DNA of 64,000 nucleotides from Cenococcum geophilum 1.58. Lineage: Eukaryota; Ascomycota; Dothideomycetes; Gloniales; Gloniaceae. The notes beneath the pieces are model-generated. The model was not told the DNA's origin and searched no databases. It worked only from the letters and a program-made list of their open reading frames with translations. Positions 1 to 64,000 of the stretch are shown here, one piece after another; position 1 is the stretch's first letter; each line of letters starts with the position of its first letter. The stretch spans positions 248,001 through 312,000 of the forward strand of contig KV748211.1 of assembly GCA_001692895.1 (NCBI GenBank), given 5' to 3'. The position numbers and the translations under genes were made by a program.

Positions 1-1616
1 TACTAGAATCTATATTAAAGAAGTGTTTATAAGATATAGAGCACTAAGCAAGATTATATCGGACAGAGATTTAAGATTTATAGCAGCATTCTAGGAGGTA
101 TTCTTAGCGGAGTAAGGAGTTAGAGTAGTAACTTCTACCGCATATTATCCGCAGATAGACGGTTAAACGGAAAGACTAAATTAGATACTAGAGTAGTATC
201 TAAAATACTATATTAATTACGCATAGAACAATTAGGTATTATTATTACTAGTTATATAGTTTATATATAATGCAACACCATAAGAAGGAATAGGCATATT
301 ACTATTTAAGGCGAATTACAGGTATAAGCTAAGAACATTGTTATTGCCACGTTAAGTAAAGAAGATAAGTAGTATAGCTAAATAAAGAATAGAGATATTA
401 ATAAATCTTTATAAGAACCTTATAGAAATAGTAAAGATAGTATAATAAAGAATAAAAAGGTATTATAACGCTAAGAGATCTAAGGGACTAGATCTTAAGA
501 AGGGAGATAAAGTATAGCTACTATATAAAAATTTTAAAAGTTGATAACTAAGTAAGAAGTTGGACTATGTTAAACTAGGACCTTTTAAAATTAAGTAGAG
601 GATTTTACCAGTTACGTTTAAGTTAAACCTACTAGCTAAAATAAAGATCTACCCTATATAGCACATTGTAATGCTAAAGCCAGTATATAGGAATATTAAG
701 CTACTAGTTTACGAAGCAGATATGTATAGAGGGTAAAAAGAAGACAAATAGTAAGTTTTAAAGATTGTTAGTTATAAGGACATTAATAATAAAACATAGT
801 ATAAGGTTAAGTAGATAGGCTACACTAAAACTACCTAGAAGCTACTAAAAAATTTAAAAAACGCTATAGAAAAGGTATAGAAGTATTAGAAGAAATTAGG
901 TTAGGCAGTATTAATAAAGAAGGATCACTAAAGAATAAGTTACCTAAGGGGGACATAAGAAGAGCAGTTGCCGAGCTACTTGGATCTATTTCCTTCTCTA
1001 TTAGAAGAGAATCCGTTCTTTTATTGCTAAGTTCCTATAAACCTTATTTTATAAGTTTCCACTCCTTAAAACGAACCTTCTTACGCACCTTTTTAAGACG
1101 GATTAGTTAAGCGGACGCCGCCAGATAAGACTTAAGGGCCCATTACTAAGTATCGGTAGCCTCCCATTTAGCGTCCTAAAAACGGCATAATTTAGCAAGA
1201 GTAATAGATAGTTTATTATCTAGCTATATAGCAGCAGATTAAATATAAAACCCTAAGACAAATTAATTAGGGAACTAGACGACTACTAAGAGTAATAGGT
1301 CGCGTATATTTAGTATTAGAGATAAAGCGAACATTACAGGATAAACGAATATTTGCTTTAGTATATTCTAAGTAAGAGGACGGTTATTATAAAGATAGGT
1401 TTACTAATGTAATATAAACCAGCCCCTTTTTTAAGCAGTAAGAATATAGAGATAGTATAATCTTACTAAGAGATAATATTGCAGTAATAGTGCGAGCACA
1501 ACGAGCAGTTAAGGAAGAAGAAATTGCTTTAGGTATAATAAGCAATAATATTAACTAAATTAATTAGACAAATATTATACCTCTAGTAAATAACTTAGAG
1601 ATATTTTAAATCTTTA

Positions 1617-1643
1617 ANAANNAAGATAAANAGGAGGGAGATN
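1617..1643. other. Ambiguous bases (N) near the G polypurine tract
   Basis: Five N are scattered among called bases here. They are spaced like consensus ambiguities in a repeat rather than a sized assembly gap. Confidence 0.9.
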
Positions 1644-1644
1644 G

Positions 1645-2068
1645 TATTACGGACGCTTTAAGTATAATATTATAACTACTTGGGAAAGAGTTAGAAGAAG
1701 CTAGTTAGTTAATTTAGGTATAGTCTAGGATGGAGCCGATAGAGCTATATAATAAGGAATAGTAACTAAGGTTATATAATATAATCTATATAATCTATAG
1801 GATCTATATAATCTATAATAGAGTAGATAGAGCACGTATATATTACGTATAAGAAGGATTTTATAGGAGTATGGTTATGTATTTAAGGACCCTTAGTCCC
1901 TACCTAGATAGTTCCTTCCTTATAGTAATTCTTAGAATACAATTAGAGTTAATCTATTAGGCAACCACTCCACTAGTTATTATTACGTTGTTAACTTTAA
2001 TTTATATTACCTATATACCTAGCCTAATAACGAGCCTACCGTAGTACCTACTATAAGGTTCTGTTATA
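1645..2068 (+). repeat. 3' LTR of element G (424 bp)
   Basis: Aligns along its whole length with the reverse complement of 5885-6308 and 19308-19731. It begins TATTACGGACGC (TGTTACGGACGC in the less mutated copies) and ends near GGTTCTGTTATA. A purine-rich tract (AGGAGGGAGAT) lies directly upstream, as expected for a polypurine tract. Confidence 0.85.
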
Positions 2069-2124
2069 GAGGAGTTATTTAACTGCTAGTAAAAAAAGAC
2101 TTTTAACCTATAGATACTAGTTAG

Positions 2125-2380
2125 TAGGGATTTGCGAAGCAAATCCTATCCCTCCGTCGTACTGCGCAGCCCCCTGCCCCGCTACGCTCCCTCTATAAAA
2201 GATATAAAGTCAGCTACTACGCAGCCTCCTTTATATCCTCGCAGGGGGAAGCGTAGTAGGGTAGGGGACTGCGCTGCGGGGGCTGCTTTGCAGTGGGGGG
2301 TAAGCTTTAGACAAAGCTTCGTGCGGAGGTTCGCGCAAAGCCTTATGCAGAACCGCGTGCGGCGTAAAGGCATGTGGACG
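2125..2380. repeat. GC-rich palindromic block
   Basis: This block is much richer in G and C than its surroundings and keeps many CpG and CpA steps. It holds several inverted repeats: a perfect 8-bp stem GGATTTGC/GCAAATCC around GAA at about 2128-2146; GATATAAAG/CTTTATATC at about 2199-2241; and longer imperfect arms (about 24 bp) between roughly 2163-2187 and 2252-2276. The arms nest, so a single strand could fold into a branched hairpin. Both strands are open for 60-97 codons, but the palindromic make-up explains that better than a gene. No known family recognised. Confidence 0.6.
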
Positions 2381-2384
2381 TATA

Positions 2385-3300
2385 GATGTCTAGACGTGCG
2401 GACGTTTATACAGGCATTTATATAGACGTTCGTATAGGCGTTCGTGTAGGTAATTAATTAATAAATCGATTAATTGTAGAGCCGTTCGAGTAGATAATTA
2501 ATTATATCAGTGCTGCGTGTTAGTAGAGCTTAGAGTAGAGTGTCGTGTAGAGCTGCGGGTAGAGCCTCGCGTAGAGTTTTTAAGTAGAGCTTAAGTAGAG
2601 CTCCGTGCAGAGCCTTAATAGAGCTTTAAGCAGAGCTTTAAGCAGAGCTTTAGTAGAGCCTCGTGCAGAGCTTTGAGCAGAGCTTTGAGTAGAGCTTTGA
2701 GCAGAGCTTTAAGTAGAGCTTTAAGTAGAGCTTCGAGTAGAGCTTCGAGTAAAGCTTCGAGCAGAACTTTAAGTAGAGCTTCGAGCAGAGCTTTAAGTAG
2801 AGCTTTGAGTAGAGCTTTGAGCAGAGCTTGGTTAGAGCTTTAAGTAGAGCTTTAATAGAGCTTCTCTATATAGACCTTGTATTTAGGCTTATTTTTAAAG
2901 GCCTTGTAAAGGGCTTTATATAGAGCTTTAAGTAGAGCTTTGTATAGGCGTTCGTGCAGGCGTTTGTGTAGACATTTATAGAGACATTTATAGAGACATT
3001 TATAGAGACGTTCGTATAGACAATTATATGGGCAATTATATAGATATTTAATTAATTAATTGTATAGGTATTCGTACGGGCAATCATGCGACATTTATAG
3101 AGCCGTTCGTAAAGACGATTGTATGGCGACTAATCGTATGGGCGTTCGTACGGCCGATTGTAGAACTTCCTAGTATATTAGTGCTGCATGTTAGTAGAGC
3201 TTTAGAGCTCTATATAGGGCTTTAAGCAGAGATTTGAGTAGAGCTCTAAGTAGAGCTTTAAATGGAGCTTCATGCGGAGCTTTTGCAGAGCTTTAGTAGG
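2385..3300. repeat. 12-bp-periodic minisatellite (two related units)
   Basis: Two units alternate. AGAGCTTTGAGT (variants AGAGCTTTAAGC, AGAGCTTCGAGT) runs about 2525-2875 and returns at about 2915-2945 and 3187-3300. GACGTTCGTATA (variants GGCGTTCGTGTA, GACATTTATAGA) covers about 2385-2455 and 2943-3150. Both keep a 12-bp step and match each other at about 8 of 12 positions, so they are probably one diverged family. In one frame the first unit reads Arg-Ala-Leu-Ser repeatedly without stops, but there is no start codon. A simple non-coding minisatellite is as likely as the remains of a tetrapeptide-repeat gene. Confidence 0.8.
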
Positions 3301-3304
3301 ACGC

Positions 3305-3689
3305 GTATAGTCGTAAAAAAATCTAACTGCCCTTTTACTACGCCACTATAAAGCTATTATAAAACTAGCTGCTTATAGATAACATAGATAGTAGAGTAAA
3401 GAGGCTATATTAGAGATATAGAGCTTTAATTATATATAGTTGTGGTATAGTTAGGGGTAGTTAATATTTAATTTTGGTAAGGGAACGCGTATTAAGACAT
3501 TTTATAGCATACAAATACTTCTACACCTAAGAATATATTATAAAACTGCCAATATATGCCAATAATTTATATAATCTTTAATTCGAAATAAGTATATTTC
3601 TATTATAATTATTTTATTTAAATTATTGCTAATATTTAAATATTAACACTACAAATATTGGCTGGAATTTCGCTTATTAAAAACCACGC
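3305..3689. other. Unassigned AT-rich stretch
   Basis: AT-rich, RIP-like sequence between the minisatellite and element I. I see no open frame of note, repeat unit or recognisable domain here. Confidence 0.6.
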
Positions 3690-5666
3690 TGGGTATGCTT
3701 TTATATGGGAGTTGCTTTGGTGGTTATAGGTAGGACTTAGTCGGTACGGGTACTACTAGCGGTAGCGGCGGTCCGTAAAGTAGGCATCTAAGTTAGTTTA
3801 TAAGATTTATAGGTCCGTAATAAAGGCTTAAGTACTATTTAGCGGGTTTAAAACTTTGTACGTTATAATAGAGGACCGTAAATCATTAATAAGGCTAGTT
3901 AAGGTATCTGTAGGCTTATAATAGGCGTACTTATAGGGCTCTATTTCCTAGTAAGCTGTAATAAGTTTGTTATATAGGAAGTTATCTATTTAAAGCTTAA
4001 TATTAAGGCTGTATTATAGGTGCTGAAGGTCTTTAATAAGGATTTACAGGCACTTTATAGTCAATTTTTCGGTATTTATATTAATTACGGTCCGTAACTT
4101 AATCGCATTCTATTAGGTAAGGATATTACGCCTATATTCTAGCCCTTTAAAGTAGTTGCGTATAGCTTTATATAGCTTATTAAAGGGAACACTAAGGGGG
4201 TTACTCTTAAGGTTAGTATAGTAGTAGTTAAGAGCTAGGCTGTGTAGCATAGTAGAATAGGCTTAGTTAAATTCCTATTTAGGAATATTAGCCTTCTAAT
4301 AGAGGTCCGTAAAGATAATAAGTTTAAAGTTAAAGTTATCGTTTTTACCGCTATACTTAGATTTGTTAGTATAGAGCTTAGCTAAGTTAGCTAGCTCCTT
4401 ACCGTAGGTCTTTACTTAAGTAGGTAGTGGATCTATAACTTAGGTAGGTTATAGATCTATAGGTTAGGTAATAGGAGGGTTTTAGTCCATATTTTAGTAT
4501 ACGGGGGTATTATAGTCTGTAACTTAAGTACTAGGTATACTTTAGCCTATAAGATTAATTCTAAAATCGCTTAGGTTTATAGAATGAATTTAGTTAAGTA
4601 GGTTAGGTATAAGGCTAGTAATGCTATTAAGTTTAGGAGAAGTAAAGATTTTATTAGTAGGTTTGACCTAGTCTAGGATTTCCTCTTTAGTCTATTCCGT
4701 TTAGTCCTTCTCCTGTATTATATTGTATAAGGACTATATAATAGTAACTTATTTATTCTTTTTAACCTATATACCTTAGTAATATAAAAGGGTTCATAGG
4801 TTATAAATGGCAGTAGGGTTATAAGCCTTAAAAATAGCTTCCGTAAAGTCCGTAAAGTCTTCCTTATATTGCTCCTACAGGTCGTTATTTATAAGCTTAA
4901 AATATCTATATTTAAGGATTTTGTATTTAATATAGTTGTTAACGTTAGTTATAGACGTAAGGTTAACTCCTTATCTCTATTTCTCTTAACCTTTATTAAT
5001 CTACTTACTTATATCTGCTATACTATGTAGTATAGTATATAGCGGGTAGTAGTAGCTTGTAGTGGGTGGAGGAGGTTTTATAACGGTCCGTAAAATTAAT
5101 TAATAGGTCCGTAATAGTTTAAGAGGTCTTATAATAGTCCGTAAAGGCAATTAATAGGTCTATAATAGTTTATAGAAGGGTAAGAGGTTTCTGTAAAAGG
5201 TCTGGAGGGGTTTAAGGTTTAAGGGGATTAAGGATAGGGGTTTCCGTAAGGGTCTGTATTCGCGTTTATAAACTTCCGGTAAACTATATTAAGACTTAAA
5301 TAAGTATACAGAGTTAGTAATAGTCTGTAATCCCCTAACTTCTAACCTTCTAGTAGGTTGTACTAGGATTAAATGGGTGGTTGCTATCGTGTATCGCTTA
5401 GGGGAGGTATTAAGTAATTGCTAATCTATGCGCGCTTACTAATTAGTATTTATATTAATTTAATAATATAATTAAGTCATATCCAGGGGCACGAAATACG
5501 TATAGTATCGTATGCTCTTTTAGATAGTGGTAACTGTTAATTCTATTAAGGTAGACTATGTGGTTTATATACTAACGCGCCTCCCCCCTAATTAGTTAGT
5601 ATATAGGTAGTTAGTGCACCAAACGCGTAACTACGCGTTTAGTATACTATGTGCTGTAATTATATA
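3690..5666 (-). mobile_element. Element I: partial Ty1/Copia LTR retrotransposon fossil (H family)
   Basis: On the minus strand this matches the 5' part of element H (H coordinates about 21663-23630): LTR, leader and gag. Similarity ends near 3690 and no second LTR or pol part is seen, so only part of the element is left. Shared landmarks are the LTR with its ACGCGT hairpin and the many GGTCCGTAA (TTACGGACC) words. Heavily RIP-mutated and broken. Confidence 0.8.
5447..5666 (-). repeat. LTR of element I (about 220 bp)
   Basis: Reverse complement of the H LTRs at 21663-21881 and 27481-27699. It holds the inverted pair of ACGCGT sites at about 5612-5648 and the CCTCCCCCC block seen in H as GGGGGGAGG. 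Confidence 0.85.
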
Positions 5667-5884
5667 CCTAACATTAGATTGGGGCCTAAATATTAAATAA
5701 ATATATATATAGAGTGAAATTATCTAATAAATAGGGACTAGGATAGTAGTAACTTTTAGTTAGTATCTAGTAGAGTATAGGCGTGTATAGTATATTCTTT
5801 ATACGTTAAGGGAGTTAGAATAAGGTAGATAGAGAAGGGCGATATAGCAAATTAGTATTAGGTAGTATTAATTTAACGCTTTAG

Positions 5885-6308
5885 TAAAATAGAAGTTTGT
5901 AGCAAGTACTATAATAGGCTTGTTATTAGGCTAGGTGTGTAGGTAATATAAATTAAAGTTAATAATATAATAATAACTAGTAGAGTGGTTGCCTAATAGA
6001 TTAACTCTAATTATATTCTAAGAATTACTATAAGGAAGAAACTATCTAGGTAGGGATTAAGGGTCCTTAAATACACAACTATACTCCTATAAAATCCTTC
6101 TTATATATAATATACATATACTTTATCTACTCTATTACGGATTATATAGATCCTATAGATTATATAGATTATATTATATAACCTTAGTTACTATTCCTTG
6201 TTATATAGCTCTATTAACTCTATCTTAGACTATACTTATATTAACCAACTAGCTTCTTCTAACTCTTCTCTAAGTAGTTATAATATTATACTTAAAGCGT
6301 CCATAACA
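5885..6308 (-). repeat. 3' LTR of element F (424 bp)
   Basis: Pairs with 19308-19731 at the same length. Its left edge abuts the target duplication TTTAG at 5880-5884. A pyrimidine run at about 6309-6325 (CATCTCCTCCCTC) is the polypurine tract read on the minus strand. Confidence 0.88.
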
Positions 6309-7029
6309 TCATCTCCTCCCTCTTTATTTTTGTCCTTAAAGATTCCTAATATCTTTAAGTTGTTTACTAGAGGTATAATATCCGTTTAATTAATTTAGTT
6401 AATATTATTACTTATTATACCTAAAGCAATTTCTTCTTCTTTAACTGCTCGTCACATTCGCACTATTGCTGTAATATTATCTTTTAGTAAGATTATACAG
6501 TCTCTATATTCTCGCTATTTAAAAGAGAAGTTAGTTTATATCGCGTTAGCAAACCTATCTTCGCAATAATTATCCTCTTACTTAGAGTACACTAAAGCGA
6601 ATATTTATTTATTCTATAATGTTCGCTCTATCTCTAATGCTAAATATATATAACCTATTACCCTTAGTAGTCGTCTAGTTCCCTAATTAATTTGTCTTAG
6701 GGTTTTATGTTTAATCTACTATTACATAACTAGATAATAAACTATCTATTACTCTAGCGGAGTTACGCTATTTTTGTAATATAGAATAGGAGGCTGCCAA
6801 TACTTAGCAACGGGCTCTTAAGTCTTACCTTACGGCGTCCGCTTGGTTAATCTGTCTTAAAAAGGTACGTAAAAAGGTTTATTTTAAAGAGTGGAAACTT
6901 ATAAAATAGGGTCTATAGGAACTTAGTAATAAAAGAAGAGATTCTCCTTTAACTAAGAAGGAAATAGATCTAAGTAGCTCGACAACTGCTCTTCTTAAGT
7001 CCCCCTTAGGTAACTCATTTTTTAGTAAT

Positions 7030-7256
7030 TGTTAGCAACTTAATCAATCGAGACATAAGCACGGCAAAAGGGTCGCGTAAGCCTGTACGATTGGATTGTC
7101 TATAAACGAGAATCTAAAGCTAAGAAAAGGAAAGGAGAAGAAGAGCAGCGCCGTTCAGTGTTTTATAAGATCTTCGCGTCACATAATCGCAATATGCGGC
7201 AATCTATGGCAACTTGCCGGTGCGAAGTTCTGCTAAGTTCTGCTAGTGCCGTAATA
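7030..7256 (-). repeat. 3' LTR of element A (227 bp)
   Basis: Pairs with 12788-13024 and with the B LTRs. Termini are TGTTAGC...GCCGTAATA on the plus strand, which is TGTTACGGC...GCTAACA in element sense. It carries short tandem copies of GCAGAACTTA. Confidence 0.9.
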
Positions 7257-7311
7257 TTACCCCCCCCCTCTAAAAAGCCTGCCCTTAGGCTTTGTCGCTA
7301 AAAGTCTTAGT

Positions 7312-7368
7312 AAGAGAATCTGATTAATTAGACAACTTTAACTACCGGTTAAAGTTCCTAGATATCTT
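7312..7368 (-). repeat. 55-bp palindromic unit, copy in A
   Basis: In element sense the unit runs AAGATATCTAGG ... TTAGATTCTT-like, with a central palindrome made of AACTTTAACCG and CGGTTAAAGTT-type arms. It lies between the end of pol and the polypurine tract. Related copies are at 38330-38384 and 43060-43114. Confidence 0.85.
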
Positions 7369-8411
7369 AATACCTTATATAACTAAGAAATTTCTAGGGC
7401 GTTTTTGTCCTTATATTCTTCTGATAGCTTATTATCTTTATTATACTAGCATTCTATCTACTTGTCTAGGTACTTTAGCAGTTTAGGTTTATTAAGGTAA
7501 CGGCTATAAAACTTTTAGAGCTTATAGGGACTACCTATAAAGTTCTATATAGGGTACTAAGTGGGGTCTAGGTTATATCCTTTCTAACTAATATAATATT
7601 TTAACGTTCTCTTTACAAGTTTATAGGCTAGCATTTCTTTAATTTCCTATTTATTATTGCTATTAACTTAAATTAGTAGGGGAGGTTTATTCTTTTATCT
7701 AAGTAGTAGGTTATTTATAGCTTTCTATAGCTTGTCCGGTAAGAAGATAGGGTAAACTTTAATTAAGTCTAGGAGCTTAACCTTGTACGAGTTACCTAAT
7801 TTATTAAAAATCTTATACGGTCCTACTATCTTATAATCTAGCTTATAGCTAGGCCGTTCTATCTTTTAGTTCTTTATTATAACCTAGACTATATCGCCTA
7901 TAGTAAAGTTAGGCTTACGCCTATACTTATTTACCTGCTATTCTATTAATTTTTAGGCCTTTTTTAGGTTTATATAGGCTACTTTCTAGGCTTCTTCTAA
8001 GCGCTTAGCGTACTGCTAGGCTTCCTTATAAGATAGTTTTTCGCGTATAGTCTAGGGCTCTTCTAGTCTTTCCTAGTTAAAGCTTATATGGGGTAGGTAA
8101 CCCATTTCTAGTTAAATAGGGGCAATTCCGGTAGAGTTATAGGGTAGGGTTGCTTAGGCGTAGTTTATTAAGGGTAATAGTTCGGCCTAGTTATCCTAGA
8201 AGTAGTTAATAAAAGGCCGGAGTCTCTAGTCTAAGTATTAATTTATAATCTTCGTTTAACCGTCTGTCTGGGGGTAATATATTATAGAAAGCTTTAGCTT
8301 AATGCCTAAAATCCGGGTAAACTTATTTTAAAAGGCTAATATAAACTACGGCTTATAGTCGGATATAATAGTATCTAGTAGTCCGTAAATTTAGTAGACG
8401 TAGTAGATATA

Positions 8412-8485
8412 NAGTNNGGCNGCCTCTTTANNATTAATATTNTTATAATAGGGAATTAANAATNGGCGCTNNCNNAAGCGGTTAA
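8412..8485. other. Ambiguous bases (N) in element A
   Basis: Around 14 N are mixed singly with called bases inside the integrase-like part of A. The pattern suggests unresolved positions between near-identical repeat copies. Confidence 0.9.
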
Positions 8486-11400
8486 CTANGATTATAACTA
8501 TATTATATCCGTTACGGTCTAGAGGTAGCTTATAAAAGTCTATTGAGATATATTACTAGGGGCGGTTAGGTATTAGGAGGGGTTTTAATAGTCCTAGGGT
8601 CTTATCTCGTAGAATTATAGACCTATAGTAGTTATTACAGTTCTATATATAGCGGTTAATATCTATAATTATTCTGGGCTAGTAGTAGCGGTCGCTAATA
8701 ATCCTATAGGTCTTATTTTTTCTAGGGTAAGCCGTAGAGACCTAGGTATGTGCTTCGGCAATAAGCCAAGTCTATAAGTTTTGTTCCTTTACTACTACTA
8801 GCCGTTTACGGTACTTAAGTAGTCCACTTTTAAGGGACTATAGGCTAGAAACGTTCTTTGCCTTTTCGCGGTACTCCTATAGAGAAGGGGCTATACGGTT
8901 TACCTGCAGTAGTTTAGTAATAAGGTCTAGTTCTATGGAGTTAATAGGGCATATCTCGGCATTTAAAGAGTCTATATTTAGTTCTGCCCATATCTAGGAG
9001 TTAAGGTGCTCTGGTTATAGTAGCGCTTAGGTCTATAATAAGATCTTTACAGCTGTCTAGTTATTTATATCCTGTTTACACCTTATAAGAGCGTCTATAC
9101 GGTTAGTAGCGCCTGGCCTATATATAATTAGGAAGTTAAACTAAGATAGGGTGTCTGCCTAGCGCGCCTATTAGACTATAAGGGCCTTTATTATTATAAA
9201 ATATTCTAAGGCCTTATAATTAGAAACTACCTAGATAGATTTAGGGGTGCTTTCTAGTTATGCTCGCTAGTGCTAAAAGCTAGAGATAATAGCTAGCATT
9301 TCTTTGTCGTGAATTAGGTAGTTTAGCTTAGTATCTACTATAGTCTTCAAATAGTAAGCAATAGGGTGCTATTCTCCATTTGTCTGCTTTTAAGAATAAA
9401 CGCTAGCTATAACACTATTTAAGGCATCGGTTTCTAGTATTAAGGGCCGTTCTAGGTTAAAGTAGGCGAGTAAGGGAGTAGAGACTAGTTGTTTCTTAAG
9501 CTTATTAAAGGCCTGCCTATATACGGTGTTAAAGTAAAAGGGCCGGTCCTTATGGGTAAGTAGGCTTAGTAGCTAGGTAATCCTACTATAGTTCTTAATA
9601 AAGCGTTGGTAGAAGTTATAGAACCCTAAGAATAACTACACCCCCTTTACGGTCCTTGGGGGTACCTATTAGTTAATTACGGCCGTCTTTTTTAGGTCTG
9701 CCTTAATCCTATTTATACTAATAATAAACCCTAAGTACTTTATACGCTTAACACTAAATTTAGACTTCTTAATATTGGCTTAGAGGCTAGCTTCCTAAAG
9801 CCGTTATAGGACTTTATAGATATACTCTTTATATTCTAGTTTGTTTTTAGAGTAGATTATAATATTATCTAGGTATGCTGTATAGAAGTCATTAAGGTAG
9901 TTAAATAGTACGTTATTTATATATCGTTGGTATATGGCCGGTCTTTTAGTTAGTCTAAAAGGTAGTACTTTATATTTATACGTTCCGTAACGGGTCTAAA
10001 ACGTAGTAAGGTTTTCTGATTTAGGGTTTATCCTAATTTAGTAAAAAGCCTAGCGGATATTAAGCTTTATAAAGATCTTAGCTTTACTTATTTGGGCTAA
10101 AGTCTTATTAAGTAAAGGTAGTGGGTAGCGGTCTTTAAGGGTTAAATTATTAAGCTTATAGTAGTCGATACAGAAACGAAGTCCTCTATTTAGCTTTTTA
10201 GTAAAGAGAATAGGTAATTTAAAAGGGGCTTAACTAAGCTTAATAAAGCCCTTATCTAGGTTATTAATAAGATACTACTTTATGGCCTGTAATTTGGCAG
10301 TAGATTACTATTAGAGGGGGCTATAGCTAAGGGTAACTACCTTATCTGGCTTAATTTTAATCTTATAGTTATACGGTCGGTAAGGCGGGAGTATATTAGA
10401 CACTGCTTTAGAGAAGGTGTCTTTAAATTTCTAGTATTAATAGGGCAGTTTCTATTCTACTAGCTTCTTATTTATAAGCTTACCTTTCTTTTAGGCTAGG
10501 GCTTCTTTCTCTTTAATTATTTAATTAATTTTGTATAAGCTAGTTATAAAGGTAACAGTATTAAGCTAAACTAGGTTTTAGTAGAATCCTATAGCGCTAA
10601 TGTAGTAAATATTAACTGGCGGGAGGTCTATAGGTTTCTTTATGGATGTTTATTAGGCTGTATTTTACGGTATAGGGTTTATAGTCTTCCTTAGCTTACG
10701 TTTTATTTTCCGCAAGTTATCCTTCTAGTTTATTAGTTTAGTGTGTTATCTAATATCCCTGGCCTTTCTTTGTAGCTATATAGGGCCTAAGTTCTCTATT
10801 AGGGATTTAGCTAGGCTATTACCGACTTCCTAAGTCTTTAATGCGGGTAGTGTAATATAGGTAGTTTAGGGGCGGCGTAGTATACGGATCTGTTGCGGAT
10901 TAAGCTATATATCCTTTTTAAAAGCCTAGTCCCTACGTATTATATCGGCCTAGTAAACGGTGTTTATTTACAGCCGTATAAGGTTTTCTATTGTAATACT
11001 AATCTCTTTTATAAAGGAAGGCGTTAGGGGTATAGTTTTGGGCTAGATAAGCTGCTTATTCCGTATGTTAAGCTATAAGCCTAAATAGGCTAGCCATTTT
11101 CTCCCTAAGATTATATTATAGCTTTTAAGGTCCGTAATAAGGAAGGGGATATTATACTACCTTTATCTGTTAACGCGGAGGTAGATCCGCAAGATAGTTA
11201 TAATAGGTAGTTTTATCCGTCTGTTATAACCGCGAATAGGAACTAGTTTAGGCAGTTCTTTAAGGGGTACATTTAAAAAGTTAGCCAGTTTTGCAGCACA
11301 CTTTATATTAATTAAGGTAAAGGTATTTGCTCCTAAGTTAGCTAAAGTAAAGGTTAAAACTTAATATTTATTGCGAAATAAAGTATAAGGGATAGTGTAG

Positions 11401-12787
11401 CTTCTTCTACTAACTAGCCGACCTAAATCAATATATAATATATTAATCCCTTTTAACCCTAGAGAGGAGTCTTCCTTTAGGGTTCCTCTTTTTCTAGCTC
11501 TATACTATCCTCCTGAATTAATAAAACCTTATTTATCTTTACCTTTATTAGGTAGTTCCTTATAGGGTAGCCTATTTAACTATATAAGAAGTAAGCTCCT
11601 TAATTGCTAAGGGCCTATATATAGGGGTTGCTATATATAGGCCGGGTATATACTAGGCCTATAGTAGGGGTAGCTGCGCAGCTAGCTACTAGGTTAACTA
11701 TAGGACTTGCCGATTATACCGGGGTACTACGGGCCGTACTTATAGTACTTATAGCCTAGTTTATAAGGTTTCTAGTTTTTAGCTAGTTAGCGCGTGCCTT
11801 AATTTAACAGAGGCCTTAGTTAATAGCTAGGTAATAGTCCGTAAGTTCCTTTAATATTTATACTATAGTATAAGCTGGTAATACGGCCCGCTATAGGTCT
11901 AGGGTAAGCTTATTAAAGAGGTCTAGTAGTAGGTCTTCCTAAGGGATCTAGGCCTATCTAGCTAGGTGTAAAAAGTGGGTTTAAAAGGCTGAAAAGGTCT
12001 CCATTGTTTTTATATTTAGGCTTTTATAGCTAAGGCGGGCGTTTTATACTTTAAAAGGGTCTTTATAAATAGAAGATAAGTATTTAATTATTTCTTCTTT
12101 AGAGATAAAGGGGTTTATTAAGTCTTTAGTGTATTGCGGGCGTAAATACGTCTAGGCGTCTTCGCCAGTACGGCCGAAAACGTAGGCTATTCTAGCTCAG
12201 GCGTTAGGGAAGTAGTCTATATTAACTTTAATCTTATCCTATAATTAAAGCTTCTAATTGTTAAATATAGGGTTAATTCCGTCTATAAGTAGCGGGGGAT
12301 CCGCAACCCTTACTAACCGCTTTAATACTATATAGACCTTAGTGGATCTACTAAGGCGCTAAAATAGGGCCTAAAGGACTATAGTAAGTCTTTAGTTATC
12401 TAATAATGACTTATTATTAGATATAGGGGTATCTCTAGCTTTAAGCAGCTCTTATAGTTATTTAATTTTAGTATTAGTAGCCGTAAGCTTCGCCTAGGGG
12501 GTTAAAACGTTAATTATTTCTTTATCTAAAGTATTTAAGGGTCCTATAGCTGCTTTACCTGCTACTATAGTTTATAGTATAGTGGTAGGGGTATTAGGTA
12601 ATTCTGGGTAATTTTTTTAGGGGTTCTAGTCTATGTATATCTTATAGGTCCTTTCCTTAGGGTTTTATTCTTTTTTTTAGGTCTTGTCCTTGTAGTCCTA
12701 GTAGTGTCCTTAAGGTCCTATTTTATATTCTTGTAGATATATTTAAGTTCCTTCTTAGGAAGAAAGAGTAGAGTAAGCTTTAGATAA

Positions 12788-13024
12788 TATTAGTGACTTA
12801 ATTAATTGAGATATAAGCACGGTAAAAGGGTCGCGTAAGCCTATATAATTGGATTGTCTATAAATAAGAATCTAAAGCTAAGGAAAGGAAAGGAGAAGAA
12901 GAGTAGCGCCGTTTAGTGTTTTATAAGATCTTTACGTTACGTAATCGCAAGATACGGCAATCTATAGCAACTTGCCGGTGCGAAGTTTTGCTAAGTTCTG
13001 CTAAGTTCTGCTAGTGCCGTAATA
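12788..13024 (-). repeat. 5' LTR of element A (237 bp)
   Basis: Mate of 7030-7256. It is about 10 bp longer because it has one more copy of a short TTCTGCTAAG-type tandem unit near its left-hand (outer) GTGCCGTAATA end. Confidence 0.9.
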
Positions 13025-16000
13025 GTAATCCTTTTTTATTAATATTACCTAACCTAATCTCTTTTAATACTCCTGTACCTTTCCTATAGCGTTTTTTAGA
13101 TTCTTTAATAGCTTCTAGGTAGTCTTATTATAGCCTATCTACTTTACTTTATATTATATTTTGTTGTTAATATCCTTATAACTAATAACTTTTAAAACTT
13201 GCTATTTATCTTCTTCTTATCCTCTATATATGTCTGCTTTATAAACCGGTGGCTTAATATTCCTATATACTAGCTCTAGCATCGCAATATACTATATAGG
13301 GTAGATTTTCATCTTAGCTAGTAGGTTTAACTTAAACGTAACCAGTAAAATCCTTTATTTAATTTTAAAAGGTCCTAGTCTAACGTAGTTTAACTTCTTG
13401 CTTAGTTATTAACTTTTAAAATTTTTGTATAGTAGCTATACTTTATCTCCCTCCTTAAGATCTAGTCCCTTAGATCTCTTAGCATTATAGTATTTTTTTA
13501 TTCTTTACTATACTACTTTAGCTGTTTCTATAAGGTTCTTATAAAGATCCATTAATATCTTTATCTCTTTTTAGCTATATTACTTATCTTCTTTACTTAA
13601 CGTAGCGATAATAACGTTCTTAGCTTGTACCTATAATTCGCCTTAAATAGTAATATACTATAGTGTTGCATTATATATAAACTATATAACTAGTAGTAAC
13701 AATACCTAATTATTCTACGCGTGATTAATATAGTGTTTTAGATACTATTCTATTATCTAATTTAATCTTTTTATTTAACCGTCTATCTACAGATAGTATG
13801 CGGTAAAAGTTACTACTCTAACTCCTTATTCTGCTAAAAATACCTCCTAAAATACTACTATAAATCTTAGATCTCTATCTAATATAATCTTACTTAATGC
13901 TCTATGTCTTATAAATACTTCCTTAATATAGATTCTAGCGACGTCTTCTACTAATATTTCTTCTGTATATACTATAAAATATCCCTACTTTATAAGCTTA
14001 TCTACTATTACTAAGATTACGTTATAATCTTATCTGGTAATAGAGTTTCTTAACTTTAGTAACTTAATAATAAAGTCCTATAATATAGCCTCCTATAGTC
14101 TCTTTAGTATTTTAATAGGTTGTAACCCTCTATATAGCTTATGCCTTATTAGTTTATTTCTCTAGCAATCTAGATATTCCTTTATAACTTTTCGCGCTAA
14201 GCCCTAAATCCCATTAATAATATACTTCTTTTAGAGTTTTAATACTAAGCCCATAGCTCTATTATATCCTTAAGTTAATCCCTTATAGAAATCTTCCATA
14301 AAGTGCTCTGCTATACTTCTTAGGATATACTTTACTTTCTAATTTTCGTATATATCTATTTATAAATCTTTTAGCTATACCTCTAAAATTCTTTATACTT
14401 AAAAGCTTTTTAATAACTTATAAACTCTTTCTAGTTCCTCTTAAGTTACTATAATCTTTGGATAATTATATCTAATTAATCCGTCTATATCTTTCTGCAG
14501 TAAAGCCCCTAATAGCTTTTCGTTATTTTATAGTTTAGCCTTTTAACTTAGAGCATCCGCTCTTATATTGTCTATACCCTTAGTATACTAAATCTTAAAA
14601 TAGTATTCTATAAGTATCTCTACCCATCTAACCTATCTCTAATTAAGTTTCTTTATTATTAAAAATCCTATTAGGTTCTTATAATCTATCTTAACTATAA
14701 AAAGTTTCTCTATACCTTATAAGAATGCTCTCTATTTTTTTAATACTATAACTATTTCTAATAACTCTTTGTTATAGATATTATAGTTTAATTCTAGTAG
14801 TGTTATTTTTTTAACTATAGTATACCACTGGGTGCTATCTATTTTAATATTTCTGTATAAAGCACGCCCCTAGTATATAATCTAATACGTCCGTTTTTAC
14901 GACCGTCTCTAATTCTAGTTAATAGATTTTAAGAACTAGCTCCTAGGTAAACAACTCTTTAACCTTTTTAAATAATTCTTTTTACTTTTCTCCCTATACC
15001 TATAGTTCTTCTTTCTTTATTAATCGCATAAATGGTTTAATATCCTTTAACCATTACGCTATAAACCTTCTGCAGTAATTGTAAAACCCTAAAAACAATC
15101 TTAACTATATAACATTCTCTAGTTCTTACTAATTTACTATAGCCTTGATCTTTTTAGGATCTATACTAAGTTAGCCTAGTTTAATAATAAATCTAATAAA
15201 ATTGGTCTTCCTAGTAAAGAACTTGCATTTCTTAATTGCTACTAGCATCTATTCTTCTTATAGTCTCTTTAAGACCCATTTAACGTATTCCCCGTATTCT
15301 TCCTTAGTTATTAAGTAGATAATAATATTATTAAGATATACCATAATAAATTTATCTAAGTATTTTCCTAATACGTTATTAATACGCTTCTAGAACATTA
15401 TTAGTGCGTTTATAAGCCTAAATTATATAACTAATAGTTTATATAGTTCTTCCTTTAACCTAAAGGCTGCCTTTTATTTATTGCCTTCCTTAATCCTAAT
15501 CTAATAGTACGCCTATCTTAGATCTATCTTTATAAAGATTTATGCGTTGCCTATTCTATCTTAGATTTCGCTAATTAAGGGTAAAGGATACTTATCCTTT
15601 CTAGTAATGCTGTTTAACTACCTATAGTTAATACACAGCCTTAGTTTACCATTCTTCTTTAGTACGAACAGTACTAGATAACCTACTAATAATTGCGATG
15701 GTCTAATATATCCCTTTTATAAGTTTTCCTAAATAAACTCTTTTAATGCTCTACCTTCCTCTTTAGTAAGCTTATAGATTGGAAAGAACCTTAGACTTAT
15801 TTCTAGTTCTAATTCTATTTTATAGTCCTATACTATATACTCTAACAAATTCTTACTTTTTAATAACCATAGTTTCTTACTATACTTATGGTATTTCTTT
15901 AGTATATAGCTTAATCCTTTTTCCGTCTCTTTATAGGTTACTCCCATTTAATACTATACTAACTTAGCTTATTATCGTATCTTGCGTTATTAAGTATCTT

Positions 16001-19000
16001 TTATATTAACCTAACCTATAATCTAATTAATCTTTAGATTGTATTCCTATAACTAAGGTATTCCTAGTACTGCCTTATTATTTCCTAATAGTAATATATT
16101 AAAAGGCATCTTAATTTATCTCCCTTTAATAGTTAACTAAATAGGTCCTATTTTAAGATTAATAATACCTCCTCCGTAGGCTATCGGATCTCCTAAAATT
16201 ATCACTAATAGGTAAAAGTGCTCCTTTTTCCTATATAGTAATCCCATTCTTTTGACCGCTACTAGTAAGATATAGTTCCTTATTACTCTACTATCTATTA
16301 ATGCTTTAAACTATTAATCTTGCCACTTAATTTATAAATTTAGGTATTGTCCTTAAATTCCTTTAAGGGTCTAAGGCTCTACTACTAGTTCCCTCTAATC
16401 CCGTATGCCTTTACTTTTCCTAACTACTAGCTATTTAATCCTATTTATACTTAGTCCTCCTTTAGCTAATACTTAGTTCGCTTTTTATCTTTAATATACT
16501 ATAGACACGTATTCTTTAGGCATTCCTACTACTATTATCTATCTAGGTATTCTTCTATAAAGAATCATCCTAGCTAAAGTATTAAGTCCCCTAGGCTTTA
16601 TACTTCTACTAGGTACCAACTATATATATACTTAGCGTTTTAATACTTTACCTTATCCGATGCCTAATATATCCTTACTAAGTACTTCCGGTTCTTATCT
16701 TTTAGTGCTCTATATATATTACACGTATTATCTACGTATACAATCTATACCAATATATAGCATACTTAGTGTCTTAGGTTAACTCTTAGCTTATTTTTAT
16801 CTTTAAGTTTAACCCTTTTTTATGCTGATTTAAGCGTTATAACTTCGTTTGCAGGTACTAAGATTTGCCTTTTACTTCTCTAGTCCTCTAATTACTCCTT
16901 TAAATCCTTTAACGTTATAATTAAGGATCCTTTAATATAACTTATAGCCTTCTCTATAATTGGGTAGTTTTAGATAACTTTCTTATCTATCTAGCTATAT
17001 ATAGAAATCTTCCCACTTATTATTATGTCGTTACCTATACCACTTTTAGTACAGCCCCTTAAGCGTATACGGCTTATCCGTAAGGAAGTATCTTCTTATT
17101 ACTATATTATAATAGCCTTTTATATATTGTTCCTTAAACCTAGTTAGAATCTCTAAATCCTCTTCTTATTCTAGTTCGGTAAGCTACTTAGCTCTTAGTA
17201 TACCTATCTTAGGCCTATTAGTGATTCTTTATATAGGTACTCTATCCCTTATATAACCTAGTATATTAAATCTTTTATCTAGTTTCTAATTTTGCTATAA
17301 GGTAATTCTTACTCTAAACTCCTCTATAGTTTCTTTCTTTTCGCGTCTTATAAGTAGATCTTTAAAGTCTTCTTACTTTTTAATCTTGTTAATAGTCCTT
17401 ATTTATATCTCAAAGTCTAAGTCCTATAGGATTCTTAGTCCTAAGCTGGCTTCTATTTTAAGCTTTGCTCCTACCTTAGTTTAACTAGGCTTAGGTGTTC
17501 TTATCTCGTCTTAAGAGTCTTAAATCTCACTTATCTTGTCTTAAGAGTCTTATGCCTATAGAAAACTCTATCCTAAGCTTATTTGTATGTCTTTAAACTA
17601 AGCTATTACCCTACTCTATCGGTTTTTATCTGTTATAGGTCCTTAGGTATACCTTATCTTATCTTAGGAATCTTAGTCATCTCTTATCTTATCTTAAGAA
17701 TCTTAAGCCTTTAACCTTTTGCCTTTATTAAGCGATAAATTAGCACTAGCAGTCTTCTACTTACTTAATCTCTATAAGATACTCTTCCTTTTATCTTATA
17801 AAGCGATAGATACCGTATCTAACGGTATTATAATGCCTGTTACTAAACCTTACTCTATAGCGGTCTTAGTCTCTACTTCTAATATAACTTCTTTAAGGTT
17901 TGCACATTCCTAGTAAGCTGCCTTTATTGCCTTATTATCTGCAAATATTTCGCCTATATTAAAGTTATCGTCCTTAATATCCGATCTGCGAACTAGTTTA
18001 TTAGTTCCCCTATACTCTAAGGATTTTAGCTCTTATAGCTAATAGCTTACGCCATACTTAGCGCCTTTATAAATTTGGTATGCGTTATTATAATAAAACG
18101 CGAAACTTTTAATTAAACATTCCTTTGTTTCTTGCAGTATACTATTATCCCTCTATACGTGTATATCTTCTATAGGTCTAGTTCCCTTTATTATATAGTA
18201 ACTCTAACCATCTTTATAATCCCTTATAAAGTAACCTTATTTCCCGCAATTTATATAAGCTCCGTTTTTAAACCACTAACTTTGCTATAGAGTCCGCCTA
18301 AATATCTTCTACTACTAAGATCCCTAATTTAGCCTCTGCTCCTTAGTCCTATAATTACTAGATCCTTAATCTCTAGGTTTTTATAATTTCTTACTCTATG
18401 TTTTATAGGCTTCTTTAGTACTACTTAGGTCTATTAGATTTACGCCATACTATAGTTTTTAACTTAGCTTTAGTTATTATGTACTCTACGCCTTATAAAA
18501 CTATAAAACTCTATTCTAACTTCTCTTAGCCTGTTCCCTTTAGTAGATCTAATTATTAATCTTAATTACTTAATCTATTAACTCCCGTAGGGTATCTATA
18601 TCTTCTATTAAAATAATTACGTCCTAGACTTTATCCTTAAGTCCCTGCTTATACTATACCATAAGCGCCTTATTATTCCACTTAACTTATATAGCTAGCG
18701 TCTGGAACTGCGTTATATACTTAATTGCTAAGGTTTGTTATATAATGTCTTAGAGTTTTCTTTCTACTATAGTTACTGCCTCTAGGTCTCTAAATATTTA
18801 TATAAGTCGCTCTATAAACCCCTCCTAGCTTAAAAACATGGATCGTACCTCTTAATTAGTGGTTATTATTCCGTTTGCTTATATTTCCGTAAGGTAAGGC
18901 TTAAACTACTTAAGTGCCCTTTTTAATAGGAATAGTCCCGTATATACTATTTAATCTATAGGTATTAGCAGTTTCGCCCCTTCTTATATAACTTTAAAGT

Positions 19001-19307
19001 GCATTTAGGTAAGAAACCCCTTAAGCTTTAATCTTTCTCCTAAGTACCTTTTAATTAATAGCAACTTAATCTTTGCTACTTCTATCCTATTAACCCTTTC
19101 TTCCAGTACCGCATTGTTTGTTATTAATTAGTTAACTATTTCTTATAGCTGTCCGACCGTTATAGGTTACTATAAGTTAGTATCTACTATACTAGTATCG
19201 CCTCCTAACCTTAAGGTAGTTGCCGCCGTTAATAGCGTTATAGTGGCTGCTTTTAGTAGCATATTGTTTAACTTTCTATATTTAATACCGTAACTAGGTA
19301 GTAATTA

Positions 19308-19731
19308 TATAACGGAACCTTGTAGCAAGTACTATAATAGGCTCGTTATTAGGCTAGGTGTATAGGTAATATAAATTAAAGTTAACAACGTAATAATAAC
19401 TAGTAGAGTGGTTGCCTAACAGATTAACTTTAATTATATTCTAAGAATTACTATAAGGAAGGAACTATCTAGGTAGGGACTAAGGGTCCTTAAATATATA
19501 ACCGTACTTCTATAAAATCCTTCTTATATATAATATACGTGTGCTCTATTTACTCTATTATGGATTATATAGATTTTATAGATTATATAGATTACGTTAC
19601 GTAACCTTAGTTACTATTCCTCATTATATAGCTCTATCAGCTCCATTTTAGACCGTGCTTATATTAACCAACTAGCTTCTTCTAACTCTTCTCTAAGTAG
19701 TCGTAATATCGTACTTAAAGCGTCCGTAACA
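19308..19731 (-). repeat. 5' LTR of element F (424 bp)
   Basis: Mate of 5885-6308. Its right edge GTCCGTAACA is followed by the target duplication TTTAG at 19732-19736. Confidence 0.88.
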
Positions 19732-19736
19732 TTTAG

Positions 19737-20242
19737 GATAGAATCCCCCTTCTACTAAATACCCGCTTTATATTAGTTCTTTGCCTACCTTATACATCCT
19801 TATCCTAGCTATTTATTCCTTATTCCCGCTCTTTATAAGATCCTAAGGTAGCTTACGCGGTATTTTAGGTTTAATATTTAATTAGTTTGCAGGATCCTAA
19901 GGCCTATTTAGTGTCTTAGGTTAACTATTTAATTAGCTTACCTCTTATTACGCTAAAACTTAAATAAGTATTTATATTAACTATTTATAACTAAAACTAA
20001 CCAGATAGAATTATGCCCTAGCATTATACCTTAGGGAAATTACTCTTAATAGCCTATAATATACGCCACTAAAAAACCTTATTACGTATTAGGGATATCT
20101 TTACTTCTTATAGCCCGTCTACTATATAAGTTTAAACCTTTTTTTAAATAGGTAGAGGAACCTATATCTAAGAATTATGGGTTTTAGTAAGATCCTTAGC
20201 TTCCTTACGTAATAAGAAATACCTAGTATTAACTAATACTTT
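19737..20242. other. Unassigned AT-rich stretch
   Basis: No gene or known element recognised. An imperfect direct repeat of about 30 bp built round TTTAATTAG occurs twice at about 19875-19965. Confidence 0.5.
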
Positions 20243-20248
20243 ACAGTG

Positions 20249-21012
20249 CGCACAATATCCCTTAGCCCGTCAATTCGCGTCTAACGGTTATTAATAAGAA
20301 CTAGCCAATTAATTGTACTGGATTTAACGCCTATACTAGGGGGTATAGGGCTTTAGTTTTGTAGTAATTTAATATACGCACCTAGTTTTAGGAGTTAAGT
20401 CGCTTGATATAAAGTTACTAGCACTTATCTTTTCTGCGGAACTGTATTTTGCATTATAGTAGGTAGGTATACGCGTTGTTTCGAAACTAGTGTTTGCGCA
20501 CAGACTACTTACTTGTTGGACGCTAACGGGCTAAGGGATATAGCTTACTAAGAAGTATTTCCATTTATTATCTATATATCCTATAGCGGTATATATATCT
20601 AAGCTAAACTTATAAAACATAGTGGCGTTAAAATAGAAAATTAGGACGATATAATATAACTTAAATAGGGTTATAAGATAAAGACCCAACCGTTCCAACT
20701 AATTATATCACTTTAACTAATTTAACTATTCTAACCATTCTAACCGTTCTAAACTAGTATAACCCGCTTAATATCCCCGGACGCCACTAATAAAGCCTTA
20801 AGTTAGTGTAAACATCCTACCCCTAGCAACTTTTGCCTTAATATGCCTTCCTATATCTCTAATGCTTCTAGATAAGGGAGAACTAAGCTATAGAGGTTAA
20901 GATGCCAATTATAGCTCCATAACAATACGAGCGTTAAATTTAGCTTAATTAATTGGCTAGTTCTTATTTATAACTATTAAACGCGAATTAATGGGTTAAG
21001 GGATAACTGCGG
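20249..21012. mobile_element. Inverted-repeat (TIR-type) DNA element remnant
   Basis: Two arms of about 83 bp face each other: 20249-20331 and 20931-21012. Both contain ATCCCTTA, AATTCGCGT and AAGAACTAGCCAATTAAT, and most differences are RIP-type transitions. A third, shorter piece at 20519-20540 (ACGGGCTAAGGGATA) is an inverted match to the outer part of the left arm, so a smaller inner unit of about 300 bp (20249-20545) may be nested. The roughly 600 bp between the long arms hold no recognisable transposase, so this is best read as a MITE-like, non-autonomous DNA transposon. Superfamily not assigned. Confidence 0.6.
20617..20792. mobile_element. Candidate MITE with short TIRs
   Basis: TAGTGGCGT at about 20617 and its inverted match ACGCCACTA at about 20792 enclose some 175 bp. 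TA at both outer edges could be a target duplication. The interior carries a degenerate 10-bp tandem run of TTCTAACCAT/G type (about 20695-20755). The inverted repeats are only about 9 bp, so this could be chance. Confidence 0.3.
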
Positions 21013-21019
21013 TTTTAAT

Positions 21020-21657
21020 ATAAAATGCTCTTAACTAGTTACTATAAACGCCACAAACATTATAACAGATACTACCCTAGCTTAAGTACTAGCGTAAAGA
21101 AGCGGATACTTAAACGACTTTAAATATTAAAGTTTCTATGTCTAATCCTATTACTTTCCTATAATTTATAATTCTAAAAACCTATATATTCTAATAAAAA
21201 TATTACCGTAAACGTTATAATATATACCTACTACCTTATATTAGAGGATTTCTTTAGAGGTTAAATAATTTACTTACTAAGAGGTAATAATCCGTCTAAG
21301 GCAAGGCAAGAAGAATTATACTTACTATAGCTAAAAAAAAAAGCTAATAGTTGCACTAAGTATAATTATCCGCGATACTTTATCTAACTAGATTTGTTTT
21401 ACTATAACCTAAAAAGATATATTACAGTCTAGACGCGTACGCCACTCCCCCTCTATAATAAGTTAGGCTGTAGTAAATAAAACCTATACTAAGACGCTTT
21501 CTAAAGCTATTAAGGCGCGTACTAAAAGTCGGCTTAATATTATGAATAATAGCACTATACTAGAAGGCTGGAGTAGGGAAGGGAATAAAATAGCGATAAT
21601 AAGCACCTAGTATGCTAAATAGGGGCTTTAGTAGTATTACTTATAGGGGTTCTATAG
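21020..21657. other. Unassigned AT-rich stretch
   Basis: RIP-like AT-rich sequence up to the H target duplication. It contains an A-run near 21340. I see no gene, repeat family or structured site. Confidence 0.5.
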
Positions 21658-21662
21658 ACTTA

Positions 21663-21881
21663 TATATAATTACAGCACCTAGTATACAAACGCGTATTTA
21701 CGCGTTCGGTGTACTAACTACCTATATGCTAACTAATTAGGGGGGAGGCGCGTTAGTATATAGACCACGTAGTCTACCTTAATAGAATTAACAGTTACCA
21801 CCATCCTAAAGAGCATACGATACTATACGTATTTCGTGCCCTGGGATATAACTTACTTATACTATTAAGTTAGTATAAACA
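21663..21881 (+). repeat. 5' LTR of element H (219 bp)
   Basis: Begins TATATAATTACAGC and ends GTATAAACA, next to the duplication ACTTA. Same length as its mate at 27481-27699. Confidence 0.9.
21681..21715. promoter_or_regulatory. ACGCGT inverted pair (hairpin) in the H LTR
   Basis: Arms of about 16 bp (AGTATACAAACGCGTA and TACGCGTTCGGTGTACT) face each other across a few bases. Each holds ACGCGT, the known core of the fungal MCB box bound by MBF (Mbp1-Swi6) at the G1/S transition. Copies are at 27499-27533 and 5612-5648. The hairpin is seen directly; a regulatory role is inference. Confidence 0.5.
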
Positions 21882-24800
21882 CTGATTAGTAAGCGCGCAT
21901 AGATTAGCAATTACTTAATACCTTCCCCCAAGCAATATACGACAGCGACTACCTGTTTAGACTCCTAGTATGACCTACTAAAAGGTTGGAAGCCGGGGAT
22001 TACAGAACTATTACTAACTCTATATACTTATTTAAGTCTTAGTACGGTTTACTAAAAGTTTATAGATGTAAATACAGACCCTTACGGAACCCCCTATTCT
22101 TAACCCCCTTAAACCTTTAACCCCTCCGGACCTTTTACGGAAACCCTTTACCCTCCTATAAACTATTACGGACCTATTAATTGCCTTTACGGACCATTAT
22201 AAGACCTCTTAAACTATTACAGACCTATTAATCGATTTTACAGACCGTTATAAGACCTCCCCTACCCGTTACAAGCTACTACCACCCGCTACGTACTATA
22301 CTATATAGTATAGCAGACACAAGCAAGTAGATTAATAAAGGTTAAGAGAAATAGAGACAAGGAGTTGACCTTATATCTATAACTAACGTTAACAACTATA
22401 TTAAGTACAAAATCCTTAAATACGGATATTTTAAGCTTATAAATAACGACCTATGGGAGTAATATAAGGAAGACTTTATGGACTTTATAGAAGATATTCT
22501 TAAAGCTTATAACTTACGAACCCTTTTACGTCACTAAGGTATATAGGTTAAAAAGGATAAACAAGTTACTATTATATGGTCCTTATATAATATAATATAA
22601 AAGGAGGACTAAACGGAATAGGCTAAAGAGGAAATCCTAAACTAGGTTAAGGTTACTAATAAACTCTTTACTTCTCCTAAACTTAATAGCATTGCTAGCC
22701 TTATATCTAACCTACTTAACTAAATTCGTCCTATAAACCTAAGTAATTTTAGAATTAATCTTACGGGCTAAAGTATACCTAGTACTTAAGTTACGGACCG
22801 TAATACCCCCGTAAACCAAAATATGGACTAAAACTCTCCTGTCGCCTAAGCTATAGATCTATAACCTACCTAAGTTATAAATCTATAACCTACTTAAGTA
22901 AAGACCTATAGTAAGGAGCTAGCTAACTTAGCTAAGCTCTATACTAACGAATCTAAGTATAGCAGTGAAAACGATAACTTTAACTTTAAACTTACTATCT
23001 TTACGGACCTCTATTGGAAGGCTAATATTCCTAAATAGGAATTTAGCCAAGCCTATTCCACTATACTACGCGGCCTAGCCCTTAACTATTACTACACTAA
23101 CCTTAAAAGCAACCCCCTTAGTGTTCCCTTTAATAAACTATATAAAGCCATACGCAATTACTTTAAAGGACTAGAATATAAGCGTAATATCTTTACCTAA
23201 TAGAATGCAACTAATTTACGGACCGTAATGGACAAGAACACTAAAAAATCAACTATAAAATGCCTGTAAATCCTTATTAAAGACCTCCGCTACCTATAGC
23301 ACGGTCTTAATATTAAGCTTTAAATAGACGACTTCTTATATAATAAACTTATTATAGCTTGCTAGGAAATAGAACCCTATAAATACGCCTATTATAAGCC
23401 CGTAGATACTATAGCTGGCCTTATTAACGATTTACGGTCCTTTATTATAATGTATAAAGCCTTAAACCCGCTAGGTAGTACTTAAGCCTTTATTATAGAC
23501 CTGTAAAACCCGTAAACTAACTTAGACGCCTACTTTACGGACCGCCGCTACCGCCGGCAGTATCCGTACCGACTAAGTCCCACCCATAACCCCCGCAGTA
23601 ACTCCTGTATAAAAGTATACCCCTATAGACAAACTAGCTAAAAGTGCTTTATATACGGTAAGGAAGGATATTAGTTTATAAAGTATACCTAAAAAGAACG
23701 TAATAAGTCTAAGAAGAGATTTAACAATTGGATTAACTAGTTTATCTTAGACTATAAAGGAAAGGAAGCGGAGGAGTCTCTTAATAAGTTAATAGAAGCC
23801 CTTATAATTGACTTTAACTTAAATACTTAAAAATAAAAGACCTTAGAGATATTCTTAACTACTTACGGACCTTTTATGGATAGCTAAGCCTTTAATATTA
23901 CGACCGTATTAGCCGACTATTCCTTTATACACTTAGTTACGCCTAAAAACTATTCCGTAAGCACCCCCGTTACGGACATTATAGATTATAAGCAGGACCT
24001 ATTTGCATATATTACCATAGAACGCTATACCCCTAAGGAATTCTACAGTGTTATAATTAATATAGGTGCCTCTAAGAAGTCTACTATAGGTTACGGATAA
24101 TACCTTGTATATAGGAATACTATAAATAATAATACAGACATTAATGTTACGTAAACTAGGGCCATAAACGTCTAGTTTGGTATTGGCTTAACCGTATTAA
24201 TTAGATTAGTAGCAGTTAAGACTCTAATTAGCCTAGTTAACTTCTACGTAGTAAAAGCAGACACCTCTTTCCTACTCTGCCTTATGGATATAGATAGGTT
24301 ATAGGTATACTATAATAATATTACGGACACCCTAATTGGCCCTATAACTGCCCTAGGAAGCAAGCACATTACCCTACTAATTATACAACAATTCGGACAC
24401 CCGTTCCTTATATAGGGAGAGACTTTACAAACCTACATTTAGGAATCTTTTAACTATAACCCGTACTACCTTACCAGTACTAAGATCCACCGCCTATACC
24501 GCCGTTTTAGCTACCTATTAGCCGAAAAGCTATATAAAGTCCTTAAACGCTCTAGATATAACAACGTTAATAGGAAGGCAATTAACCACCTAACTAAATA
24601 CTGCTCCTTCTACCAGAAATACAGACGTTCCCTAGGCCGATTTAAGTTTACTCTTTATAAAGACCTTAATTTTAACCACTTAGTGTACGTAGACATTATA
24701 TATATTAATGGCAGCCCAGTATTATATATAATTAACGAGGTAACCCGCTATTAAGCCGCCCGTTAGTTATAAAATATATCCGTAAAATATACTTAGGATA

Positions 24801-25700
24801 TTTTATGGACCTGCTAGATTAACACATACGTTAGACCCCCTAAGTATATTACCTATAACACTAGTAGGAACTTTATTAGTAAGGAGTTCCAATAGTATAC
24901 TACGGCCATAGCTATTTTAACAAAAGCCGTTCCAGTTAAGGCGCATTAGTCTATTAGGCTTATTAAGTAAGCTTACCTAGCTTTACGGAGAGCTTACTAG
25001 ATTATTATAAACGAGTGTAAGAACATTTAAAAGGAACTAGCTTTATAGATAGCCGTAAAAGCCATTAATAACACCGCTGGCCCTAACGGACTAGTACCTA
25101 CCCTCTTAGTTTACGGAGCTTACCTAAGAATAAGTAACCTAGGCCCTCCTACCCTATCTATTATAGAATGAGCAGCTGTAATATGGAAGGTAATAGCTAA
25201 AATAGTTAAATTACGGGCTAAACAAACTGTTAATAACGCTCTATACTACCGCAACGGACCTAATATAACCCTAGTATATAACCTTCCGCTTAATTCTAAA
25301 GTCCTTATATAGCGTAAGAGCGGCAACTAGACTAGACCTTATTGTTTACTAGCCGTAGAAAACGAGACGTACTACGTATAGCTTCCTAGCGGGCTAACTA
25401 GCTTCAGAAGCACGTCCGTAAAACCCTACTTTCGGCCTAAAAATACCTATAACGCTAAACCAGACAAACCAGAAGCGACTGCCAAATTAGACAAACTAGA
25501 AGCACCCTTACCTACCCTAGAAGTCCCCTAGAAACCTACTAAACCTACTAAACCTACTATAAAGCGTGGCCGAGGACGCCCCTAAAAGCACCCTATAACT
25601 AAGAACCCCATAATAAAGAATTACCTAACCTCTACAGGAATATCCGCAAGGCAATCTCCGCCTGCAGATATATTAGTTCTAGTATAGGAAACCCCTTTTA

Positions 25701-25781
25701 NNGACTTANNACGNAAAGANATTAACNGACTACTTAANAAGGGCGNCTTTACGNTTATAATNGAGANAGANNTTNNNNAAG
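25701..25781. other. Ambiguous bases (N) in element H
   Basis: Around 17 N are interspersed with called bases in the reverse transcriptase part, as in G and A. Confidence 0.9.
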
Positions 25782-27480
25782 GCGTCCGTATATTTAACTT
25801 ACGCTTTATTAATAAAATTAAGCACCCTAGTACTAATAAAACCTTTAAAAAGTCAAGGCTTATTATATAAGCTTATAACGACTAGGGAAAGGACTTAGTC
25901 CTTATATAATCGCCTATAATTTAACGGGTCAGTTAATAGATTATACTTGTGCTTACGCCTAGACTACAGTAAACTAAACCTATAGCCCTTTATTTACGGG
26001 ACATCTTATAAGCCTACGTACAGTCTAATATCTACCTAAGTAGGGACATCTTTATACAACTACCGCTTAAGCTTAATTTATAACCAAAAACAATTTTATA
26101 GGTTATAAAACCACTTTACGGAGTACTAGAAGCTAGAAACCACTGGTTTAAGATGTACTACTAGTACTACATCCGTAAACTTAGGATAGAGCAGTTAACC
26201 TATAACCCCTACCTCCTATACACCCTATTAAACGGCCTTGGTATTATTAGACTCTAAACAGATAATACTCTCTTTTTAGCGGACTAGACTTTTATAAATG
26301 CTAAAGAAACCGAACTCTAAGAAGCTAAGTTCCTAGTAAAGCCGCGAGAGCAGTTAACTAAGTAAACTCCGATTAAGTTTAACGGAGGCTTAATTACATA
26401 AAAGGGTAATTTAATCTAGCTAACTTAGGAACGCCAAGCTTAAAACCTAAAGCCCGTTATAGTAAAGCCTACGGACCTTATTAGTTCCCATAAAGAGACC
26501 TATAAGACCGTAAATATAAAGGATTAATACGCTGTATAGCGTGCAAGAGGCGCCTATATAGCCATAGTCTACCAACCTAAATCTATCTACGACTTATCCT
26601 TTACGGCCTAGGCAGTAGATCCGTAAGAAGAAAATATTAAGCAGCTTAATAAGCGCATTTAATAGCAAATTAATAACGCGATAAGAGGACTTACTTTTAT
26701 ACCACTAGACCTAAATTCCCTTAGCATAATAGTATTTACGGACGCCTCCTTTGCTAATAACAAAGACCTATTATCATAAATCGGCTTTATAATTGTGCTT
26801 ACGGACCGCAATTAGGACGCAAATATACTGTACTAGTCTTTAATTAAGTGTAAACGAGTAACCCGTAGTATACTAGCTTCTAAACTATATATACTAGCTT
26901 ATAGCTTTAATATAGCAGCCGTAATTAAATTAACGGTTCAGAAGATTCTATAACTAGAGTAGTTACCCCTAGTTTTATGTACCAATTTATAAGTCCCTCT
27001 ACGACTACCTAGTTAAACTAGGTATAATATAAGAGAAGAGGCTTATAGTCGACCTAATGTGCTTACGTTAGGCCTATAAACAACGTAAAATTACAGAGGT
27101 TAAATGGATCAGCAGCGGAGACAATCTAGCAGACGCTATAACTAAGGCAAAGCCGTGTTAAGCCCTTAAAACCCTAATTAATATAAATAAGCTTAACCTA
27201 AAGGTTATAAAATAGGTAGAGCGAGACTAACGGAGTATTTACGGTTTAGTTACGGCCCGCCGAAAGGCTGTATAGTTTATTTACGGCCCGCCAAAGGGCC
27301 GTATAGTTTATTTTACGGACCGTAAGTAGGACTTACGGCTAGCCTAGAGCACCGTTTGGAAGGCAGCCCAGAAGGCACCTTAGGAGGGATTTCCTATATA
27401 TTTCCTTACGTGTTTTATAGTTTTATTAAGGCAATTACGGAGGCTATATATAAGTGGTTTTATTTTCTAAATACCGCTAG

Positions 27481-27699
27481 TATATAATTATAGCACCTAG
27501 TATACGAACGCGTATTTACGCGTTTGGTATACTAACCACCTACGTGCTAACTAATTAGGGGGGAGGCGCGTCAGTATATAGACTACGTAGTCTACCTTAA
27601 TAGAATTAACAGTTACCACCATCCTAAAGAGTATACGATACTATACGTATTTCGTGCCCTGGGATATAACTTACTTATACCATTAAGTTGGTACAAACA
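27481..27699 (+). repeat. 3' LTR of element H (219 bp)
   Basis: Mate of 21663-21881. It ends GGTACAAACA and is followed by ACTTA. Confidence 0.9.
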
Positions 27700-27704
27700 A
27701 CTTA

Positions 27705-28309
27705 TAACCTAGTTCCCTATTAGTAAATTCCTTTAATATAGTGGCTTTATAACCCTAAATAACCAATATAACCAATAATAGAGACTTTAGCAACTAAATT
27801 ATTGGCTATAATAAGTTTTAGGGCAGATAGACTTTTTAGAGCTTCTTATACTGCTAAATAAGAAGCCTAATAATAAGTTTAGAAAAAATAAAAAGGAGAA
27901 GCACCTAAAACAAAAGATGCTTTTAAAAGTGGCTTAGCTTATAGTACCAATAAAGTATAATATAGAATAGTATAACGCAATAAAAGAACTATATATAGAA
28001 ATACGTAGCGTAGGCAAACTAATAATTATATATTTTTATAACTAAAACAATTAATAGCGGTAAAGGTAAAAGGCAACTATATTTTCGGCCTAGTTAACCT
28101 ACCGCCCTTATATCTATACTAGCGATACCAGAACTTATAGGGAGGTGGCCTTAAATATCCTATCGCAACTTATAGAAGAACTAATATAATATTAGAAATA
28201 CTTTCCTAGGGGGTTAAATACTATCTCCTAAGGTAAACGAAGTTAGTATAAGACTGTAGATATATTAGGGTAGGTAGGATAGGCTAACTTTAGGGGGGAG
28301 GGGGGAGGC
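27705..28309. other. Unassigned stretch with lysine-rich coding-like remnant
   Basis: AT-rich. About 27850-28230 on the plus strand reads as a basic, lysine-rich frame with several stops, ending in a purine-rich run (AGGGGGGAGGGGGGAGG near 28285-28310). No family recognised. Confidence 0.35.
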
Positions 28310-28336
28310 GTTTTACGCGGTAACTACTAAATCCTA

Positions 28337-28430
28337 AACGTAGCGCACTACGACCACCAAATTATAGACGCCTTTATACTATAACCGCTAAATTATAAAC
28401 GCCTTTGCACTACAACCACCAAATTATAAA
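28337..28430 (+). repeat. Left subterminal array, three 31-bp units
   Basis: Successive units share CACTACAACCACCAAATTAT and CGCCTTT; the first is the most diverged and about 1 bp shorter. Confidence 0.75.
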
Positions 28431-30195
28431 TATGCTAAAAATTAGAGCCGCCGCTTATAGTTAACGTAGTAATTACTGCCTCTTTTAGCTAAGTATATTT
28501 TAATCCAAATCTAAGATTTAATATAGTCGCTATCCCGTAATTAAAAATTAAATAAACTAGCAATTACAAATAAGGATTAATATCTATAAGTAAATATCTA
28601 AGTAACACTAAGTTATAACTAAATCCGGTATATAAAACTCTATAATATCTAGGAAATACTAATCAATACCAGCTAACGACACGGTTAAATAGCTGCTATT
28701 AAATAGAAAAGGTTATATAAAAATAAGTCACTGCCTTACTCCTAAGCAGTTAAATTAGAAGAGACAATTTATATTAAAGGTAAGTAATTCTAGAAATAAG
28801 GACTATCCCTAAATATATTAGTATATAATAAGTCCCGCCTCTAATCCTTCTTATAAGTTAGGCATAAGACTTAAAGACTAGGTTTAATTAATAGTTGCCT
28901 TATATATATAAGAGCTGTCCGCCTCTTTAGGTACACTATTAGGCTAACTTATATTTTAAGTGCATATATATAGAGTAGACGCAGTAATAGATTTAGTGCT
29001 TTTTAGTTATTAAGCCTTCGTTATACTAATACTCTAAATTAAATAAATACTCTATAGAACTAAAACAAGGTTAGTAATATATATATAGCTAGATAATTAC
29101 GGGATACTAAGCTAAATACTAGAAAATGCTATTTTAAACGGTAATAAATAACTCCGCTGTAAATGTTTTTTAGCAGTTAGATATAATATACTAGGTAGTT
29201 ATATATCTAGTATATAGTAATAAGAACTAAGAATATATTGCCAAATATATAATATATAAGGAGTGCCTTATTATTAAATAAATAAAAGCTTGATTAGGGT
29301 ATAGGTTATTTCTTAATTAAATTTTACTTTTATTTATATGTTTAGTTTTCTAGTTCTTTTAGCATTAGTAAGGCAACTAGCCCTAAATTTAAATCGCGTT
29401 ATATAAAGGTTAAGATTTTCTTTAGGTTAAAGATATAAGTTCTCTTACCCTTAAAGTCTATAGATACTAGGAAAAGTAGTCGCTAGACCTATTTAATAAG
29501 AACTCTACCTATTTTATTTTATAGCTTCTATAAGATTAAGGTATCGTAGTCCTTAAAGGTGCAACTAATATTATTCCAAAGTGGCCGCAAATTAAGGAGA
29601 ATAAGGTTATGCCAGTTTCCTTTTCTTTAAGGAAAAAAAGCTCTGCTTGCTAATACCTTTAAAGTTTATAAATACCCTTATTAGTTTTGCTAGAGATAGT
29701 GGTTTTTACGTCTTATATATTAAAGAATATAACCTCCCTAAATATGCCTCACTTTAGCTTAGATAATTACCGGATTAAAAATAGCTAGCTAATAATACCG
29801 ATATTATTGCTATTAGTTGCTATTACCTTAGAGGAGATATTAATTAGAGATAGATTATATAGTATAACCTAGCCCTTTAAAAGGAAGAGACTAATAGAAT
29901 ATTTATTATTAAAGTATGCGGAGGGGATATATAAGTAATTACGCCCACTAATTAAGCCAGCTCTTATTAAAATTAGTATTATTTAAAATAGGTAACTAAG
30001 ATAATTGAGTCTAACTCCTACTATTAGAGAAGGGAAAATAATAGTAGTTTATTATATATAGAATAGAAATAGGCCCACTTAATAAGTAGTAAGATGCAAC
30101 TAGTTTGCGTTATTTAAAATATATTTTATCTAATCTCTTTACTAAAAGTCCTAAAATTGTGCTTACTAACCCTAGCCCGCTCCAAACATAAGATC

Positions 30196-30577
30196 CTAAA
30201 AGGGAATATTAGCGGCACAAGGTTTCATCCTAAATTTAAAAATATCCTTATTATAACCTCCTAGTTTGCTTACCGGAAACTCTATATACAGAGCCATATA
30301 TTTAAAATCTCCTTTAATACCATTTCTACTAAACCTAACCGTAACGGTACTTGGTAACCCTAACCTAAAGTCCCTTTTAGCTTTGGGTTTAATAGGGGAA
30401 TTAGTATATAGATTTATAGTAAATCTAAAACCCTTTTTAGCAGCGCTCGGTGCTATAAAGAATTTAAACACCCTTTTACCTTCTTATAGTTTAGGTTTAA
30501 TCGCACGTAGCGCAGTGCTTAGTGCTATAGTAAATTTAAAGTCTTCTCTTGTAAAAGACATTGGGATAGGCATCTAA
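30196..30577. other. Stretch open on both strands inside the TIR element
   Basis: Both strands stay open for over 90 codons here (minus 30196-30471, plus 30266-30577), which is rare in this window. CTATAGTAAATTTAAA-like words recur three times at about 30413-30540. The minus-strand reading is basic (Lys/Arg-rich) and matches nothing I recognise. The plus reading is hydrophobic. It may be a less mutated remnant of the element's gene, or an accident of local composition. Confidence 0.3.
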
Positions 30578-32319
30578 GTGCTATCTTCGGCTTTTAAAGT
30601 TAAGAGGCCTATTTTAGCGCTTAAAGAAATACATTCTCCTTAGCCACAGCTATTAAAGCTAGGTTTTGGCAAGTCTATATAAGGTATATAAATAGTAGAG
30701 CCTTCTGTTTATTTTATTTAATTGCTAGCCTCCGCTGGTTATAAGTCTATATCTCTATAAGCATTTCTAAAATAATATAATCTTATAATATAATCTTCTT
30801 AATATACGTTATAAATAGTATAAACATTTAAGTCCGCGATAAAGCTTCTACACTATAAGCTTTCCGCTTATATTAATAAAGACTAGTAAAAGAGTTAAAT
30901 TAGTAGCTATACGGTAGACACGTATCCTAATTAAGATAACGCTTTAGGGTCTTATGCCTAAACCCCTCTAAAGTTTTAATATGCTTATAATATAAATCTA
31001 AACGCTAGTAACTTCTATTGCAATCTTTAATAGGATAATCCTACCCTCCTTTTAACTTTAAGGGTTAAAAATGCCTAGCTCCTATATAATACTTAAGGGC
31101 AAGGGTATAACTGGTAACGGCCTTAATAAAGGCGACTTTATCTACTTATATTGTGGGCGATAGCCTAAATATCTTCTTTAAAACACTAACTTACGTATTA
31201 AGATCTCTATACAATATAAATTAACGGTATAATTATAGGTTAGCATCTTTTCTCTTTAATAGATATTAACGTTTAGCAGATCGGGGGTAAGGTAGAGATG
31301 TTTCTACGGATGCATTTATTATATATATTAGTTTCTTTATAAATATTAGTATATATACCATCTATAGCGTATAAAGAGCTACTTACTTCAATCCCGTTTA
31401 AAAGCTATTAGATATATTTAACGGGTAGGCAGTTAGTAGAATATTATAAGTATACATACTAAGGTTTACCCAGCTTATATCTAAGGTCTTACTATTTAGG
31501 AGCCGTTCCAAAAATGCTTTATTAGAGATAGTTTGGCTTCTTTACCTTAAATGCTTATTTATAGTATATTTATAAAGAAGAGAGTTATATACGCCCTTTG
31601 CTAGCATTATATAGCCCCCTTCGCGTTTATTAAATCATTTCCTCCTTTGCCTTTTTATGCATATTTAAGTAAGCCTCTTAATTTACTATATCTTTATAGT
31701 CGCCTAAAAGAAAATTTTATATAAGCTTTTTAGGCCTCTATATAGACCTATAGAGGCGTACCGTAGTTTTTATTAAGCCTATATTTACTATAATAGAAAA
31801 TTAGTTATATATTAATAGCTTAGGTATTTACTTTTATATTACAATAACGTTTACTAAATATCTTTTCTGTATCTTCTGGTATTTTATATACTAAACTCTT
31901 ACAGTATAGCGGAGATAAGAACACTTATAGTGAACTTAAATATAATTATATATTGCTAGTAGCAAATAAAAGGGAATGAATATTAAAGGATATTAAATAA
32001 CAGTAATAAAATTAAGCATTTTATTTTTAAATAAAAAGGATTACGGATTAAAAGAGCGTATATCGCTTTAAGCGTTAGAAAAGTAGGGTACCTAAGATCT
32101 CCGTTATTACTAGAGAGTATTAAGAATTAATAAAGTATTTAGGAGCTTGTATTATATAACACCGTATAGGGCCCTCTAAACAAATACTAGATAAGTAATA
32201 AGTATATCCTCCCCACTATCTTAAGCTACTAAAATTTATTACTAATACTATTAAATCTAGTACGCCTATTATAATTAGATTAGATCTTAATATGGGGCTC
32301 CTTATACTAGTGCTTACGG

Positions 32320-32450
32320 TATAAAGCGTTTATAATTGAGTAGTCCCAATATAAAAGCATCTATAATATAAAAGTGTAAATAATTTAGTAGTTACAGTAT
32401 AAAGGCGTCTAGAATTCGGTAGGCACTATAAGCTACTAAACTATTTAGGG
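32320..32450 (-). repeat. Right subterminal array, inverted relative to the left
   Basis: Degenerate copies of the 31-bp unit in reverse complement (TATAAAGGCGTCTAGAATTCG and relatives). Confidence 0.65.
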
Positions 32451-32470
32451 TTCCACTATAATTTAGATAA

Positions 32471-33463
32471 GAGCTAATTAAGAAGCTAATATTACTTTCT
32501 TTCCTTAATATTATCCCGGATATAATCTAAGCTAAATTACAAGAGATCCTTAAGGTTAAATAACCTAAGCCTTATTCTGCGACTCCCTATATTTTATAAG
32601 CCTTAGATATAATTATTTAACAGGCTTAGTAGAAGCTAATTAGATTTATCCCTAAAGCTTATTGCCTATTTAAGAAGATAAGCCGTCTTAAAACTAAAAC
32701 AATTTAGGAGTATATATACTCTAAATAATAGTAATAAGCATGGCGCGTGTTCCCTATAAGTATTATAGGTAATTAATATACCCCTTTTTCCTTACTCGCT
32801 CCTTCTACCTATATAACGTTTTCTAGATAGAGAACTCTCTAAAACTTCTAAAGGTTTAGCTTAGCAGTCCGCTCCCTAATAGTTAGTCTTTTTAACTTTT
32901 TATATTCTACTCTCCTACTATCTAAAACGCGAAATAGTAGGACGCCTTATACTTTAAATAGAGAGAGATTTAGGGTTCTATATTAGAAATGCTTATATTA
33001 TTACATTAATTATTAATACGTCGGATTATTCCATATATAATATTAGTAATAGCATTATGTTAATACATAGAAACTTTATATCTTACCTCCTCTTAGTAGT
33101 TTATATCTTTAGTTCTATATATTTCTGTATTTTAGACTCTATTAATATTGCATATAAACTTAGCCGTCTACTTTTAACCACTAACTGCCGTAATAAAATG
33201 GAAATAGGTAAGCAAAAGGATACTCTGCCCTATAGTTATTAGAGTTAACAGTTTACCTATAAAGGGGCAGCTACTAATTTGGAAAATTTATATATATAAC
33301 TATAAAAAGTATATAAAAAGTTACTCTTAAGCGGAGTACTTAAGGCGACACTAACAATCCTATAGGGCTCTACTATATTTAACCGTAGTATATATTCCTA
33401 ACTCTTATAGACGCTAAAAAGCTAACCCACTATTACAATAAATGCCCTAGGGTTTTCTTTTAA
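32471..33463. other. Unassigned AT-rich stretch
   Basis: No recognisable gene. A 61-codon open frame at 33057-33242 is hydrophobic, isolated and matches nothing known to me. A short inverted block near 33455-33485 (CTCCTTAAAAG/CTTTTAAGG-like) is the only structure noted. Confidence 0.4.
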
Positions 33464-33934
33464 GGTGACCTCCTTAAAAGATATAAGGAGCGTTATAGGG
33501 CAAGGGCTATTACTAGCTATACTTAAGACTTGCAAATCTAAGTGCTAAGCTTAAAGTGGAGAATAAGATTACTACTAAGTAAAAATCCGTGCCTTTAATG
33601 CTCCTTTAAGAAACTTAGGTGTAATAGTAATAGCAATAAACTTTACCTAAGATACTTGCTAGCGGGTTTATAATATATTTGTAAGGGGAGGCGTAACTAG
33701 GCGAATCTCCTAGAAGTATTAAAAGAGGCTAAAAAACTGGTAGAAGAGATAAATAGGAGAATAACAGAAAATAAAGAGGATAAATTAATACTAGAAGTTC
33801 GGCTCTACTTTCTATTTTTAGATTTGTTACAGAGTAAGTATAAGCGACGATAATATATAGCAAGGTAGATATTATTAAGCTATATACATAAACTATATAA
33901 GGAGGTTAAAACGTTGCGTAAAAAAAGAAGGTAG
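33464..33934 (+). pseudogene. Zn(II)2Cys6 DNA-binding domain relic
   Basis: One continuous frame holds a fungal Zn(II)2Cys6 binuclear cluster with spacing C-x2-C-x6-C-x7-C-x2-C-x6-C. The first three cysteine codons (33590, 33599, 33620) are intact and followed by the usual basic run Lys-Lys-Leu-Arg. The last three positions (33644, 33653, 33674) read TAC, TAC, TAT, i.e. Tyr, exactly what RIP makes of TGC/TGT on the opposite strand. In-frame TAA and TAG codons at 33596, 33671 and further on are also explained by C-to-T or G-to-A changes. Before the cluster is a basic region; after it comes a charged, probably coiled-coil helix (about 33700-33930) ending in Lys-Lys-Arg-Arg and a stop. Known members are transcription factors; this one cannot fold or be made. 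It is short for such factors, so only part of a gene may remain, or it may once have been transposon cargo. Confidence 0.75.
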
Positions 33935-33989
33935 GAAAACGGGAAGAAAGGGCATATATTGTTAACTTAGTTACTTAGTTAATACGTAT

Positions 33990-34175
33990 ATAGGGTAAAA
34001 TAGGGTTTAGGTTATAGTCCTAGTAAAACTTAATAGAATTTAGTAGAACTTGGCAGAATATAGTAAAATGCCGTAGATTGCTGTTAGATTGCTATTAGAT
34101 TCCTATTAGATTGCTATTTTACAGTTAGTCTCTAATTGCTAAGTTAATGGAAATAGGTAGATGTGTATAAGGTGT
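33990..34175. repeat. 10-11-bp tandem repeats resembling the A/B LTR
   Basis: AGTAGAACTT-type decamers (about 34020-34070) pass into four AGATTGCTATT-type 11-mers (about 34075-34120). The order of the two motifs mirrors the A/B LTR (GCAGAACTTA units followed by CAAGTTGCCATAGATTGCCG), so this may be a diverged LTR fragment. It is not bounded well enough to call. Confidence 0.4.
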
Positions 34176-34818
34176 TACAGGGGTGTCCCGTAATAAGATT
34201 TATCTATTATCCTATTTTCCTTAAACTCCTTAGCCTTATTTAAATAACTACATTACCCGGAACTAAAATTTCTCTTTAAAAGCATCTCCTGGTACTGGAT
34301 TTGCTTATATTTAGGGTTTTCTAGAATATCGCCGTACGGGTGCGGCCACGTAAGGGATAAGTATTATAGCAATACAGAGCATAGCTAGGCTCCTTTAGGT
34401 TTTATACTTCCACTATAGATTTATAATAATACTGTATTATATACCTCTTCGGTTACTTCTTAGTATTATTCTTTAGTGCTTTTAGCTGATTTTAGTACGT
34501 ATAAACCCTCTATAATATGCGTAAAATGTTAAATAAATATCTAATATACTAGGAGAGTTCCCTCCACTAATAATAAAGGATGGTGAATTATTTCCTAAAA
34601 GATATTTTGTTAATACTAATAATATTAGAGTTATATAATTTTAAGGTATTTTAAATATACTAAAGCATTATATAATTACTCTTTACACTAGATCCTATTA
34701 ATTTAGGAAATGTATTTTATCTACTAGGCTTTATATAGTAGTGTATTTATAAAGTTGTTTTTATTAGTCTACTTAATTAGTTAGCGAATTATTAGTAAGG
34801 AATATAGTATCTTTAAGA
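34176..34818. other. Unassigned stretch with a Tc1/mariner-like terminus
   Basis: At about 34188-34207, TTACAGGGGTGTCCCGTAA resembles the outer TIR of Tc1/mariner elements, which commonly start CAGGG.GTCCC. I found no matching inverted end or transposase, so only the terminus is noted. The rest is featureless AT-rich DNA. Confidence 0.3.
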
Positions 34819-34823
34819 CTTAT

Positions 34824-35002
34824 TGTCGGGAATGAGGCAAGCGGTCGTCACGTGTCGTCACGTGTCGCCGCGGCACTAGCGTGGTGAGGAACCTTAGGTT
34901 CCTTACCCACCCCCTAATTCTAAACAATAAGCTTTATTAACCAATATTACTATAACCCTACTCGAGTAGTCGTTATTGGTGAGTCACCCTGTGTGACCAA
35001 CA
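34824..35002 (+). repeat. 5' LTR of element D (179 bp)
   Basis: Begins TGTCGGGAATGAGG and ends GTGTGACCAACA, with intact TG...CA ends. It contains the 15-bp palindrome GGAACCTTAGGTTCC and CTACTCGAGTAG. Confidence 0.92.
34852..34873. promoter_or_regulatory. Tandem CACGTG (E-box) sites in the D LTR
   Basis: GTCGTCACGTGTCGTCACGTGTCG gives two CACGTG palindromes 11 bp apart; in the 3' LTR one is kept and the other altered. CACGTG is the core bound by bHLH factors; use by this LTR is inferred. Confidence 0.45.
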
Positions 35003-38000
35003 CTGATTAGTGGTTGAATATATAGTTAACTACAGAGCAGCTAGGTTATTGATAGAAGAGATAGTCTCGTGTAGGGGTGCTATATGCGCTTATATGGAAT
35101 GGATCCCGGCGATACTGTACTACCTTAGACTTGCGGAAAACTAGTAATAGAAGTGTTACTGAGTACTAGGAGATACTAAGTTGCGTCTATTATATAGAAC
35201 AATCACGTTTACGAAGATTTGGTTAAGTACTTTAGGTTAGAAGTGTTACTAAACCTAAGGTCCTAAGTCAACGTCTAAAACGCGTCGAATAATATCTTAA
35301 ATTGCCTACCTTTGGACAGCAAACCTACGAGATCCTATAAAACCGAAAATCCTACCTACCTTTGATGTACGACACCTCGTCGATTCTACCTACTATGGCG
35401 TTAACCTATCCGAAGAAGTACGAGAAAGATATTAACCCGGAGATATGGGATAGAGCTATAACTAACTTTGTAACTGCTAAGTAATAGGACCTAAATAGAT
35501 TCTTAGTATACCGTATAGAACACTATAAAGATAGCGAATATAATGATACCGCGCTATGGTATTGTATAAAGGAGGACTTTATTAGATGGATAAAGGAAAC
35601 ATAGGTTCCTATAAATAAAGATATTATATAGGACTTCTGTAACTTCCTTTAGGAGTATAGAGTATTTATCCCTATAGATGGGGGTAGTATTAGGGACAAT
35701 ATTTAGGAACACGTTATTAATGTAAAGGAAGAGTATAAATGGACTCTATAAGAGATTAAGTACTAACTATGCACTATAAAGAAGCTTAAATTACAATAGA
35801 ACCTAAGTAATATACTACTAGAGACGCGTTCTAACTCTATTGCTCTAGGCACGAGTTCTAATATTCCATATCTATCGCCTCTACCTCTGTCTTTAACTCC
35901 CCTGTATTAACTAGCTTAACCTATAGCCTTAATTAATAACCCCTAATAAGCGTAAGATCCCCTTATTTTGCGGTCTAACAACCTTTAAACTCCGCCAACT
36001 AGATCTATGTCACTATTATAGCCTATAATATAATATAGCCAAACACTAATTGGAGGCACCTTAAAAATGCTTATAGAGCTTATAAAGCTCTATTTAGAAT
36101 AGGAGAAGAAGTTTAGCGGAGAACTGTATAATATCCTTAATTTAAAGTTACGTATCTTCTATAACTGTTGCTAGAAGGTTGGACTAGAACCCAATTAATA
36201 CTATATTGCTTATTTAGTTATGCTTAAGGGCCGAGCTAGTACCTTCTATTATGATTGTTTAGTAGGAAAAGGATATAATTTTAACCGAATAATATATAAA
36301 ATAAGATGCTACTTTAAAATAGAGGAGAATAAGCAGCAGTATATGTTGGAGTGGAGAGAGACTACTTTTCTAAGAATTATTGCTATAAACCTAGGTGCCT
36401 CTCAACTTGATTGTCTTTAAAAGCTCTTTAATTAACTCTAGACAATTTAGTGTGGTTTATCCAAATTATATTAAAAGGACTTTAGCCTACGCGATTAAGT
36501 TATTAGCGTATGCTAAGGTATTAAAGAATGTAACCTTGCTTTCTTTAACCCTATAAGTACTTATAAAGGAGTGTATGCTTAATTAAGATCCTCTATTGGC
36601 ACCGCCCTATGCTCTTAAGAAGTATAGCAATTTAACGCCTAACTTTAACCTACTTTGATCAACCTGGCCGACTAATATAATTATAACTGGACTAATTAAA
36701 TATATGGTGGTCGTAGTAGGGGATACAGTAGAGGGTATAATTAACGTCGACTATAAAGCAATTGTGGAGGTCCTTATAGAGGTTTATTTTGTAACGATTA
36801 ATAGAAGAAATGCTACGTTTGTGAGAAGCTAAATTGCTAGTTAACTAGACACCCCCTTAATAGACGAAAGGAGGTATATAATAAGTTTCGCTAGAGCGCA
36901 CGAAACGTTAGAAACTAAGAAGTCACTATAGCCTACTTCTAAAGCTTCCTGGTTTAATATAAAGGCGAAGAAGATCTTAAGGGTGAGATTGACGAGGCTA
37001 AACAGCTCCTTATGGATATGGAAATTGAGGACTACTCTCCTAACTAATACTTTACCGAGTATGGTGAGGTAAATGGCGCATAAACCGTTGCTGTCCTTAA
37101 TGACTAATTTACGCTCCATTCTGTTATAAGGTTAGATATCTTTAATGAGCTAAAGGAAAGTTCCGCGTTCTCCTTTGACGATAGATACTCGGCGAACATC
37201 TTTTATGGTATTATGCCAGATACTAAAGCCGCAGGAGTATCTATAGTAGGAGAACCTTAAGTCCGAGCTCTTTAGCAGCTTAATAGTTCTGTCTAGATTA
37301 ACTAATTAATGGCAGGCTAATATACAATTTGCTTTAGCAAGGGTACTGTAATCTCTTTTAGCACAATTAAGGTCTAAACCCCGTTAGGATATATTACTTT
37401 CTACGTTATTCCCACAAATACTTTGTTCCTATTCTGCATCTAAGATATAGATAAATTAGGTGTTAAGCTTGATAACCTTGAGAATATGCTTGTTTAGGGA
37501 GATAATTGGGTGCCCGTTGTACGCAAGTGGGGTTACCCTTGGTTGCTCCTTTAATAGCTAGAAAGGAGCGTTGCTTAGAGTCACTTGACTAAGTTAGAGC
37601 TATATTAACTACATCGTCGTTTTAGCTACCTATCCGTTCACTGACTGCTTAGGGTTCTTTAACGAGCAGGTCATGAAGTTGAGGTTAAGGCGATTGAATA
37701 TTTTATAAAGTACTGCTATTACTACTAAATGAACTATCTTAATTGGGGACTACTCTATATACCTATTAATCTTCCTACCGCTAAGCTATTTATATTTGTT
37801 AATGGATCGTTTGCAAACAATAAAGATTTTAGCTCCTAGCTAGAATATGAGATTATTATAGCGAACGAATCTACTGGAGAGAATGACTTCACGATCTATG
37901 GTAATCTTATTTATTAGAGCTTAACTAAGAGTAAACGCGTTACTTAAAGCGTTCTAGCGTTAGAGATATATGGAATAGTTGGTGGAGTTAATATGGCAAT

Positions 38001-38329
38001 TGCAATTGGAACTACCCTTAAGATAATTATAGATTAACTTAAACTTCCTATTATCCCTATAATCGTATGCACTAACTTATATTCCCTTTATAAGTATTTA
38101 GTTAAGCTTGGTACCATAAAGGAGAAGCGCCTTATAATTAATATTATGGTACTTTGGCAGTCCTACGAGCGTTAAAAACTCTTTAAAATCTAATAGATTA
38201 ATAGCTAAGATAACCTGGTAGATATAATGACGAAGGTAAACCTAAATAAGGCACTAGAGACGTTTGTTAATATAAATACTCTATATATATGAGTTAAAGG
38301 TTAGGTTAAGAGGGAAATTTAGAGAAGTT

Positions 38330-38384
38330 AAGATCTTATAGAACTTTAACCGCCGGTTAAAGTTGTCTAATTGGTTAGATTCTT
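38330..38384 (+). repeat. 55-bp palindromic unit, copy in D
   Basis: Starts AAGATCTTATAG, central arms AACTTTAACCG and CGGTTAAAGTT, ends GGTTAGATTCTT. It lies just after the RNase H-like end of D, in element sense. Confidence 0.85.
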
Positions 38385-38666
38385 GCCAAGAGCGCCATAC
38401 CTAATTAATTCGGGTGGCGGTGTGGAGTTCTACTAACGCTATTTATTAAGCTGGCTAATTAGGATTTTTTATCCCCGGGATAGAAAATCGCCATTGGCTT
38501 GGCTAAGAGCGGTAAGCGGAACTAACATCTTTGCACGAACCCGTATATCTACCTATACTACCTCTTCCCCTTTATTTCTTCTTCTTCTTCTCCTTAGCTT
38601 TGTATCTTTATATAGTAGCAATCTATAAGTGTATATAAATGGTAACTATAAAAGAAGAGTTGCTAG

Positions 38667-38845
38667 TGTTAGGAATGAGGCAAGCGGTTATTACGTGTCG
38701 TCACGTGTCGCCGCGGCACTAGCGTGGTAAGGAACCTTAGGTTCCTCACCTACCCCCTAATTCTAAACAATAAGCTTTATTAACTAACATTACTGTAACC
38801 CTACTTAAGTAGTCGTTATTGGTGAGTCACCCTGTGTGACCAATA
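38667..38845 (+). repeat. 3' LTR of element D (179 bp)
   Basis: Mate of 34824-35002, followed by CTTAT. Differences are mostly transitions. Confidence 0.92.
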
Positions 38846-38850
38846 CTTAT

Positions 38851-39199
38851 AAAACAGTTAACTAAGAATTTAATTAGTGCCCCTTATCTAAAAAGTATAA
38901 TTATATTCTTCTACTTTATGGCGATCCCTTTTAACATATTAGGAGGCGTATTTTATCACTAAGCCTCTTAACGTAAGTATAACTTTATAAAATTTTGGAT
39001 AAGATTAATTAGCTAGTTAAGGTATACTATCCATAAGATCCCTATCTATTCTATTAAATACTAAAATAGAATTGGATAATAGATTAATAAAATAAATAAA
39101 AAGCGACAAAGAATAATAAGATTAGCGTATAATAACTAGGAAAAAGTTCTATATATAAGGAACGTATAGTTTTAAATTTACTAGTTATATACCTTTTTA
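38851..39199. other. Unassigned AT-rich stretch
   Basis: Between D and the recombinase relic. It may include the recombinase's 3' flank; no feature seen. Confidence 0.4.
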
Positions 39200-41760
39200 T
39201 AAGTACCAGAGGGTCAGTATAGGATCCTCGCATAGGTAAGGCAACTTACCTAGCGATACCTCTTAATTGGATGCCATACGCTATATATAAGGGCTACGTA
39301 ATTTTTAAAATACTTAAGTCCTTTAATCCACTTTAAGTAATAAAGATGCTTATAGTAGAACCCTTACCTAAACACTCCTTCTATAATATAATTATTAAGA
39401 TACTTTAATAGTGTATCCTTCTTTATAAATAGGCGGGTCTGCCTTAGTATTAAGAGTTAGTTATTACCGATATAGATAAGGTAAATAAGATTAGTAAATG
39501 TTATAGAATACAGCAGCTGTATCTTCCTTAATTAGGACCGCGCTCCGCGTCTTATTTAGGTTTTTTTTAAAAAGGCAAGTCTAAGCTAATCTATTCTTCT
39601 ACCGCTTTGCCTATTAATAGGTACTAGTATTAGCATTACTTACACCTCTTTTTACGCCTATTATACTTTAATCTACTTTAAACCTAAGTTAAAATCTAAT
39701 AGCCTTGCTTAGGATCCCATTCTACTAACTCTCTTATTAATTATAATACTTAACAAGATTGCGGATAAACTTTATATAGAATAACTTAGCGTATCCTTCT
39801 TTAAGCTTATTTAGCGGCTAAGACAGTAGTTTAGCAATAGCAGCACGTTTATAAAATTTATACTATACAGCTAAACAGGTAGGAATTTCCGTCTCATCGC
39901 TACTACTAAGCTATCTTTTAATATTGTAATTATTAATAGTGTTATAAAAATTAAGAATAACCTAGTCCTCTTTTTGTTTACGTAGGACGTTTATAACACT
40001 ATAAAGTTTGCATTTAGCTTTATTATAACAGTTATATAGTTTTTTTCCCTTCGCGGTATTAATAGGGTAATATCCCCAGCTCCTAATCTTTTGCTTATAT
40101 TGCTCTTATTTTTCGTAAAACTGCATAATATTAGGGTGTTAATTAAGTTTTAGCTAGAATTTAAGCTTCTACTTATTAGTTAGACCTATAGGGGCCCGCT
40201 TATCCCTTAAAATCCCTATCTATACGGTATATTAAATAAGGTTGTTCTATAATAAAGTCCTAAAGTAAATTAACTAGAAATTTCGCTTAATTAAATTAGG
40301 TAAATAAAACCGTTAGTAGGTATTACCATAATAACATATTATCTAATTTCGCTCTTCTAAAGTAAGGGCGCCTAGAAAACTTAGTTAATATATATACTTA
40401 TATTAAATTAGATACTTACTATTTAATTTCCTTTTAAACGCTTATTATAACTAGTAAAGTTTAAGCGATTATTTAAACCTGGCTACTAGGCCTAACTATA
40501 TATAGTAATCGCGGCATTTCTAGTAAGCGAATGCTTTAGTATCCGATACTCCCCTATAACTAGCCATTGTCTTAATATCTTAAAAGATGGGTCGTTTCAC
40601 TATCTCCTTCTTAAGCTTTTCTTTAAGACTCTCTTTTTTTCGCTAGGATTTTAAGTTAAAAAATCTCCCCCGGTAAAATATAATGGCGTTAAAATATATT
40701 ATCCGCAATAGTAAGGCTTATAAGATAGAATAGGATATAAAAAGCTAGAATGCTTTTAAGATGGAAAATAAACCTCTTACTATAGGTCTACTAGCGCTAT
40801 TCGCGCCATCTTTAATTAACGTCGCTATATACCATCTGTCTATGCCTCTAGAATTCTTAATATATATAAGACTTACGAGCGCAATAGTTATAGTTTAATT
40901 AAAGTTTTTCGTATCGCGAACTTTTAGGATTGTAATATATTTATATAAAAGCGCTTTATTAGAGCCTCTTACGCTTAAACTTTTAATAAAAGCTTAGGGT
41001 CTTATTGCCGTAGCACTAAAGAAAAGGAGGATTGCTCCTATCTACACTTAAAAACGACTATAGTAAGGCTTTACGTCCATTGTTTAATAGGCATTAATAA
41101 TTATATACAAGTCCTATATATATATTGCCTCCTTTTCTTTCTCTAACGTGTCCAGCTTATATCTTAGCGTTAAGTAGATTAAAATCCACTGTAACAAATT
41201 AGCTAGGTTTTTTTTTTTAAGAATTAAAGATTACCTGTATTTTGTATATTAAGTTCTACACTATTATTTATACTGTGGCCTACTACATCTATAAATTTAC
41301 ATAGTATTCGTCTTTAGTACGCCTAGATTATACTTTTCTTTTTAATTTAAGAATTCTTTACGCGCTATTTAAGGTATGTTTTAAATATATCGGCTATATA
41401 CTAATAAAGGGCCTTGGTTGGGTTAGACTTAACTTTTAGGTAAAACCTAAATATAAATTTTTAGTATTATAAGGTAAATTTTTATTTAAATACAAGCGAA
41501 CTTTTTTTTATTTTAAAACTTATACTTAACAAAAGAAGTAGACCAGGGCTTCCATTTTAACTTCGCCCTTCCTTAATCCTTATAATATACAATCCTCTAT
41601 TATAAATATTCCCCCCTTAGAATTGGCGTCTTCCCTAGCTCTAGAGTTAGAGTTTAAATCTAAGTCTAAAGCTGGCTTAAAATAAGACGGCTTGCCTAGT
41701 TTAGAGTCTAAGCTAAAGGCTAGATCTATATTTTACCATTTCTTACTTTAAGAGGGCATG
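39200..41760 (-). pseudogene. DUF3435-type tyrosine recombinase relic (Crypton/Starship-captain-like)
   Basis: Minus strand. Three regions match what I know of DUF3435 proteins. About 40390-40250 resembles the conserved block around 'LTPEERNQI..H.GDTY.RFY.P' that carries the late catalytic residues and is followed by 'RDFQ.IYFG'. About 40200-39880 matches the stretch 'SWGYYPI..AKG.KLY' plus the helical segment after it. About 39480-39250 matches the C-terminal pair of C2H2-like fingers ('FKN(H/Y)VALVH' block), with several Cys and His positions turned to Tyr by RIP. A plausible N-terminus lies near 41760. Length (about 850 codons) fits the family. DUF3435 proteins are tyrosine recombinases found in Cryptons and as captains of Starship giant elements. 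Many stops from RIP, so dead. The element's ends were not found. Confidence 0.7.
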
Positions 41761-42806
41761 GTGGTTAAACGCGTAATATCTTAGTACTTTAGTAGCTATA
41801 ATTGCCTACACGCAGAAGCTAGCTTAAGAGTGACTACTGTTAATAGGAACGCTAAAAAAGGCTCTATAGGAGATTGGCGTTCTTAAAAGCGGGATAAGGT
41901 AAAAAACCCTATAGGTAAAAACCTAGAAATTAAGTATTAGAAGTAAACAATATAATAATAGGGGAAATATATATATATAGCTACTATGGGAAAAGGGTTA
42001 AAGGAGCATAGTGTAGAAGGGAGGTTTTATTATATAAGGGTAGTGCTTTTAGCGGAGGATAAGGATAAAAGTAGGCGGCGGACGTCTATAGCTTTTTAAA
42101 TAACGTTAGCCGCTAAGGGACGTTTAGGGAGCTTTAAGAGGTACATTATAGGGCTATATGCGCAATTCTAGGTTTAATAGGTAAGTAAGGGAGACCCTAC
42201 TATCCTTAGCATACTTAGTATATTATAAAAGCGGTAATAGATATAGGTTTAAGCGAGGAGAAACTACCTCCTAAAACGGGGGAGAGGAACCTCTAAATCC
42301 GGCTACGTCTTCCCCAATAACAAGATTCTTAAAGTAATATCTAAGTATTAAAATCTAAAACGGTTTAGCGGTATAAATATAATATCTGCTATTACTCGTT
42401 ACTATATAGTAGACTCCTATATAGGGTATATTACTTCTCCTTCCTATTTTATTTATCGCTCCTAATATTATAGGTATAACTTAATATACTATAATATCTA
42501 ATCCTATAGCCCTACCTACTAGTATTAATTTAAGATTCTTTAATATGTTCCCTTTTATTTATAATATCCGCTTTAATTATAAAGGCTTTAAAAAAAAAGC
42601 AACTTGGAAATTATAAGGTAATAATATAATGCTTAACTAAGTGCTTCCTATAATAGGTATTTTAATTAAGTATATAAATAGGGCTTTAGTACGTCTATTA
42701 TTATGGCTTATATAAATGCCTTATTACGAAATAAGGGTAGTAGCTATAGAGCGTATATATTTAAGGAGTTTATAAAACGTTACGTAATTAATCATAAGGG
42801 TTAAGG
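41761..42806. other. Unassigned stretch between the recombinase relic and element C
   Basis: AT-rich with some GC-richer patches near 42060-42320. No domain recognised. It could hold the outer part of the recombinase element. Confidence 0.4.
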
Positions 42807-42913
42807 GTGTAAGGAGGTAATATACCTACGCGTAGCTGATATAAGCTATACGTAAGGTATACGCAAAAGCACGGGGCTCTCCTATAGAGGCCCCTGCGGT
42901 AGGGTTCTATAAT
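42807..42913 (-). repeat. Possible 3' LTR of element C
   Basis: Plus strand TGTAAGGAGG ... CTATAATA, right next to the CCCCCCC run expected for a minus-strand polypurine tract. Only one copy is in the window, so the ends are a guess. Confidence 0.3.
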
Positions 42914-43059
42914 ACTACCCCCCCTTCTATAGAGGCGGAGCTCCGGCGACGCTGTAGTTACTATATATATATAGAAGGGACACTTAAGGTATAGAAAAGA
43001 AGAAAGGGGGGTATTACTAAAGGTTTTAAAATAATGTTATATAATAAGGCTTGGCATCT

Positions 43060-43114
43060 AAGAATCTAACCAATTAGATAACTTTAACCGCCGGTTAAAG
43101 TTCCTAAATATCTT
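43060..43114 (-). repeat. 55-bp palindromic unit, copy in C
   Basis: Plus strand AAGAATCTAACC ... AACTTTAACCG, CCGGTTAAAGTT, then CCTAAATATCTT. In element sense it has the same direction as the copies in A and D, again between pol and the polypurine tract. Confidence 0.85.
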
Positions 43115-44722
43115 AACGATATTCTAGACACATAATCGCACTTTACTGCAATTTAACGGCAATTTAACAGTAATTTGCCCTTACGTGGCAATATATAACG
43201 GTTTAACTCTATATAGGCTTCTATAGAGGATTAGGTATAAAATCTCTACTTAGGCCCAGTTTCTATAGGTTCGCGTAATAAAAGTTGCTAATTAAATCCT
43301 TTGCATTTTTAAAGTCTTCCTATAGTTACCATTCTGGCTAATCTATATTAAATCCTGTGTATATAGCTCTATAGTAGAGCCATTATCCTCTACCTTTACT
43401 AAAGTATTTAGAGTTAATAATTTATTTAACAGTCTACTTCTTATAGTTCTTATCTTTATTCTTATCTTGGATTAGTACTAATAGGGGTTTAGGCTATATT
43501 TACCCTAGTAAGGGGTTAGGCTAATAGAGGTATAATAGCTATAGGTAAAATATAGGCTATATCCCGTAGATAGCTAGGGTAGGTAAAAGTTTTAGCTTAT
43601 ATACGGCTCCCCTATTAATAACTTATTTAATTAAATAGGGGCTAAGGTTTTTATAATTAAGTGACTTTATAGGCCTCTGCGTAGAGATATTATATATATT
43701 TAGCTATACCTAGTTGCCAATATATATCTCCAGTAGTGGCGTTTTATAGCAGTTAATAAAGTAGGCCTACTTTGCTTAAGCCTAGGCCATTTCTCCCTTA
43801 TAGTAGTTAAGTAGATTTTTTATACGGTCTGTATACTAGTCGGTAAGTAGTATTTTAAGGCGTTTTCTATATAGCAGCTTCTTATTAATAGGTTTTAGTA
43901 GCTCTATACCGGATTAGGGGTAATAACCCTTATTTACAAAGAACGGGGTAAGTCCTATAGTGGTTAAGACGTAGTTATTCACTATAAATTTACCTAGTAG
44001 GAGGTAATCTACCTAGTTATCTTAACTAGAGGCGACTACCTATTATAGGTACGCTTTTATACTAGTATTAGCGTTTTCCGGTTACCTAGTAGTTTTATAG
44101 TAAAAGGATATAGATATCTTAACGGAGATACTAAAGTATTAGTAGATTTGTCTCTATATATTAGAGTTAAATTATATACCTTAGTTAGACGTAATTAAGT
44201 TAGGTAACCTATATAGTCAGTAAACTTTATAGAGAAAGGCGTTAGTAATATCGCTAACAGCTACACCTTTAGATGGGATATAGTGGCGCTCTTTTATAAG
44301 TCGGCATATTATTATAAGGATGTTCTTATAGGTACAGCCATATCGTTTATAGGGTGGTAGGTTAATAATAAAATCTATAGTAATATCTGCCCATTATTAT
44401 ATAAGTACTAGTAAAGGGTATAGTAGTCCTTAGTATTTTATATTAAAGGCCTTAGCGCGCTTATAACTATAGCAGGCGCCTATAAAGTATTTAACTAAGT
44501 TTATTATTTTTAGCTAGAAGTAATATCGGCTAAGAAGCTTATAGGTTCCTTCTCTACCTAAATAGCCACTTAATTAGAGGTTATAGGCCATTTAAATTAG
44601 TTACCGTTGTAGATTTTTTAAGTTAGGGATAAATAGGCAACCTTTATAATGGAGCCTGTTCTCTTTTACTTTTAAGGCTGCTATATTAATCTAGCCTAAG
44701 CTTTAGAGGTTAGTAGGTAGCG

Positions 44723-44947
44723 TATTACGGCACTAGCAGAAAACGGTAGAACTTAGTAGTAGAACTTGGCAGAACTTTGCGGTTACGTAACTAGAGGACC
44801 ATATAAAAGAACCCTACTTTAACCGGCGCTGCTCTTCTTCTCCTTTCCTTTCTCTAGCTTTATATTTTCGTTTATAGACAATCTAATTATATAGGCTTAC
44901 GCGACCCCCTTGCCGTGCTTATATCTTAATTAATTAAGTCGCTAACA
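44723..44947 (+). repeat. 5' LTR of element B (225 bp)
   Basis: TATTACGGC...GCTAACA. Carries TATAAAA at 44802-44808, about 140 bp before its end, followed by a pyrimidine-rich CTTCTTCTCCTTTCC run; together they look like a core promoter. Confidence 0.9.
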
Positions 44948-46123
44948 TTATCTAAAGCTTTAACCACCCTTTCTTCCTAAGAAGGAACTTAAGAAAATAT
45001 CTATAGGACTATAAATAGGACAAGGACACAGAACAGGACCCTAAGGACATTACTAGAACTACAAGAATAGGACTAAAAGAAAAAGGATAAAACCTTAAGG
45101 AAAGGACCTATAAGACACGCACAGACTAGAACCCCTAAAGAAATTACCTAAAATTACCTAATACCCCTACTACTATGCCACAAAACATAGTGGTAGGTAA
45201 AGCAGCTATAGGACCCGTAAACGCCTTAGACAAAGAAATAATTAACGTTTTAACCCCTTAGGCGGAGCTTACCGCAGCTAATACCGAAATTAAACGGCTG
45301 CGAGAACTGCTCAAAACTAGAGACACCCCTATATCTAGCATTAACCTATTAAATAGACTTGCTACGGTCCTTAAAGCCCTAGCCTAACGTACTATATTAG
45401 CATTATCGCGGTCCGCGAAAGTCGTAGACCCCCCATTACTTATAGACGGGGCCGACCCTATATTTAATAATTAGAAGCTTTAATTATAGGATAAGCTCAA
45501 AGTTAATACGGACCACTTCCTTACCACTTAAGCTAAAATGGCCTACGTCTTTGGCTGTACTAGCGGAGATATATAGATACACCTACGTCCGCGATACGCC
45601 TAGGACTTAATAAAACCCTTCCTCTCTAAGGAAAAAATAACTAACTACCTACCCTCTATCTATAAGGACCCTTTTAGGGTATAAAACGCCTACCTTAGCT
45701 ATAAAAGTCTAAATATAAAAATAACGGAGACCTTTTCGGCCTTCTAGACCCGCTTTTTATACCTAGCCAGATAAGCCTAGATTCCCTAAAAAGACCTATT
45801 ACCAGACCTCTTTAATAAGCTTACCCTAAACCTATAGCGGGCCGTACTACTAGCTTTTACTACTATATAGACGTTAAAAGAACTTACGGACTACTGCCTA
45901 GCTATTAATTAAGGCCTCCGTTAAATTAAGGTATAAGCTAACTAGATAAAGGCTAGGAATCCCTTAAATTAAGCTATAAGGAATATAAGAACGGCCCGTA
46001 ATACCCTAGTATAACCCATAACGCCTACTATACCGGCCGCTAACCTAGCAACTAGTTATATAGCTAGCCCTACTATAGGCTAAGCGCTTACTCGGCCTAC
46101 CTATAGCGACCCCTATATATAGG

Positions 46124-46297
46124 TATCAGATAGTCTATATTCTCGGTGGCGTAGGACGTGCACTGGTTACGTATACGGGTCACGTATATTGTAAATATCT
46201 TTGTCTAAGCCAGGGGCCCTAGGTCAAGACATAATTAAGATCATTAATTAATCAACCTATTTTTATCAATAAATAGCTCTATATAAACTATCTAACA
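46124..46297 (+). repeat. 5' LTR of element E1 (174 bp)
   Basis: Matches the other three LTRs of the E family but lacks about 11 bp present near the middle of the E2 LTRs. Ends are variants of TGTCAGATA ... TATCTGACA. Confidence 0.9.
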
Positions 46298-49200
46298 GTT
46301 ATAAGCCCGGTCCGCCGACTTAAGAAGCTATTCAGCTATTAATCAATTATTTAAAGAAATTTTACCTCATCGTCAGACTCTAACACCTCATCGTCAGGAC
46401 GCAGACTCTAACAGAAATCCTACCTCAATTGTCACAGCATAAGATTCCATGAGATTCCACGAGATTCCACAAGACTCCACCTCAATCGTTAAAGGATAAT
46501 CCTAACGATAAGGACGATCCTAATAATAAGGACGATTTTGCGATAAGGACAATCCTAACAACGAATTCCATCTTAATTCCCATCTGCCTATTAGTCAAAT
46601 GACTCTACTAACGTCGAGTTTATCTACTACAATTATCCTTAATAAGCTAGAAGACTGGGAGTAATAAATCTGGCAACTATAAGCCCTTATAGATAAACAA
46701 ATTTGGGCCTATATTAACCCAGATAAGGAAGTACCTTAACGAGGTCTACTATAAGAACTACCCTATCTAGAAGTTATAGATTTTAATAAGAATGCAACCT
46801 TATATACACAGCTCTCGACAAATCAATAGAGGGTGTACAAGAACAGCAGATAATACTACGACTAGGATATAAAGTATTTCCTAAAACAAGAAGAGCACCT
46901 TTAAAAGATTCGCACCCAAATTACGTCTATAGTATTGATTTAGAAGAAGCTACTACTTGACCCTTCTCTTACAGTTAAGGAATGGATATCTCGGTTAAAG
47001 GAGAATATAAAACCTACTTCGTCGTTTATTAGGAAAAATATACAACACTAGTATATAGAAGCTCTTAAGGGGTTTAAACACTTATTAAAATTAAATTAGT
47101 GGTTAGATTAATAGGAACATATAATAGTACTAGGAGAGAAGTATAAGATCCCTTAAATATCTGATAGAATCTGCCTATAAGAATTAGCAGAAGTCGTTTA
47201 ACCCTTTAGCGACGCCTACTATATAAAGTATACTACCAAGTTAAATAACCCTTAGAAGTCAAGATCTTCCAAATACCGCAGAGTAGCAAAGGAGCTATAA
47301 GAAGGACTTAGAATACCCTTAAAGAAAGCCAATACTACTATAAGAGGGAGTACCTTTAATGTAGACTTCGCAGAGCAAGCTATAATGGATTACTTTAATA
47401 CTACTAAAGGTCTAGGGAAAGGAACCTTAGCATATACTAGACGCTCGAAGAGAGCCAGGTCACTAGTAGATAAGGAGACGTCCCATAAGAAGCTACTACC
47501 TATATACTTAGCGTGCGAGAAACAAGGACATTCCCTATAGGACTATTAGTATTTATTTAAAAACAAAAGACTCAAAGGAGTTACGATCGGAGATACTTAT
47601 ATTAAAATGGTGCTAAAGAAGGTAGAAAAGAATAAGGATTTCGCTAACTAAGTTATAAAGGTCAGACTTAAAGAATAGGAAGATAAGGCTTAATAACAAC
47701 AGGATAAGAGTTAGGAAGTTAAGATTAAGGGAAAAGCTAATACAATATTCCTAGAATCGTATTACACAGGTTAAATCCATCCACTAAAGCTATTAACTAT
47801 TCTTAACTTAGGAACCACTCTCTATATCTTTAATAACTTCTCTTGTTTCTATAACTTTAGGAAAGCTCTAAGACTTAAATATATTATCGCCGGTAGCTTA
47901 GAAGTGCCTATATTAGGCTATAGCAATATTACTATTTAAGTTATAAAACTAGATAAAAGCAAGGGAATCCTACGTCTTAAGGACGTTACCTTTTATACGG
48001 ACTTTAATATAAATCTAGTGTCGTTCCGTTTACTTTAAAAATGAGGGTACTACTAGAACAATAAAGGAGAGAATAATCTTCTAGTTTAAAAGGATAACTT
48101 AGTCCTATATTAAATGGAAGAACGTTATAAATAATAGACTATTAAATACGTCTGACTAAGAAGTCTATTAGCGTTTAATATAAGCCGACTACTATACTAA
48201 AGAAAGCGCAGAGCATCGTTAAGAGACGCTTGTTTAGATTTAAAAGGAGATATATATTTATAGTATTTCCGTTTAGGTTATCCAGGACCTATAAGCCTTT
48301 ATTATTTAAGTCTTAACGCCTTAAAAATTAAGCTTTAAGGCCTAAAGATAACGGAATATTAATATTGCAGCCTCGCTAAAATTAAGCGTTAGGTCTTATA
48401 AAGGTTCCTAAAATAGAAAATTAATAAACTCTATCTTAACCTCTATATTAACTAAACTAACCTTAAGGAAGCGCATGCTGGATTCGTATAAGTTATACTT
48501 ATCTATAACACTTTCTTAGGAAGATCCTTCCCATATTTTATAACGACGTATAGTAAGGAAAAGGAGACACTATAAGTGCTTAAAGATTTCATTTAGTAAA
48601 TTCGTCTAAGGTATAACCTTAAGGTTAATACTATTAAATCAGATAATAAGCTAGGGAGAAGGAGAACCCTTAAATAGCTACGGACTTAAGGGATTATATT
48701 TAAGCCTTCGGCGCTATATACCTAAGCTTAAAATAGTACCGCTAAACGCTTAGGGGGTATAATTATTAAGAGAGCATAAGTAATAAGAATTGCTGCTAAT
48801 CTACTACACAATCTATGGAACGAGATAGTTAACTATATAGTCTACCTTTAAGATTAAACACTACGGGAAAGTAATAGATGAAAATCGCTATATAAGAGGT
48901 TTTATACCTTCTTAGCTAATAAAAGACTAAGAAAACCACAACTAGCGCACCTAAAAGCCTACGGCTGTAGGGTGTACGCGATAACATCAGACGCCTAGCT
49001 AAAGAAGAAAAGGCTAAGTAAGCTAGATCCGCGAGCCTATATTAGCTATCTCGTCGGCTATAACTCTACTAATATCTATAGGATCTAGATCCCATATAAG
49101 GGTATCGTTATCTCTACTAGGGACGTTATCTTTAATAAAAAGATGTTCTTTAATAGTAAGTAAATAAACATCTTAAAGAACCTATACGCTAAATTAGACA

Positions 49201-49414
49201 CGCTAATTAAGGAGATTTAACTCCTTAATAACTAGACTAAGAATAAGGTCCTTTTAGAAGATAATAAAGAAGTATTTAAACCGTTAATTTAAGAGGAAGA
49301 TAACGACGTTAATAAGCTAGTTTAAACCTTTAATAAGTTAGCAGACCTTAAGCTTATAAGAGCTCTTGAAGATATATATTATACGCTACCTCTAATAAAA
49401 GAAGATGAAGAATC

Positions 49415-49599
49415 TGTTAGATAATCTGTATTCTCGGTGGCGTAAGACGTGCACGGGCCACGTGCACGGGTCACGTGTATTGTAAATATCTTCGTCTAAG
49501 CCCAGGGGCCCCAGGTCAAGCAACCATCAAGACACGATTAAGATCATCAATCAATCAACCCATTTCATCAATGAATAGCTCTATATAAGTTATCTGACA
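49415..49599 (+). repeat. 5' LTR of element E2 (185 bp)
   Basis: TGTTAGATAATC ... GTTATCTGACA; the consensus ends TGTCAGATA and TATCTGACA are perfect 9-bp inverted repeats. A likely TATA signal CTATATAAG lies about 20 bp before the end. Confidence 0.92.
49447..49479. promoter_or_regulatory. CACGTG-rich tandem repeat in the E-family LTR
   Basis: GACGTGCACGGG / CCACGTGCACGGG / TCACGTGTA: three near-repeats of about 12 bp, two of them containing CACGTG. In the RIP-altered LTR copies the same region reads CACGTG only once or not at all. Enhancer-like role is inference. Confidence 0.4.
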
Positions 49600-49737
49600 G
49601 TTATAAGCCCGGTCCGCCGACACAAGAAGCTATTTAGCTATTACTCAATCATTTGAAGAGATTCTACCTCATCGTCAGACTCTAACACCTCATCGTATCA
49701 AGACGACCCTGATTGAAATCCTACCTCAATTGTCACA

Positions 49738-49880
49738 GGACGAGATTCCACGAGATTCCACGAGATTCCACGAGATTCCACGAGACTCTACCTCAATCGT
49801 CAAAGGACGATCCTGACGACAAGGACGATCCTAACAACAAGGACAATCCTGCGACAAGGACGATCCTAACGACAAAAAAT
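49738..49880 (+). repeat. Leader tandem repeats of E2
   Basis: CGAGATTCCA repeats about five times at 49741-49790, followed by GACAAGGACGATCCTAAC-type 18-bp units at about 49803-49875. The E1 leader has the same units at about 46445-46560 but more mutated. An 85-codon open frame here is only a by-product of the repeats. Confidence 0.8.
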
Positions 49881-52800
49881 ACCATCTCAATTCCCCCTTT
49901 ACCTATCAGTCAAATGACTCCACCGACTACCTCATTAAACACGATCATCCTTAATAAGTCAGAAGACTAGGAACAATGGCTATGGCAACTCCGAGCCCTC
50001 GTGGATCAGTAAATATGGGCCTACGTTAACCTAGCTATAGAAGCACCTTAAGAAGGTCTACTTAAAAAACCACCTTATCCAAAGGTTATAGATTTTAATG
50101 AGAATGCAACTATATATATATAGCTCTTGTCAAATTAATAGAGAGCGTATAAGAACAGTAGACAATACTATAACTAGGATATAAAGTACTTCCTAAAATA
50201 GGAAGAGCATCTATAATAGATACGCACCCAGATTACGACCATAGTATTAATTTAGAAGAAGCTACTGCTTAACCCTTCCTTAACAGTTAAAGAATGGCTA
50301 TCTTAACTAAAGGAGAACACAGAACCTACCTCGTCGTTTATTAGGAAGAAGGTATAACACTAATATATAAAAGCCCTTAAGGGGTTCAAACACTTATTAA
50401 AATTAAATTAGTAGTTAGATTAATAGGAACACGTAATAATACTAAGAGAGAAGTATAAGATCCCTTAAATATCCGATAGAATCTGGCTTTAAGATTTAGC
50501 AGAAGTTATTTAACCTTTTAGTAACGCCTACTATATAAAGTACACTACCGAGTTAAATAACCCGCAGAAGTTAAGATCTTCTAAATACCGCAGAGTAGTA
50601 AAGGAGCTATAGGAAGGACTTAGAACACCCTTAAAGAAAGCCAATACTACTATAAAAGGGAGTACCTTTAATGTAGACTTCGCAGAGCAAGCCATTAAGG
50701 ATTACTCTAATACTACTAAAGATTCACGAAGAGGAAGAGCCTTAGTACGCAATAGACGCTTAAAGAGAGCCGGGATATTAGTAGATAAGGAGACGTCCTA
50801 TAAAAAGCTAACGCCTAAGTGCTTAGCGTGCGGAATACGAGGATACTCCCTACGGGACTATTGGTATTTATTTAAAGATAAGAGACCTATAGGAGTTATA
50901 ATAGGAGATGCGCGCATTAATAGGGCACTAAAGAAGGTAGAAAAGAATAAGAATCTTACTAACTAAGTTGCGAAGATTAGACTTAAAGAATAGGAAAATA
51001 AGGCTTAACAATAACAGGATAAGAGTTAGGAAGTTAAGATTAAGGGAGAAGCTAATACAATATTCCTAGAATTGTATTATATAGGTTAAATCTATCTACT
51101 AAAGCTATTAACTATTCTTAACTTAGGAACTACTCTTTATATCTTTAATAACCTTTCTTGTTTCTATAACTTTAGGAAAGCTTTAAGACTTAAATACGTT
51201 ATCGCCGGTAGCTTAGAAGTGCCTATACTAGGCTATAGTAACGTTACTATCTAAGTTATAAAACTAGACAAGAGTAAGGGAATCCTACGTCTTAAGGACG
51301 TTGCCTTTTATACGGACTTTAATATAAATCTAGTGTCGTTCCGTCTACTTTAAAAATAAGAATACTACTAGGATAATAAAGAAGAGAACAATCTTCTAGT
51401 TTAAAAGGATAACTTAGTCCTATATTAAATGGAAGAACGTTATAAATAATAGACTATCGAATACGTCCGACTAGGAGGTCTATTAGCGTTTAATATAAGC
51501 CAACTACTACGCTAATAGAAGCGCAGAGTATTATTAAGAGACGCTTGTCTAGATTTAAAAGGAGATATATATCTATAGTATCTGCGTCTAGGTTATCTAG
51601 GACCTATAAGCCTTTATTATTTAGGTCTTAACGCCTTAAAAGTTAAGCTTTAAGGCCTAAAGATAACGGAATATTAATATTGCAGTCTCGCTAAAATTAA
51701 GCGTTAGGTCTTAAGAAGGTTCTTAAAATAAAAGATTAATAAACCCTATTTTAACCTCTATATTAACTAAACTAACCTTAAGAAAGCGCATGCTAGATTT
51801 ATACAAGTTATACTTATCTATAACACCTACTTAGGAAGATCCTTCCTATACTTTATAACGACGCATAGTAAGGAGAAGGAGACACTATAGGTGCTTAAAG
51901 ATTTCGTTTAGTAGATTCGTCTAAGGTATAACCTTAAAGTTAATACTATTAGATTAGACAACGAGCTAGGGAAAAAAAGAACCTTTAAATAGCTACGGAC
52001 TTAAGGGATTATATTTAAGCCTTTAGCGCTATATACCTAAGCTTAGAACGGTACCGCCAAACGCTTAGGGGGTGTAATTATTTAGAGAGCACGAGTAATA
52101 AAAATTGCTGCTAATCTACTACACAACTTATGGAACGAGATAGTCGACTATATAGTTTACCTTTAAGATCGAACGCTACGGGAAAGTAACGGTTGGATAT
52201 CGCTATATAAGAGGTTCTATACCTTCCTAGCCAATAAAAGATTAAGAAAGCCGCAACTAGCGCACCTAAAAGCCTACGGCTATAGGGCGTACGCGATAAC
52301 GTCGAACGCCTAGCTAAGGAAGAAAAGGCTAAGTAAGCTAAATCCGCGAGCCCATATTAGCTATCTTGTTGGCTATAACTCTACCAATATCTATAGGATC
52401 TAAATCCTATATAAGGGTATCGTCATCTCTATAAGGGATATTATCTTTAATAAAAAGATATTCTTTAACGGCAAGTAAACGGACATCTTAGAGGACCTAT
52501 ACGCTAAATTAGATACACTAATTAAGAAGATTTAACTACTTAATACCTAGACTAAGAACGAGGTCCTTCTAGAAGACGATAAAGAAGTATTTAAACTATC
52601 AATTTAAGAGAAAGACGACAACGTTAATAAGCTAGTTTAAGCCTTTAATAAGTTAGCAGATCTCGAGCTTGTAAGAGCTCTTAAAGATATATACTATACA
52701 CCACCTCCAATAAAAGAAGACGAAGAATCTCTATATGCCTTTTACGTTAAGTATCCTATAAAGTTAGATATATAAGGTACTGATTAAGACGTCGCTTATT

Positions 52801-54861
52801 AAGCAGGAGATGCGTTTAACACTTAGGGGGTGTCTAATAACTTAGTTAAAGACTCGTTTAAGGAAGCTAGCAATAATAGGTTTAAAGACTTTATTACTAA
52901 AAGGATCACGTTAGCCTATTACGGCGCCTTCTTAGTAGGAAGGAAGTTTAACCTTAATAGTCGACTTAATAATAGTAAGCTGAAATTAGGCAGAATACGC
53001 AATGTTAGATTATATAGGAAGAACCTACCTCCGCTACCCTAGTTAATCTAAAACCTTAATACGTATCCTCTTTAAGATTAGTTCTAAGAGGCTTAATAAG
53101 CCTATCTCCAATCTTATTATTAAATAAGGTCGTTTTAAGAAACAAATAAGAAGCATATAAAGGGACAGCAGGTCCTTAGCTTAATATAGGTATTCGTCTA
53201 CAAGACGGATAAGTATAGATTTCTCCAGAAATATAAGGTACGCTTAGTAGTTTACAGAAATTAACAGGCCCTAGGAGACCTACCTATAAGAGCTACTATA
53301 TTAGCTAGTACGACCTTCCAAACCCTTATAGCGATTATAGCAAAATTCAACTTAGAGACAATATAGATAGATATAGTTAATACGTTTATCCATTGCGATC
53401 TTGACGAGGTTATCTATATAAAGCTACTACTAGGGTTTAATAAAGGAAAGACAGATAAAGTACTACGCTTAAGAAAAGCCCTATACAGACTATAACAATC
53501 ACCACTATTATAGCAGAAGAATCTCATAAGCTTATTAAACGAATTAGGTTTTAAAGAAGTACCCTAGAAGCCGTATGTTATGCTAAAAGGTAAAATAGTT
53601 ATCTTCTTCTACGTCGATAATATTGTCTTCTGCTACCGAAAAACAGATAAGAAGAAAGCTTAAGAAGTAATTAAGGAGCTAAGTAAGGAATACTAGATAA
53701 GTACCCTTAGCGAGCTAAAATAGTTCCTAGGAATTTACGTGCTACGCAATTATAGCTAGAGGCTCCTATAGCTATCCCAGGAAGCCTATATTAAGAAGAT
53801 AGCTAACTAGTATAAGATAGATCTTAGAGGGCGTCTTCTAGACACTCCTATGGCAGAATTAGAACTTCTCCCTACTAATTACCATATAATCCGTCCAACG
53901 CATCCGTCTCCTAATATAGACCTATTAGTCCGTCCTATATCCCTACTAGCTTCTATAATGCTATATTAGAGAAAACTAGGTTTAGTACTCTATGCAGCCA
54001 CTACAACGCGTCCGGATATTGCCTTTACAATATTACGGCTAGTAAGGTTTAATTAAGACCCAAGCTAAAAGCACTATTAAGTAGCAGATAAAGTTATCCA
54101 GTACCTATATAGTACGAGGAGTAGAGCAATCTACTATAGAGGAGATAAGGAAGGAATGAACGGTAGAGGGAAAGATAAAGGAATACGCAACTAAGGACAA
54201 GACAACGGAGACGGTAGAAGTAAAGCGCAATTATTTATCTATGCTAGCGACGCATTATTCGCGGACAACTCCGTCAATAGAAAAAGCTTATAAGAATACA
54301 TTATAAAGCTATTCGGGGGGCCGATCGCCTAGAGAGCAAATAAGTAGGGTACTGTTACGACGTTAAGTACAGAAGCTAAGTTATTAGCCCTATTACAGAC
54401 AGTAAAGGAAGCTATCTTTATCAGCAGGCTATTTAAAGTAATGACGTTATACCTAAACGAGCCCTTAATTATTAACTATAATAACGTCTAGACACTCCGA
54501 CTAATTATAGAAGACACGGTAAAGCTAATTACGAAGCTCCGATACGTTAATATCTATTAACACTGGTTGCGTTAAGAATACGCAATAAGACGAGTGCTAT
54601 TATAATGGAAAGCGACGAAGGAGATAATCGCCGATGGACTTACGAAGGCCCTGCCTAAGTAGAGGTTTAAGAGCTTTGTCAATATAATCGGAATAGTAGA
54701 TATTAAGGAGCGGCTGAATGAGGAGAAGCAACTAGAGGACCTAAGGGAGAAGGTTAGGGCGAGAAGGAAGGATTTAGATAAGATTATAGTTCAATTAACG
54801 CATAAACGGACACAAGAAGGTGGCTAGCTTCGTCCTCAACTAGGTTAAAGCTAAGGGGGTA

Positions 54862-55046
54862 TATTAGATAATCTATATTCTCGGTGGCGTAGGACGTGCA
54901 CAGGCCACGTGTATGGGTCACGTATATTGTAAATATCTTCGTCTAAGCCTAGGGGCCCTAGGTCAAGCAATTATTAAGACACGATTAAGATTATTAATTA
55001 ATTAACCCATTTTATCAATAAATAGCTCTATATGAGTTATCTGACA
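54862..55046 (+). repeat. 3' LTR of element E2 (185 bp)
   Basis: Mate of 49415-49599, same length, differing mainly by C-to-T and G-to-A changes. Confidence 0.92.
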
Positions 55047-57183
55047 GAATCTCTATATGCCTTTTATATTAAGTATTCTATAAAGTCGGATATACAAGGT
55101 ACTAATTAAGACGTCACTTATTAAGTAGGAGATGCGTTTAATACTTAGGGGGTATCTAACGACTTAGTTAAAGACTTATTTAAGGAAGCTAGCGATAATA
55201 GGTTTAAAGACTTTATTACTAAAAGGATTACGTCAGCCTATTACGGCGCCTTCTTAATAGGAAGGAAGTTTAACCTCAATAGTTAACTTAACGATAGTAA
55301 GCTAAAATCAGGCAGAATACGCGATATTAGATTATATAGGAAGAACCTACCTCCGCTACCCTAGTTAATCTAGGACCTTAATACATATCCTCTTTAAAAT
55401 TAGTTCTAAGAGGCTTAACAAGCCTATCTCTAATCTCATTATTAAATGAGGTTATTTTAAGAAATAGATAAGAAGCACGTAAAGGGATAGTAGGTCCTTA
55501 GCTTAATATAGGTGTTTATCTATAAGACGGATAAGTATAGATTTCTCCAAAAATATAAGGCACGCTTAGTAGTCTGCGGAAATTAATAGGCCCTAGAAGA
55601 CCTACCTATAAGAGCCACTATATTAGCTAGTACGACCTTCCGAACCCTTATAGCGATTACTACAAAATTTAACCTAGAGACGATATAGATAAATACAGTT
55701 AATATATTTGTCTATTGCGATCTTAACGAGGTTATCTATATAAAGCTACTGTTAGGGTTTAATAAAGGAAAGACAGATAAAGTACTGCGCTTAAGAAAAG
55801 CCCTATACGGACTATAATAATCACCACTATTATAACAGAAGAATCTTATAAGCTTATTAAATAAATTGGGTTTTAAAGAAGTACCCTAGGAGCCATATAT
55901 TATGCTAAAAGGTAAAATAGTTATCTTCTTCTATATCGACAATATTGTCTTCTACTACTAAAAGATAGATAAAAAGAGAGCTTAAGAAGCAATTAAGGAA
56001 TTGAGCAAGGAATACTAGATAAGTACCCTTAACGAGCTAAAATAGTTCCTAGGAATCTACGTACTATATAATTATAGCTAGAGGCTCTTATAGCTATCCT
56101 AGGAAGCCTATATTAAGAAGATAGCTAACTAGTATAAAATAGATCTTAGAGGGCGTCTTCTAAACACTCCTATAGTAGAATTAGAACTCCTCCTTACTAA
56201 TTACCATATAATCTATCTAATACGTCCGTCCCCCAATATAGACCTATTAGTCTATCCTATATCCCTACTAGCTTCTACAATACTATATTAGAGAAAACTA
56301 GGTTTAGTACTCTATATAGCCACTACAACACGTCTAGATATTGCCTTTACAATATTATAGCTGGTAAGGTTTAATTAGGACCTAAGCTAAGAGCACTATT
56401 AAGCGGCAGATAGAGTTATCTAGTACCTATATAGTATAAGGAGCAGAGTAATCTACTATAGAGGAGATAAGGAAGGAATAAACGGTAAAGGGAGAGATAA
56501 AGGAATATGTAACTAAGGACGAGATAATAGAGACGGTAGAAGTAAAGCATAATTATTTATCTATGCTAGCGACGCATTATTCGCAGACAACTCCATTAAT
56601 AGAAAGAGCTCGTAAGGATATATTATAAAGCTATTTAGGGGGCTAATTGCCTAGAGAGCAAATAAGTAGGGTATGGTTACAACGTTAAGCATAAAAGCCG
56701 AGCTATTAGCCCTATTATAGGCAGTAAAGGAAGCTATCTTTATTAGTAGGCTATTTAAAGCAATAACGTTATAACTAAATAAGCCCTTAATTATTAACTG
56801 TAACAATACCTAGATACTCTAACTAATTATAGAAGATATAGTAAAGCTAATTATAAAGCTCTAATACGTTAACATTTATTAATACTAGCTATGTTAGGAA
56901 TATATAAAGAGATGAGTATAATTTTAATAGATAGCGATAAAGGAGATAATTGCTAATAGACTTACGAAGGCCCTGCCTAAGCAGAGGTTTTAAAGCTTTG
57001 TTAATATAATTAGGATAGTAGATATTAAGGAGCGGCTAAATAAGGAGAAGTAACTAGAGGACCTAAGGGAGAATATTAAAGCGAGACGGAAGGATTTAGA
57101 TAAGATTATAGTTTAATTAACGCATTAACAAATATAAGAAGGTAGCTAGCTTTGTCCTTAACTAGGTTAAAGCTAAGGGGGTA

Positions 57184-57356
57184 TATCAGATAATCTGTAT
57201 TCTTAGTAGCGTAGGACATGCACTAGTTACGTGCATGGGTTATATATATTGTAAATATCTTTATCTAAGCTAGGGGCCCTAGGTTAAGACACAATCAAGA
57301 TTATTAATTAATTAACCTATTTTATCAATAAATAGCTCTATATAAACTATTTAACG
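57184..57356 (+). repeat. 3' LTR of element E1
   Basis: Mate of 46124-46297, followed by the duplication ATAGG. B resumes at 57362. Confidence 0.88.
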
Positions 57357-60300
57357 ATAGGCCCTTAGCGATTAAGGGGCTTGCTTTTTATGTGGTTAAA
57401 AAGGCCACTTTATAAGGAACTGCCTAATAAAGGTAAAAGCAGATAAGGTTCTGTTAATTTAGGAGGATAATATAGAGTTAGAAAAAGAGGAACCCTAGAG
57501 AAAGACTCCTCTTTAGAATTAAAAGGGATTAATATATTATATATTAATCTAAATCGGCTAGTTAGTAGAAAAAGCTATACTATCCTTTATACTTTATTCT
57601 GTAATAGATATTAAGTTTTAACCTTTACCTTAGCTAACTCTAAAGTAAATACCTTTACCTTAATTAATACCTAGTGTGCCGTAAAGCTGGCTAACTTTCT
57701 TAATACACTTATAGAAGATCTACCTAAACTAATTCCTATTTACGGGTATAACGGACGGGTAGGGTAACCTATTACGAGTATTTTATAAATATACCTCTAT
57801 GTTAATAGGCGAAGGTAGTATAATGTCCCCTTCCTAATTACGGACCTTAGAAGCTATAATATAATTTTAAGGAGGAAATAGCTAGCCTATTTAGGCTTAT
57901 AGCTTAATATATAAAGTAGACGGCTTATCTAGCCCTAAACTCTACCCCTAACCCCTTCTTTTATAAAAGAAATCAGCATTATAATAGAAAACCCTATACA
58001 ACCCTAGATTGATACTATCTACTAAACTAATGCTATACGTAGAGACTAGGCCTTTGAGAAGGATATACAGCTTAACCCATAACAGATCTATATACTACGC
58101 CGCCCCTAAACTACCTATGTTATACCACCCGCACTATAGACTTAGAAAGTCGGTAGTAACCTACTTAAGTCCCTAGTAGAGAACCTAGGCCCTACGCAGC
58201 TATAATAGAAGGCTAGGAATATTAGATAATATACTAAACTAATAGATTAAAAGGATAACTTATAGAAAATAGAATGCGAGCTAAGGAAGACTATAAACCC
58301 TATACCGTAAAATACGGCCCAATAAATATTTATAAAGAAACCTACGGACCTCCCACTAGTTAATATCTGCTATATTAGCGCTATAGGATTTTACTAGAAC
58401 TTGGTTTAACCGGATACCATTGCCTTTATAACTAGCTTATATAAAATTAATTAAATAATTAAAGAAAAGGAAACCCTAGCCTAAGAGAAAAACAAGCTTA
58501 TAGATAAGGAGCTAGTAGAACGGAAACTACCTTATTAGTACCAAGAGTTTAAAGATATATTCTTTAAGGCAGTATCTAATATACTCCTACCCTACTAACC
58601 GTATAACTATAAGATCGAGATTAAACCAGATAAGGAAAACGTCCTTAGCTATACCCCCCTTTATAAACAATCCATTGCCGAATTATAGGCCACTAAGTAG
58701 TATATTGTGGATAACCTGATAAAGGGGTTTATTAAGCCTAGTTAGGCCCTATTTACCTCCCCTATTTTCTTTATAAAAAAGCTAAACAGAGGACTTTATT
58801 CCTATATTAATTACTATAAGCTTAATAATATAACCCGCAAAGACCGTTATCCGCTACCTTTATTAGATAAGACGCTGGCCCAAATAAATAAAGCTAAGGT
58901 ATTTATAAAGCTTAATATTCGCTAGGCCTTCTACCGAATCCGGATAGACCCTAGATTTGTAAACCTTACTATATTTTGGACTTAATACGGATTATATAAA
59001 TATAAACTACTTCCCTTTAAACTAACTAACGGACCTACTACGTACCAACAATATATAAACGATGTACTCTTTAACTACCTTAATGACTTCTGTATGGCCT
59101 GCCTAGATAATATTATAATTTACTCTAAAAACAAGTTATAATATAAGGAGTATATCTATAAGGTCCTATAACGGCTTTATAAGGCTAGCCTTTAGGCTAA
59201 TATTAAGAAGTTAAAGTTTAGTATAAAGTAAACAAAGTACCTAGGGTTTATTATTAGTATAAACGGAATTAAGGTAGACCTAAAAAAGACGGCCGTAATT
59301 AATTAATAGGAATTACCACGGACTATAAAAGGGATATAGTTATTCCTAGGCCCCTATAACTTCTACTAACGCTTTATTAAGAACTACAGTAGGATTGCTT
59401 AGCCCCTTAGCCGCCTTATAATAAAGGACTAGCCCTTCCACTTCAACACCGTATATAGGTAGGCTTTTAATAAACTTAAGAAACGGCTAGTCTCCACTCC
59501 TTTACTCACCCACTTTAACCTAAAACGGCCCTTAATGCTAAAAACGGATGCCTTAGATAGTGTTATTGCTAGCATTTATTCCCAAAAGCAGACGGACGGG
59601 GAATGGCACCCTATTACTTACTACTTAAAGACTATAGTAGATGCTAAGCTAAACTACCCAATTTATAACAAAGAAATATTGGCTATTATCTATAGCTTTT
59701 AGCACTGGCGAGCATAGCTAAAAGGAACCCCTAAACCTATCTAAGTAGTTTTAGATTATAAGGCCTTAGAATATTTTATAATAATAAAAGCCCTTACGGC
59801 CCGGCAGGCGCGCTAGACGGATATTCTATCTTAGTTTAACTTCCTAATTATATATAGGCTAGGCGCCATTAATTATGTAGACGCTTTTATAAGGCGTAAA
59901 TAGGACCTAAATAACTAGATAGCCGTAAAGGTCTTATTATAGACTTAGATACTACTATAACTAGAGCACCTTAACCCTTAGATACGGGAAGAACTAAGTA
60001 CTAAATCTTTAAGCGCCAAGATATATTCCATTAACCCTATGGAATTTAACCTTATTAATAAACTACTATAAGTAAACCGTATAGACCCTTCTTTACAGAA
60101 GTACCGCGAAAAGGTAAAGGATGTTACTAGCCTATAGTCTCTTAAAAACGGACTACTTAAGCACTAGGAATGGCTAGTAGTAGTAAAAGAAAAGAACTTA
60201 CAAACCTAGCTTATTACTAAGTACATACCCATGTCTTTACGGCCCACCCTAAAAAAATAAGACCTATAAAATTATTGGTAATCGTTACTACTGGCCCAGA

Positions 60301-61635
60301 ATGGTTATAGATATTGACCGTTATATAAGGAACTGTAATAACTGCCGTAGGTTTATAATTCTACAAGATAAGACCTTAGGACTATTAAAGCCACTCCTAA
60401 TACCAGAGCGTCCCTAGCAGTATATCTTTATAGACTTTTATAAACTCCCAGTAGACCGTAACGGGTACGATATAGTTATAATCTTAGTGGACCGTTTTAG
60501 TAAACACCCTTTTTTAATCCCCTGTTACAAGAATATTAATGCTAAAGAGGCGGCCTAACTATATATTTACTACATCTACTAAATTTATAGACCACTAGAT
60601 ATTATTATATTGGACTATAGACCGTAGTTTATATTGGCTTTCTAAAACGAGTTTACCTAGATCCTAGAAAATAGGCTAAAGCTTTTTACGGTATACTACC
60701 CCCAAATAGATGGTTAGACGGAGGTTGTAAATTAATACTTAGACTAGAGACTCTAGCCCTTTATTAACTACTTCTAAGATAACTAGGGCAAACTGCTACC
60801 TCTAATAGACTACGCCCAGGCAACCCTACCCTATAACTTTACGGGATTTACACCTATCTAACTAGAAATAGGGTATCTACCCTAAATAAGCTTTAACTGG
60901 GATGGGCTAGAAGGACTATAGACCGTACGCAAGAAACTATCTTATAAGGAAGCCTAGTAGTATATTAAGCGCTTAGAAGAAGCCTAGATGGTAGCCCGTA
61001 CAAACCTAGAAAAGGCCTAGAAATCTATATAATAGTAAGTAAATAAGCATAGGCGAGAGCCTAGCTTTACTATAGGTAATATAGTTTAGGTTATAATAAA
61101 GAACTAAAAGACGGAACGGCTTAGCCGTAAGCTAGACTATTAGATAGTAGGGCTATATACGGTCCTTAAGAAAATAGGCAACTCGTATAAAGTAAAGCTC
61201 CTAGATTTAATTAAGGTTCACCCTATTTTCTCGCCGGATAAGCTATAAAAGACCGTAAATAACCTATTACCTAAACAAAAGAACGAACCTCCCCTACTAA
61301 TTTAAGTTAGTAGCGATAATGAATAGGAAATTGAAGAAATACTGGCCTATAAACTAGTATGGAAAACGTCAAAGTACCACGTTAGTTAGAAAGGCTATAA
61401 CCTAAATCCTACTTAGTACCCTATATAGAACTTTATTAGCAGTCCCTATAAGCTTTAAAATTTTTATAGCTATTACCCTAGTAAACTAGGACCTCTAAAG
61501 TACCTAAACAAGTAGATAGAGTGCTAGTATAGTAAAGATAATAGGCTACCAGAAGAACATAAAGATAAAAACGCCCTATAGGTATAATATGGATATATAA
61601 AGCCTAAGGGCAGGCTGTTATGGAGGGGGGGGTAA

Positions 61636-61860
61636 TATTACGGCACTGGCAGAAAACGGCAGAACTTAGTAGCAGAACTTAGCAGAACTTTGCGGTTACG
61701 TAACTAGAGGACCATATAAAAGAACCCTACTTCGACCGGCGCTGCTCTTCTTCTCCTTTCCTTTCTCTAGCTTTAGATTCTCGTTTATAGACAATCCAAT
61801 TATATAGGCTTACGCGACCCCCTTGCCGTACTTATATCTCGATTAACTAAGTCGCTAATA
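61636..61860 (+). repeat. 3' LTR of element B (225 bp)
   Basis: Mate of 44723-44947; TATAAAA at 61715-61721. Followed by TAGCG, then element C resumes. Confidence 0.9.
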
Positions 61861-64000
61861 TAGCGTATAGGCGCTAGCGGTCTTTATAGTAATAAGTTAA
61901 TATAGTAATAGGTTAACAAAGGTATTATATACCGTAGTAATAAGCTTATTAATTTTAGGAGGTAACTTTAGTTCTATAGTATAAAGCTAAGGTATAGTTA
62001 GCTCTATTATAGGTAGTATACCTAAGGCTAAATTTCGTACTTTTAGGATCGTTTATTATTAGAACTAATTATAGGGGTTATCTTTAGACTAAGGAAGGTC
62101 TTATAAGCGGCGTATTAGGCTATTAGGTTTAGTACCTTATACTTTTAGTCTATATACAATTTTAAAGTTAAAACTAGAGAGGAACTTATTCTAATATACT
62201 TAGTATTAGTTTAGCTACTTTATAGTTATAAAGTACTTAAGGTTGCAATAGTCCGTAAGGACTTTAGTTAGCTAGTTAGGCTCTACTAAGGAAAGTTCTA
62301 GTTAGAATTCTTTAAACGCTTATATAATTATAAGGAGTTCTTTATTATAGATCTTATAGTTATACTTTTATAGTATAAGCTTAGACGAGTAAAATGCAAC
62401 TAGGTAAAGGAAACCGTTATTACCTATCTAAAAGAGGACGCTTATGTTAATATAGTTTAAGGAGTTGGTTTTAAGATAGAGTTGTCGTCCTAGTATAAAG
62501 TAAGCTAGGATAGGTGCTTTGGTAAAGGCATTTTTAAGGTCTTAAAACGCCTTCTCGCATTTAGGCGTCTAGGTAAAGCGTAGGTGCGTTTTTCTTCCTT
62601 TTTTAAAAAGGCCCTTTATTTATATTATTGCTATAAGTAGTACTACTATACCTAAGAAGTTGTATATAAATTTCTAATAGAAGTTAGCAAAACTAAGGAA
62701 GGCTTATACGTCCTTAATATAGTTAGGGGCTTGCTATTTAGTAATTGTATATACCTTCTTAGGGTCTATATGGATACCCTTAGTAGTAACAATTAGTTTA
62801 AGGTATTTTACTTCTATAATTAAGAATTTATATTTCTTTAAATTAATATAAAGTCCTATATCCCTAAGGCGCTATAGAACCTTTTAAACGTGTTTGGTAT
62901 ACTTAGAAGGGTTATTACTATAAATAAGTATGTTATCTAGGTACGTAGAGCAGAAGTTATTAAGGTAGTTCCGTAAGGCGTTATTAATATAGCTTTAGAA
63001 GGTGCTTAAACCGTTATATACGCTAAAGGGTATAATAGTATATTTAAATTAGCCAAAGCGCGATGCAAATGCGGTTTTTTATTTATTACCTTCCTATATT
63101 CGAAAATAGTTAAAGGCGGCGATAATATTAAGCTTAGTATAGATTTTAGCTTAGCTAAGCCGCTTAAGGGTCTCTTATATAAGCGGTACTAGGTATTAGT
63201 TTTTAATTATAATAGCGTTAAGTCCTTTATAGTTAATATAGAATTAAATACCTTCTTTTAGCTTTTTAGCAAGAAGGATAGGGGCGGCTACTAGTAATAT
63301 ACTAGGATAAATAAACCCTTTATTAAGGTGCTTGTTAATATACTTTTATATAACTAAAAGTTCGTCTTTTAATATTAGGTAGGGTCTCTTATAAGGTAGT
63401 ATTTTTCCTTAATTAATATTAATGGTATAGTTATTAGGTCGATATAGGGGGAGTATATCTACACCCTTTTATAAGTATATATTAATAAAGTTATAGTACC
63501 TCTTAAGGAGGAGCTTGCGGAGTTCTTTATTAGTAAGTCCTTTTTTAAGTTTTATAAACTTCTTAAAGTCTAAAGGTAAAAGTCTATAGAGTTCTATAGG
63601 GGCGTTATTTTCTAAAAGGTTAATTATATCTATTCTATTACTATAAAGAACGTAGTTTTGTTCTTTATTAAACTTATATAGTTATAATTAAAAAGCTATA
63701 GCGACGGTCTAGCCTTTCCTACGTACTATATAGTAAAAGGCCGCGGCACTTATATAGTAGTAGTTAATTATAGGTAGAGTAATAAGGGGTTTCTTAGGTT
63801 AATATCCTAGTAAGTAAATAAAGGCGGTTAGGCTATATCCTAGGCAAGTCTCTCTATAGTATTTAGAGTTAAAGGTTGCTTCTCTCTTTTTCTAGTTAAT
63901 AGTAAGGTTATATTATTTAAGCTAGCTTATTCTAAGGATAATAGGGTAGTTAGTAAGTGGTGTAATATAGGCCTAAAGCTCTTCCTGGTGCCCGTTTATA

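Follow-up and report, generated by a model that had tools for sequence, protein, structure and literature searches.

The window analysed here, a stretch of 64,000 nucleotides from contig KV748211.1 of Cenococcum geophilum 1.58, holds LTR elements designated A to E. The original prediction had placed three palindromic units at 7312-7368, 38330-38384 and 43060-43114, and all three are present at these places. We refer to the unit as U1 and to a second palindrome in element D as P2; the features are as follows.

7021..7259, minus strand: 3' LTR of A; partner at 12779-13027
7312..7368, minus strand: U1 in element A (taken as Ty3/Gypsy-type), in the interval from pol to the 3' LTR, in element sense; 2 mismatches in the core
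34821..35007, plus strand: 5' LTR of D, direction presumed
38330..38384, plus strand: U1 in element D, perfect core; the LTR at 38664 begins 280 bp downstream
38453..38498, plus strand: P2 in D; its central 27 bp occupy 38463-38489 and depart from the pattern at 1 position, the outer limits being set by eye
38664..38850, plus strand: 3' LTR of D, direction presumed; by eye, the element is flanked by the 5-base repeat CTTAT
43060..43114, minus strand: U1 in element C (taken as Ty3/Gypsy-type), element sense, perfect core
61636..61861, plus strand: 3' LTR of B; B's 3' region is without U1
61862..64000, minus strand: pol part assigned to C (RVT_1, RNase H), separated from C's U1 by the apparently inserted element B

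U1 is about 54 bp long and has the same plan in all three copies. Read in unit orientation, it begins with AAGAT, continues into a 23-bp dyad core, AACTTTAACCG-S-CGGTTAAAGTT, and ends, after RTCTAATT, with RGATTC. The perfect 11+1+11 form of the core, AACTTYRACCGSCGGTYRAAGTT, is found in D and C; the core of A has 2 mismatches. The outer ends, described before as near-inverted, are unstable: the right end after GAT reads TCTT, TCTC, CCGT, TTGC or CTGC by family, and inspection by eye placed the inverted repeat of U1 in its centre, with no stable inverted pair formed by the ends AAGAT and GAT. A second stem considered in the right flank, ATCTAA/TTAGAT, was rejected as partly a product of C-to-T mutation, less mutated copies reading GTCTAATTGGTCGGAT. 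Palindromes with arms of at least 12 are absent from the window, and five simulated windows gave 0-1, so there is no excess; ORFs of at least 150 aa (table 11) were not found in the window either.

Read-through Pfam scans detected RVT_1 and RNase H in A, C and locus L010 (flank type F5). A additionally has an integrase zinc-binding domain and a Tf2-type SH3 match under its cut-off, and locus L021 (flank type F4) has RVT_1, RNase H, integrase zinc-binding, SH3 and chromodomain. Judged by these domains, A, C, L010 and L021 are taken as Ty3/Gypsy-type, the L021 family as a chromovirus. U1 lies between pol and the 3' LTR in all four families with a located pol, at varying distance, and it occurs in both orientations: sense in A, C and L010, antisense in L021. 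There the end of the chromodomain is near 4810 and the core occupies 4016-4038, with a G-run and the LTR further on; the unit is reversed together with its right side, and its asymmetric right flank is still intact. The claim that the units lie between the end of pol and the 3' LTR held for A and C; in D no pol was detectable. That all are in element sense held again for A and C, is presumed for D and fails genome-wide with F4.

Nor was the assignment of D to Copia supported. Its six read-through frames gave no retrotransposon domain, the one match being DUF2097 (E 0.11, below its cut-off); RVT_2 was absent from them, which is compatible with a heavily mutated or deleted pol. Near D-lineage sites there was none among the 6 RVT_2 matches listed on contig 1 (best 150 of 910 candidates), the nearest being about 16 kb away. 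The direction of D is presumed because its 3' region resembles that of F5. The D LTR at 38664-38850 holds a palindrome of its own, AGGAACCTTAGGTTCCT, with one central base. Elsewhere in the genome, the RVT_2 matches C8:1490554, C79:19991, C6:1530936 and C62:799985 lie in frames of 542-1637 aa without inside stops, and going by these long frames some Copia-type copies look little mutated.

The window has further repeats. Element B (44723-61861) appears inserted into element C and contains large tandem-like duplications in its interior (46128-49415 against 49419-52730, 86%; 52724-55045 against 55046-57355, 88%). Element E (21663-27699) has 219-bp LTR matches (94%) and no Pfam match in three plus-strand frames. 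A 12-base minisatellite with many imperfect, AGTAGAGCTTTG-like copies occupies 2522-3296.

Copy number, mutation and edges of U1

A search of the whole genome had been proposed along with the original prediction, and it established the core as a large genome-wide repeat. In the assembly containing the window (177.19 Mb, 162 contigs), the exact core with an N0-6 spacer was found at 1208 places, against 1 for the reversed-pattern control. Up to 3 mismatches gave 3400 matches (control 1), and a core tolerant of repeat-induced point mutation (RIP), in which C/T and G/A changes are allowed at variable positions, gave 3559 (control 1). The right flank alone matched 2798 times (1430+1368; control 0). 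As an independent check, contig 1 below 2.87 Mb has 56 right-flank sites, and 52 of them are touched by a RIP-tolerant core; in the same region the exact flank pattern is present at 52 of 75 RIP-tolerant cores.

RIP in ascomycetes shows a CpA-type C-to-T pattern. In 29 C-type copies, C-to-T change was highest before A (TCA 0.86, CCA 0.76, ACA 0.71, GCA 0.55) and was also high at TCG (0.55). Locus L086 has a less mutated core, AACTTCGACCGGCGGTCGAAGTT, and other copies have one arm altered; the common core has thus itself undergone mutation. It contains no CpA, and its present uniformity is therefore partly mutational, not selective. Exact matches to the common and less mutated forms numbered 0 in viral and prokaryotic contig collections, a result that is uninformative on other fungi, and a literature search found no description of such a unit in the titles and abstract openings of the entries listed.

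The sample of flanking contexts took in every one of the 49 exact-core sites on contig 1, a single site on contig 2 and best-match loci; L001-L004 were left out as duplicates before counting, and L025 was also left out of the regex-based collection of units. By flank, the 49 exact cores of contig 1 comprise A type (F1) 5, C type (F3) 4, the D lineage with sub-type F2 13 and D type F7 4, then F4 5, F5 3, F6 7, F8 1, F9 2 and F10 2, and one each of the single contexts L055, L067 and L074. The element type could be assigned from context at all but 7 of the 49, and these 7 count against the explanation favoured below; the F10 context gave no Pfam match above cut-off. Another 20 right-flank sites have no exact core: 17 match the RIP-tolerant core, the remaining three are two near-misses (L090, L091) and a truncated copy (L096), and the 20 include at least one additional context (L087, L101).

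Thirteen context representatives, hand-chosen and passed through the collecting regex, which partly imposed the invariance of edges and core, were compared in purine/pyrimidine (RY) coding: the columns are nearly invariant from AAGAT to GAT and near random outside. Inside the unit, deviation is confined to four columns on the left (1, 2, 4 and 4 of 13), one on the right (1/13) and the dyad centre (5/13), and in the 23-bp core of these chosen contexts, with transitions ignored, only the dyad centre varies. BLAST between unlike families gave a similar span, from about -23 to +38..+43 around the centre. U1 is thus a real, discrete, dyad-centred unit with sharp edges, in at least 13 flanking contexts.

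Shared cassettes and sites without U1

Loci L006 (D type) and L007 (F2) share 82% identity over 4.5 kb, yet they differ around U1. L016 (A type) and L024 (F2, D lineage) are 95% identical over -54..+45 with other sequence outside, and by eye the F2/A-type likeness continues through the G-run before the LTR. L006 and the F5 locus L010 are 76% identical over -37..+141 and unlike upstream, and F6 shows homology to A-type copies as far as about +49. Cassettes of about 100 and 180 bp that hold U1 are common to elements unalike outside them, which supports the idea of a unit passed between families; the directions of transfer we infer. A simple inversion of the whole cassette is unsupported, because the P2 half-markers of F4 read opposite to those of F5, relative to U1.

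P2 itself comes after U1 in some families. Genome-wide, with at most 1 mismatch allowed, it matches 1146 times on one strand and 1213 times on the other (control 0). Of the 23 P2 sites listed on contig 1 up to 2.97 Mb, 11 have a U1 core nearby, with 67-116 bp between the two starts; at all nine of these with a listed U1 direction, P2 lies on the right side of U1. The other 12 of the 23 have no U1 within 400 bp. An inner arm position of P2 is RY-complementary to its partner in 100 of the 100 first-listed copies (54 YR, 46 RY), and shuffling gave a mean of 50 and a maximum of 70. RIP changes stay within class (G-C to A-T), so the YR/RY split goes beyond RIP. The complementarity argues for a maintained dyad, although a number of copies is not a number of events and one or a few old double changes may lie behind it.

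Sister copy B is without the unit, as had been noted: about 20 other bases replace the longer unit-bearing stretch of A, so that the site is a replacement and not a clean empty site. With a B-type query U1 was absent in 40 of 40 scored matches (best 40 of 1011 candidates), that is, in at least 40 copies, nearly all with at least 118 of 125 bases matched (minimum 117). The B sublineage propagates without U1, and the unit is therefore not essential. In the C family, a joined-flank query gave no empty site in the best 40 of 671 candidates. The corresponding F10 query gave no gap-free full-length match in the best 40 of 82: the 239-base left flank was matched to base 234-237 in 36, to base 229 in one and to base 214 in one, and in 2 both flanks were matched across a roughly unit-sized gap. 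The right flank was matched as a separate piece in 3 of the 36, and in at least one copy with no right-flank match (C3:5588267) U1 adjoins. Comparison of filled sites for a target duplication revealed no excess over 60 shuffled pairings (9 contexts, k=3-8), a comparison whose power is limited by old, mutated copies.

Explanations for U1

What would be expected of a conserved cis element of LTR elements was found in part: the position between pol and 3' LTR is there in the four families with a located pol, a single orientation and retention in all amplifying copies are not. We tentatively favour, with somewhat less than even confidence, the view that recombination moves U1 as a swappable, non-coding 3' cis cassette of about 54 bp built around a dyad core. 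Its hosts are several Ty3/Gypsy-type families together with D, an LTR lineage in which no pol was detected; U1 sits in their 3' regions and would have spread mainly by being copied within them. Co-resident elements would exchange 3' cassettes via homologous recombination or template switching, and it is this exchange, not transposition of its own, that would move U1. The dyad core, being the same on both strands, would be the working part, as a hairpin or as a site for a dimeric protein.

The main rival, and a serious one even though we consider it less likely, is the tiny mobile element of the original prediction: U1 as a very small, non-autonomous, MITE-like and nearly all-palindrome element that made several independent jumps and was then amplified as a passenger. 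MITEs are short, non-coding and of high copy number, have inverted repeats and sit inside other elements in both orientations. U1 is like them in each of these respects, and its sharp edges in at least 13 contexts, its differing distances to the LTR and its varying presence between sublineages point the same way; even in antisense units the right flank shows the same degree of conservation as the core, which recent spread of a mobile element would explain equally. It differs from MITEs in that its palindrome is central, with neither conserved terminal inverted repeats apparent at the edges by eye nor a target-duplication signal in the 9 contexts, and in that only the 3' region of LTR elements is affected in the 4 resolved families. 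The missing empty site among the best C-family candidates may also tell against jumps, and the sharing between A and D lineages reaches far past the unit, more than a jump of U1 by itself would bring about.

The proposed structured 3' signal would make U1, and P2, sense-strand hairpins of the genomic RNA that serve packaging, dimerisation, priming or 3'-end formation. There is precedent in Ty3, whose genomic RNA, according to PMC11381356, has 3' cis signals including the 3' part of a bipartite primer-binding site, and for which dimerisation via a 6-nt palindrome near the 5' end is proposed. The likeness lies in the Ty3/Gypsy-type hosts, the cis signals at RNA ends and the use of a palindrome; by comparison, U1 is near the 3' end, longer, in several families, sometimes antisense and sometimes missing. 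A 211-nt 3' stretch of D does fold into a 10-bp U1 hairpin and a 12-bp inner P2 hairpin, and the complementarity in P2 agrees with this, but the z-score is only -1.81, 6 of 200 shuffles fold as well, and the arms of U1 in 20 loci change mostly one at a time. Rfam (cmscan, 8 loci) gave no match at U1, the one match at E <=1 being MIR2670 off U1 (E 0.11, 26.9 bits against a cut-off of 117). The antisense unit of F4 with its intact asymmetric flank and the thriving, U1-free B sublineage weaken the claim further; we regard it as rather improbable, and a strictly sense RNA signal fits worse than a swappable cassette or a mobile element.

The LTRs of B hold half of the less mutated U1 core, as ACTTCGACCGGCG at 61729-61741 and its counterpart ACTTTAACCGGCG at 44816-44828; this 13-mer stands 24 bp after TTACGTAAC, just after a TATA-like box. 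A core match of at least 13 arose in 1 of 3000 simulated LTR sets, a figure to be read as that of a post hoc observation, and we take the 13-mer as a lead only. A DNA-level dyad that a dimeric protein might bind, in a promoter, insulator or silencer role and possibly with its origin in the promoter of an LTR, would suit the perfect, orientation-independent core with its one-base centre, these 13 bases and a TTACGTRA-like sequence upstream of several U1 copies, but the 13-mer is confined to one of the six LTRs examined, and this explanation is quite improbable.

Two further comparisons concern the hosts and the repeat as such. LARDs are non-autonomous LTR elements; D resembles them in having LTRs without detectable pol, but differs in its short 3' cassette common with pol-bearing families, the LTRs of D and A being unlike by eye. 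Palindromic repeats of organelle genomes, which the titles of PMC7218506 and PMC4524435 place in mitochondrial genomes, are comparable as short palindromes; U1, by contrast, is found in retrotransposons that bear RIP mutations, in an assembly of 177 Mb.

As a swappable 3' cassette, U1 could possibly act as a helper-recognition signal, given that the D lineage carries an F5-like or an A-like cassette, as if able to switch helpers. A more specific form of this idea, which we think has little chance of being right, makes the U1/P2 cassette a shared recognition tag: LTR elements exchanging it would gain packaging or priming by one another's machinery, the pol-less D-lineage elements would change helpers in a swap from F5-like to A-like, and either orientation would work via the dyad core. 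If unrelated families do swap short control cassettes, this would help to account for the continued amplification of elements that have no enzymes of their own. It is also a caution that a 3' 'family marker' need not track family descent. With thousands of copies, the genome could allow such swaps to be traced event by event.
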